Below are positions 1-44,214 of a stretch of 44,214 nt of DNA, one piece after another. This stretch comes from Verrucomicrobiota bacterium (GTDB lineage: Bacteria; Verrucomicrobiota; Verrucomicrobiia; Palsa-1439). Under the pieces are notes generated by a model. The model did not search any database. It was not told the origin of the DNA and saw only the letters and a list, made by a program, of their open reading frames with translations. The stretch's first letter is position 1, and each line of letters begins with the position of its first letter. The position numbers were made by a program, and so were the translations under genes. The stretch is from NCBI GenBank assembly GCA_016871575.1, contig VHCW01000034.1, positions 1 to 44,214 on the forward strand. The letters run 5' to 3'.

Positions 1-57
1 CCCTGTGAGGAGCGAGAGCGAGAGTGTTTCATCCCAGCGCATCAGAGCAGAAGCGGG

Positions 58-1761
58 GTGATTTGTCTAGTCCAAAGTGGAGAGCCTTCCCTTCAATCAC
101 TTACGCCCACATCCCTCAGTGCCCTGGGCTTTGCACACTCCAAGGGCGTCTTGCACCGCGACTTGAAGCCGGAGAACATCATGCTGGGCGAATTCGGCGA
201 AGTGCACGTGCTGGACTGGGGGCTGGCAAAGGTGCAGGGAATGAAGGAAGATGCAGGTAGTCGAGGCGGCGTCGCCGCCGCTTCGCGCATTCTTCCCTCC
301 AGCGATTCCAGCAAGACGGTGGATGGCACGGTCTTTGGGACGCCGCACTTCATGGCGCCCGAACAAGCCACGGGACGATTTGATCTGATTGATGCCCGCA
401 CCGATATCTATTCACTCGGCGCGATTCTGTACAATATCCTGACACTGGCGACACCGATCGAGGGCGCGACTGCGGATCAGGCGCTGGCCAATGCCGCTCA
501 AAACCGTGTTCTCCCACCGGAGGAACGCACGCCGGACCGCGAGATTCCGCGCGAACTGTCCGCCATCGCCATGAAATGCCTCGCGGCAGACCGCGCAGAC
601 CGTTATCAGAGTGTCGCCGAATTGCGCCGCGACATTGACCTGTTTCTCGAAGGCCGCAGTGTTTCCGCGCGTCCGGACACGTTGCCGCAGGCGTTTTGGC
701 GGTTGATTGTCCGTCACAAGACCATCAGCATTGCGGCAGCCATTATTGTCGTGCTGGTGGTTGTGTTCGACATTCGCGTGATTGCGGAGGGCCGCCGCGC
801 CGAGCGCGCGCTGGCCGCGCTACGGAGCGCCGCCCCGATGTATCAAGGGCAAGCGCGAACATTGATGACACAGGCAAAATACGAGGATGCCCTTGACCGC
901 ATTTCTCGCGCGATGGAGTTTGACCCCGACAACGCCGACTATCATGCCCTTGCCGGTAATTTGTTTCAGGTCTTTCTGCGTTTGCGTGATGCGCGAAATG
1001 AATATGCCAAGGTGCTTGCCCTGAATCCCCAAAACGCGTCGGCTACCCTCAACTTGCGACTGTGCGAGGAAATCCTGCGCCGCGACGGCGATGCCGTTGA
1101 ACCATCGGACGAAAGTCTTCGACGGCTTTCACAATCGCTGCGCCAGCAAAATCGCTTCGAGGAAGCCATTGCGATTGCGCAACGAACGGCTGAACGCAAA
1201 CAAACGGTTCTGACTGAATGGAAAACCCGGTTTGATGCGGCCGGGATTACGCCACGTTCGTTGGTCGTCTTGGGGGACGACACGCTTGCGGTGGATCTGC
1301 GACGCGCCAAGTTGACAGACCTTGCTCCCCTGAAAGGAATGCCAATTGCGACGCTCGACATTGCACACACCAGCGTGGCCAACCTTGAACCACTGCGAGG
1401 CATGGCTCTCGAATGGCTTATCTTGGATTCCACCAAGGTCACTGACCTGGGTCCGTTGCACGGCATGGCGCTTAAAAGGCTGTCGCTGGCCAATGTCCGG
1501 TGCTTCGATCTCAAGCCGCTTAAGGGGATGCCGCTCGTGCTCTTGTCGTGTGAAGGCAGTGACGTGACAGACCTGACACCGTTGCAGGGCATGCATTTGG
1601 AATCATTCGCCTTCAGCCCGAAGAAAATCGTCAAAGGTATTCGCACCGTGCGCGGCATGAAAAGCATCCGACAGATTACCAACCATCTGGAGTCGCCTGA
1701 CCGCGGCTGGATGCGGCCCGACATCTTCTGGAAAAAATACGATGATGGGGAGTTCAAGTGA
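58..1761 (+). CDS. Ser/Thr protein kinase C-terminal part with TM, TPR and Leu-rich repeats (5' partial)
   Basis: Hanks-type kinase that would phosphorylate proteins at the inner membrane. Visible from residue ~33 are the catalytic loop HRDLKPEN, a DWG in place of DFG (common in PVC kinases), GTPHFMAPEQ (APE motif) and DIYSLGAILY. A membrane segment (AAAIIVVLVVVF) follows near residue 225, then a TPR-like stretch (YEDALDRISRAMEFDPDN), then about five ~22-residue repeats of the form 'LxxxxVTDLxPLxGMxL', a leucine-rich sensor-like array. The ATP-binding N-lobe is absent. The frame stays open to base 1, but the ~40 residues before ALGFAHSKGV do not resemble a kinase, so GTG 58 is only a nominal start and the gene may be rearranged or run off the window. 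It overlaps the next gene by GTGA. Confidence 0.8.
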   Translation: MICLVQSGEPSLQSLTPTSLSALGFAHSKGVLHRDLKPENIMLGEFGEVHVLDWGLAKVQGMKEDAGSRGGVAAASRILPSSDSSKTVDGTVFGTPHFMAPEQATGRFDLIDARTDIYSLGAILYNILTLATPIEGATADQALANAAQNRVLPPEERTPDREIPRELSAIAMKCLAADRADRYQSVAELRRDIDLFLEGRSVSARPDTLPQAFWRLIVRHKTISIAAAIIVVLVVVFDIRVIAEGRRAERALAALRSAAPMYQGQARTLMTQAKYEDALDRISRAMEFDPDNADYHALAGNLFQVFLRLRDARNEYAKVLALNPQNASATLNLRLCEEILRRDGDAVEPSDESLRRLSQSLRQQNRFEEAIAIAQRTAERKQTVLTEWKTRFDAAGITPRSLVVLGDDTLAVDLRRAKLTDLAPLKGMPIATLDIAHTSVANLEPLRGMALEWLILDSTKVTDLGPLHGMALKRLSLANVRCFDLKPLKGMPLVLLSCEGSDVTDLTPLQGMHLESFAFSPKKIVKGIRTVRGMKSIRQITNHLESPDRGWMRPDIFWKKYDDGEFK

Positions 1762-2537
1762 GTGTTCGATCCGATTCGATGGACAGAACGCTGCAACTTC
1801 TGCGGCGATGGCTTTTTCTTGCTTTGTTGGCAACAGCAGCAGTCACGTGGTTTACCCGTCACCGGCTCGCCTCGGTGAATGACATTCATTCCGATACCTT
1901 GCGCGCGCCCGTGCAGACACCGGTGCAATCGCCGGAGCCGGTACAGTTCACTCGCAACGGCTACGACTACACAGCAGTGCCGTTGTTCCACTACACGCTG
2001 GCTGGGCTGGTTGTACACCGTCTCGATTACAGTTGGTTCAGCATTGACCGCGGGGAACGGACGTTCACGCTCGACATCGGCGTCATCTGGGGCAGCAACC
2101 TCTCCAACCGCGTCCACCAAGCGAAAAGCATTCGGTTCTCACAGGACGCCCGGTTTGGTTTTGTCCAGTGGCGGGGCGAAGTGCCGTTCGTGAAGTCGGA
2201 GTTTTCAAACAACCATCTCCTGGTGGACAACGACCAGATGGAGCGGAAGGTCAAACAGATTCAAACCGCCGACCAGATCCGACTGCGCGGCAAACTCGTC
2301 AACGTCACCGCCCGGCGAATCACAGCGGGCGGTCGCTACGACTCCGACGAAATCGTTTGGAACACCAGTACAGTGCGCGCCGACGACGGCCCCGGTGCTT
2401 GCGAGACAATCCTCGTCGAGAATGTCGAAATCCTGCAACCGGCGAATCAACTCTCGCGTGTGTTGTTTCGCACCAGCCTCTGGGGGATGGCTATTGTCAC
2501 GCTCTGGGCGTTTGCCGATTTGTTCCGCCGGTTCTGA
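1758..2537 (+). CDS. Hypothetical membrane-anchored protein
   Basis: I do not recognise this protein. A hydrophobic helix follows a basic start (LLRRWLFLALLATAAVTWF) and a second lies at the C-terminus (WGMAIVTLWAFADLF), so a ~190-residue soluble domain probably sits outside the membrane between two anchors. The annotated GTG 1758 overlaps the kinase stop (GTGA), which implies translational coupling; ATG 1779 (MDRTLQLL) is an equally plausible start. Coupling to a kinase suggests a partner or substrate role, but nothing in the sequence proves it. The stop codon abuts the stop of the convergent GH78 gene with no spacer, so there is no room for a conventional terminator between them. Confidence 0.6.
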   Translation: MSVRSDSMDRTLQLLRRWLFLALLATAAVTWFTRHRLASVNDIHSDTLRAPVQTPVQSPEPVQFTRNGYDYTAVPLFHYTLAGLVVHRLDYSWFSIDRGERTFTLDIGVIWGSNLSNRVHQAKSIRFSQDARFGFVQWRGEVPFVKSEFSNNHLLVDNDQMERKVKQIQTADQIRLRGKLVNVTARRITAGGRYDSDEIVWNTSTVRADDGPGACETILVENVEILQPANQLSRVLFRTSLWGMAIVTLWAFADLFRRF

Positions 2538-5500
2538 TTACTCGAGCTTGCGGAACTTGATCTTGCGGTAGGCGCCGGCGGTGCTGTAGGTGGCGATGCC
2601 CAGCGGGATGCACGGCTCGACTTCCATCCGCACGCCAATCCGATGCCCTTCAAGCTCCAAGTCCACAACCTGGTCGTCGTCAATCCACGCCTCGATCTTC
2701 TTGTCGGTGACGCGCACACGGATGTGATACCACTTGTTCTTCTCGAACGTCATGGAACTGCTTGTCGGGTTTTCGGAAGCGTCGTAGCCGTCCACGTTCG
2801 ACAAGCCGACGACGGTGCCGCCCCAACCGCCGCAGACCAGCGTGCAGGGGTCTTTGCCAACCGGGAACGTCAGCGCGCAGAAGAAGTCGTCGCCGTCGGT
2901 TCGTTTCGCGTCGAGTTCGACTTCGTAGTTTACCCGCGCCGGTAGTTCGCCAGCCCAGACGATGCCGGCCATCGGATCGCCTTTGCCGATGCTGAGGGCG
3001 CCGTCAACAACACCGATCTTGCCGGGTTTGCCGAAGAAGTCGGCGACCTTCCACTTGCCAAGTGTTTTGCCGTCGAACAAGGAGACCTCCACCGGGGCAG
3101 GCTTCGGGCCGAACGGTTCCTCGAAGTGGTGTTTGCCGGAGCCGATGTCATGGATGCCTTTGGTCGGCATGATGACGGTGGCGGTGGTGTTGACGGGGAT
3201 GGTGACATCGAGGATGAACTTGCCATTCTCGATCCGCCAATCGGTCTCAATGCGTCCGCGGATGCTGTCGTAGCGGGTGCGGGCCGCAGTGAGTTTTCCG
3301 CCGGGCTGGGGTGCGATGAGGATGCGTTTGTAACCGGGCGCTTCGCTGTGGATGCCGCCGACGTTCTCGACGATCCATTGATAGACGGCGCCGAAACTGT
3401 AGTGCGCGAAGCTGTTCATGCCGGGATCGCCGAAGCCTTCCTCGGGCGTCCAGCCGTTCCAGCGTTCCCAGATCGAGGTCGCGCCGTGTTTGATCGAGAA
3501 CCCCCACGACGGGAAGGTGTCGTTGTGCGCGAGCCGGTAGGCAACGTCATTGCGACCGATCTTGGCGAGCGCCAGCATGAGGTCTTTGGTGCCGATAAAA
3601 CCGGTCGAGAGATGGTTGCCGCGCGCTTCGATGTCCTCGACGAGATACTTCGCGGCGAGCTTCGCGTTCTCGGTGTTGAGCAGGTCGAACGCGATGGCGA
3701 GGACATAGACGCATTGCGTGTTGCCCTTGATGCGGCCATCGGCGGCTACGAAGGCTTTGTTAAAGGCGGCTTTGATCTGGTTGAAAAGGTCGTTGTACTT
3801 GGCGGCATCGTCTTTCTTGCCGAGCACTTCGGCGGTGCGCGCCACGAGTCTGGTGCTGTAGGCGAAGTAAGCCATGTAAATCACATCTTTCGGCGTCTCG
3901 GCCTTGATGCTGAGCCAGTCGCCAAAACAGTGGAACTTCGCGGGCGGCAGCAGTTCAGGTGTGCTGCGGTTCTTGCAAAACGCGATGAACTTCGTCATGC
4001 CGTCGTAGTGCCGCTCCAGCACGCGTTTGTCGCCATAGACTTGGTAAATCGTCCACGGACAAATCACACCGGCGTCCTGCCACGCGGGGCCGCCATCGTC
4101 GCCGGCGACTTTCACCGGCGCGACCATCGGGAACTGGCCGTCCTTGCGCTGTCCGTCTTCGAGGTCAATGAGCCATTTGTTGAAGAACGCTTGCACGTCG
4201 CAATTCAGCGTGGCGGTGCGGACATAGACCTGCGCGTCGCCGGTCCAGCCGAGGCGTTCGTCGCGCTGCGGACAATCGGTCGGGATGTCAATGAAGTTGG
4301 CGCGCTGCGTCCAGTAGATGTTGCTGTGAAGCTGGTTCAACATCGGGTCGCTGCACTTGAAGGCGCCCGCGACGGGCGTGTCGCTGCTGAGCGCGATGCC
4401 GACGACGGTGTCGGGCGACGGTTTCTCCTTGAGGCCGGTGACTTCGATGTATTGGAAACCGTGAAACGTGAAACGTGGCGTCCAGACTTCGGTGCCGCCG
4501 CCCCGGCAGATGTAGATGTCGGTGCAACGGGCGCTGCGCAGGTTCGTCGTGTAAATCGTGCCATCAGGATTCAGACGTTCGGCAAACCGCAGTGTGATCT
4601 TCTGGCCGGGTTGGCCGCGCACGGTCAAGCGGGGCACGCCGGCGAAGTTCTGGCCGAGGTCGAGGACATAGACGCCGGGCTGCGGCTCGGTGATCTTCTT
4701 CGCCTTGAACTCTTTCACGGCGATGACCGGCGGACCGGGATGTGCTTGCACGACGGGGTTGACTTCGGTGGAGCCGACAGTGACGGCGTCCCAGTTTTGT
4801 GGCTCGATGCGCGCGTCGAAAATCTCGCCCATCAGGAAATCGGATTCGAGCAGCGGACCAAAGGCGGCCTTCCAATCGGGACCGGTGCCGGCAATGGCGG
4901 TGGTGCCGTCGGCGTATTCGAGATTCAGTTGAACGCGAACGCGCGGGAGTTTGCCATAGTGGTTGCGTTGGCGTCCGTAGCCGACATAGCCGCTGAACCA
5001 GCCGTCGGCGAGGATCGCGCCGAGGTTGTTGTTGCCTTGTTTCACAAGCGAGGTGACATCGTAGGTGCGGTAATAGACGCGCTTCGTGTAGTCAGTCCAG
5101 CCGGGGTTGAACCAATCGTCGGTGACGCGTTTGCCGTTGAGTTCGACATCAAAAATGCCGAGACCGGTGGCGTAGAGCGTGGCGGATTTGAGCGGTTTCT
5201 CAGCGCGGAAACTGCCGCGCAAATACGGCACGGGCGGCAGAAAAATCGTTTCGAGTTTTGCTTTCCCCCACGGCTTCATGCCGTACTCGCCGAGCACCTT
5301 CACAGCGGGCCACTTCGTCGTGTCGAGCGCGCGGTTGTGCCAGTTCGGGCCGGGCTGCTTGGCGGATTTCCAAGTGCCATCGGTGACGTGCGTCACGGTC
5401 TTGCCGTCGGCCAGTGTGACGACGAACTTCGCGAGCAACCCGGCAGGACCTTCGGCGGAGTTCCAGACTTCGACGCGGATGTGGTTGTCGCCGGGACGGA

Positions 5501-6176
5501 CGTGCGGGGCAATGTCAGTTTCTTTTGCCATCTTCCAAGCCGAACCGCTGGCGACGAGGTGGGTGTTGACGACGACTTTGTAATTGTCGTCGCCGATGGC
5601 GTAGAGTTCAGCTTTCGCAATCTTGGCATTTGCCGGCAACTTGAACGAGCTGACGAAGAGCCGGTGACCTGCGGCGGCATTCAACGGCGGGTCGGCGGCC
5701 TGCCAGATCCATTTCGCCGGAGCGAGATTTGCTTCGGGCAAATCGATGTTTTTGCGCGCTTTGTCGTAGCCGATCCACTCAGCTTTCCAGTCGGAGGCTT
5801 GCAGTAAACCCATCGTCCACGTGGCGGGCTGGCTCCATGGGGATTCAATGCCTTCCTTGTCCCAGACTTTGACCTTCCACGAGCAACGCATTCCTGACGT
5901 GAGCGGTTTACCGGCATAGACGATGGCGGTGGTGTCGTCGCTGGCGACCTTGCCGCTGTCCCAGATTGTTTTGCCGCCGGAGGTGACGATGATTTGGTAA
6001 GCGGTTTGTTTGTCGGCTTTCAGGCCGGAACTGAGCGTCCAACTCAAGCGCGGTTTCGTTTCGTCAATGCCGGGCGGGTTGACGCGGTACTCGCAACGCA
6101 GTTGTTGCGGTGTGATGGCCGATGCGGTGGCAGCGAAGCTGAGAATGATGGCGAGGTGTTTTAGCATGGCGCGCAT
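2538..6176 (-). CDS. GH78 alpha-L-rhamnosidase with C-terminal DUF1080-like domain
   Basis: Secreted enzyme expected to remove terminal alpha-L-rhamnose from polysaccharides or glycosides. The signal peptide (LKHLAIILSFAATASA) is followed by an Fn3-like start typical of family 78 (YRVNPPGIDETKPRLSW), beta-sandwich domains to about residue 590, and the (alpha/alpha)6 catalytic barrel to about 950. The acidic catalytic block DERLGWTGD lies near residue 640 and the second glutamate is in SIWERWNG near 903. From ~1029 to the end (VSLFDGKTLGKW onward) is a concanavalin-like DUF1080/3-keto-disaccharide-hydrolase-type domain, an unusual extension that makes the protein 1,212 residues. The start could be either of two nearby Met codons (6176 or 6167). 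It lies 42 bases downstream of the AraC gene on the same strand, so the two are probably cotranscribed. Confidence 0.92.
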   Translation of the reverse strand: MRAMLKHLAIILSFAATASAITPQQLRCEYRVNPPGIDETKPRLSWTLSSGLKADKQTAYQIIVTSGGKTIWDSGKVASDDTTAIVYAGKPLTSGMRCSWKVKVWDKEGIESPWSQPATWTMGLLQASDWKAEWIGYDKARKNIDLPEANLAPAKWIWQAADPPLNAAAGHRLFVSSFKLPANAKIAKAELYAIGDDNYKVVVNTHLVASGSAWKMAKETDIAPHVRPGDNHIRVEVWNSAEGPAGLLAKFVVTLADGKTVTHVTDGTWKSAKQPGPNWHNRALDTTKWPAVKVLGEYGMKPWGKAKLETIFLPPVPYLRGSFRAEKPLKSATLYATGLGIFDVELNGKRVTDDWFNPGWTDYTKRVYYRTYDVTSLVKQGNNNLGAILADGWFSGYVGYGRQRNHYGKLPRVRVQLNLEYADGTTAIAGTGPDWKAAFGPLLESDFLMGEIFDARIEPQNWDAVTVGSTEVNPVVQAHPGPPVIAVKEFKAKKITEPQPGVYVLDLGQNFAGVPRLTVRGQPGQKITLRFAERLNPDGTIYTTNLRSARCTDIYICRGGGTEVWTPRFTFHGFQYIEVTGLKEKPSPDTVVGIALSSDTPVAGAFKCSDPMLNQLHSNIYWTQRANFIDIPTDCPQRDERLGWTGDAQVYVRTATLNCDVQAFFNKWLIDLEDGQRKDGQFPMVAPVKVAGDDGGPAWQDAGVICPWTIYQVYGDKRVLERHYDGMTKFIAFCKNRSTPELLPPAKFHCFGDWLSIKAETPKDVIYMAYFAYSTRLVARTAEVLGKKDDAAKYNDLFNQIKAAFNKAFVAADGRIKGNTQCVYVLAIAFDLLNTENAKLAAKYLVEDIEARGNHLSTGFIGTKDLMLALAKIGRNDVAYRLAHNDTFPSWGFSIKHGATSIWERWNGWTPEEGFGDPGMNSFAHYSFGAVYQWIVENVGGIHSEAPGYKRILIAPQPGGKLTAARTRYDSIRGRIETDWRIENGKFILDVTIPVNTTATVIMPTKGIHDIGSGKHHFEEPFGPKPAPVEVSLFDGKTLGKWKVADFFGKPGKIGVVDGALSIGKGDPMAGIVWAGELPARVNYEVELDAKRTDGDDFFCALTFPVGKDPCTLVCGGWGGTVVGLSNVDGYDASENPTSSSMTFEKNKWYHIRVRVTDKKIEAWIDDDQVVDLELEGHRIGVRMEVEPCIPLGIATYSTAGAYRKIKFRKLE

Positions 6177-6218
6177 TCAACCAAAGTTCCGCGTCATTGC
6201 CCAGCGGATTTTGCGGCG

Positions 6219-7166
6219 TCAGTGGTAGGGCAGGGCGCCTCGTTCGCGGTACGCGGCAGGAGTGACGCCGAAGCGGCGGCGGAAGAGGCGATGGAACAGG
6301 GTGGGGGAGGCGAACCCGGAACGGGCGGTGATTTCCTTAAGGACCAGGTTGGTTTCAATCAGCAGGTGAGAGGCGCGTTCGAGGCGGCGGCGTTGGATGA
6401 ACGCGATCACGCCGCTGTTCAACGTCTGCTTCACCAGTTTGCGCAAGTACGGTTCGCTGACGTGGACGGCATCAGCAAGCTCGGCGACGGTCAGCGCCGC
6501 GTCATCGAGGCGTTCTTCGATCAACGCCAGCACCGGGGCGAGCCTGTCCCAGTGGCGTTGGAGGTCGGGAGCGAGTGTCGGAATGTGCAGCCGGTGGCGG
6601 GCGAGATCCAGCAACACTTCCCACGTGGCGGCGCTCATGGCCTGCTGCCAGCCGGGGGCGCGCACGGCGAACTCGGCGGCGATGGTCCGGTTGAGCCGCG
6701 CAAAATCCGCCGAGTGTGCCCGGTGGATTCCACCGGCTCGCCAGACCTGCAACAAATCCACACCACCCCGACCGCGAAAGAAAAAGTGCAGACTGTCGCA
6801 CTCAACCACGCTGCCGTCCGCTTCGATAGCGTGGGGTCGGCCTTGCGGGATGAGGAACAGATCGCCGGGGCGGAGCGGGCGCCAGCGCGATTCTTCACCG
6901 AGCCGGCAACGGGCATGGCCAGTGCGTATGTAAAACCACATATTGTCGCCGATGATGCGCAGCGGGACGCGCCAATGCGGCTGGCATCGCCACTGGAAGG
7001 CGTTGACGACCTGCACTGACGCGCCCTGCAACCAGCCGGCCAAGTGTCGGGTGGATGTCGGTGTGGATGGTGTTCGGTAATCGGTGGCGGTGCGGTGGAC
7101 GGCGCCGCCGCCGGTCGGCAGATGGTGTGGTCGGGAGGGCCAGACCTTGAGTTTCGATTTGTGCAT
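6219..7166 (-). CDS. AraC-family transcriptional regulator
   Basis: DNA-binding regulator. The N-terminal half is cupin-like (RPGDLFLIPQGRPHAIEADG), as in sugar-responsive AraC proteins. The C-terminal ~100 residues carry two helix-turn-helix motifs (VAELADAVHVSEPYLRKLVK; LKEITARSGFASPTLFHRLF) and end with the family signature FGVTPAAYRERG. The ATG at 7166 lies inside repeated regulatory element A, and its first ~30 residues are simply that repeat translated, so a start further in, for example GTG 7016 (residue 51, before QVVNAFQWRC), is plausible. It is divergent from the degradation operon and upstream of GH78. I infer it controls the transcripts carrying the shared element. Confidence 0.88.
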   Translation of the reverse strand: MHKSKLKVWPSRPHHLPTGGGAVHRTATDYRTPSTPTSTRHLAGWLQGASVQVVNAFQWRCQPHWRVPLRIIGDNMWFYIRTGHARCRLGEESRWRPLRPGDLFLIPQGRPHAIEADGSVVECDSLHFFFRGRGGVDLLQVWRAGGIHRAHSADFARLNRTIAAEFAVRAPGWQQAMSAATWEVLLDLARHRLHIPTLAPDLQRHWDRLAPVLALIEERLDDAALTVAELADAVHVSEPYLRKLVKQTLNSGVIAFIQRRRLERASHLLIETNLVLKEITARSGFASPTLFHRLFRRRFGVTPAAYRERGALPYH

Positions 7167-7178
7167 AAACTGGAACGC
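7075..7178 (+). repeat. Extended repeat copy A (~104 bp, pairs with 16903-17006)
   Basis: This stretch aligns without gaps to 16903-17006 with about seven mismatches by eye (~93% identity). It contains a GC-rich part (CGGTGGCGGTGCG..., GGTCGGCAGATG) and then the 41-bp core also found at 22852. Flanking sequences on the upstream side are unrelated. It also encodes the doubtful first residues of the AraC gene on the other strand. Confidence 0.85.
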
Positions 7179-7188
7179 ACCTTACGCT
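7138..7188 (+). promoter_or_regulatory. Shared regulon promoter/operator element, copy A
   Basis: The 41-bp core (7138-7178) starts GGCCAGACCTTG, contains the near-palindrome TTTGTGCATAAA and ends TGGAACGC. Eighteen bases after TTGTGC (7159-7164) lies TACGCT (7183-7188), in the place of a -10 hexamer. ATG 7227 follows 39 bases later. The same arrangement recurs at two other loci. It lies between the divergent AraC-GH78 pair and the plus-strand operon. The -35/-10 assignment is inference; the conservation is observed. Confidence 0.7.
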
Positions 7189-7226
7189 ACCACAATCGGG
7201 CGGAGTTTGTTAAGCTCCTTCGTCGT

Positions 7227-7722
7227 ATGAAGAACAATCTACTATTCCGAATCGGCTTGGCGATATTGCTGACGGCGTCGGCTGCGAGTGCAGGGGAATC
7301 GCGGTTCAGTGCCCCGACGAGTCAGAAAGAACTCGATGCTCGTCTCACTGTGCTGCGCCATATTTGCGGTCGTTGCCGCAACCGTTGCCGGCGCGGGTGC
7401 GGATGGCGCTGCCGACGGAGTGGAAGTTCACTTATGAGGCGAAGAAGTCGCCGAAGGTGGAAGGCATCCCACCGGCGCCGGCAAGGACACGGCGATCATC
7501 GCCATGATTCCCCCTTCGGGCGCGGCTCGGGCGGAAGTGACCCGGGCGTTTACCGCTTACAAGAGCCAGACGTCCGATGCGCGCGCCCATCTCATCGATC
7601 TCGGAAAGGTCGCGTTCGCGAAGGCGGACAAGGTGCATCCCACCGCCGCCGGACACGAGGAGATTTTCAAGGCGGCATTGCCGGCGTTCGAGGCAATTCT
7701 GGGCGCAAGCCGATTGCGTTGA
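7227..7722 (+). pseudogene. Decayed SGNH/GDSL hydrolase
   Basis: ATG 7227 opens with a good signal peptide (LLFRIGLAILLTASAASA) and then loses frame. Coding-like pieces continue in other frames: MALPTEWKFTYEAKKSPKVE around 7400-7450, and from about 7490 to 7722 a piece ending DKVHPTAAGHEEIFKAALPAF. The last carries the Asp-x-x-His catalytic block (DKVH) of SGNH hydrolases such as carbohydrate acetylesterases. The N-terminal GDS block is not visible. At least two frameshifts or deletions are needed to join the pieces, so this is a remnant about half the family's usual length. It sits directly behind promoter element A, so the promoter probably now serves the intact FAD gene 63 bases downstream. 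Confidence 0.7.
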
Positions 7723-7784
7723 GGTGCCGGGTCAAGTGAAAGGCAAACCATGAAAACCAACTACAACTTCATCACCTATTTGCC

Positions 7785-9122
7785 ATGAAACGACGAGATG
7801 CTTTGAAAATAATGGCCACCGGGGTCGCCGGTGTGCTGGCGGGGCGACGGGTGAACGCGGAACCGGAGACGCCGGGCGAAGTCGCGTGGTCGCGCAAGGT
7901 GCCGGTGCGCTACGAGGCGGACGTGGCGGTGCTTGGCGGCGGCATCGCTGGCGTGTCGGCGGCGTGCGCGGCGGCGCGGTCGGGTGCAAAGGTGTTGCTG
8001 GTCGAGCGGTTCGCGATCACGGGAGGTGATCTGACCAGCGGCGGCGTGGCGTCGTTCTGTGGCGAGACAGCGGGGCAGGGGGAGGTCTTGGACGAGATCC
8101 TCACCGACATGGAGAAGTTCAAGACGATTGAGCCATACAAACCGTATCCGCAGGCTGACCATCGCGTCTTCGATCATCACATCCTCGCCATCGTGCTTCA
8201 GGAAATATTGCTGCGACGCAAGGTCAAGCTGCTGTTGCACACTCGTTTCGTGGACGTCCGACTCGTTGGCGGACGGATCACGGAGTGCATCGTCTGCGGT
8301 AAATCGGGACCGGAGGCATTGCGGGCAAAACAGTTCATTGACTGCACCGGCGATGCGGACGTTGCGCGCATGGCCGGGTTTGCGGTGATGAAAGGCCAGC
8401 CACACTCGCTGCCGATGTCCATGATGTCGTTTGTCCGTCACGTCGAGAAACAGGAACCGCAACTACCGGATGGCTGGTTCGAGCCGGTAAAGACGAAGGA
8501 AGCGTTGCCGATGACAAGCATCTGGCCGAACGGTCCCGGCAGCAACGCGCTCAAAATCAAGATACCGATGTTCGATGCCACCGATACGGAGTCGTTGACC
8601 GCCGCTGAGATTCGCGCGCGGCGTCGGACGCTGGAGGTGCTCGACTATTACCAACGCGTTCTGAAGAAAGGTTGGCGCTACGACGGGTGCTCGCCGCAGA
8701 TCGGAATTCGCGAGGGTGCGCGCATCACGGGTGACTATGTGTTGACGTTGAAAGACCTGCGCGCCGGGCGGGTGTTCGATGACGGTGTCGCGCGGGGCGT
8801 TTATTATCTCGACGGCCACAAACCTGATGACGACAAGCGGACCTACATTCTCAAAAAGAGCGAACTGAAAGTGCCGCCGTATCAGATTCCGTTGCGGAGT
8901 CTGATTGCGAAGGATGGCGTCAACCTGTTGATGGCGGGGCGCTGTTTCTCGGCGGAGCAACTTGCGTTGAGTTCGGCCCGTGTCAGCACGAGTTGCGCGA
9001 TGATGGGTCAGGCTGCCGGTATCGCCTCGGCGATGGCGACACAAAAACAAACCGACCCGCGCAAACTCGATCCGCAACTTGTGCGGCGCGTAGTCGAGGA
9101 ACGCGGAGGCAAATTGTCATGA
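7785..9122 (+). CDS. FAD-dependent oxidoreductase, Tat-type signal
   Basis: Flavoprotein of the FAD_oxidored family common in PVC sugar loci; its substrate is unknown. The start MKRRDALKIMATGVAG carries an RRxALK twin-arginine-like motif, so export in folded form is likely. The Rossmann dinucleotide motif is VLGGGIAGVSAACAAARSG at about residues 46-64, followed by LLVERF, and a second FAD-contact motif is FIDCTGDADVARMAG. The C-terminal part NLLMAGRCFSAEQLALSSAR is typical of the family, and the 445-residue length is normal. ATG 7785 is the only good start. The stop overlaps the next start (ATGA at 9119-9122), so it heads a tightly coupled operon with the FGE/sialidase, GH106, sulfatase and esterase genes. 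Confidence 0.85.
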   Translation: MKRRDALKIMATGVAGVLAGRRVNAEPETPGEVAWSRKVPVRYEADVAVLGGGIAGVSAACAAARSGAKVLLVERFAITGGDLTSGGVASFCGETAGQGEVLDEILTDMEKFKTIEPYKPYPQADHRVFDHHILAIVLQEILLRRKVKLLLHTRFVDVRLVGGRITECIVCGKSGPEALRAKQFIDCTGDADVARMAGFAVMKGQPHSLPMSMMSFVRHVEKQEPQLPDGWFEPVKTKEALPMTSIWPNGPGSNALKIKIPMFDATDTESLTAAEIRARRRTLEVLDYYQRVLKKGWRYDGCSPQIGIREGARITGDYVLTLKDLRAGRVFDDGVARGVYYLDGHKPDDDKRTYILKKSELKVPPYQIPLRSLIAKDGVNLLMAGRCFSAEQLALSSARVSTSCAMMGQAAGIASAMATQKQTDPRKLDPQLVRRVVEERGGKLS

Positions 9123-11176
9123 AGCATCTCGCAATGCTGTTGCTGCTCGCTGTCGCGGCGACCGGCGCTGCATCCGAAAGCATCGTGAACTCGCTCGGCA
9201 TGAAGTTTGTCCGCATCGAACCCGGCAGCTTCGAGATGGGCAGTGCAGATGGCGAGTTCGACGAGCGGCCCGTACATCGCGTCAACATCATGCGCCCGTT
9301 CTTCATGGCGACAACCGAAGTCAGCAACGCGCAATACGAGCAGTTCGATCCGGCCCACAGGGCGTTGCGCGGCAAACGCGGCATTTCCAAGGCTGACGAC
9401 GAACCGGTGGTCTTCGTGTCGTGGAATGATGCCGTGAAGTTCTGCGAGTGGCTCTCGAAGAAGGAAGGCAAACCGTATCGCCTGCCGACCGAGGCCGAAT
9501 GGGAATATGCCTGCCGCGCCGGAACAACCTCGGCGTTCAATTGTGGCGATACGCTGCCGGAGGAGGTTCGCCGGGAGCAGTTTGACAAGAGCACGTTCCA
9601 ACGCTGGTCACGCGGGCCGAGGCCGGTGAAGTTGACCGTCGGGACGATGACACCCAATGCGTGGGGACTACGCGAGATGCACGGCAATGTCGAGGAGTGG
9701 TGTCTCGACTGGCATGGAGCCTACGAACCGGGCGAGCAAACCGATCCGGTCGGGCGGGTCAGCGGCAATATGAGAATCACCCGCGGCGGCAGCCACAACA
9801 CCGGGACCAACTATCTGAGAAGCGCAAACCGGCAGGGAACTTTGCCGGACGATAAGCATTGGTTGATCGGTTTCCGCGTTGTCATGGGGGAATTGCCGGA
9901 AACGAAACCGCTGCCGCCGCCCGCGCCGGAACCGTGGGCGCGCGACGTGCCGCAAGTCAAGTTCGCGTGGACGCCGCCGGTGGATATGGCGCAGCCGTTC
10001 TTCGCCGCGCCCGAAGCATTCGTCATCATCCCGCCGAAATCCAACGGGCCGGTTTACGCAGACCACAATCATTGTCCTTCGATCACGTGGTGCGACAACG
10101 GCGACTTGTTGGCCGCGTGGTTTTCGACGAGTTGGAAGAGCGGCGGCGAGTCGGGGCGATGCCTGTCGGTGGTGGCCAGCCGCAAACGGGCGGGTCGCAA
10201 GCAGTGGGAGCCGGCGTCGGGCTTTTTCCTCGCACCGGACCGCAACCTGACCGGCACCGCGCTCTTCAACGACGGCCAAGGCACGCTGTATCATTTCAAC
10301 GGGCTCGGCGTAGCGGATGGCTGGGGCGACCTCGCCTTGGTGTTGCGCACCAGCCGCGATAACGGCGCTACCTGGTCGGCCCCGCGCTTGATCAATGACG
10401 AACACCGGTGGCGCAACCAGGTCATCAGCGGAACCTCCATCACAAAGGCCGGTATTCTCATGCAGCCGTGCGATGCCCATCCTTCCGGTAATGGGGGCAC
10501 GGCGATTTACGTCAGCCGCGATGGCGGCCAAACATGGACTGACCTTGGCGACGGAACTCTCAAGCCGGAGTTCAAAAGCGGCAACACCGGTGGCACCATT
10601 GCCGGCATTCATGCCGGTGTGGTGGAGTCGAAGGATGGCCGGTTGATGGCGCTCGGGCGCGGCGATACGATCGAGTCTCGGATGCCGGTGAGTGTTTCCG
10701 CGGACATGGGCAAGACGTGGACGTACTCGGCCAGCCCGTGGCCACCGATTGGCGGTGGCCAGCGGCTGGTGTTCATGCGTTTGAGAGAAGGCGCGTTGCT
10801 GTTTGTCTCGTTCACCGGCGACTACGACCCGAAGAAGTCGAAAGGGTTGGAGTTCACCGACGCCAGCGGGAAGACGTTTGTCGGTTATGGCCTGTTTGCC
10901 GCGCTCTCGTTTGATGACGGCGCGACCTGGCCTGTGCGCAAACTGCTGACGCCGCCGCGCGGCGCCGAATACAAAACGCAAGGTCATACGCCCAAGTTTC
11001 TCGCCGACGCGACGTACGCCGAGCCGCGCGGCTACCTAGCGGCCACCCAGTCCCCCGACGGCGTGATTCACTTGATCTCCAGCGGGCTGCACTACCAGTT
11101 CAACCTCGCGTGGCTGAAGACGTCCCCAACTCCGCCGGCCACTGCAGGCCGTTCGGCAAACTCCAAAGAACCATGA
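9119..11176 (+). CDS. Secreted fusion: FGE-like (SUMF1) domain plus sialidase-like BNR propeller
   Basis: ATG 9119 overlaps the upstream stop and begins a signal peptide (MKHLAMLLLLAVAATGAA); the frame is open further upstream, but that overlaps the FAD gene. Residues ~22-260 are a formylglycine-generating-enzyme-type domain (NSLGMKFVRIEPGSFEMGS, RLPTEAEWEYACRAG, MHGNVEEWCLDW, RGGSHNTGTNYLRSANR, GFRVVM). The active-site cysteine pair expected after RGGS is missing, so it is probably not a sulfatase-maturing enzyme. Residues ~300-680 form a propeller with four Asp boxes (SRDNGATW, SRDGGQTW, SADMGKTW, SFDDGATW). No FRIP-type sialidase arginine motif is evident, so the glycosidase activity is unproven. 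It is the second gene of the coupled operon and overlaps GH106 by ATGA. Confidence 0.82.
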   Translation: MKHLAMLLLLAVAATGAASESIVNSLGMKFVRIEPGSFEMGSADGEFDERPVHRVNIMRPFFMATTEVSNAQYEQFDPAHRALRGKRGISKADDEPVVFVSWNDAVKFCEWLSKKEGKPYRLPTEAEWEYACRAGTTSAFNCGDTLPEEVRREQFDKSTFQRWSRGPRPVKLTVGTMTPNAWGLREMHGNVEEWCLDWHGAYEPGEQTDPVGRVSGNMRITRGGSHNTGTNYLRSANRQGTLPDDKHWLIGFRVVMGELPETKPLPPPAPEPWARDVPQVKFAWTPPVDMAQPFFAAPEAFVIIPPKSNGPVYADHNHCPSITWCDNGDLLAAWFSTSWKSGGESGRCLSVVASRKRAGRKQWEPASGFFLAPDRNLTGTALFNDGQGTLYHFNGLGVADGWGDLALVLRTSRDNGATWSAPRLINDEHRWRNQVISGTSITKAGILMQPCDAHPSGNGGTAIYVSRDGGQTWTDLGDGTLKPEFKSGNTGGTIAGIHAGVVESKDGRLMALGRGDTIESRMPVSVSADMGKTWTYSASPWPPIGGGQRLVFMRLREGALLFVSFTGDYDPKKSKGLEFTDASGKTFVGYGLFAALSFDDGATWPVRKLLTPPRGAEYKTQGHTPKFLADATYAEPRGYLAATQSPDGVIHLISSGLHYQFNLAWLKTSPTPPATAGRSANSKEP

Positions 11177-14100
11177 AACCCACCCGCACGATTCTCGCCG
11201 CCCTGCTGCTCGCACCGCTGGCGGCGGTGGCGGAACTGGAAAAAGAATTTGTGAATCCGCCGGCGACGGCCAAGCCGCATACGTTTTGGTATTGGATGGG
11301 CGGGCACATCAGTCGCGAAGGGCTTACGACGGACCTCGAAGCGATGAAACGTGCTGGCATTGGCTGCGCGATGATCTTCAACATCGCGGGGCACGGGCCG
11401 GAGGGGCCGGTCAAGCTGTTCAGCCCGGAGTGGCGGGAGTTGATGCGGCACGCCATCCGCGAAGCCGGGCGCGTGGGCGTCGAGATCAACTTGAACAATT
11501 CCATGCAAGGCTGGTCTTCCAGCGGTGGGCCTTGGATCACGCCCGAACTGGCGATGCAGAAACTCACGTGGAGCGAGACGACGATTCACGGCGGCGCGGT
11601 CTTCGACGGCGTGTTGGCCCAGCCGCCGACGAAGTTGGGCTGTTACCGCGACGTGGCGGTGCTGGCCTTTCCGACTCCGGCGTTGGAATCGGTTGCCGAG
11701 CCGGTCGCGAGCATTCAGTCCAGCGATGCGAGTTTCGATCCGACGCCGTTGTTGTCGCGTGCCGTGGCGCCTCCCGATGGCTCGCCTTGGCGCGATCCCA
11801 AGGCCAAACCCGTGCCGGTGGTCAACGTACCGGCAGCGCAAGCGGGGCGCGAGCGGTTCATCCAATTGAACTACGCCAAGCCGTTTGCTCCGCACTGGCT
11901 GCGCATTGCGTTTGCCGGTAAGGGCGTCAAAGGCCGACTCGAAGCGTCGGAAGATAACGGGCGGTGGCGTTTGGTCCGCAACTTTACGCCACGCCAGTCG
12001 GCGCCGGTGGATTTGGCGTTGAACGGGGCCGCGGCGCGGCAGTGGCGGGTGGTGTTCAGCGAGACGGATGCGTTCCGGCTCACGGAGTTGGTTCTGAGTT
12101 CGGGTTACCGGCTGGCCGACTGGACCGGTAAGGCGATGTTCAATATGTATGGCTTGGACAAGCCGCCATTCAGCGAGGATGGGGAGGTTGCGCCTCAAGC
12201 TGGCGTGATTCGCCGTGAGCAGATCGTTGACCTGACTTCCAAAATGGACGCTGCCGGTCGGTTGTGGTGGGAGGCACCGGCGGGGGCTTGGACGGTTTTG
12301 CGGTTGGGCTACACGCCGACCGGATCGCTAGCACACGAGGGCGGGTTGGAGTGCGACAAGCTCAACGCGGCGGCGTTGGACGTGCATTTTCAGAATTCGC
12401 TGGGGCCGTGGTTGGCGGACAAGGAACTCAATCCTTTCATTCACTACATCCACGTTGACAGTTACGAGAAAGGCGCGCAGAACTGGACCACGCGGCTGCC
12501 GGAGGAGTTTGCCAAACAGAAAGGCTACGACTTGCGGACGTACCTGCCGGTGTTGAGCGGACGGGTGGTCAACAGTGTGCGGGAGTCGGAACGGTTCTTG
12601 TGGGACTTCCGCAACACGGTCGTCGGCTTGATGCACGAGAACTACTTCGTGCACATGCAGGAGCTTTGTCGCAAAGCCGGCAAGCAGTTCACCTGCGAGC
12701 CGTATCACATGACCCAGTTCAACAACGTGACGGCCGGCGGACACGCCGACATCCCGATGTGCGAGGCGTGGATGGGTGACGGGATTCCGGGACCGTACTG
12801 GATGAAACTTGGTGCCAGCCCGGCCCACGTGTACGGCAAACGCGTCGTCGGGGCCGAAGCGTTCACCGCGACCAACCGCGACCGCAGCGGTGGCAAATGG
12901 GACACCGATTTCTGGGCGATGAAGGAACTCGGCGACGCGATGCTTTGCGGTGGCGTGAACCGGATGACGTTCCATGTCTATACTCATCAGCCGTGGATGA
13001 ACGCGGCGCCCGGCCAGACCTTGGGACCGTATGGAACGCACTTCGAGCGGAGCAACACCTGGTGGGAACAGATGCCGGGCTTCACCGCGTACCTCACTCG
13101 TTGTCAGTATCTCTTGCAGCAAGGCACGTTCGTCGCCGATGTGCTTTACTCCTGCGGCGAAAACTCGCCCAACGAAAGCCTCGAACTGCGTGGCGCAGCG
13201 ACGTTGCCCCGCGGCTACGACTACGACGTGTGCGATCCGCATGTGATTTTCCAACGCCTGCGCGTGCAGGACGGTCGGCTGACGTTGCCCGAAGGTGGCA
13301 GTTACCGGCTGTTGGTGTTGCCCGACGACTCCTCGATGACCCTTGCCATGCTGCGCCGTGTGGACGAGCTGACCGGGGCCGGCGCAACCGTGGTGGGGCG
13401 GACGAAGCCCGCCTTCTCGCCGACGCTGTCGGACAACCCGGAGAGCGCGGCCGAGTTCGCGCGGTTTGCGGACAGGCTCTGGAACGGCGGCAGAATCATC
13501 TCGGACAAGACGGTGGCCGAGATTCTCGCGGCCTGCGGCATCCATCCCGATGTGGAAACGCCGCCGGGCAAACCGCTGGTGCGTTACATCCATCGCCGGC
13601 TGGCGGAAGGCGACTTGTATTTTCTGGCCAGTTCTTCGGTGCAACAGCAGACGATGGACATCGCGTTCCGCACTGCGGACGGAATGCCGGAGTTGTGGGA
13701 CCCGATCAACGGACAGGTTCGCCCGTTGCCGCAGCATCGGCGTGAAAACGGACGAACGATTGTCCCACTGCAATTCGAACCTCGGCAGAGCTACTTCGTG
13801 TTGTTTAGTAGTCGTCTCGCTCCGCGAGACGCCGGGGCGGAGAATTTCCTCACGCGAAGCGTGAGGCGTACTTTAGACGGCCCATGGGAAGTGAGTTTCG
13901 ATCCCAAATGGGGCGGGCCAGCGAAAATCACGTTCCCGAAGCTGGAGGACTGGACCAACCGTCCCGAAAGCGGAATCAAATACTACTCAGGCAAGGCGAC
14001 GTACCGGAAAGTTTTCAGTTGTCAGTCTTCAGTCCTCAGTTGCCAGACGTTCCTCGACTTGGGCACCGTGAAAAACGTCGCGCAAGTTCGGCTCAATGGT

Positions 14101-14448
14101 CGCGATCTCGGCATCGTCTGGTGCGCCCCGTGGCGTGTCGAGATTACCGGCATCGTCAAGCCGGCCGGCAACGAACTGGAGATTGACGTGGTGAATCTCT
14201 GGCCGAACCGCATGATCGGCGATGAGCAGTTGCCCGCCGATTGTGAATACTCCACTGGCGTTTGGATTTTGCTCAAGCGGTTGCCGGATTGGTTCGTCAA
14301 GGGCGAGCCGCGCACGAGCGGGCGCTACACCTTCTCGATCCACCAGCCGTGGACGAAAGACAGCCCCTTGCTCGAATCCGGCCTGCTCGGGCCGGTGACG
14401 CTGCAGGCCGCGGGAAAAACAAACATCGAAAGGATGCACACACCGTGA
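11173..14448 (+). CDS. GH106-type alpha-L-rhamnosidase
   Basis: Large secreted glycosidase (1,091 residues) expected to release alpha-L-rhamnose. After the signal peptide (ILAALLLAPLAAVA) comes the GH106 opening EFVNPPATAKPHTFWYWMGG, then EGLTTDLEAMKRAGIGCAMI, a long catalytic region with HIDSYEKG-like IHVDSYEKGAQNWTTRLPEE near residue 430, and a C-terminal galactose-binding-like sandwich (GPWEVSFDPKWGGP, ATYRKVF, VRLNGRDLGIVW, NELEIDVVNLWPNR) typical of the family. ATG 11173 overlaps the previous stop. Two foreign-looking repeats lie in frame in loop regions of this sandwich: a double hairpin at 13813-13866 and heptamers at 14014-14047. Both keep the frame open, so the gene is probably still functional. 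Confidence 0.9.
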   Translation: MKPTRTILAALLLAPLAAVAELEKEFVNPPATAKPHTFWYWMGGHISREGLTTDLEAMKRAGIGCAMIFNIAGHGPEGPVKLFSPEWRELMRHAIREAGRVGVEINLNNSMQGWSSSGGPWITPELAMQKLTWSETTIHGGAVFDGVLAQPPTKLGCYRDVAVLAFPTPALESVAEPVASIQSSDASFDPTPLLSRAVAPPDGSPWRDPKAKPVPVVNVPAAQAGRERFIQLNYAKPFAPHWLRIAFAGKGVKGRLEASEDNGRWRLVRNFTPRQSAPVDLALNGAAARQWRVVFSETDAFRLTELVLSSGYRLADWTGKAMFNMYGLDKPPFSEDGEVAPQAGVIRREQIVDLTSKMDAAGRLWWEAPAGAWTVLRLGYTPTGSLAHEGGLECDKLNAAALDVHFQNSLGPWLADKELNPFIHYIHVDSYEKGAQNWTTRLPEEFAKQKGYDLRTYLPVLSGRVVNSVRESERFLWDFRNTVVGLMHENYFVHMQELCRKAGKQFTCEPYHMTQFNNVTAGGHADIPMCEAWMGDGIPGPYWMKLGASPAHVYGKRVVGAEAFTATNRDRSGGKWDTDFWAMKELGDAMLCGGVNRMTFHVYTHQPWMNAAPGQTLGPYGTHFERSNTWWEQMPGFTAYLTRCQYLLQQGTFVADVLYSCGENSPNESLELRGAATLPRGYDYDVCDPHVIFQRLRVQDGRLTLPEGGSYRLLVLPDDSSMTLAMLRRVDELTGAGATVVGRTKPAFSPTLSDNPESAAEFARFADRLWNGGRIISDKTVAEILAACGIHPDVETPPGKPLVRYIHRRLAEGDLYFLASSSVQQQTMDIAFRTADGMPELWDPINGQVRPLPQHRRENGRTIVPLQFEPRQSYFVLFSSRLAPRDAGAENFLTRSVRRTLDGPWEVSFDPKWGGPAKITFPKLEDWTNRPESGIKYYSGKATYRKVFSCQSSVLSCQTFLDLGTVKNVAQVRLNGRDLGIVWCAPWRVEITGIVKPAGNELEIDVVNLWPNRMIGDEQLPADCEYSTGVWILLKRLPDWFVKGEPRTSGRYTFSIHQPWTKDSPLLESGLLGPVTLQAAGKTNIERMHTP
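13813..13866. repeat. Twin REP-like hairpins inside the GH106 gene
   Basis: Two perfect 8-bp stems with 3-base loops lie 16 bases apart: CGTCTCGC-TCC-GCGAGACG (13813-13831) and CCTCACGC-GAA-GCGTGAGG (13848-13866). They encode the loop RLAPRDAGAENFLTRSVRR just before GPWEVSF and preserve the frame. Their form resembles extragenic palindromic repeats. Confidence 0.75.
14014..14047 (+). repeat. Degenerate 7-bp tandem repeat inside the GH106 gene
   Basis: Four consecutive heptamers of the form AGTYNYC (AGTTGTC, AGTCTTC, AGTCCTC, AGTTGCC) read in frame as SCQSSVLSCQT between two beta-strands of the C-terminal sandwich. They resemble short heptameric repeats scattered in some bacterial genomes. 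Confidence 0.7.
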
Positions 14449-14450
14449 CA

Positions 14451-15935
14451 ATGACGAGATTGCTCATGCTTATGGCTGTTGGCGTTTCTGCTCTGCTCAG
14501 CCCCGCCGCCATTGACGCCGCCCCGCCGCCTTCAACGCCCAATGTGCTGGTGTTTGTCGTGGATGATATGGATTTCACCACCTTCAACGCCGGCGGATGT
14601 CCCGTGCCGGGGTTGGTGCCCAACTTGGATCGGCTGGCGAGGGGCGGCCTTCTATTCGACAACGCCCATGTGCCCAATGCGGTGTGCCAGCCTTCGCGCC
14701 AGTCGATGATGACCGGGTTGCATCCCCACCGGAACGGGTCGCTGGGATTCCTGCCTGTTCCCAAGGGGGTGCCCAATCTCTCCGAACTGCTGATGAAGCG
14801 AGGGTATTATACCGCCTCGTTCAACAAAGGCCGGGACTACCAGTCATTTCCGTGGAGCGAGTTCGTCGCGGGCTACGGCACGCGCGGCTTCGGTTACGAT
14901 CCGGGTTTGTTTGCGGAGGGCGCGAAGAAGGCGATTGCGAAAGCGAAAAGCGAGGGCAAGCCTTTCTTTCTGAATATCGCCACCGCGGATCCGCATCGGC
15001 CCTTTCCGGGAAGCCAACAGGAAGTGGATCTGCTCGCAAAGACCAAGGCGAAATGGCCCAAGCAGGCGGCTCAGGGGCAGGTCTATTTCCCTCCGTTCAC
15101 GAACGTCTGTTCGCCATCGCAGGCGTGGGTGCCTCCGTTCCTGCCGAATCTCCCGAAGATTCGCGAGGAATGGTCGCAATACTACAACGCCGTGCATCGC
15201 GCCGATGACACGCTCGGACGGATCCTGAAGCTGCTCAAGGAGGAGGGGGTCGAGGCCAACACGATGGTCTTCTTCTTCAGCGACAACGGCGCCTCGTTCC
15301 CCACCGACAAGCAGAACTGTTACCCCTATTCGACACGCACCCCGCTCATCGTCCGCTGGCCGGGCGTGATCCAGCCGGGCCGGGTGGATCGCGAGCACAT
15401 GGTGAGCACGATGGACATCCTGCCAACGCTTCTCGATGTGACAGCCATCCCGCCGCCGGCAGAACTCGACGGGCGCTCGCTCCTGCCCTTACTTGGAGGC
15501 AAGACGCAGGAGGGACGCGACCATGTTTTCACCACGCAGAACTACATCACGCCCGGCAACCAGGTTTACCCGATGCGCGCCGTGCATACGCGGGCGCATT
15601 CCTATCTATTCAATGCGTGGGTTGACGGCAAGACCCGCTTCAAAGGGGAGTGCCTTAACGGGCTCACCTTCGCCGCGATGCAGGAAGTCGCAAAGACCGA
15701 TCCCGCCTTGGCGGCGCGCGTGAAACACATTGAGTATCGGGTCGGCGAAGAACTCTATGACCTGAAGCGTGACCCAGCCTGCCTGCGTAACCTGGCGAAT
15801 GGGCCGGAGCATTCCGGCGTCAAGGCGAAGCTGAGAAAGCTGATGGAAGAGGAAATGCGGCGAACTGGCGATCCGTTGCTGCCGGCGTTTCTCGGGGAAG
15901 GCGCCGTACCGGCAGATTGGAGCACAAACAAATGA
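14451..15935 (+). CDS. Type I sulfatase (arylsulfatase family), Cys type
   Basis: Secreted hydrolase that removes sulfate esters, here presumably from a sulfated sugar. ATG 14451 gives a signal peptide (LLMLMAVGVSALLSPAAIDA); GTG 14445, overlapping the GH106 stop, is an alternative. Metal ligands are Asp38/Asp39 in VFVVDDMD. The formylglycine site is Cys79 in CQPSRQSMMTG (canonical CxPSR), and the second metal site is SDNGASFP. LPTLLDV and the C-terminal LYDLKRDPACLRNLA are typical of the family, and 494 residues is normal. A Cys-type sulfatase needs a maturase, and the only FGE-like protein in view lacks the active-site cysteines, so maturation must come from elsewhere. It overlaps the esterase gene by ATGA. 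Confidence 0.93.
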   Translation: MTRLLMLMAVGVSALLSPAAIDAAPPPSTPNVLVFVVDDMDFTTFNAGGCPVPGLVPNLDRLARGGLLFDNAHVPNAVCQPSRQSMMTGLHPHRNGSLGFLPVPKGVPNLSELLMKRGYYTASFNKGRDYQSFPWSEFVAGYGTRGFGYDPGLFAEGAKKAIAKAKSEGKPFFLNIATADPHRPFPGSQQEVDLLAKTKAKWPKQAAQGQVYFPPFTNVCSPSQAWVPPFLPNLPKIREEWSQYYNAVHRADDTLGRILKLLKEEGVEANTMVFFFSDNGASFPTDKQNCYPYSTRTPLIVRWPGVIQPGRVDREHMVSTMDILPTLLDVTAIPPPAELDGRSLLPLLGGKTQEGRDHVFTTQNYITPGNQVYPMRAVHTRAHSYLFNAWVDGKTRFKGECLNGLTFAAMQEVAKTDPALAARVKHIEYRVGEELYDLKRDPACLRNLANGPEHSGVKAKLRKLMEEEMRRTGDPLLPAFLGEGAVPADWSTNK

Positions 15936-16825
15936 AACGCAAACCATCAGGATTCCCGACGATGTTGAAAACAGCCTTGTTCACGATGTTGTTTCTACCG
16001 TGGATGGCTGCGGCGGAGAAGGCGATCCCCTACGGTGCGGATGAGCAGACGGTCTATAAGGAGGCCGGCGGGCGAGCGCTGCGTCTGTTCGTTTACATGC
16101 CCAAGGGCTGGGCCGCGACAGACCGGCGGCCGGCTCTGGTGTACATTCACGGCGGCGGGTGGGTCGGAGGCAATCCCGGCGCGGTCGGATCCATCGGCAA
16201 GCCGTTCGTGACCGCGGGTATGGTCGTTTTCAGCGTCGAGTACCGGTTTGCGGTCAAGGGTCCCGGCTTCGACCCCGCAGTGTGCATCGAGGACGCCAAG
16301 AGCGCCTTACGCTACGTGCGCAGCCATGCGAGGGAGTTCGGAGTCGATCCTGACCGCATGGCCGCCGGCGGTAGCTCGGCCGGCGGGCACTTGAGCGCGG
16401 CCTGCGCGTTGCTGCCGACGTTCGACGCCGCTATGGATGACAAGACCGTGTCGTGCAAGCCGAATGCGTTGGTGTTGCTTCAGCCGGTGCTGGACAACGG
16501 ACCGCAGGGCGGGTACGCGGCTAATTCTCCCGTCATCAAGAAGAACGTGAAGGCCTATTCGCCGGCGCACAACATCGTGGCCGGCGCGCCGCCGGCGGTG
16601 CTGTTCGGCGGTCGCGAGGATATCGCGGCGCGCTTGCCGTTGCTGGAGAAGTTCACGGCGAACATGAAGGCAGCCGGGAACGATTGCGAGCTGTTCGCTT
16701 ACGATGGCAAGCACGGATTCGTCAATCAGCAGCCGACTCTTTCGGATATCAATGAGAAGATCATCGCCTTCTTTACAAGGCTCGGTTGGTTGCCGGCGCC
16801 CGGTGTATCGCAACTCGCGCGATGA
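15932..16825 (+). CDS. Secreted alpha/beta-hydrolase esterase (HSL-like)
   Basis: Esterase probably removing acyl groups from a carbohydrate. The start ATG 15932 overlaps the sulfatase stop. The signal peptide follows a basic stretch (LKTALFTMLFLPWMAAA). The oxyanion motif HGGGW is at residue ~73, the nucleophile Ser149 is in GGSSAGG, the acid is likely the Asp in GGREDI, and the His is in KHGFVN. At 297 residues it matches the BD-FAE/HSL-like family found beside sulfatases in PVC loci. It is the last gene of the coupled operon that begins with the FAD oxidoreductase. The exact substrate (acetyl, feruloyl or other) cannot be told from the sequence. Confidence 0.85.
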   Translation: MKRKPSGFPTMLKTALFTMLFLPWMAAAEKAIPYGADEQTVYKEAGGRALRLFVYMPKGWAATDRRPALVYIHGGGWVGGNPGAVGSIGKPFVTAGMVVFSVEYRFAVKGPGFDPAVCIEDAKSALRYVRSHAREFGVDPDRMAAGGSSAGGHLSAACALLPTFDAAMDDKTVSCKPNALVLLQPVLDNGPQGGYAANSPVIKKNVKAYSPAHNIVAGAPPAVLFGGREDIAARLPLLEKFTANMKAAGNDCELFAYDGKHGFVNQQPTLSDINEKIIAFFTRLGWLPAPGVSQLAR

Positions 16826-16867
16826 GGGAATGCCAAGAACAAGTTTACAACAACACCACCGTTGCTG

Positions 16868-16895
16868 CCGTCCGGCCTGCGCGGGCCGGTGACGG
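16868..16895 (+). terminator. GC-rich hairpin after the esterase operon
   Basis: CCGGCC and GGCCGG pair across a six-base loop, and flanking CCGTC/GACGG extends the stem with a one-base bulge. There is no T-run, so intrinsic termination is only a possibility. It lies 42 bases after the esterase stop and just before repeat copy B. Confidence 0.35.
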
Positions 16896-16902
16896 GGGCG
16901 TC

Positions 16903-17006
16903 CGATAATCGGTGGCGGTGCGATGGACGGCGGCGCCGCCGGTCGGCAGATGATGCGGTCGGGAGGGCCAGACCTTGAGTTTCGATTTGTGCATAATTTG
17001 GAACGC
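16903..17006 (+). repeat. Extended repeat copy B (~104 bp, pairs with 7075-7178)
   Basis: This is the gap-free partner of copy A. Mismatches by eye include CGGT/CGAT, GGTGG/GATGG, one C/G in the GC-rich part, two in GATGGTGTGG/GATGATGCGG, and AC/TT after GCATAA. It fills the space between the esterase operon and the RraA-like gene. Confidence 0.85.
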
Positions 17007-17016
17007 GCACAAATCT
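16966..17016 (+). promoter_or_regulatory. Shared regulon promoter/operator element, copy B
   Basis: The core runs from 16966 to 17006 and reads TTTGTGCATAATTTGGAACGC at its right half. The -10-like AAATCT is at 17011-17016, at exactly the same offset as in copies A and C. ATG 17055 of the RraA-like gene follows 38 bases later. It probably drives the RraA, BNR_4, barrel, GH105 and KduI genes. Confidence 0.7.
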
Positions 17017-17054
17017 AGCACAACAAGAGAGGGTCTGGTAGATGTAACGAGCAC

Positions 17055-17723
17055 ATGAAGACCACCATCTCTTGGAGCGACGATGCGGAATTGTTCGCGC
17101 TCGCGCGGCGCGAGTTGTTCACGGCGCTGGTCGGCGATGCAATGGACAAGATGGGATTGGTCAGCCAGTTCTTGCCGCCGTACCTGAAACCGTTGCGCGA
17201 TGACATGGTCGTCATTGGGCGGGCGATGACCGTGCTGGAAGCGGACGGGACTTCGGAGAAGCCGTTTGGTCGGATGTTCGAGGCGCTGGATGACCTGAAG
17301 CCGGACGAAGTCTATGTCTGCGCGGGTGCGTCGCCGCGGTATGCGTTGTGGGGTGAGATGATGAGCACGCGGGCGCTGAAGCTCGGCGCAGCGGGCGCGG
17401 TGGTGGACGGCTACTCGCGCGACACGCGCGGCATCTTGCGTCTGAACTTCCCGACGTTCTCTCGTGGCCGGTATGCGCAGGACCAGGGCGTGCGCGGTCA
17501 CGTGGTGGATTTTCGCGTACCGGTCCGGTTCGGTGAGGTCACGGTGAATCCCGGCGACATTGTGTTTGGCGATCTCGACGGCGTTTGCGTCGTGCCGCGC
17601 GCGGCGGAAGTCGAGGCGTTCACGAAGGCGCTGGAGAAAGCGCGCGGCGAGAAGTTGCTCCAGAAGGCGCTGGAGAACGGGATGAGCACCGTCGAAGCGT
17701 TCCGCAAGTTTGGAATCATGTGA
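17055..17723 (+). CDS. RraA-like aldolase family protein
   Basis: Member of the RraA/HMG-aldolase fold, which includes 4-hydroxy-4-methyl-2-oxoglutarate and related 2-oxo-acid aldolases or decarboxylases. Diagnostic segments are GDAMDKMG, the glycine-rich GAAGAVVDGYSRDTRG (metal and pyruvate site) and GDLDGVCVVPR near the C-terminus. The 222-residue length is normal, and no signal peptide is seen, so it is cytoplasmic. In this cluster, first in the transcript from promoter copy B and upstream of uronate genes, a role in cleaving a keto-deoxy sugar acid is a reasonable but unproven guess. The Shine-Dalgarno before ATG 17055 is weak. Confidence 0.8.
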   Translation: MKTTISWSDDAELFALARRELFTALVGDAMDKMGLVSQFLPPYLKPLRDDMVVIGRAMTVLEADGTSEKPFGRMFEALDDLKPDEVYVCAGASPRYALWGEMMSTRALKLGAAGAVVDGYSRDTRGILRLNFPTFSRGRYAQDQGVRGHVVDFRVPVRFGEVTVNPGDIVFGDLDGVCVVPRAAEVEAFTKALEKARGEKLLQKALENGMSTVEAFRKFGIM

Positions 17724-17736
17724 AAGGAGAAACGAT

Positions 17737-19149
17737 ATGACAGTCAGAATCGCGGCAATTCTTCCTTTACTCATTTCATTTCTGTTCATGCATACGGTAT
17801 TTGCGGCTGCCGAAGTTTCCAACCTGCCGCCGAAAAACGCGCCAATTCTCGTGCGGCTCAGTGCGGAAGGTGGAGACCGGGCCACGGCGTACAGCATGAG
17901 CGCCAAGGTGGTCCGGCGAAACGGGCATTACCTTTGCACGTTTCTGGACAGCGCCCGCCAGAATCGCTGGCTGTTGGTTGATGGGCGAAGCGGCCGAGTC
18001 CTGCATTCCGGAACGGTCGGTCCGCCGCAGGTTGACAACCATTGCGGCGCTGCCGTTTGCGGCGCTCCGGACGGCACCGTTCATCTGGTGATCGGGAGCC
18101 ACCACGGTTCCTTCCAGCACTTCGAACTTCCTCCGTCATCGAATCCTGACGCGTGGCGTTTGAACGATGCGAAACTCGGAGAAGGCGCGACGTATCCCAG
18201 TTTGGTCTGCGACAGCGCCGGGACACTGCATTTGGCCTATCGTTGCCGGGGATTTCGTGGCCAGACGGTTCCCTACCACCTGATGTATGCGCATCGTCCC
18301 CAAGGCGGCCCATGGTCGGTGCCACGCCCCTTGGTTCGCGCGGCGGTGATGGAGCATACCTGGCTGACCAACGTGCTGGAGGCCGGGCCTGATGGCGCGG
18401 TTCACTTGGTCTTCAGCAACACAAGAAAGCTGTCAGACGGCGGCTATTACTACGGCGCTTCACACCTGTTCACCACTGACGGCGGCAAGACGTGGCGCCA
18501 ACTGGGGGCTGGCCATGTGTCACATCTGCCGGTCGATGCTGCCGGGCTGAAGTTGATTGAAGGTTCCGAGCCGTGCGCGGCCCGGTCGCAACCGAAGACG
18601 CATGAGCGCTGGCTGGCCCAAACCCAACGCGGTCCCGAGTACTACTATTACAATGAGATGGTCGTGTCGAATCCGGCCGTGGACAAAGCAGGTCGTCCTT
18701 GGGTCATTCTGCACAATCTTCTCACCGGCAAGGCTGAGTTGCGCCGTGGCGGGACGGACGGTTGGCGCGCATTTCCCCTTTGTGACGCGCTCGCAAAGGC
18801 GTTTCCCGGCTGCAAGGTTTCCCATGCCGGTCAATTGGCGTTCTGTTCCGGTGGCTCATTGGAGGTCATCCTGACAATGGTGCCCGCTGCATCCGTGAGT
18901 GCTTGGGGACATCCAGAAACACGGCTGGTCAGGATCGAACTGAACGCGGACGGCGATGTCCTCCGGGCCGGGGCGGTGAGCGACCCCATGCCGGGCGTGC
19001 CCGACTGGATGCCGAGCATCGAACGCCGCGCAGCGGGCGTTGCCGTCGCGCGACCGGCGCTGCTTTTCACCCGCGGCCTCAATGCGGGTGGGTTCGCGAA
19101 GAACAAGAACGAGATCAAAACCCAAGTGTGGCTTCAATTGCACCCTTAA
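17737..19149 (+). CDS. Secreted BNR_4-family protein, candidate uronate polysaccharide lyase
   Basis: Beta-propeller of the BNR_4 type, the fold of ulvan lyases PL24/PL25. ATG 17737 follows AAAGGAG and starts a signal peptide (IAAILPLLISFLFMHTVFA). The family block with conserved histidines is visible as DNHCGAAVC...DGTVHLVIGSHHGSF at ~105-135. An Asp box TTDGGKTWRQL lies near 260, and a tyrosine-rich stretch EYYYYNEMVVSNPAVD lies further on. The context of GH105, KduI, sulfatase and rhamnosidases is what an ulvan- or rhamnose-uronate-lyase locus looks like. The PL family assignment is inference from fold and context; it could instead be a glycosidase or a binding protein. Confidence 0.72.
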   Translation: MTVRIAAILPLLISFLFMHTVFAAAEVSNLPPKNAPILVRLSAEGGDRATAYSMSAKVVRRNGHYLCTFLDSARQNRWLLVDGRSGRVLHSGTVGPPQVDNHCGAAVCGAPDGTVHLVIGSHHGSFQHFELPPSSNPDAWRLNDAKLGEGATYPSLVCDSAGTLHLAYRCRGFRGQTVPYHLMYAHRPQGGPWSVPRPLVRAAVMEHTWLTNVLEAGPDGAVHLVFSNTRKLSDGGYYYGASHLFTTDGGKTWRQLGAGHVSHLPVDAAGLKLIEGSEPCAARSQPKTHERWLAQTQRGPEYYYYNEMVVSNPAVDKAGRPWVILHNLLTGKAELRRGGTDGWRAFPLCDALAKAFPGCKVSHAGQLAFCSGGSLEVILTMVPAASVSAWGHPETRLVRIELNADGDVLRAGAVSDPMPGVPDWMPSIERRAAGVAVARPALLFTRGLNAGGFAKNKNEIKTQVWLQLHP

Positions 19150-19161
19150 CCATCAAAGACC

Positions 19162-20733
19162 ATGAAACACACCCTCACACTCCTCACCGCCATGCTGCTC
19201 GCACCGCTGGCGGTTCTCTCACAGGATTCCACAACCGAAAAACAACCCGACCTGTTGGGCATCGTGACTCGCTTCGCCGATGCCATGATTGACCACAGCC
19301 GGACGAACCTGCCCAACGCGCGGTTGCCGCTGTTTCCCATCGTCTTGACGCGCGACACCTACAAAGTCCCTGCCGCCGGAGCGCGGAGCCTCGTCACCGC
19401 CCGCGTGCCGGCGGAGTTTCGGAACATCGCCAATCCGCAGCACGACCAGAACATCTACCAGGTCCTCTACGCGCTGACGACGCTCACCGGCAACCCCCGT
19501 TACGCCGTCGAGGCCGACCGGGTGCTCGGCTACTTTCTGAAGAACTGCCAGGAGCCGCGCCACGGATTCTATTGCTGGGGCGAACACCTCGGCTGGGACC
19601 TGTTCGAGAATGCGCCCGGCGGCTTCCCCGCGGACAAACACGACCATGCCATCCACGAGTTCTACCGGCCGTGGGTGTTTTGGGAAAAGTCGTTCGGCCT
19701 CGCGCCGGACAATTGCCTGCGCTTCGCCCGCGCGCTCTGGCGAAACCAGATCAATCACCGCGAACCTCTCTCCTTCTCGCGTCACGCCGTCATCACCCGC
19801 GACAATTCCAGCGGTCGCGGCACTGAGTTCCCCCGTCATGGCGGCATGTATATCGCCACCTGGGCCGCCGCCTACCGCCGGACGAAGGACCCCGAAATGC
19901 TCCAAGCCGTCGAGGCGCTCGTCGGTTTCTACGAATCGCGCCGCCATCCCCAGACTGGGATCATCCCGCATTACACAGGCGTCGAATACGACCGCACCGG
20001 AAAGGGCGTCCAGAACGTCTATACACCCAGCAACGTCGCCCTCGCCGTGGAACTCCATGACGCGGCCACTGCCATGCCCGATCCGCTCAAGCCGCGCATG
20101 CTCGCGCTGGCCCGGAGCATTGATGATTCGATCCTCGCCATCCAACACGACCCGGGACCGGGCGGAAAGGGCTTCGTCATGTTCTGCCGGCCGGAGAACC
20201 TCGAACCTGCCGAATACTGGAACAAGCTTGAGGACCTGAAGCAGGGCAAGCCGCCGCGTCGCATTCCTTATTCCGGCGGCTGGCGCTCCGGTTACATCAT
20301 CCAGTATCCGCACACGTGGATCATGCCGGCACTGACCGCCCGGCATCAGCAAACCGGCGATGCCCGCATGAAGAAACTCATCCTTGCCTGCGCCGACAAC
20401 TACGTGGTGTCCGAGCCGGACCTCCAGCCCGATCCGCGCAGCGGCGTCGCCGACATCGAGGCGGGCATGATCGGCAATGTCATCCTCGCGCTCAACGCCG
20501 CGTTCAAGATCAGCGGCGATCCGAAGTATCTGGCGCGCGCCGAATGGTTCTGCGGCTGGGCAGTGCGCCGCTTCTGGCCCGACGCCAACCCGCTGCCCCG
20601 CGCCTCGGTGCGGGAGGACATTTACTCGGCTCCGTCGCGCAGTGACACGCTCGTGCTCGGCCTGCTCCAGACGTGGGCGCTTCGCCACGGCCGTGAGAAA
20701 GAGATCGTCCTCATCGCAACCGATCGGAGCTAG
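19162..20733 (+). CDS. Secreted (alpha/alpha) barrel-like protein of unknown activity
   Basis: I cannot place this in a named family. The signal peptide MKHTLTLLTAMLLAPLAVLS is followed by a helix-rich protein with repeated aromatic and acidic motifs (HGFYCWGEHLGWDLFEN, DHAIHEFYRPWVFWEKSF, FPRHGGMYIATWAAAY, YSGGWRSGYIIQYPHTWIMP), which is the look of six-hairpin glycosidases and (alpha/alpha)-toroid polysaccharide lyases. Length is 523 residues. It lies 12 bases after the BNR_4 gene and upstream of GH105, so a lyase or hydrolase on the same polymer is the simplest reading. The first ~47 bases closely match those of the GH106 gene, an otherwise unrelated protein. Confidence 0.65.
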   Translation: MKHTLTLLTAMLLAPLAVLSQDSTTEKQPDLLGIVTRFADAMIDHSRTNLPNARLPLFPIVLTRDTYKVPAAGARSLVTARVPAEFRNIANPQHDQNIYQVLYALTTLTGNPRYAVEADRVLGYFLKNCQEPRHGFYCWGEHLGWDLFENAPGGFPADKHDHAIHEFYRPWVFWEKSFGLAPDNCLRFARALWRNQINHREPLSFSRHAVITRDNSSGRGTEFPRHGGMYIATWAAAYRRTKDPEMLQAVEALVGFYESRRHPQTGIIPHYTGVEYDRTGKGVQNVYTPSNVALAVELHDAATAMPDPLKPRMLALARSIDDSILAIQHDPGPGGKGFVMFCRPENLEPAEYWNKLEDLKQGKPPRRIPYSGGWRSGYIIQYPHTWIMPALTARHQQTGDARMKKLILACADNYVVSEPDLQPDPRSGVADIEAGMIGNVILALNAAFKISGDPKYLARAEWFCGWAVRRFWPDANPLPRASVREDIYSAPSRSDTLVLGLLQTWALRHGREKEIVLIATDRS

Positions 20734-20805
20734 CCGAAGAATGATACTGAATAAGCCGAAACAAGAAAACATGAGAGACCATCACCAACCAAAGGAGATC
20801 CATCC

Positions 20806-21960
20806 ATGAAACGAAACAACTTCCGCAAGCATCGCCACCTGTGGTTGGGCGGGTGTCTTGCCGTGTTCTGCGCGACGCTCATCAACGCTGCACCCGCCCC
20901 ATCCAAATTGCCCGGTGAATCCGATTCCCGCTCGCCGCAGGCCATCGGCCTGCGGGTGGCCTCTTGGTCGTTGAGCAACCTGATGCAGAGCCTGAGCTAT
21001 GAAAACGTGTGCACCGCCTATGGCATTTTGAAAATGGCGGCGGTCACAGGCGACGAACGGCTCAGAACCGGGATCGAGGAAGCGTTCCGCCCCTACCTCT
21101 TGGAGGGCGCGAACCCGAACCGCGACAACGCAGCGAAGAATCCTGCCCATCAGTGGTTCGGCTTCATTCCCTTGGAACTGTACAAGCAAACCAGGAACCC
21201 CCGCTATCTCCAGCGCGGCCTCGAACTGGCGGAACTGCAGTACGAGGGCGCAGACGCTGACGGCATGCCCGTGTACACCTCACGCTGGTACGTGGACGAC
21301 ATCTACGGGGCGACGACGATGCAGTCGCTGGCCTACGCCTGCACGCAGGATCCGAAATACCTCGAACGCGCCGTCAAACAGGTGCTTGTTTACGCGGAGA
21401 AGTTTCAGGAGGCCAACGGTCTATTTCATCATGGCCCGGAATCGAAGTTCTTTTGGGGGCGCGGCAGCGGTTGGTGCGCCGCTGCGTTCGTCGAATTGCT
21501 CAACGTCATCCCCGCCTCCCATCCTCAGCGCGAAAAAGTCCTCCGCGCGTACCGTCGGATGATGGAATCGCTGGTGACGTTTCAAAGCAAGGATGGTTCC
21601 TGGCGACAGCTTGTGGACGATCCCTCAAGCTGGCCTGAAAGCTCCTGCACGGGCATGTTTCTTTTCGCGCTCTCCGAGGGCGTCAAACATGGTTGGCTGC
21701 CAAAAGCCAAATATGCCCCGGCCGTCGAAAAAGCCTGGCCCGCCTTGGCCGGGTACGTGGATGAAATGGGCCGCCTTCAGGAAGTCTGCGTGGGCACCGG
21801 GCGCGGAAAAACCATCGAGCATTACCTCAACCGGCCACGCAAAACGGGCGACCCCCACGGCCACGCCGCATTCCTCTGGGCTGCCGCTTCGTTGTCACGG
21901 TCTGCCAAGTTTGCTGTGCGCCTGAAATCACCGTTGCGAATCGCCATCAAAGGAGATTGA
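20806..21960 (+). CDS. GH105/GH88-type unsaturated uronyl hydrolase
   Basis: Cleaves the 4,5-unsaturated uronic acid left at the non-reducing end by polysaccharide lyases. The 384-residue protein has a signal-like N-terminus (LWLGGCLAVFCATLINA; the Cys could be a lipobox, but the fit is poor). Family motifs are ENVCTAYGIL, HQWFGFIPLELY, RWYVDDIYGATTMQ with the catalytic aspartate at 164/165, FWGRGSGWCAAAF and SSCTGMFLFALSEG, as in YteR-like rhamnogalacturonyl hydrolases. ATG 20806 has a strong AAAGGAG ribosome site. The 70 bases upstream hold no clear promoter, so it is probably cotranscribed with the preceding genes. KduI follows by one base, which makes a two-step pathway. Confidence 0.88.
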   Translation: MKRNNFRKHRHLWLGGCLAVFCATLINAAPAPSKLPGESDSRSPQAIGLRVASWSLSNLMQSLSYENVCTAYGILKMAAVTGDERLRTGIEEAFRPYLLEGANPNRDNAAKNPAHQWFGFIPLELYKQTRNPRYLQRGLELAELQYEGADADGMPVYTSRWYVDDIYGATTMQSLAYACTQDPKYLERAVKQVLVYAEKFQEANGLFHHGPESKFFWGRGSGWCAAAFVELLNVIPASHPQREKVLRAYRRMMESLVTFQSKDGSWRQLVDDPSSWPESSCTGMFLFALSEGVKHGWLPKAKYAPAVEKAWPALAGYVDEMGRLQEVCVGTGRGKTIEHYLNRPRKTGDPHGHAAFLWAAASLSRSAKFAVRLKSPLRIAIKGD

Positions 21961-21961
21961 A

Positions 21962-22792
21962 ATGCGAACCGTCACCACCGCTGACCGTCAGCACTACCGG
22001 CGTATGACATCGGAGGAATTGCGCGCGCATTTCTTGTTGGAGGACCTTTTCCAGCCCGGCGACATCGAGTTGGTTTATACCGACGTGGACCGTGTCGTTG
22101 TCGGCGGCATCGTGCCGACAACCGCGCCGCTGACGTTGGCGGGTGGGCGTGAGATGGCGTGCGACTTCTTCTGCGAACGGCGCGAGGCCGGTGTCCTCAA
22201 CCTCGGCGCGGCCGGGACGATCACGGTGGACGGCAAGCCGTACAAGCTGGCGATGCGCGAGTGCCTCTACATCGGTCGCGGCAGCCGGGCGGTGACATTT
22301 GCGAGCGATGCCGCTTCCACGCCCGCCCAGTTCTACCTCGTCTCGTGCCCGGCGCACGCTGGTTTCCCGACAACGCACGCCGCCCTCGGCAAGGCGAACA
22401 GGATCGAATTGGGATCGGCCAATGAATCCAACCGTCGAACGATTTATCAGTACATTCACCAGAACGGCATTCGCAGTTGCCAACTCGTCATGGGATTCAC
22501 CGAACTTCATGCCGGCAGCGTTTGGAACACGTTCCCGCCGCACACGCACGACCGTCGGACGGAAGTGTATTGTTACTTCGACCTGCCAACCGGCGGCTTG
22601 GTGATGCACTTTCTCGGCGAACCTGACGAGACCCGCCATGTGGTGATGCGCGAGAAACAGGCTGTCCTGTCGCCGCCGTGGTCAATCCATTGCGCCTGCG
22701 GCACCGGCGGTTACCGGTTCGCCTGGGCGATGGGCGGCGAGAACCAGACGTTTGATGACATGGACAAAGTGGATTTGGCCGTGTTCCGCTGA
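21962..22792 (+). CDS. kduI: 4-deoxy-L-threo-5-hexosulose-uronate ketol-isomerase
   Basis: Converts 5-keto-4-deoxyuronate (DKI, formed from the unsaturated uronate released by GH105) to 3-deoxy-D-glycero-2,5-hexodiulosonate. The zinc site is intact: His194 and His196 in PPHTHDRRTE, Glu201, and His243 in WSIHCACGTGG, which correspond with an offset of two to the residues of E. coli KduI. Length is 276 against 278 residues. The start ATG 21962 follows AAAGGAG, which lies inside the end of the GH105 gene. The next pathway enzyme, KduD, is present here only as a stump, so the step must be done by another gene elsewhere. Confidence 0.96.
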   Translation: MRTVTTADRQHYRRMTSEELRAHFLLEDLFQPGDIELVYTDVDRVVVGGIVPTTAPLTLAGGREMACDFFCERREAGVLNLGAAGTITVDGKPYKLAMRECLYIGRGSRAVTFASDAASTPAQFYLVSCPAHAGFPTTHAALGKANRIELGSANESNRRTIYQYIHQNGIRSCQLVMGFTELHAGSVWNTFPPHTHDRRTEVYCYFDLPTGGLVMHFLGEPDETRHVVMREKQAVLSPPWSIHCACGTGGYRFAWAMGGENQTFDDMDKVDLAVFR

Positions 22793-22798
22793 AACCAC

Positions 22799-22882
22799 AT
22801 GAGCAACGTCCTCGACAAATTTCGGTTGGGCGGCAAAGTCACGGTTGAGACGGCCAGACCTTGCGTTTCGGTTTGTGCATAA
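22799..22882 (+). pseudogene. Truncated kduD-like SDR start (27 codons)
   Basis: Six bases after kduI, an ATG opens MSNVLDKFRLGGKVTV, the standard beginning of 2-deoxy-D-gluconate 3-dehydrogenase KduD and related short-chain dehydrogenases, just before where the VTGG nucleotide loop should come. The frame then runs into regulatory element C (core from 22852) and stops at 22880. The break lies near 22845-22851. It indicates a deletion or insertion that joined a promoter module to the kduI-kduD transcript. Confidence 0.65.
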
Positions 22883-22902
22883 ACTGGAACGCCGCCAAAG
22901 CT
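22852..22902 (+). promoter_or_regulatory. Shared regulon promoter/operator element, copy C
   Basis: The core 22852-22892 differs from copy A at only two positions (TTGCG for TTGAG, CGG for CGA). The -10-like AAAGCT is at 22897-22902. The following leader also resembles that of copy A (GCTACCACAAT, TTTGTTAA) up to ATG 22939, so copies A and C share the 5' leader, whereas A and B share the upstream part. Confidence 0.72.
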
Positions 22903-22938
22903 ACCACAATGCGACCGTCTTTGTTAATCTCCATCGCC

Positions 22939-25143
22939 ATGAAACGAATCGTCAGTCTGATCGCATTGACGTTGGCATTCGCCGCGAATGCCGACAAACC
23001 GCTGGTGAACGACCGCCTCGTGTTCAACTGGCACAATTTTCTCAGCGGCTGCTCGACGTGGAACTTGGCGGACTGGAACCGTTGGACCGATGACGCGCAG
23101 AAACTCGGCTACAACGCGATCATGGTTCACGCCTACGGCAACAATCCGATGGTCAGTTTCACCTTCAACGGCAAGACCAAGCCAGTTGGTTATCTCTCGA
23201 CCACGGTGAAAGGTCGCGATTGGTCAACGATGCACGTCAACGATGTGCGGCGGTTGTGGGGCGGCGAGGTGTTTGATGGGCCGGTGTTCGGCGCGGATGC
23301 GGCACAAGTACCGGATGATCAGCGCGCCGATGCCGCGCGCAGGCTGATGCAAGGCGTGTTCGCCCACGCCGCGGAAAAGAAGATGAACGTCTTCTTCGCC
23401 AACGACGTGGATACCGGTTCGGCCAATCCACAGGAGTTGATCCTGACGTTGCCCGAAAGCGCGCGCTTTGCCACGCAAACGAAAGCCGGCGGCATGACCG
23501 GCGTCGGCGGTGAAGGCACCCAGAAGTTCTGGCTCGCCAATCCCGACACGAAAGAAGGCTACCGTTACTACAAAGCACAGGTCGCGGCATTGATGGCGGA
23601 TTATCCACAGATCACGTGTCTGGTGGTCTGGTTCCGTCAGGGTGGCACGCCGTGGATGGATGTAAAGCTCTCCGAAATGCCAACAGCATGGCAGAAAGAG
23701 TACAACGCTGTCATTGCTCGCAAACCCGAAGCGGAGAAGTTCTGGCATTCGCACAGCATGTTCGCCATCGGCAAGATCGCGCGCGCCTACGAGCGCGCAT
23801 TGAAGGAACTCGGCCACAAGCGGGTCCGCCTCGCCGTCGGCACGTGGAAGTTTGTATTTTTGCCGGGGGCGGATTTGTTCCTGCCGCCGCGCGTTGCGCT
23901 CATTGGCCTTGACTACGACGTGCTTCACGAGAATTCCAAGCTCGCCACTGCCGAGAACCGCCGGGACTTGGCGGAGGTCGGCGCGCATCGTCCGTTGATT
24001 CCCGTGATCTGGGCGCATCACGACGACGGCCATTACATTGGGCGACCCTACACGCCGTTCAGCGAGTTCCACTCGAAACTCGCCGAGGCAAAAGCGAGCG
24101 GCTTCGGTATCATCCACTGGACAACGCGTCCGCTGGACCTGTTCTTTGCCAGCCACGCCCGGCAAGTCTTCGAGCAAACGAAGGACGAGCCGCTGCGGAC
24201 GACGTGTGAGCACGTGGGGGGCAAGGCGCTCGGCGAATATCTATACCGGTGGGTCACCGAAGCCCCGCGGTTTGGTCGCGAGACGACCGATTTCTTCATT
24301 GACCGCCCGCTGACCAACATCGCGGAGGTCGTCAGCGGCTGCCGCGAGCGACTCGCGTTGCTTGAAAAATGTGGGGCAGGTTTGCAACCTGCCGTTTCCT
24401 CCAAGAACAATGAGCAGGTTAAAAACCTGCTCCACATTGTTGACTACCATCGCGGCCTCGAACAATTCATCGCCGCGTTCCACGAGACGCAAGATCTCTT
24501 CCAGCGTTCGCAGTGGGCACTCAGAAGCAACAACGTCGCGCTGGCACGGCAACTGATGATGCCATGCCGTCCCGAGCCGGTGATCGAGCAGTTCGCGAAG
24601 TTCAGTTCGATTGGCGGCATCACGCGCGGCGAACAGGGGCTGGTCGTTTCGATGAACACACGGTGGCTCACGCACATTGTCCGTCATCGGCAGGCGCTCG
24701 GCATGGAACCGGTGCGAATCAAGTTCGGCCCGACACAACACGACAAACTTGCCCAGTTACCCGGCAAGTTCACGTTTTACTTCGACACCGACCGCAACCT
24801 GTGGGAAGTCTGGGGTGACGCAGAGACCGGTGCCCGTACCTTCACAGAGTCAAGCGACCGCACTGGTGTCGAGACCGATAAGCCGCTGTGTTTCACATTG
24901 CGCCCGATCATGCAGAAGGCCGTGTTGCCAGCAGGCGCATACCGCCTGCGGTTGGTTCTGGCAGGCGCGAGCGCCTTGGACGTGAAGGTCGGGAGCGATG
25001 TACATCGCGTGGAACGAACAGGGCGTGTGGAGCTGGTGTATCCCGTGAAACTGGCAAAACCCGGCACGGTGGACTTGGCGATTACACCCACTGCCGGCAA
25101 GGTGCAATTCTACAGTGCTGTTTTGGAGCCGATCAGCCGGTGA
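22939..25143 (+). CDS. Large secreted protein, probable (beta/alpha)-barrel hydrolase of unassigned family
   Basis: The true start is ATG 22939 (signal peptide IVSLIALTLAFAANA); the frame is open further upstream, but only through promoter element C. The 734-residue product has a mature start VNDRLVFNWHNFLSGCSTWN and barrel-like segments (YNAIMVHAYGNNP, CLVVWFRQGGTPWMDV, PLIPVIWAHHDDGHYIGRPY, GFGIIHWTTRPLDLFFASHA) like those of GH67/GH115/GH20-type glycosidases, then a helical part and a C-terminal beta-sandwich. I cannot assign a family or catalytic residues. Residues ~477-500 come from an in-frame palindromic insertion (24368-24438). It has its own copy of the regulon promoter, so it belongs to the same response. 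Confidence 0.7.
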   Translation: MKRIVSLIALTLAFAANADKPLVNDRLVFNWHNFLSGCSTWNLADWNRWTDDAQKLGYNAIMVHAYGNNPMVSFTFNGKTKPVGYLSTTVKGRDWSTMHVNDVRRLWGGEVFDGPVFGADAAQVPDDQRADAARRLMQGVFAHAAEKKMNVFFANDVDTGSANPQELILTLPESARFATQTKAGGMTGVGGEGTQKFWLANPDTKEGYRYYKAQVAALMADYPQITCLVVWFRQGGTPWMDVKLSEMPTAWQKEYNAVIARKPEAEKFWHSHSMFAIGKIARAYERALKELGHKRVRLAVGTWKFVFLPGADLFLPPRVALIGLDYDVLHENSKLATAENRRDLAEVGAHRPLIPVIWAHHDDGHYIGRPYTPFSEFHSKLAEAKASGFGIIHWTTRPLDLFFASHARQVFEQTKDEPLRTTCEHVGGKALGEYLYRWVTEAPRFGRETTDFFIDRPLTNIAEVVSGCRERLALLEKCGAGLQPAVSSKNNEQVKNLLHIVDYHRGLEQFIAAFHETQDLFQRSQWALRSNNVALARQLMMPCRPEPVIEQFAKFSSIGGITRGEQGLVVSMNTRWLTHIVRHRQALGMEPVRIKFGPTQHDKLAQLPGKFTFYFDTDRNLWEVWGDAETGARTFTESSDRTGVETDKPLCFTLRPIMQKAVLPAGAYRLRLVLAGASALDVKVGSDVHRVERTGRVELVYPVKLAKPGTVDLAITPTAGKVQFYSAVLEPISR
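24368..24438. repeat. MITE/REP-like palindromic insertion, in frame
   Basis: About 71 bp bounded by 16-bp inverted ends with one mismatch (AATGTGGGGCAGGTTT at the left; the reverse complement of the right end is AATGTGGAGCAGGTTT). Inside, GGCAGGTTTGCAACCTGCC and GAGCAGGTTAAAAACCTGCTC each form a hairpin. It encodes GAGLQPAVSSKNNEQVKNLL inside an otherwise helical segment and keeps the reading frame. Confidence 0.8.
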
Positions 25144-25156
25144 AAAAGGAAACCAC

Positions 25157-25342
25157 ATGATCAACCTTAAACTCATCGTCCTTGCCGTCTTGTTCGCGCC
25201 GCTGGCTCCGGTGGTTACCCGCGTCGCTGCGCGTAAACCAGGCGGCCACGGCGCATGGTGTGTTTGCCAGGTCTTGTTGGCCGGCCGCATCGCCGGCAAT
25301 CCTGTCGCGGAGATCTTTGCGCGCCGGTTATTGGCGCAATAA
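25157..25342 (+). pseudogene. Orphan signal-peptide remnant
   Basis: A 61-codon frame opens MINLKLIVLAVLFAPLAPVV, very like the signal peptides of the GH106 and 19162 genes (LLLAPLA), but what follows (RKPGGHGAWCVCQVLL...) resembles no known domain and stops at 25342. I read it as the leftover 5' end of a deleted secreted-protein gene. It fills most of the 276-base gap before the transporter. Confidence 0.45.
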
Positions 25343-25343
25343 C
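25327..25343. promoter_or_regulatory. Operator-like palindrome upstream of the transporter
   Basis: GTTATTG-GCG-CAATAAC is a perfect 7+3+7 inverted repeat 76 bases before the transporter start. It could be a dimeric-regulator site or a hairpin; no T-run follows. No second copy was seen in the window. Confidence 0.35.
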
Positions 25344-25419
25344 ACATGGCTGTCATGCACACCGCCGAGCGCCTCACATCAGCATTGCGTGTGTCGCCAT
25401 CGTATGTCAGAATCAAATC

Positions 25420-26676
25420 ATGAGTAAACCAATCGGACGTGTCCGCTGGATCATCTGCGCGTTGCTCTTTCTGGCAACGACGATCAACTACATTGACCGG
25501 GCGGTGCTGGGCGTGTTGAAACCGACGCTGGAGAAGGAACTCGGCTGGACGCAGGTGGATTACGGCTGGATCGTGACGGCGTTCCAACTCGCGTACGCGC
25601 TGGGCTACGTCGGCGCAGGCCGGTTGTTCGATAAGATCGGCGTGCGCGTCGGGTATTTGTTGTCGGTGAGTTTGTGGAGCGTGGCGGCGATGGCGCACGC
25701 GGTGGCGCGGTCGGTGTTTGGTTTTTGCGTGGCGCGCGCGGGGCTGGGGCTGGCCGAGGGCGGCAACTTCCCCGCGGCGGTGAAGACGGTCGCGGAGTGG
25801 TTCCCCAAAGAGGAGCGCGCCTTCGCGACGGGGCTGTTCAATGCCGGCAGCAACATCGGCGCGGTGGCGTGTCCGTTGGTCGTGCCGTGGCTGGCCGACC
25901 GGTGGGGTTGGCAGTCGGCGTTCCTTGTCACCGGCGCGATTGGGTTTGTGTGGGTGGTGCTCTGGGCGGTCCTGTACCGGCAACCGCGCCAGCATCCGTG
26001 GGTGAACGCCGCGGAACTGGCGCACATCGAGAAAGATCCACCCGACCCACCGGCCAAGGTGCCGTGGCTGGTGCTGTTGCGGCACCGGCAGACCTGGGCG
26101 TTTGTGGTGGGCATGGTGGCGTCGGCGCCGGTGTGGTGGTTCTACATCTATTGGATACCGGACTTTCTCAACAAACAGTACCACTTGAAACTCACGCAGA
26201 GCAGCGGGCCGCTGATCGCCATCTTCCTCATCGCCGACGTGGGCGGGATCGCGGGCGGCTGGCTGTCGTCGCATCTGATCAAGCGCGGCTGGACGGTCAA
26301 TGCCGCGCGCAAGACGACGCTGCTGGTTTGCTCTCTGTGCGTCGTGCCGGTGTTCCTGACGCCGTTGGTCGGCAACCTCTGGGTGTCGGTCGCGCTCGTT
26401 GCGCTCGCGGCGTCGGCGCACTGTGCGTTTGCAGCGAACCTGTTCACGCTGGTCAGCGACACCGCGCCGCGCAAGGCGGTCAGCTCGGTGGTCGGCATCG
26501 GCGGCATGGCGAGCGCGATTGCCGGGATGTTCTCGGCGCAGTTGATCGGGCGCGTCCTGCATTTGACCAACAACAACTACTTCGTCCCGTTCGCCCTGGC
26601 ATCGGGAGCATATCTGGTCGCTCTCGGCATCATGCACGCGCTGACGCCGAAGCTGGAGCCAATGAAACTGGAATGA
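25420..26676 (+). CDS. MFS hexuronate-type transporter (ACS family, ExuT-like)
   Basis: Inner-membrane symporter of the anion:cation symporter branch, whose members carry hexuronates, glucarate and related acids. The 418-residue protein has about 12 membrane segments. It opens RWIICALLFLATTINYIDRAVLGVLKP (the NYxDR signature), then GYVGAGRLFDKIGVRVGY (loop 2-3 motif) and GLAEGGNFPAAVKTVAEWFPKEERAFATG (the ACS motif in segments 4-5). ATG 25420 is chosen because the upstream frame is not membrane-like. It probably imports uronates or unsaturated oligomers released outside the cell. It overlaps the URO-D gene by ATGA, so they are cotranslated. Confidence 0.88.
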   Translation: MSKPIGRVRWIICALLFLATTINYIDRAVLGVLKPTLEKELGWTQVDYGWIVTAFQLAYALGYVGAGRLFDKIGVRVGYLLSVSLWSVAAMAHAVARSVFGFCVARAGLGLAEGGNFPAAVKTVAEWFPKEERAFATGLFNAGSNIGAVACPLVVPWLADRWGWQSAFLVTGAIGFVWVVLWAVLYRQPRQHPWVNAAELAHIEKDPPDPPAKVPWLVLLRHRQTWAFVVGMVASAPVWWFYIYWIPDFLNKQYHLKLTQSSGPLIAIFLIADVGGIAGGWLSSHLIKRGWTVNAARKTTLLVCSLCVVPVFLTPLVGNLWVSVALVALAASAHCAFAANLFTLVSDTAPRKAVSSVVGIGGMASAIAGMFSAQLIGRVLHLTNNNYFVPFALASGAYLVALGIMHALTPKLEPMKLE

Positions 26677-27752
26677 GGATTCGCTACGCGCCCAACTATT
26701 GGCAGTGGTTCACGCACCACCAACACCACGGCTTGCTGCCGACGGAGATCGCGCACTGCAAAAGCCAGTTGGAAATGATTCGGTGGCTCGGTCTCGATGT
26801 GTTCAGCCGGAACATCTATTGTGCCCAAACCGAGCGTTGGTTCGGCGGCCTCGCTGACGAAATCTGGGATGGCGTCGAGGTCGAGGAACGCCGCTCCAGC
26901 GAGGGGCGCGACATCGTCACGGAGAAGAACCATCGGCTTCGGAACGCAACGGTCACCGAACAGCTCCGCTACATCTTCGCCGAGTCAACGCTCGTGCAGG
27001 AGAAGTTCCTGCTGGACGAGACGCCGATGGAGGTGTTCGTCGAGTTGGTTCGCGCCCGGCGCTGGCGGTTCCGCCGGGAGCGTTTCGAGGCGATCCAACG
27101 CGAAGCCGGTCCCGACGGCGTTGTCATCGCCGGCGAGCTGTTCAGTCCGCTGAAACTGTTGCACTTTGCTGCCGGGGCGGACAAGGCTGTGTATTTGCTT
27201 GCCGATTATCCAGAGCTTTGCCGCGAGGCGATGGCGGCGCACGAAGCCGTGCAACTGGACCTGGTGCGCCAGATGATCGCGTCGGGTGTGCGCGTGATGA
27301 TGTCCATGGACAACCTCGACACGATGTTTCATCCGCCGCACTACGTCGAACAGTACTCGGCGAGCTTCTACGAGAAGGCTGCCCGTCTGTGCCACGAGAA
27401 TGGCGCGGCGTTCTTCATCCACGCCTGCGGCCAGCAACGGGCGTTGCTGCCGTTGATCGGCTCGCTCGGCGTGGACGGACTGGAAGGCGTCACGCCTCCG
27501 CCGCTCGGCGACGTGGCGCTCGACGAGGCGATGCGGCTCAGCGGCGACCGTCTTATCATCACCGGCGGCATCAGCGCCGCCGAGTTTCGCCGTCTCACCA
27601 CGCGGCAAGCTGTGTTCGATTACGTCGGCGAGTTGTTTGCGAGGATGAAACCGTTCGCGCACCGGTTTGTGTTCTCCGCCAGTTGCAACACGCCGTACAC
27701 CGCGCCGTGGGAAACGATCAAGTGGTTCCGCGACGCGTGGAAAGCATCATAA
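26673..27752 (+). CDS. Uroporphyrinogen decarboxylase-family protein (MtaA/CmuA-like)
   Basis: Cytoplasmic TIM-barrel protein of the URO-D superfamily, which includes both heme-pathway decarboxylases and cobalamin- or zinc-dependent methyltransferases. It begins MRIRYAPNYWQWF at the ATG overlapping the transporter stop. The HACG segment (His250, Cys252) and the late cysteine in FSASCNTPYTAP resemble the His-x-Cys...Cys zinc site of methyltransferases more than the arginine-rich porphyrin pocket. Length is 359 residues. Such proteins recur in PVC sugar loci; a role in demethylating methoxylated sugars or uronates would fit, but this is inference. The serine hydrolase gene overlaps its 3' end. 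Confidence 0.78.
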   Translation: MRIRYAPNYWQWFTHHQHHGLLPTEIAHCKSQLEMIRWLGLDVFSRNIYCAQTERWFGGLADEIWDGVEVEERRSSEGRDIVTEKNHRLRNATVTEQLRYIFAESTLVQEKFLLDETPMEVFVELVRARRWRFRRERFEAIQREAGPDGVVIAGELFSPLKLLHFAAGADKAVYLLADYPELCREAMAAHEAVQLDLVRQMIASGVRVMMSMDNLDTMFHPPHYVEQYSASFYEKAARLCHENGAAFFIHACGQQRALLPLIGSLGVDGLEGVTPPPLGDVALDEAMRLSGDRLIITGGISAAEFRRLTTRQAVFDYVGELFARMKPFAHRFVFSASCNTPYTAPWETIKWFRDAWKAS

Positions 27753-28678
27753 GAGCCTTTATCTTGCTGCTGGTTGTCGTTGTTGGAGCGCACGCTGACG
27801 TGGCGGAGGTGCTGGGACCAATCCGCGAGAAACACAAACTGCCGGCGCTGGCGGGCGCGATTGTGACGGAGCAGGGGATGATTGCGGTCGGAGCCGTTGG
27901 TGCAACGACAAACGCGCTCTGGCATATTGGCTCGAACACGAAAGCGATGACCGCGACGCTGATTGCCATGCTGGTAGAGCAGGGGAAATTGAAATGGGAG
28001 ACGAGCGTCGGCGAGGTGTTTCCCGAGGCAGACGAGGCGCTGCGAAAAGTAACGTTGCTGCATTTGCTCTCGCACCGCGCCGGTTTGCCGGCGAATGAGA
28101 AGTGGACGAACTCGAAACAGCCGGTGCGGGAGCAACGTCGTCAGGTGGTGTTGATGGCCAAACCAGAGTCTCCGCCGGGTGAGAAGTACGTTTACTCGAA
28201 TCTCGGCTACGTCATCGTCGGGGCGATGGCGGAGCAGACGATGAACGCGAGCTGGGAGGAGTTGATGCGGGAGTATGTCTTCGAGCCGCTGGGGATGAAA
28301 AGCGTCGGATTTGGTGGCGTCGGTGGAAAGCCTGACAATCCGCCCGTGATCGGCCCGGCGGGGCGTGTTCATTGCACGCTGGCGGACTGGTCGAAGTACA
28401 TCGCACACGTACTGCGCAGCCAGCAGGAACTGGTTCCGGCGTTTGGCGGTAATTATGCGCTCGGCTGGATTGTGTGCGAACGGAAATGGGGCGGCGGCAA
28501 GGTGCTCACGCACGCCGGCAGCAACACCATGAACTTCTCTGTCGCATGGGTTGCGCCGAAGCGCGGGTTTGCTGTGTTGGTCTGCACCAACCAGGGCGGT
28601 GATAAGGCAGCAAAGGCGAGCGACGAAGCGGCCTCGGCGCTGATCCGGTTGTATGAGGCGAAGTTTGGCAAACCCTAG
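27737..28678 (+). CDS. Serine hydrolase, class C beta-lactamase/esterase family
   Basis: Exported hydrolase of the beta-lactamase superfamily (penicillin-binding-protein-like esterases or peptidases). GTG 27737, inside the URO-D end, gives a signal peptide (IIRAFILLLVVVVGAHA). The catalytic motifs are Ser66-x-x-Lys69 in GSNTKAM, Tyr153-x-Asn155 in VYSNLGY, and HAG in THAGSNTMNFS. LLSHRAGLP is also typical. Length is 313 residues, short for the family but with all three motifs. Last gene of the transporter/URO-D run. In this context a carbohydrate esterase is as likely as a lactam or peptide hydrolase. Confidence 0.85.
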   Translation: MESIIRAFILLLVVVVGAHADVAEVLGPIREKHKLPALAGAIVTEQGMIAVGAVGATTNALWHIGSNTKAMTATLIAMLVEQGKLKWETSVGEVFPEADEALRKVTLLHLLSHRAGLPANEKWTNSKQPVREQRRQVVLMAKPESPPGEKYVYSNLGYVIVGAMAEQTMNASWEELMREYVFEPLGMKSVGFGGVGGKPDNPPVIGPAGRVHCTLADWSKYIAHVLRSQQELVPAFGGNYALGWIVCERKWGGGKVLTHAGSNTMNFSVAWVAPKRGFAVLVCTNQGGDKAAKASDEAASALIRLYEAKFGKP

Positions 28679-28705
28679 TTGATTGTATGGCACGCGGCTC
28701 TGCGG

Positions 28706-28734
28706 TTGCAAATCCGGTGACGCTCGCCTAATCT
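28706..28734 (+). promoter_or_regulatory. Sigma70-type promoter for the reductase/radical SAM operon
   Basis: TTGCAA (28706-28711), 17 bases, then TAATCT (28729-28734). Transcription would begin near 28741, only about 3 bases before ATG 28744, so the mRNA would be leaderless or nearly so. The ribosome-site position before this ATG indeed shows no purine-rich motif. Confidence 0.6.
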
Positions 28735-28743
28735 AGCAATCCC

Positions 28744-29403
28744 ATGAGTGGCAACATTGCCGTCAATCTCAAGCCGAAAGTCATCCACGTGCGCGACCTG
28801 ACTGCGCGCTGTTACGTGTTGCGCGTGGAACGGCTCGGCATGAGCTTTCGCGCCGGGCAGTCCATCACGCTCGGTGTGCGGCGGATGCGCGTCAACCGCG
28901 AGTACACCATCTACTCCGGCGAACAGGACAACTTCTTCGACGTTCTCATCCGCGACATCCAAGACGGCATCGTCTCGCCGGCGTTGCGGCGGTGTGCACC
29001 GGGCGAGGAACTGGAGTGCGCGGGGCCGTACGGCTCGTTTGTGATCGAGAAACCGGAGGACACCTCGCGTCGCCACCTGTTCGTTGCCACGGGGACTGGC
29101 ATCGCGCCGTTCCACGCGATGGCGCGGACGCATCCAAATTTGAACTACCGGCTGCTTCACGGTGTCCGTTTGCTGGAGGAACGCTACGACATGGCCGACT
29201 ATGCGAACTACGTTGCCTGCGTCACCGGCGAACAAGTCGGCGATTTCAGAGGACGCGTGACCGATTATCTCAAGCAGCACCCGACTGATCCACAGACGAT
29301 CTGTTACCTCTGCGGCAACGGGAAGATGTTGTCCGAAGCCTACGACATCCTGCGCGGCCAGGGCGTTCCGAGCGACCAACTCCACGTGGAGGCGTTCTTT
29401 TGA
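28744..29403 (+). CDS. Ferredoxin/flavodoxin-NADP reductase-like flavoprotein
   Basis: Cytoplasmic oxidoreductase that should pass electrons between NAD(P)H, FAD and a carrier. The FAD-binding motif REYTIYSG (RxYS type) is near residue 57 and FDVLIRDIQDGIVSPAL precedes the flavin pocket (CAGPYGSF). The nucleotide motif ATGTGIAPFHAM is near 117, and the C-terminal CGNGKML and ...HVEAFF are typical of the family. At 219 residues it is compact and has no iron-sulfur domain. It overlaps the radical SAM start by one base (TGATG), which suggests it supplies electrons to that enzyme. Confidence 0.85.
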   Translation: MSGNIAVNLKPKVIHVRDLTARCYVLRVERLGMSFRAGQSITLGVRRMRVNREYTIYSGEQDNFFDVLIRDIQDGIVSPALRRCAPGEELECAGPYGSFVIEKPEDTSRRHLFVATGTGIAPFHAMARTHPNLNYRLLHGVRLLEERYDMADYANYVACVTGEQVGDFRGRVTDYLKQHPTDPQTICYLCGNGKMLSEAYDILRGQGVPSDQLHVEAFF

Positions 29404-30917
29404 TGCGTGTCGCCATCTCCTATCCGCCGATTGTGAACGACTTGGGCCAGGTCGCGATGGTTTCCCAGAATCGCAACGTCCAGTATTTCGTCGCGCCAAC
29501 GTATTTGTTACCGGTGGTTCACGCGCAAGCGGCGACGTGGCTGCGGGATCTCGGCCACGAAATCTATTGGGACGACGGCAACGCGCAGGGCAAATCGTTC
29601 GACCAATGGCACCGCGACCTGCTCGCGTGGAAACCGCAGATGGTCATCCTCGAAAGCACGACGCCGGTGATGAAGTTCTACTGGCGGTTGATCGAGCGCT
29701 TGAAGAAGGAAATGCCCGATTGCATCCTCGTGTTGACCGGCTACCACTCAATGCGGCGTCCCGACGAGACGATGAAAGAATGCCCTGTGGACATCGTGCT
29801 GCGAAGCAATCACGTTGACTTCGTGCTGCGCGAGCTGGTTCCGTTCATCGCGGGGCACCCCAATTGGCGGACGTCGTGCAAGGTGGACGGCCTCGAAATC
29901 CGCGAGAGCGCCGACCGCTGGCGCAGCACCGGCACCTTCAAGCAGGTCCAGCCGCTCGATTTGTCGCCCGATGTGGATCGCGACTTGGTGCAATGGAAGA
30001 GCTACGCCTACGAGAACGGCAACTACCTCCGCACGCCCGGCACCTACGCCACAAGCGTCATCCGCGATTGTACGTTCGGCAAGTGCATCTTCTGCCGGTA
30101 CAACGGCCCCGATCTCACGTTCTCGACGCGTTCCATCGAGAAAAGCCTCGACGAGTACGAACGGCTCATCGAACAATACGGCGTCCGTGAAATCTTCGAC
30201 GACTCCGGCGTCTGGTATCGCGGCCAGCAGGCTCGTCAGTTCTGCGAGGGGATCATCAAACGCGGCCTCCACAAGAGGGGTTGCTACTTCGGCATCAACA
30301 CACGTTTCGCCTACCTCGACGAGGAGACGATCCGGTTGATGGGCGAGGCGAACTTCCGTTTCGTCCTCCTTGGCCTCGAAGCGTGCGACGACGCGACGCT
30401 CGAACACCTCAACAAGGGCTATCACGTGGAGGACGTCCGCGAAAACCTCGAATGGTTCACCAAGTACGGCATGCACCCGCATCTCACCGTGATGGTCGGC
30501 TACTACTGGCAGACGCAGGAACAACTCGACAAGTCGGTCGCCACTGTCCGCGAACTCATGTTCAAGGGACTCGCCCGCACCTTACAGGTTACCCTCTGCA
30601 CGCCGCTCGATTTCACGCCGTACCACATGGAATGCATCGAGAAAGGCGTCCTGCTCACCAACGACTACAACGACTTCGACATGAGCAAACTCATTGTCAA
30701 GACGCCGATCCCGCACGAGCGTTACTACGAAGCCATCCGCCAGATGTACGGTGTCGCGTTCCATCCGAAGTTCATCCTGCGCCAGCTCGCGTTCCTCGCC
30801 TCCGGCCACGCGCGCGACTGGGAATTTCTTTTCAGCTACGGCTGGCGCGCCCTGCGACGCGTCCGTCAGCACGTGTTCAATCTGACGAAGGCGCGGGAAC
30901 TTACGCCACCAAAATGA
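29403..30917 (+). CDS. B12-binding-domain radical SAM protein with CX4CX2C motif
   Basis: Radical SAM enzyme of the cobalamin-type architecture. Residues ~1-150 form a Rossmann-like B12-domain (WLRDLGHEIYWDD, KPQMVILESTTPV, ILVLTGYHS), without the cobalt-ligating DxHxxG. The [4Fe-4S] motif is C223-TFGK-C228-IF-C231, i.e. CX4CX2C instead of the usual CX3CX2C. A TIM-barrel part follows (FGINTRFAYLDEETIRLMGE, RFVLLGLEACDD). Length is 504 residues. The start ATG 29403 overlaps the reductase stop and the stop overlaps the glycosyltransferase start, so the three are translated together. The substrate is probably a lipid or glycan intermediate made by the neighbouring transferases, but this is inference. 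Confidence 0.85.
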   Translation: MRVAISYPPIVNDLGQVAMVSQNRNVQYFVAPTYLLPVVHAQAATWLRDLGHEIYWDDGNAQGKSFDQWHRDLLAWKPQMVILESTTPVMKFYWRLIERLKKEMPDCILVLTGYHSMRRPDETMKECPVDIVLRSNHVDFVLRELVPFIAGHPNWRTSCKVDGLEIRESADRWRSTGTFKQVQPLDLSPDVDRDLVQWKSYAYENGNYLRTPGTYATSVIRDCTFGKCIFCRYNGPDLTFSTRSIEKSLDEYERLIEQYGVREIFDDSGVWYRGQQARQFCEGIIKRGLHKRGCYFGINTRFAYLDEETIRLMGEANFRFVLLGLEACDDATLEHLNKGYHVEDVRENLEWFTKYGMHPHLTVMVGYYWQTQEQLDKSVATVRELMFKGLARTLQVTLCTPLDFTPYHMECIEKGVLLTNDYNDFDMSKLIVKTPIPHERYYEAIRQMYGVAFHPKFILRQLAFLASGHARDWEFLFSYGWRALRRVRQHVFNLTKARELTPPK

Positions 30918-31906
30918 CGCCGCTGGTCTCGATCCTGATTGCGTATCCGGCGCCTTCGCCGTACCTCGACGAAGCGCTCGCCGGCATTGGCAAGCAGACT
31001 TTCCGGAACTTCGAGGTGATCTTGTTGCCCGACGATGCTTCGGGGCGGCAGTGGCCGGAATGGTGTGTTGAAACTCCGACTGGCAAACTCCGGCCGGCCG
31101 AGAAGCGGAACATCGGCATCGCCAAGGCGCGCGGCGAGATCGTCGCCTTCCTCGACGACGACGCTTGGCCGGTTGAGTTGTGGCTGGAGAAAGCAGTATC
31201 ACACTTTGCAAAGTGTGAAATCGCCGGCGTCGGCGGCCCCGGCGAGACGCCGCCGAATGATCCGTTCCTTGCCCAGATGAGCGGCCGCGTGTACGAGAAC
31301 GTCCTGGTGTCCGGCGGCTACCGGCACCGGTACCGCGCCGGGGCACCGGGCGAGACGGACGACTGGCCGAGCTGCAATTTCTTTGTGCGCACGGACGCCG
31401 TGCGGCTGTTGAAAGGGTTCCGCACCGACTACTGGCCGGGCGAAGACACGTACCTGTGCATGGAACTCACCAAGACGCTCGGCAAGCGGATCGTCTATGA
31501 GCCGGGGGCGCTGGTTTATCATCACCGGCGCGCGTTGTTCCTGCCGCACCTGCGCCAAATCGGGCGATACGGGTTGCATCGCGGTTATTTTGCCCGGCAT
31601 TTTCCCAGCACGTCGCTGCGGATTGGCTACATGATGCCGTCGTTGTTCGTGCTGGGGTTGGTGTTCGGCGGAGCGGGGGCGGTGTTACTGCCGTGGCTTC
31701 GATTGCCGTATGCGGCAGCAGTCGCGTTCTATTTGCTGGCGACACTGGTTGCCTCAGCGGCGAAATGTCCGTGGGTCTGGCTGTTGACGTGGCTCGGCGT
31801 GATGGCGACGCATGTGACCTACGGCGTGCGGTTCCTGATCGGTTACTTTGTCCAGCGCCTCCCCGGCGAGGTTCAGCGTTTCGACCACCCCTCGGAACGC
31901 AAATAG
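30914..31906 (+). CDS. Family 2 glycosyltransferase with C-terminal membrane helices
   Basis: Inverting GT-A transferase: PLVSILIAYPAPSPYLDEALAGI is the GT2 start, FEVILLPDDAS the nucleotide part, AFLDDDAWP the DxD metal motif near residue 80, and GEDTYLCMEL the ED acceptor/base motif. Three hydrophobic helices near the C-terminus place it at the membrane. ATG 30914 overlaps the radical SAM stop. A perfect 20-bp palindrome (31199-31218) is read in frame as SHFAKCE. The 3' end overlaps that of the convergent GT2 gene by 34 bases. Confidence 0.87.
   Translation: MTPLVSILIAYPAPSPYLDEALAGIGKQTFRNFEVILLPDDASGRQWPEWCVETPTGKLRPAEKRNIGIAKARGEIVAFLDDDAWPVELWLEKAVSHFAKCEIAGVGGPGETPPNDPFLAQMSGRVYENVLVSGGYRHRYRAGAPGETDDWPSCNFFVRTDAVRLLKGFRTDYWPGEDTYLCMELTKTLGKRIVYEPGALVYHHRRALFLPHLRQIGRYGLHRGYFARHFPSTSLRIGYMMPSLFVLGLVFGGAGAVLLPWLRLPYAAAVAFYLLATLVASAAKCPWVWLLTWLGVMATHVTYGVRFLIGYFVQRLPGEVQRFDHPSERK
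31199..31218. repeat. Perfect 20-bp palindrome in a glycosyltransferase gene
   Basis: TCACACTTTGCAAAGTGTGA reads identically on both strands and lies in frame within the segment where related GT2 proteins usually read FADPE. It may be a small palindromic repeat or chance. Confidence 0.6.
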
Positions 31907-32688
31907 ACCACTCCCACCAGAAACCGCAACCAGTACATCGCCAGCGCGTAGATCGGGTGTGCAAGGAAACGTTTCCATTTTCCGTTTTCGAGGAACACGC
32001 CGGCGAAACGATACCAGAAACCGAATTGCTTCCGCGTGATGGCGTCGCGCCCCCACTTGGCGAAGTAGGCGGAGAAGTTCGTGGCGTAATACGCCTTCTT
32101 CTTCACGTATCGTCCAAAATCGAACTCGCCTTCATTGTGTTCCAGGAATGTTTCGGCTGACACGAATCGCCCCTTCGACGCCAGACGGCGATCCAAGTCC
32201 CAATCTTCCGCCGCCCAGAGCGCGGTGTCGTAACCGCCCACATCGAGGAATGCCTGCCGGCGGATGCAGCGGACGGCGTCAATCGGGGTCGCGTCGTAAA
32301 ACGATCGCTCGAAGTCGCGGACTCGGGTCCAGAATCCTTCGCCGCGGACGCGCTCGGCGATGAAACAACCGGCGACGCCAGGGTCGCTCAGCGCAGTGGC
32401 GCAGGCGCGGAGCGCGTTGGGGGCAATCGTCATGTCGGCGTCGAGGAACAGCAGCAACTCGCCCTTGGCCTGCTGCGCGCCGAAGTTGCGCTGCGCCGAA
32501 CGTTCGGGGCCGAGTTGATGGACGGTGACGCCGTGGCGTTCGGCGACGGCTTTCGTGTCGTCGGTGGAGAAATTATCCACGACGATGATCTCGGTCTGGT
32601 CGGCGGGAAAGTCCTGCGCGCGGACGGCCTGGATGCAGGCGCCGATAAACTGCGCGGCATTTTTCGTTGGAATCACGACGCTAATCAT
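31873..32688 (-). CDS. Family 2 glycosyltransferase
   Basis: GT-A transferase: MISVVIPTKNAAQFIGACI, EIIVVDNFSTDDT, ERSAQRNFGAQQAKGELLLF, then LDADMTI (DxD) near residue 90 and AAEDWDLDRRLASKG (ED motif). Length is 271 residues; a hydrophobic stretch near the end (IYALAMYWLRFLVGVVYL) suggests membrane association. Start ATG 32688 is preferred to a longer upstream frame because MISVVIPT is the usual N-terminus. It is divergent from the GT4 gene across 40 bases and converges on the other GT2. Confidence 0.88.
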   Translation of the reverse strand: MISVVIPTKNAAQFIGACIQAVRAQDFPADQTEIIVVDNFSTDDTKAVAERHGVTVHQLGPERSAQRNFGAQQAKGELLLFLDADMTIAPNALRACATALSDPGVAGCFIAERVRGEGFWTRVRDFERSFYDATPIDAVRCIRRQAFLDVGGYDTALWAAEDWDLDRRLASKGRFVSAETFLEHNEGEFDFGRYVKKKAYYATNFSAYFAKWGRDAITRKQFGFWYRFAGVFLENGKWKRFLAHPIYALAMYWLRFLVGVVYLRSEGWSKR

Positions 32689-32728
32689 CTGGTTGAATGT
32701 CCGAGTGGGCGCATGATACACTTGGCGC

Positions 32729-33859
32729 GTGACCGAGCCAACCAGAAAGCACGGTGTGCTGCTGCTGGCGTTTACCTTTCCGCCGGATGTCGGCGGAGTG
32801 GAGACGCACCTGACGGATTTGGTCCGGGAAGTGAAGAAACGCGCGGATGTGCAGCTGTTCGTCTGCTCGTACAAACCGATCGTGACCGACGTGCGCGAGT
32901 ATCGTCGGCGCGAGACCGACGGCAACGTCGAGATTCGCCGGTGGTGGTGGTTTGGCGGGAACCTGTTCCGGAAACTGGAGCCGTGGCCGCTGTTGTTGTT
33001 CCTCTACGTGACGCCGTATTTCCTGTTGCGGGCGTTTCTGTTCATGCTTGGCCACGCCCGGCAGATTGACGTGATTCACGTTCACGGCCTGAACATGGCG
33101 TTTGTCGGCTGGCTGCTCGGCGCGATCTTCGGCAAACGGGTCGTGATGCAGACGCACGCGCTCTACTCGTTCAACCCGTCGTCGTTGTTCGGCAAGGTCG
33201 CGCGCTTCACGTTGTCGCGGATGAGCAAGATTCTCACGCTGTCCACCGCCTCGAAACAAGAGTTGGTGGCGCTCGGCGTGCCGGCAACATTGGTGGGCGA
33301 CTACCGGTACTGGATTGACCTCGACAAGTTCAGGCCGGTGGAGAAGGCGGGCGAGGGTATCACGGTGCTGTTCGTTGGGCGGCTCATTGACATCAAGGGC
33401 GCGGGCGTTGTGTGCGCGTTGGCGGAACGATTTCCTGAAGTGAAATTTGTCATTGTCGGCGACGGTCCCGACCGTCCGCGCGTTGAGGAGGCGGCGCGAC
33501 GACTGCCGAACGTTCAGTGCGCGGGCCTTGTCCGCAACACCGACCTGACGGCGTTTTATCAGTCGGCGGACGTGACGATCGTGCCGTCGCAGTATCCGGA
33601 AGGATTCGGGCGCGTGATTGCCGAGAGCCTGGCGTGCGGCGTGCCGGTCGTCGCGTCGAACATCGGCGGGATTCCCGATGCGATGGACGAGAGCGTCGGC
33701 ATGTTGTCGGCGCTGGACGTGGACAGTTTCGCGACGGCGTTGCGGCGGATGACGGAGGACAAGGGGTTGCGCGAACGTTGCCGGCGGAACGCGCGACCAT
33801 TTGCGGAGCGTCGGTTCAGCGCCGCGAACGCCGAGACGATATTGGGAGCCTACCGGTGA
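32729..33859 (+). CDS. Family 4 glycosyltransferase
   Basis: Retaining GT-B transferase: GVLLLAFTFPPDVGGVETHL is the GT4 start, DVIHVHGLN and VMQTHAL belong to the acceptor domain, VLFVGRLIDIKGAGVV opens the donor domain, and EGFGRVIAE is the EX7E motif followed by CGVPVVASNIGGIPD. Length is 376 residues. GTG 32729 is the best start available. It overlaps the second GT4 gene (GTGA). Likely builds a cell-surface polysaccharide or glycolipid. Confidence 0.88.
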   Translation: MTEPTRKHGVLLLAFTFPPDVGGVETHLTDLVREVKKRADVQLFVCSYKPIVTDVREYRRRETDGNVEIRRWWWFGGNLFRKLEPWPLLLFLYVTPYFLLRAFLFMLGHARQIDVIHVHGLNMAFVGWLLGAIFGKRVVMQTHALYSFNPSSLFGKVARFTLSRMSKILTLSTASKQELVALGVPATLVGDYRYWIDLDKFRPVEKAGEGITVLFVGRLIDIKGAGVVCALAERFPEVKFVIVGDGPDRPRVEEAARRLPNVQCAGLVRNTDLTAFYQSADVTIVPSQYPEGFGRVIAESLACGVPVVASNIGGIPDAMDESVGMLSALDVDSFATALRRMTEDKGLRERCRRNARPFAERRFSAANAETILGAYR

Positions 33860-35028
33860 AGATCGTTTTTCTGAACTCGGCGCACATTGACATCGGCGGC
33901 CTGTCTGGCGGCGAGACGATCATCATCAATCTGTTCCGCGAATGGCGGAAGATTCCGAATGTGCAGATCACGGTGTTGACCGGCACGCTCGGCAAGGAGA
34001 CGTGGCGCCGTCACGGGATCGAGGACGCGAACATCGTGGACGTGGCGCCGAGCCGCGAAGGCGAGAGCGCCTTTCGCCGGTACATCCTGAGGACGTTGTC
34101 GCTGATTCGCAACCCGAAGGTGCGGGCGGTGTTGGGGGAGGCGGACGCGGTCTATTCGGCGAGTGATTTCTGGCAGGATTCGGTGCCGGCGTTCTGTTTC
34201 AAGCGCAAATTTCCAAGGCTGCGGTGGATTGCGGGGTTTTATCTGTTTGCGCCGGTGCCGTTCTCGCGGGAGTCGCCGTATCGAGGGCGGCATTTCGTGC
34301 GCGGGTTGTTCTACTACCTGATGCAACGTCCTGTGTATTGGCTGGTGCGTCGGTGGGCGGACGTGGTGTATGTGACGAGCCAGCCCGATGTGAAACGGTT
34401 CGCGCCGAAGCCGGTGGTGGTGGTGCGCGGTGGCGTGGACACGACGGAAAGCGAACGCTACCTGTCAAGCGGCGCTGTCGTCCCGGTGGCGCAGCGGAAA
34501 TACGACGCGGTGTTCATGGGGCGCTTGCATTACCAGAAAGGCGCGTTGTTGCTGATGGACATCTGGCGAGAGGTCACAGCGAAACGGCCAGGGGCGAAGC
34601 TCGCCGTGATCGGACACGGCCCGCTGGAGGCGGAGATGCGGGCGAAGACGCGCGAGTTCGGGTTGGAATCGAACATCGAGATGCTGGGTTTCCTGACCGG
34701 CGCGCCGATGCATGAAGTCTTCAAGCAATCAAAGATCGTGCTGCACCCGGCGACGTACGATTCGGGTGGGATGGCGGCAGCGGAGGCGATGGCGTGGGGG
34801 CTGCCGGCGGTGAGCTTCGATCTGGAGGCGTTGCGGACGTACTATCCGAAAGGAATGTTGAAAGTGTCCCAATCCGGGGATGCGGCCGCCTTTGCCGGTG
34901 AAGTGCTGCGTCTCTTGGACGATTCGTCGCGCTATCGCGAGACCTCGGAGGCCGCGTTGGCGCTGATTCGTGAATCGTGGGAGTGGCGGAAACGCGCACA
35001 AGATATCTGGTCAAAGACGTCGCTGTGA
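33856..35028 (+). CDS. Family 4 glycosyltransferase with altered EX7E motif
   Basis: GT-B transferase starting at GTG 33856 (KIVFLNSAHIDIGGLSGGET), coupled to the previous GT4 gene. The donor domain starts AVFMGRLHYQKGALLLMDIW. In place of the first glutamate of EX7E there is aspartate (YDSGGMAAAEAMAWG, i.e. DX7E), which may change donor use. Length is 390 residues. The long Arg-rich middle (VPFSRESPYRGRHFVRGLFY) may be a membrane-surface patch. Converges on the VCBS gene. Confidence 0.85.
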   Translation: MKIVFLNSAHIDIGGLSGGETIIINLFREWRKIPNVQITVLTGTLGKETWRRHGIEDANIVDVAPSREGESAFRRYILRTLSLIRNPKVRAVLGEADAVYSASDFWQDSVPAFCFKRKFPRLRWIAGFYLFAPVPFSRESPYRGRHFVRGLFYYLMQRPVYWLVRRWADVVYVTSQPDVKRFAPKPVVVVRGGVDTTESERYLSSGAVVPVAQRKYDAVFMGRLHYQKGALLLMDIWREVTAKRPGAKLAVIGHGPLEAEMRAKTREFGLESNIEMLGFLTGAPMHEVFKQSKIVLHPATYDSGGMAAAEAMAWGLPAVSFDLEALRTYYPKGMLKVSQSGDAAAFAGEVLRLLDDSSRYRETSEAALALIRESWEWRKRAQDIWSKTSL

Positions 35029-35055
35029 AACAAGCGCGCATCTACGGAAAGAGCC

Positions 35056-37404
35056 TTACTTCGTGACGGTGTTCGCTCTTGGGTTTTGCAGGTAATAGAA
35101 CCGTCCATCCTCGGCGCCGCCGAGGAAATCGGGAATGCCGTCGCCGTTGAAGTCCACGACGGTCGGACTGACATCGTGGCCTTCGATGTTCTGCTCGGCC
35201 AACAATCCCATGTCTTGAAAGAACCATTTGCCGTCGCGCGCATCCACTTGCCGGAGAAATCGCGCGTTGGCCGCGTTCACCAAAATGTCGAGTTTCCCGT
35301 CGCCATCCCAGTCCACGATGCAGAGCTTGCGTCGCCCGCTTCTGCCGGCGATGCCGTGATTCAGTCGGATCGGGCCGGGCGCGGCCTCAATGATGTTGTT
35401 CCGGCTGTCGGTCACGGAGAAGTTGATGCCGTGAAAGACGCGCTGGGGTGGAAGCAGTACCAATTGATTGCCCCGTTTTTCTCGTTGAAAAAACGCAAGG
35501 TATCCCTCGTGGTCGAGCATCACCAGATCGGTCAATCCGTCCTTGTTCCAGTCCACGGCAAACGGCGTGGTGCGCCATTGAGTGAGCAACTCCTTGCCTT
35601 TCGGACGCAGCCAGCCGTACGCGAGTGTCGGCTGCGGGCCATCCCACTCGACTTTAATCGGCTGCGCCGCAGCGAGCTTCGGCGATTTGCGCGTGCCGAC
35701 GTTCTTAAACCAAACCACCTTACCCCAGATCGAGTTCACGACGAGATCTGGCAACTTGTCACCATCCCAATCCGCCACGCTCAATGTCGTGTAGCCCCAC
35801 TTTGCCTCGCACGGCCCCTGAATGCTGCCGTTCGGCCCGGCCATGATACGAATGACCTTGCCATCGGCTTGTAAACGTTTCGGCGCAGCCCACTTCGGTT
35901 TTTCGACGCCGGGGCCGCTGAGGTTCTCGAAGAACTCGATGTAACCGGCCGTGTTGCCGCTGATGATGTCCATGTCGCCGTCGCCATCCCAATCCACGCC
36001 GACCGGCGTCGCCAGCGCGCCGCACTTCAGATCGTCGGCTTCCTGCCGGAAATAACGCGGCGGGAGAAACACCGGCGTGCGGTCGCGCGCCAGCTTGCCG
36101 TTGTTCTCGATCAAAGCCACCCGGCCATCCTCGTCGCCGACGATCAAGTCCATGTCGCCATCCTTGTCCCAATCAATTGCTGTCGGCGTGATCATCTCCA
36201 AATCCATTCTAACGGCGAGACGTTTCCCGCTTGCATATTTCGGGGCAGTACGACTGCCGATGTTCTCGAAGTACGTGAACCCGTCGAGAAATTCACCGCA
36301 GAGCAGATCAAGATCGCCGTCGCCATCGAAGTCGGCGAAGTTCGGCGACGGCCAGCCAAACGTCTCCACCGGCTTGTCACCGGCCATGACTTTTACCGGC
36401 TCGGCATACTCGTTTCCAGTGTTGCGGATGAAATAGACAAACCCGCGCAATGGGCCGTTTGTCCAAACGCCTTTCGCATTGTAAGCGTTGTCCCAGCCGT
36501 ATTCCGTCCAATCGTCCGCGCCGACAATGATGTCGAGTTTGCCGTCACCGTCGTAGTCCACATACCGCCAGAAGTTGCCGCGCACCTTGTTCGGATGGAC
36601 ATTCGCCCGCAACGGCAGCTTGACGCCATTCTCCAAGCCGGTCTTGAGGAAGTCGGGATACTCGGTCGCCGGTGTCAGCACGCGCGGCTGGCCGTTGACG
36701 TGCGACACTTGCGCGAACTGCAAGCCTTTGCTGATGCGATGCCCCGGCGTGAAGATCGTTCCCGTGTTCTCGAAGAAATAAACGCCGTTGTATGGCTTGT
36801 CGGGGCAGTTCACGACAAGGTCAAGATCGCCGTCGCCGTCAAAATCCATCGGCAACGGAAACGCCCACAACCCGACGCCGAGGTCCACGACGAGGCCTGG
36901 GTGATTGTGCTTGAGCCGCTCCAATTTCGGCGGCGGCGCGATAAACACTCCATCGGGCGGCACGAGCACTATCATTCCCGCCCACGTGGTTTGCGGAACT
37001 GAAATTTCTTCGCCCGCTTTCAGTGTGCGCGAAAAGACCCGCATCTCCGCCTTCCCCTTGTCCGTGTAATGAAACTTCGCCTCCGCCACCGCATCCCATC
37101 CCGTGGGATTTTTTGTTGTCGTGGCGGCATACAAAACCGTGTCACGGCTGGCTTTCACGCGAATCTCAGACGGCACACCACCCGCGACCTGTGTGATGCG
37201 CCAGCCCCGGAACTTCTCCGGAACACCTTGCCAGACGTAGGGGCGGTTGGAGACCGCGCGCTCGCCGTCGGCCAGTCGCGTCAACGTCCAGCCGCGGCCT
37301 GCAATTATGATGTCGGGCGCGCTGATTTGATTCTCAGCGGCCTGTCCTGGCCAAGCGCAAGTTAGCCATGCCAAAACTGCCCACTTGATGATCTTCATGT
37401 TCAT
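35056..37404 (-). CDS. Secreted VCBS/FG-GAP beta-propeller protein
   Basis: Signal peptide (KWAVLAWLTCAWPGQA), a ~170-residue N-terminal beta domain, then at least nine calcium-binding-type repeats (DFDGDGDLDLVVN, DYDGDGKLDIIVG, DFDGDGDLDLLCG, DWDKDGDMDLIVG, DWDGDGDMDIISG, DWDGDKLPDLVVN, DWNKDGLTDLVML, DWDGDGKLDILVN, DFNGDGIPDFLGG), i.e. one or more propeller domains as in integrin-alpha-like and lectin-like proteins. Length is 782 residues. No catalytic domain is recognisable. The start overlaps the stop of the DHDPS-family gene (ATGA), so it is the last gene of the minus-strand operon. A carbohydrate-binding role is possible. Confidence 0.82.
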   Translation of the reverse strand: MNMKIIKWAVLAWLTCAWPGQAAENQISAPDIIIAGRGWTLTRLADGERAVSNRPYVWQGVPEKFRGWRITQVAGGVPSEIRVKASRDTVLYAATTTKNPTGWDAVAEAKFHYTDKGKAEMRVFSRTLKAGEEISVPQTTWAGMIVLVPPDGVFIAPPPKLERLKHNHPGLVVDLGVGLWAFPLPMDFDGDGDLDLVVNCPDKPYNGVYFFENTGTIFTPGHRISKGLQFAQVSHVNGQPRVLTPATEYPDFLKTGLENGVKLPLRANVHPNKVRGNFWRYVDYDGDGKLDIIVGADDWTEYGWDNAYNAKGVWTNGPLRGFVYFIRNTGNEYAEPVKVMAGDKPVETFGWPSPNFADFDGDGDLDLLCGEFLDGFTYFENIGSRTAPKYASGKRLAVRMDLEMITPTAIDWDKDGDMDLIVGDEDGRVALIENNGKLARDRTPVFLPPRYFRQEADDLKCGALATPVGVDWDGDGDMDIISGNTAGYIEFFENLSGPGVEKPKWAAPKRLQADGKVIRIMAGPNGSIQGPCEAKWGYTTLSVADWDGDKLPDLVVNSIWGKVVWFKNVGTRKSPKLAAAQPIKVEWDGPQPTLAYGWLRPKGKELLTQWRTTPFAVDWNKDGLTDLVMLDHEGYLAFFQREKRGNQLVLLPPQRVFHGINFSVTDSRNNIIEAAPGPIRLNHGIAGRSGRRKLCIVDWDGDGKLDILVNAANARFLRQVDARDGKWFFQDMGLLAEQNIEGHDVSPTVVDFNGDGIPDFLGGAEDGRFYYLQNPRANTVTK

Positions 37405-38333
37405 TCTCTTGTCTCCGCCGGTTTGGTTTGCGATTCCACTGTAAGGTAATGTTCGATTAATTCATTGGCAATGCGCAGGTTGTAAGAATCCCAGGCGAAT
37501 CCCGTCAAGCGCATCGTGCCGCTGGCAAAGATGCCCTTGCACACCAGCAGCCGTTTGAAGAAGGCGACCGATGTGGCGATTTCTTGGTTGGTAAAAGCCA
37601 GAATCGGCAGAAGTGTGTTGAAGATACTTCGCGCATTTTCTCGTCGGCCTGCCGCGTATTCACGCATGACTGCCGCGTAAACCCGAATCATCGCGCTCTC
37701 CGGGATCATCGCGTCAACGCCGCGGTCCAGCGCCTCGATCATTTGCGCCACGGCCCATCCCCCGGCGATGTAAAAGTCCGGGCCGAGCGCCTGCCGCGCC
37801 GCCGTGTACTTCGGGCCTGACGGCACAGTCTCAATCTTCACGCCGGCCAGTGTCGGCAACTTGTCGCGGAGCGCCGCGACGGTTTCGACCGGCAACCCCG
37901 GTCCGTTCCACTGCAAATCTTGGATGATCATCGGCAGGCGGCTCGAAGCAGCAACTCGTTGAAAATACTCGGATACCCGATCCGCACTGGCGTAGAGCGC
38001 GGGGGGAACTGCCACCAAGTAAGCGGCAGCGCCGACCGACTCCGCAAGCGCAGCCATCGCGCAGCAGATCTGCGGGTCATCAGCGGACGCCCCAACGATC
38101 AACGGAACGCGTCCTGCAATCGTTGCCGCGACCCGCCGCACCACCAGCCCGCGCTCCTTGCCATTCAACCACGCCACTTCGCTTGCCACCACCGGCGTCA
38201 GTAATCCGTTCACCCCGGCGGCAATGGCGTCTTCGACCAATCGCTCCAGGCTTGCCTCATCAAGGGCAAGGCGCTCGTCAAACGGTGTTTGCACGGCAGA
38301 ACAGATTCCCCGTGGAAGTTGATGGGAGGACAT
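37401..38333 (-). CDS. DHDPS/NAL-family aldolase, divergent paralog
   Basis: (beta/alpha)8 class I aldolase-family protein, 310 residues from ATG 38333 (MSSHQLPRGICSAVQTPFDE); a TTG nine bases upstream is also possible. The Schiff-base lysine is probably in AGVKIETVPSG. The other hallmarks are changed: TPVVASEV stands where GTTGE is expected and MIIQDLQWNG where YNxP is expected, so the usual catalytic tyrosine is missing. It may act on a different 2-keto acid or catalyse another reaction. Between it and the other family member lies a decayed sialidase fragment. Confidence 0.82.
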   Translation of the reverse strand: MSSHQLPRGICSAVQTPFDERLALDEASLERLVEDAIAAGVNGLLTPVVASEVAWLNGKERGLVVRRVAATIAGRVPLIVGASADDPQICCAMAALAESVGAAAYLVAVPPALYASADRVSEYFQRVAASSRLPMIIQDLQWNGPGLPVETVAALRDKLPTLAGVKIETVPSGPKYTAARQALGPDFYIAGGWAVAQMIEALDRGVDAMIPESAMIRVYAAVMREYAAGRRENARSIFNTLLPILAFTNQEIATSVAFFKRLLVCKGIFASGTMRLTGFAWDSYNLRIANELIEHYLTVESQTKPAETRE

Positions 38334-38338
38334 CGTGC

Positions 38339-38470
38339 TCAATCAGTTGTTTCCCACGGCAGTTGCTTCAACCAAGCAAGGTTGAAGACGTGGTGGTTCT
38401 TGCTGGTGATGATCTGGCTGAGCAACGTCACGGGTCTGAACGGCGGCAAGATAGCCGCTTTCCAATTCCG
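38339..38470 (-). pseudogene. C-terminal fragment of a sialidase-like gene
   Basis: Read on the minus strand, ESGYLAAVQTRD continues after a frame change as IITSKNHHVFNLAWLKQLPW and then a stop at 38341. This matches the end of sialidase-like proteins; the FGE/sialidase fusion here ends GYLAATQSPDG...HYQFNLAWLK. Only ~43 codons remain, with one frameshift and no start. It follows directly the stop of the upstream DHDPS-family gene. Confidence 0.65.
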
Positions 38471-38473
38471 TTC

Positions 38474-39385
38474 TCACGATGTCACTCCGAGTTCGGCCAG
38501 CAATTCGCGAACCTTCTGCCGTTCCGGTTCGCGGAACCGATGGAACGGCTCGGCCATGAAATCGTCGCACACGCCGAGCAGCGACAATGCGCATTTGATG
38601 CCTTTGATGATCGCCGATGGATGACGGCCAATGCGGTAGAGGTTGTCGCTGATGCGCATGACCTGCGCGTGCAGTTCGCGCGTGCGCGCGGTGTCGCCGG
38701 ACTGTGCGGCGCAGAACAACTCGACGTAGAGGCGCGGATGAACGTTGGCCCCGCCGCTGACGCCGCCGTGGCCGCCGGCGAAGACGGCATCGGCGAGCAT
38801 TTCTTCCGGGCCGATGAGCAGCGTCCAGTCGGGCCGGTGTTTCAGCAAACCGACAGCGCGATGGAAATAAATCATGTTCCCCGAACTGTCCTTGAGGCCG
38901 ATGATGCGCGGGTTGTCCATCGCGCGGCGGACGGTCTCCAACTCGAACGATACCTTCGTCAGCGCCGGCATGTTGTAGAGGAACAACGGCAACGGCAGTT
39001 CCGGCACGAGATGGTCGAGGTATTCCTGCAACTCCGGCTGTCCTTCCGGCAAATAATACGGCGGCGCGACCACGACCGCGTCCGCGCCCGCGTCAGCGGA
39101 CCAGCGGGCGACGTTCACCGACTCGATGAACGCTGTGTCCGTGATTCCCACGAGCACCGGGACGCGCCCGCCCACTTGCCGGCACGTCCGCTCGATGAGT
39201 TCCTTGCGAAGCCGGTAGCCGAGGCTTGGGCCTTCCCCGGTCGTGCCGAGGATGAACAGCCCGCTCACGCCGCCGGCGAGGATGTGTTCAATGAGCCGTT
39301 CGAGGCCAGGCAAGTCGAGTTTGTCGCGCCCGCACATGGGCGTGATCATGGGGGGGACGATTCCGTACAAGGGCAATGTCTTCAT
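38474..39385 (-). CDS. DHDPS/N-acetylneuraminate lyase-family aldolase
   Basis: Class I aldolase-family protein with all hallmarks: LGTTGEGPSL, the catalytic tyrosine in LYNMPALTK, and the Schiff-base lysine in IIGLKDSSGN. Length is 303 residues. The family includes dihydrodipicolinate synthase, N-acetylneuraminate lyase and several 2-keto-3-deoxy sugar acid aldolases or dehydratases. Since it lies in an operon with secreted sialidase-like proteins and not with lysine genes, a catabolic keto-acid substrate is likelier than lysine synthesis. The gap to the upstream gene is 7 bases. Confidence 0.88.
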   Translation of the reverse strand: MKTLPLYGIVPPMITPMCGRDKLDLPGLERLIEHILAGGVSGLFILGTTGEGPSLGYRLRKELIERTCRQVGGRVPVLVGITDTAFIESVNVARWSADAGADAVVVAPPYYLPEGQPELQEYLDHLVPELPLPLFLYNMPALTKVSFELETVRRAMDNPRIIGLKDSSGNMIYFHRAVGLLKHRPDWTLLIGPEEMLADAVFAGGHGGVSGGANVHPRLYVELFCAAQSGDTARTRELHAQVMRISDNLYRIGRHPSAIIKGIKCALSLLGVCDDFMAEPFHRFREPERQKVRELLAELGVTS

Positions 39386-39392
39386 GGTAGTG

Positions 39393-40694
39393 TCAGTAAA
39401 CGAGTGACCGGAAATTCTTCACGCGGTGAAACATGATCAGGTTGCCGTCGTGCGCGGACTTGGCGCGCGCATCGCCGCTGCGTGAGAGAACAACGATGTC
39501 CTTTCCATCAATTGCCATGCTCGCGTAGTGGCGCGACTCTTTGGGAGACTTACCCATCGCGACGATGCCGGCAAAGCACCAGTCAATCATGTTCTTGGAG
39601 AAATGCAGTTGCAGACGATGCCGCTCGTTGTTGGGAAGATTGTAGCGGTCATCGGGCAGGCGGTCGGCGCGCGTCATCGAGTCCGTTGCTTGCGAACTGA
39701 GCATCCAAAACAGTTTCGTCTGTTCGTCGTAAAGAACATGGAAGCGCATTTGGCCGCCGGGACACGGCACGAACAGCACTTTCTTGCCGGAAGGCACGGT
39801 CTCCAACGTCGTGGTCATGGAGCCGTCGTCATGCTCGACAACCTTCGCCACGGCGGCGTAGCCCGTGCCGCCGGTATGGGCGCGCGCCCAGAGATGGAAC
39901 GTCTTGCCTGTCGGGTCGAACCAGATGTGGTCGGGGTCTTGGAACTGCACGACGTTGGTTTCCAGCCAGCCGATGGGCGCGTTGTTGCGGCGTGGCGCGG
40001 GCAATGAACCCTTCGGATAAGGCGACGGAAAGAACGGCACGCCGAAGAAATCAATCGCCGGGTCTTTGTCGAGGTTTGGGATCGTGTCGCGGAATGAAAG
40101 CTCGGAGGCGAACGTCCAGTTCTCGCGCTTGGTCAGGTCTGCGCCGAGTTTGCCGCGCATCAACACCGGCGCCAGTTCGCCGACCAGCCATGATTTGATG
40201 TCGTTGGTCACGCGCCGTTCCATGACGAGATACACGCAGTCGTTGGCGTAGTGGACATTGCAGGCCGACTGATGCCAGTGCTGGCCGTCGGTGAGTTTGG
40301 CGGGCGTTGTCCACGTGATACCGTTGTCGTCAGAACGGATTACCAGGAGATCGTTGGTGTGGCCGAGCACGTAAAGCGACGAACCGGCAATAAATGGACG
40401 CGCAGCCCGCAACGGGTAGTCAGTTCGATGCGTCCAGGTCTTACCTCCATCGTCCGAGGTGAATACCTTTCCGAGCAGCTTGCCTTTCATCCCTAATCCA
40501 CCGTAATTCATGGTGGCCACGAGTCGCCCGCTGTCGAGTCTCGCGATTCCCGGCGAGTAGCAGTAAATACGCGCGGGGTCGGGCGACTCACAAATAACGA
40601 CGTGCTCCTGCGCGAGTGGGCGGATTGGTTGGCCGCACATCTGGCTCGACGCGAAGACAACCGCGGTAATCAGGATCAGCATGGTGTGTCTCAT
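39393..40694 (-). CDS. Secreted sialidase-like BNR protein
   Basis: Signal peptide (MLILITAVVFASSQMCG; the cysteine could be lipidated) followed by a propeller with Asp boxes SDDGGKTWTHR and SDDNGITWTTP. The start YCYSPGIARLDSGRLVATM and end HDGNLIMFHRVKNFRSL match a PVC sialidase-like family. No FRIP arginine motif is visible, so neuraminidase activity is not assured. Length is 433 residues. Its start overlaps the stop of the upstream paralog (ATGA). The protein ends of the two are similar (FHRVKNFR and FHRVSNFR), indicating an old duplication. Confidence 0.8.
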   Translation of the reverse strand: MRHTMLILITAVVFASSQMCGQPIRPLAQEHVVICESPDPARIYCYSPGIARLDSGRLVATMNYGGLGMKGKLLGKVFTSDDGGKTWTHRTDYPLRAARPFIAGSSLYVLGHTNDLLVIRSDDNGITWTTPAKLTDGQHWHQSACNVHYANDCVYLVMERRVTNDIKSWLVGELAPVLMRGKLGADLTKRENWTFASELSFRDTIPNLDKDPAIDFFGVPFFPSPYPKGSLPAPRRNNAPIGWLETNVVQFQDPDHIWFDPTGKTFHLWARAHTGGTGYAAVAKVVEHDDGSMTTTLETVPSGKKVLFVPCPGGQMRFHVLYDEQTKLFWMLSSQATDSMTRADRLPDDRYNLPNNERHRLQLHFSKNMIDWCFAGIVAMGKSPKESRHYASMAIDGKDIVVLSRSGDARAKSAHDGNLIMFHRVKNFRSLVY

Positions 40695-41857
40695 GGTAAA
40701 ACAGAATCAGCCATTGTCAGCTTTCGGAAGTTTGAGACGCGGTGGAACGTCAGGTAGTTCGCGTCGTGATTGTTGCGCGCGCCGCCCAAGCCATCGTCGT
40801 AGGCGGTGCGACAGACGGCAATGATGTCATCGCACTCAAATTGCCAGTCCACGTATTGGAAGCCGTGTTTCTTGACTTCCGGGTGGTAGAGCAAAATGCA
40901 GCGCACGGTCCAGTTCGTGAGGTCGGGCGAACAGGTCAACGCGAGCGTGTTGCGGATGCCGCCGGGATTGTCCGCGCGATGCCGTTCGTGAACGATGCTG
41001 GCCAGCGACCAGTAGAGCTTGCCCTGCGGGTCGAAGCGGATCGTGAACTTCTTCGCGCCACCGGGGAAGTTGACAAAACCGGTCGCGGGATCGAACGACA
41101 TCTTTTTGCCGTCGGCGCTGACGCGGACGATGGCAGCCTTTTCGTCGGGCGATTTCGTCTGGACGCGCAAGACGTTCACGAGTTCGTCGTCGGGCGTCAG
41201 CACGGCGTTGCCTTCGAGCCATGCCCGCATGTCGCCGGCGTTCCACGAGCGGTCGCTCGGCAACGGCTCGGCCAGCGTCCAACTCGCCGGGTTCAGCAGG
41301 TCGGCATCCACCGGCGCCGACAACATGCTGGCGCGGTAGTTGATGCCCCACGCGATGGGCGGATGCCGCCACTCAAACGCGCGCCAGAGGCGTCCGTTGT
41401 GCTCAAGGACCGGCATTGGCGCGCAATGATACTCGCCGTTGTCGCGCAACACCGATGGCGCAGGCCAAGTCGTGCCGCCGTCGGTCGAGCGTCGGATGAG
41501 GATGTTGCCGTGGTGACGATCCGTGCCGAGCAAATACAACGTGCCGCGATGCACAAAAAGCTTGGACCAGAACGCGCCTTGGATTTCCGACACTTTCTTC
41601 CAAGTCTTGCCGCGGTCGGCGGAGCGAAAGACGGCGCTGAGGGCGCTCTTGTGCTCGGTGGACTTCGGGCCGAAATGATCGTGCGACGCCACGTAGTTGC
41701 CGTTCGGCAGGACCGCGATGCTCGGCGAACCGATATAGACGCCGGTCGAGGCGGGGATGTGGTCAATGACGACGCCGGGCACCTTGTCGGGGGGCGGCTG
41801 TTGAGCCGCGCCGGCCCAAGCGACCATCGTCGAGACAATGCTCAGAAGAACTTTCAT
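40691..41857 (-). CDS. Secreted sialidase-like BNR protein
   Basis: Start ATG 41857 gives the signal peptide LLSIVSTMVAWAGAA; the open frame extends upstream to 41923, but without signal-like sequence. Asp boxes are SADRGKTWKKV and STDGGTTWPAP. The opening YIGSPSIAVLPNGNYVASHD is the form seen in many PVC exo-sialidase-like proteins; no FRIP motif. Length is 388 residues. First gene of the minus-strand operon, 71 bases from the divergent AraC regulator, which probably controls it. Confidence 0.82.
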   Translation of the reverse strand: MKVLLSIVSTMVAWAGAAQQPPPDKVPGVVIDHIPASTGVYIGSPSIAVLPNGNYVASHDHFGPKSTEHKSALSAVFRSADRGKTWKKVSEIQGAFWSKLFVHRGTLYLLGTDRHHGNILIRRSTDGGTTWPAPSVLRDNGEYHCAPMPVLEHNGRLWRAFEWRHPPIAWGINYRASMLSAPVDADLLNPASWTLAEPLPSDRSWNAGDMRAWLEGNAVLTPDDELVNVLRVQTKSPDEKAAIVRVSADGKKMSFDPATGFVNFPGGAKKFTIRFDPQGKLYWSLASIVHERHRADNPGGIRNTLALTCSPDLTNWTVRCILLYHPEVKKHGFQYVDWQFECDDIIAVCRTAYDDGLGGARNNHDANYLTFHRVSNFRKLTMADSVLP

Positions 41858-41928
41858 GCCGGCAGTCTGCCAGAGAGATGCAAATCTGTCTTTCATAATT
41901 GTCGCCCAGACGATATTGTACACCTTGC

Positions 41929-42789
41929 ATGAACCAGCCAGAAGAGCGTTTGCGGGGCGGCGACATCCACCTGCCGCTGGTGGATTCCATTGGCGCGATC
42001 CGCAGTCACAGCGCCGTCCAGATCACCTGGCATTCTCACCGGCGATTCGAGCTTCTCTGCGTGCTCGACGGGGCGACCACCTATGAGTTCCGCGGCGGAC
42101 GCGCGGTCGAATTGTCGGGCGACCATTTCATCGTGGTGCCGCCGCACTTGGTGCATCGCGGCCTCCACAATGTCCGGATGCCTGCCACCCTGTGCGGCGT
42201 AAGTTTCGACCCACGGCATCCCACGGCACAACGGAACACGCCGTTCACGACTGCCGACCTGGCGTGGCTGGCCGGGCAATTCGAAGCACACGCCCTGACG
42301 ACACATCCGATGAGCAGCGAACTGCGACGATTGGTCGCCGCGCTGAACCGGCAGGTGCGCGCCTTGCGAAAGCCTGATGGCGCGGATGCCGCCTCACTTC
42401 GTTTGCTGGTGTGCGCCGTGATTCTCGAAGCGGCCCGACAAATCACCGCCGCCCGTCCGGCGCGCGCCGAACAGGCAGTCGCCGCCGCGGTTGCTCATCT
42501 GCAGAAACACCTCCACGAACCGGTAATGATGAATCACTTGGCGAAGCAAGCAGGCTGTGGCCGGGCGCGCCTGTTCCAACTCTTCAAGCAAACCACCGGC
42601 CAGACACCGAACGATTATCTCCAGCGCCTTCGCGTCGCCAAGGCGCGCGGACTGCTGACGGCAACCTCGCAGTCAATCACGGAAATCGCCTTCGCTGTGG
42701 GGTTTGCCTCCAGCCAGTATTTCAGCCGCGTCTTTCGCAAGTACACCGGTCAAATGCCCAGCGAGTATCGCTGCCGTCATCGGAGATAG
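41929..42789 (+). CDS. AraC-family transcriptional regulator
   Basis: The N-terminal cupin-like sensor (ITWHSHRRFELLCVLDGATTYEF, GDHFIVVPPHLVHRG) is like RhaS/RhaR-type and XylS-like regulators that bind sugars. The C-terminal two-HTH domain is complete (MMNHLAKQAGCGRARLFQLF; ITEIAFAVGFASSQYFSRVF) and ends YTGQMPSEYR. Length is 286 residues from ATG 41929. Divergent from the sialidase-like operon, the usual position of a local activator. Confidence 0.9.
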   Translation: MNQPEERLRGGDIHLPLVDSIGAIRSHSAVQITWHSHRRFELLCVLDGATTYEFRGGRAVELSGDHFIVVPPHLVHRGLHNVRMPATLCGVSFDPRHPTAQRNTPFTTADLAWLAGQFEAHALTTHPMSSELRRLVAALNRQVRALRKPDGADAASLRLLVCAVILEAARQITAARPARAEQAVAAAVAHLQKHLHEPVMMNHLAKQAGCGRARLFQLFKQTTGQTPNDYLQRLRVAKARGLLTATSQSITEIAFAVGFASSQYFSRVFRKYTGQMPSEYRCRHRR

Positions 42790-42856
42790 TCGTTCCCGCG
42801 TCCGCGCGTTGCCGGAAGTGTTTCTTCCACCCTCACGGCGCATGTGTGACAAAACG

Positions 42857-43645
42857 CTAAAAACTCTGCCTGGACTCCGGGAATCGTCCCTGTTCCACGT
42901 CTTGTTTGTAGGCGGCGCATGCTTCGCGCATGGCCGTGGTGATGTTGGCGTACACTTTTGTGTGTTTGGGAAGGCGCGGCGACAGACCGAGCATGTCGTG
43001 AATGACAAGCACCTGTCCGTCGCAATGCGGACCGGCGCCGATGCCGATGGTCGGTATGGCAATGGCCTCTGTCAGCTTCTTCGTGACGGAGGCGACCACG
43101 CACTCCACGACCACGGCGAACACACCGGCCTGTTCCAGCAGTGTGACGTCACGAAGCAACTGTTCCGCCGACTCCGTGGTTTTGCCTTGCACCTTGTAAC
43201 CACCGAGTTTCTGGACAGACTGAGGCAGGAGTCCAACGTGTCCCAACACGGGAATGCCAGCGGCAATGACCGCGCGAACTTGCGGGAGAACATCCTCGCC
43301 ACCCTCCAGTTTCACCGCGTCTGCTCCTGCTTCCACGAACCGTTGCGCGTTGGCAACGGCTTGTTCGGGCGTTTCGTAGGTGCGATAAGGCATATCGCCG
43401 ATCACCAGTGCTTTGGGTTTTACTCGCGCAACGGCCCGGACGTGGTGCAGCATCTCCTCCATTGTGACCGGCAAGGTGTTCTCGTAACCGAGCACCACCA
43501 TGCCGAGCGAATCACCAACCAGAATCACGGGGATGCCGGCTTCATCCACGAGTCTGGCGGTCGGGAAATCGTACGCAGTCAGCACGGCGATTTTCTCGCT
43601 GCGCTGCTTCATCTCCTTCAATCGTTGTGGCGTGGTTTTCACCAT
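42857..43645 (-). CDS. panB: 3-methyl-2-oxobutanoate hydroxymethyltransferase
   Basis: First committed step of pantothenate synthesis: transfers a hydroxymethyl group from 5,10-methylene-THF to 2-oxoisovalerate, giving ketopantoate. Family motifs are intact: LTAYDFPTARLVDEAGI, VGDSLGMVVLGYENTLPVT with the metal aspartate, KLEGG, GHVGLLPQS, the catalytic glutamate in VVVECV, and TIGIGAGPHCDGQVLVIHD. Length is 262 residues (usual ~263). Start ATG 43645 overlaps the folK end by seven bases. Housekeeping gene marking the end of the accessory region. Confidence 0.97.
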   Translation of the reverse strand: MVKTTPQRLKEMKQRSEKIAVLTAYDFPTARLVDEAGIPVILVGDSLGMVVLGYENTLPVTMEEMLHHVRAVARVKPKALVIGDMPYRTYETPEQAVANAQRFVEAGADAVKLEGGEDVLPQVRAVIAAGIPVLGHVGLLPQSVQKLGGYKVQGKTTESAEQLLRDVTLLEQAGVFAVVVECVVASVTKKLTEAIAIPTIGIGAGPHCDGQVLVIHDMLGLSPRLPKHTKVYANITTAMREACAAYKQDVEQGRFPESRQSF

Positions 43646-44139
43646 TCCTGTTGGACGAACCTAACGTCGCCCTCCTTCGATGGCAACTCCCGAAGCAACA
43701 TCCGCACGGTTCTCGCTGTTCCTTTCACGATCATGTCAGGGCAGATGGTGGAGAGCGGCACGAGCACGAAACGCCGCTCAGCCAGTCGCGGATGAGGAAT
43801 CACCAATTCGGTTTCCATCACTTCGCGTTCGCCAAAGTAAAGGATGTCGAGGTCAATGGTTCGCGGCGCATTTGGTCCCATTGTGCGGTCTCGCCCATGC
43901 GCATTCTCATAGGCGAGCAATTTCTTCAGCAAGGTGCGCGGCGCGCCGGTAAACTCGATTTCCAGCGCCGCATTGAGAAACTTCGGTGTCCCCGGTGGAC
44001 AATCGGCTGGCTCCGTCTCATATAACGGCGAAGCCCGGTGCCATTGTTCCGGCGAGAGACTCAGCAGGTAACGTTTGGCTTGTTGGAGATGAACCAGCCG
44101 GTCGCCGAGGTTCGAGCCGAGTCCGATGCCGACTTTCAT
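43639..44139 (-). CDS. folK: 6-hydroxymethyl-7,8-dihydropterin pyrophosphokinase
   Basis: Folate synthesis enzyme that transfers pyrophosphate from ATP to hydroxymethyl-dihydropterin. It opens GIGLGSNLGDR (the GSNLGDR signature) and carries YETEP, FLNAALEI and the HPPK signature GPNAPRTIDLDILYFG with the two metal aspartates, followed by IPHPRLAERRFVLVPL. Length is 166 residues, normal. Start ATG 44139 is six bases from the dapB stop. Folate made here is also the cofactor source for PanB. Confidence 0.97.
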   Translation of the reverse strand: MKVGIGLGSNLGDRLVHLQQAKRYLLSLSPEQWHRASPLYETEPADCPPGTPKFLNAALEIEFTGAPRTLLKKLLAYENAHGRDRTMGPNAPRTIDLDILYFGEREVMETELVIPHPRLAERRFVLVPLSTICPDMIVKGTARTVRMLLRELPSKEGDVRFVQQEW

Positions 44140-44145
44140 GGCCGC

Positions 44146-44214
44146 TCAACGCAGGCCCAGAACGTCCTGCATGTCGTACAAGCCGGGTTTCTGCGCGACC
44201 GCCCACTTGGCGGC
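44146..44214 (-). CDS. dapB: 4-hydroxy-tetrahydrodipicolinate reductase, C-terminal end (partial)
   Basis: Twenty-two codons and a stop run off the window edge: AAKWAVAQKPGLYDMQDVLG fits the conserved DapB C-terminus (A-A-x-W...KxxGLYDMxDVLGL). DapB reduces hydroxy-tetrahydrodipicolinate in lysine/meso-diaminopimelate synthesis. It is upstream of folK on the same strand with a six-base gap, so a dapB-folK-panB transcript is likely. Confidence 0.85.
   Translation of the reverse strand, partial: AAKWAVAQKPGLYDMQDVLGLR

Follow-up and report, generated by a model that had tools for sequence, protein, structure and literature searches.

We asked whether the six genes at positions 28744-35028 of a 44,214-nucleotide stretch of Verrucomicrobiota DNA (the window) act together and, if so, on what. 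An earlier note on this DNA described them as a self-contained pathway, with its own electron donor, that modifies a membrane glycan or glycolipid.

Organization of the locus

All six open reading frames are present, as follows.

28744..29403, plus strand: FNR-like flavoprotein with FAD and NAD(P)H domains (PF00970 FAD_binding_6, 42.3 bits, and PF00175 NAD_binding_1, 27 bits, both above cut-off)
29403..30917, plus strand: type 1 radical SAM enzyme, putatively B12-type, 504 aa (PF04055, CX4CX2C and predicted fold)
30914..31906, plus strand: membrane GT2, 330 aa, with predicted C-terminal membrane helices (PF00535 and PF13632, both above cut-off)
31873..32688, minus strand: GT2, accessory, TIGR04283-like but below the cut-off of that model (99.3 bits vs. 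182); PF00535, 90 bits (scanned to 32685)
32729 or 32756 (start uncertain)..33859, plus strand: GT4, accessory (PF00534, 104.1 bits)
33856..35028, plus strand: GT4, accessory (PF00534, 84.2 bits; scanned from 33859)

The flavoprotein, radical SAM and membrane GT2 genes overlap in an operon-like manner, as the earlier note had it. Since the flavoprotein gene ends in TGATG, the radical SAM gene starts with the ATG at 29403, sharing one base with the flavoprotein reading frame; an in-frame TTG lies immediately 5' of this ATG, at 29400. The ATG of the membrane GT2 gene, in turn, lies within the radical SAM stop codon (ATGA, 30914). The three further transferases counted as part of the cluster all exist; however, the GT2 gene at 31873-32688 is convergent with the membrane GT2 gene, overlapping its end by 34 bp, and since it is on the opposite strand, it falls outside the transcript of the first genes. 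Both GT4 genes are on the plus strand, beyond the minus-strand GT2 gene. Scans returned 3 promoter-like sites (1.2 expected) and 11 terminator-like sites (7.3 expected), which were not used as evidence.

Conservation of the neighborhood

A survey of the neighborhood in other genomes had been named as one check on the pathway, and conservation is what it found. Contigs were scanned by peptide patterns, which gave a sample of 47 radical SAM loci from many phyla (L099 and L119 share one genome). Genes were called by simple ORF methods, with approximate starts; most of the record titles say MAG, and the labels Bifidobacterium and Actinomycetales are doubtful. A flavoprotein homolog was present at 42 of the 47 loci and, in 2 further cases, at another site in the genome; for the other 3 it was not found, and in all 3 the radical SAM gene lies at a contig end. 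With the window included, flavoprotein and radical SAM genes were on the same strand in 43/43 cases and separated by a gap of ≤150 bp in 37/43, while 3 of the 42 loci had an intervening sequence of 831-1959 bp. Since an over-long ORF left the window's GT2 unclustered, membrane GT2 genes were counted by tblastn, which placed one locally in 28/47 loci. Among 18 genomes searched whose locus lacks a GT2, 11 carry it elsewhere and in 7 it was not found.

The minus-strand GT2 cluster occurred in 20 of 48 loci (window included), the first GT4 cluster (32729 or 32756-33859) in 3, and the second (33856-35028) in 7. Of the self-contained pathway, then, the FNR, radical SAM and GT2 genes stood as a conserved set and the other three transferases did not. 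The core is FNR, radical SAM and GT2, and a single unit of six genes is too broad a reading. Because the domain calls are significant and this trio is conserved across phyla, the locus exceeds chance.

The flavoprotein

With FAD and NAD domains and FAD- and nucleotide-binding motifs, the first protein belongs among ferredoxin-NADP reductase-like proteins. Among 40 homologs of more than 190 aa, RxY[ST]xYS was found in 39, GxG[IV]AP and a C-terminal FF in all 40, and the 2Fe-2S Cys pattern in none. None of the 19 listed NCBIfam models of named reductases (BenC, MmoC, PRK10926, and others) reached its cut-off; the best was BenC (79.5 vs. 430), and the PRK10926 ferredoxin reductase model NF008178 scored 42.6 (cut-off 390).

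Relatives of the flavoprotein (E ≤ 1e-12) occurred in 39 of 288 genomes of the host phylum. We rejected the idea that it is exclusive to type 1 radical SAM enzymes, as only 5 of these 39 genomes carry type 1. For each of the 13 closest host-phylum flavoproteins (E ≤ 1.1e-49), the next gene downstream encodes a radical SAM protein, of type 1 in 4 cases and MiaB-type in 9. This pairing points to an electron-donor role, lending independent support to the earlier idea of an own electron donor, and the flavoprotein, proposed to be a dedicated reductase, probably feeds electrons to the radical SAM enzyme. The host phylum has 73 flavoprotein places, 14 of them linked to radical SAM genes. The family extends to other settings as well: 15 of the remaining 59, which hold weaker relatives, were searched for MiaB and type 1 genes, and neither was found near any of the 15. 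Of the 9 MiaB-linked flavoproteins, 8 are in the FNR tree, which also contains two duplicated genomes (L141 = L109, L034 = L088). In 33 type-2-only genomes the GT2 partner family was present and the flavoprotein absent (at E ≤ 1e-12); therefore, it is dispensable for part of the radical SAM family.

The radical SAM protein

The second protein belongs to the radical SAM superfamily (PF04055, 53.7 bits vs. a cut-off of 29.5). Its three-cysteine motif, read directly as C-TFGK-C-IF-C, is the CX4CX2C of the earlier note in place of CX3CX2C, and was kept in 46/46 related loci covering that region as well as in the window. The B12-binding model PF02310 scored below cut-off in the window's protein (21.7 bits vs. 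32.1) and was matched at E ≤ 0.01 by 46 of 48 family members, at best with 2.5e-10. Most of the AlphaFold2 model (pLDDT 88.8) could be aligned with OxsB, TsrM, and CysS. The closest fold was AprD4 (Z 30.5, rmsd 3.1, 423 aligned, 16% identity), followed by a match with Z 25.4, and AprD4 was also the top PDB profile match (E 6.1e-11).

Despite this likeness, the AprD4 model NF033070 gave only 26.2 bits (cut-off 500), and more specific membership was likewise absent for BchE (TIGR02026, the best NCBIfam match, 114.6 bits vs. 481.35), HpnJ (TIGR03471, second best, 94.2 bits vs. 577.6) and TIGR04072, a lipid-biosynthesis B12 radical SAM model (49.4 bits vs. 360). Placement of the family among BchE, HpnJ, and others by tree was abandoned, the long branches making it untrustworthy. 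Within the family alignment, C399 is present in 35/35 type 1 rows and 0/13 type 2 rows. A relative was encoded in none of 41 viral contig stretches with a pattern match, and identity was at most 28.2% in 13 plasmid records.

The membrane glycosyltransferase and its co-occurrence with the radical SAM family

The Pfam matches of the third protein agree with a GT-A fold followed by hydrophobic C-terminal stretches predicted to be membrane helices. Its predicted structure (pLDDT 93.1) resembles hyaluronan and cellulose synthases and PcManGT (hyaluronan synthase: Z 22.6, 298 aligned, 3.7 Å). The cut-off of the mycofactocin MftF model TIGR03965 was missed (88.6 bits vs. 280). In a GT2-GT2 fusion partner, the N-terminal half matched undecaprenyl-phosphate (E 1.3e-15) and dolichol-phosphate (E 8.8e-14) sugar transferases in the PDB. 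Genes beside this fusion in L032 had been taken for nuo genes, which we rejected, as Pfam gives GatC, amidase and GatB proteins and a T2SSE ATPase.

Among the 288 host-phylum genomes, the radical SAM family was found in 38 (E ≤ 1e-50) and the GT2 in 38 (E ≤ 1e-40), with both in 37; this count leaves out six genomes whose radical SAM matches were weaker (best E 4e-27 to 7e-21), all of them lacking the GT2. Contigs were compared in 24 of the 37 genomes that have both, and in 16 of these 24 the two genes lie on different contigs. In Nitrospinota (77 genomes), the corresponding numbers were 13 (E ≤ 1e-50), 12 (E ≤ 1e-30), and 12 with both. Distance correlations were 0.80, 0.81, and 0.79, and 0/2000 permutations were as high, the Fisher and permutation figures ignoring relatedness. 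Locus neighbors include NDP-sugar, transferase, and flippase genes, and the ten neighbor-cluster representatives scanned included no lipid gene, two of them being without a Pfam match. Of the suggestion that a membrane glycan or glycolipid is modified, the glycan context is supported by the co-occurrence of GT2 and by these neighbors; a lipid product is conjectural.

Proposed role and alternatives

We consider it reasonably probable that the GT2, flavoprotein, and radical SAM enzyme form a three-gene module for modifying a sugar of a membrane-bound glycan. What we observed is the order of the genes, their domains, the motif, and the patterns of conservation and co-occurrence; from these we infer every biochemical step. 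As its fold and membrane helices suggest, the GT2 would glycosylate a membrane-bound acceptor. Electrons from NAD(P)H would pass to the FAD of the flavoprotein and on to the radical SAM protein, directly or via a small carrier, as the gene pairing suggests. The latter would cleave SAM by means of a [4Fe-4S] cluster bound through CX4CX2C, and the 5'-deoxyadenosyl radical would abstract H from a sugar carbon, which would then itself be altered. A sugar substrate is proposed because the closest fold is that of the sugar dehydratase AprD4 and the neighbors include NDP-sugar, transferase, and flippase genes. Precedents for such a module are the overlap of hpnJ with the GT2 gene hpnI and the reported ability of a ferredoxin, ferredoxin reductase and NADPH system to drive BchE. 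As to the chemistry, cobalamin-dependent C-methylation is a plausible candidate that stops short of being probable, AprD4-like deoxygenation or HpnJ-like rearrangement is equally plausible, and a reaction of another kind seems rather doubtful.

Alternatively, the radical SAM protein could dehydrate a sugar diol and the flavoprotein reduce the resulting ketone, rather than an Fe-S cluster, as in AprD4/AprD3 deoxygenation. AprD4, besides being the top fold and profile match, resembles our protein in its predicted combination of a B12-like domain and a radical SAM fold, and is reported to act on a sugar in apramycin biosynthesis with an NADPH-dependent reductase, AprD3 (PMC5461906); the partner here is an FNR-like flavoprotein. 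However, the AprD4 family model falls far below its cut-off, the AprD4 motif is C-x3-C-x3-C (read as C-PYP-C-RFY-C) instead of CX4CX2C, and an antibiotic pathway differs from a membrane glycan. In addition, the same flavoprotein subfamily is encoded beside MiaB-type genes, and MiaB is not known to produce a ketone. We therefore regard this reading as unlikely. Quite unlikely, in our view, is modification of a lipid carrier or acyl chain, with the GT2 acting later; the match to TIGR04072 and the resemblance of the fusion partner to undecaprenyl- and dolichol-phosphate sugar transferases would fit it, but the TIGR04072 cut-off was not reached and the scanned neighbors included no lipid gene.

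A second HpnI/HpnJ-type system for hopanoid head groups is very unlikely. HpnJ is the second-best NCBIfam match, its BchE/HpnJ-like radical SAM gene overlaps the GT2 gene hpnI, and the genome from which the window comes contains a squalene-hopene-cyclase-like match (469 bits); however, the HpnJ cut-off was missed, and no FNR-like gene is annotated beside the hpnJ examined, although a FAD-binding protein is encoded on the opposite strand at a distance of ~2.6 kb. As a general role the hopanoid pathway was rejected, since SQHop_cyclase_C had no match in 6 of 14 type 1 genomes searched (3 of the 6 Patescibacteria) and only weak matches in 2, all of these being draft genomes. Finally, glycan islands do vary, as the three accessory transferases illustrate, but accidental neighbors with no common function are a most improbable explanation, already disfavored by the frequency of the flavoprotein at these loci and by the co-occurrence of the GT2 even when unlinked.

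Returning to the three-gene module, we suggest, as a proposal nearly as likely to hold as to fail, that the small FNR-like protein represents a family dedicated to the activation of two radical SAM classes, the B12-type glycan enzyme and MiaB-type methylthiotransferases, and that with GT2 and type 1 radical SAM it makes up a mobile module for the same undescribed, radical-made sugar modification of surface glycans in many phyla, including Patescibacteria. Ferredoxin or flavodoxin systems are shared by many radical SAM enzymes, for which the donor used in nature has often not been identified. NAD(P)H flavoproteins feed radical SAM enzymes in the FNR/ferredoxin and Fpr/flavodoxin systems; those are general-purpose, whereas the flavoprotein gene here is tied to a single adjacent radical SAM gene. 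Because such a reductase gene is paired with radical SAM genes of two classes, it offers a donor-acceptor pair that can be tested and perhaps an in vitro tool, and the co-occurrence of GT2 and radical SAM marks out a candidate pathway of glycan modification in bacteria that are for the most part uncultured, including Nitrospinota and Patescibacteria. In the open-licence literature (most subscription papers being outside its scope) we found no description of the trio or of an FNR-MiaB pair, which is weak evidence.

The Fd/FNR system of the Plasmodium apicoplast is said to serve iron-sulfur proteins (PMC8844926), and BchE, a cobalamin radical SAM enzyme, can reportedly run on ferredoxin, ferredoxin reductase, and NADPH (PMC13142503). 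BchE resembles our protein as its best NCBIfam model, but its cut-off was missed and long branches lie between the two in the tree. GenD1, the gentamicin C-methyltransferase, is reported to have CX4CX2C and cobalamin and to methylate a sugar carbon (PMC4340712); this likeness comes from the published description, and the GenD1 substrate, unlike a membrane glycan, is a soluble pseudotrisaccharide. CX4CX2C was also seen in queuine lyase, and hence, with GenD1, the motif is not unique to the present family.

Gene arrangement

The earlier note had proposed a six-gene reductase, radical SAM and glycosyltransferase pathway in the window, which is contig C34 of a 5.19-Mb genome (G000). All six ORFs were present and are arranged as follows:

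28744-29403, plus: FNR-like flavoprotein gene
29403-30917, plus: B12-type radical SAM gene
30914-31906, plus: first GT2 gene (membrane GT2)
31873-32688, minus: second GT2 gene, sharing 34 bp with the end of the first GT2
beyond the second GT2, plus: two GT4 genes

The flavoprotein gene end and radical SAM gene start share TGATG, the start codon of the latter being ATG 29403 rather than TTG 29400, and the radical SAM gene end shares ATGA with the start of the first GT2. Because the second GT2 runs on the opposite strand and overlaps the first, the plus-strand run of flavoprotein, radical SAM and first GT2 genes is the natural unit. This unit is widespread but comprises three genes, fewer than the six proposed.

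Upstream (2538-26676), the window holds genes likely for pectin/rhamnogalacturonan use, including Bac_rhamnosid6H, GH106, pectate lyase 2, GH88, KduI and an MFS transporter; one protein (9119-11176) joins a sulfatase-modifying-factor (FGE) domain to BNR repeats. An FG-GAP repeat protein (35056-37404, minus) lies immediately past the cluster. At 37401-39385 (minus) is a side-by-side pair of DHDPS-like genes, the first assigned by Pfam and the second by eye only.

Domains and folds of the three proteins

FAD and NAD domains were recognised in the flavoprotein. Of its homologs, 40 exceed 190 aa; none of these showed a 2Fe-2S pattern and all ended in FF. In the radical SAM protein, PF04055 is clear and CX4CX2C is present; the B12-binding match is weak, falling below the cut-off in the window protein and reaching E<=0.01 in 46 of 48 family members. 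The protein's top NCBIfam matches were BchE (114.6 bits) and HpnJ (94.2), with both cut-offs far from reached. The best fold match of its AlphaFold2 model (pLDDT 88.8) was AprD4 (Z 30.5, rmsd 3.1, 423 aligned), followed by OxsB (25.4), MgmA (25.1), CysS (24.9) and TsrM (24.8); AprD4 also ranked top in a profile search of PDB sequences (E 6.1e-11). Judged from its model (pLDDT 93.1), the first GT2 is a membrane GT2 resembling hyaluronan and cellulose synthases and PcManGT.

How widely the trio is conserved

A search profile built from five type-1 proteins (the kind of radical SAM protein found in the window) retrieved 47 loci from public genomes, at 60-78% identity by best segment. These were labelled Verrucomicrobia, Kiritimatiellae, Lentisphaerae, Nitrospinota, SAR324/Lambdaproteobacteria, Elusimicrobia, Gammaproteobacteria (Thiomargarita, Parabeggiatoa), other Proteobacteria, Oligoflexia, Spirochaetes, Patescibacteria and Hydrogenedentota; five were labelled merely "bacterium", and two, labelled Bifidobacterium and Actinomycetales, may be binning errors. 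CX4CX2C occurred in all 46 loci reaching the motif (L127 is cut).

The earlier note had named a lack of neighbourhood conservation as its refuting result, and this was not obtained: a flavoprotein homolog was found in 42 of the 47 loci. With the window counted, the flavoprotein and radical SAM genes were on the same strand in 43/43 and separated by <=150 bp in 37/43, three gaps being long (831, 1546 and 1959 bp). Two loci (L093, L097) had no local flavoprotein but one elsewhere in the genome, and none was found for L104, L120 and L125, all three with the radical SAM gene at the edge of a contig. A GT2 homolog was local in 28/47 loci; for the other 19, 18 genomes were searched, yielding a GT2 elsewhere in 11 and none in seven. 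Local GT2 copies (window counted) lay <=2 kb away in 26/29 and on the same strand in 25/29. Pairwise distances were correlated between radical SAM and flavoprotein (0.80, 37 loci), radical SAM and GT2 (0.81, 25 loci), and flavoprotein and GT2 (0.79, 26 loci), values reached by 0 of 2000 permutations. One glycan island also holds an extra B12-binding radical SAM gene (L084:16051-17748), whose cluster comprises 13 ORFs from 7 loci.

Among 288 Verrucomicrobiota genomes, GT2 (E<=1e-40) and the radical SAM family (E<=1e-50) each occurred in 38, with 37 in common (Fisher p = 2e-44, relatedness ignored); the six with weaker radical SAM hits, none of which has the GT2, were excluded. The exceptions were G201 and G056, the latter with a weak GT2 match (E 7.9e-43). 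Contig positions were checked in 24 shared genomes, and 16 of them had the two genes on separate contigs; their link is therefore more than neighbourhood. In 77 Nitrospinota genomes, 13 had the radical SAM family (E<=1e-50) and 12 GT2 (E<=1e-30), with 12 in common. G352 is the one genome outside the overlap; its radical SAM gene lies close to a contig end, and L113, by position apparently the same contig, contains a cut GT2 piece.

Two types of radical SAM protein

The window radical SAM protein had matches in 44/288 genomes at E<=1e-20. Of the 38 at E<=1e-50, type 1 occurs in five (at 67-78% identity, or as the window itself), two of which, G101 and G285, also carry type 2; the remaining 33 have type 2 alone (about 40%). 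Tree support was 100/100 for type 1 and lower, 93/66, for type 2; jointly they split from BchE, HpnJ and others at 100/99, with long branches that leave outer placement unsure. C399 was present in 35/35 type-1 rows vs. 0/13 type-2 rows, most of those shown retaining PYPGT there, and, given this sequence difference, the two types probably catalyse different reactions or act on different substrates. No flavoprotein (E<=1e-12) was found in the 33 type-2-only genomes. The gene order in G285 is GT2-GT2 fusion, flavoprotein, type 1, type 2, and L039, L041 and L046 have such a fusion overlapping the type-2 gene.

In related genomes (L044-L058, e.g., L045:6454-10450), the surroundings of the type-2 gene include clusters of DUF481 (10 loci) and secretin (4 loci) genes, each assigned from one scanned representative. 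Near the GT2-GT2 fusion, L032 has gatCAB-like genes and a T2SSE ATPase, in clusters partly common to L041 and L062, and L190 has LysM and TPR genes. The window's genome has another, HpnJ-like radical SAM gene (contig C150; L063, L064) at 265 bits, below cut-off.

The flavoprotein as a proposed electron donor

Flavoprotein relatives (E<=1e-12) occupied 73 places in 39/288 genomes, including all five type-1 genomes. At E<=1.1e-49, in 13/13 places the flavoprotein gene immediately precedes a radical SAM gene and shares its orientation; four of these partners are type 1 and nine MiaB-type, the latter in nine genomes. All five MiaB-type proteins scanned passed the MiaB/RimO model TIGR00089 (354.6-393.1 bits; cut-off 251), and the other four were assigned by tblastn to a scanned one (80-81% identity).

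MiaB-type methylthiotransferase genes immediately preceded by an FNR-like gene
L177:6122-8276
L178:4390-6561
L179:7253-9349
L180:1177-3298
L181:6736-8796
L219:2467-4493

In G201, the fifth type-1 genome, a more diverged flavoprotein (E 1.6e-41) likewise adjoins type 1. Fifteen of the other 59 places were inspected for these two classes and none had MiaB or type 1 nearby; three adjoin an ApbE-like gene. In a tree, type-1 and MiaB flavoproteins separated from five of these other relatives (100/100), and a branch set each partner group apart (85/91 and 86/54). A flavoprotein adjoining two different radical SAM classes is more readily explained as an electron donor than as a reductase of a single product; of the earlier interpretation, this part has the best support.

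A dedicated reductase is plausible, since class B methylation draws on external electrons for cluster and cobalamin alike. We propose that the GT2 would transfer a sugar first, which the radical SAM enzyme would then modify by radical chemistry powered by the flavoprotein. Hopanoids are unlikely as the general substrate, 6 of 14 searched type-1 genomes having no SQHop_cyclase_C match. Analogies are AprD4, a radical SAM enzyme working with its partner AprD3 on a sugar (PMC5461906); HpnI, HpnK and HpnJ of BHT cyclitol ether synthesis (PMC5462960), with hpnJ overlapping the GT2 gene hpnI; BchE with ferredoxin, ferredoxin reductase and NADPH (PMC13142503); and GenD1, which has CX4CX2C like the window protein (PMC4340712).

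In L230 (regions 3465-5576 and 8061-10001), a Spirochaete flavoprotein is on a different contig from its type-1 gene; by eye, a QueE-like ORF and another radical SAM-like CX4CX2C ORF lie nearby.
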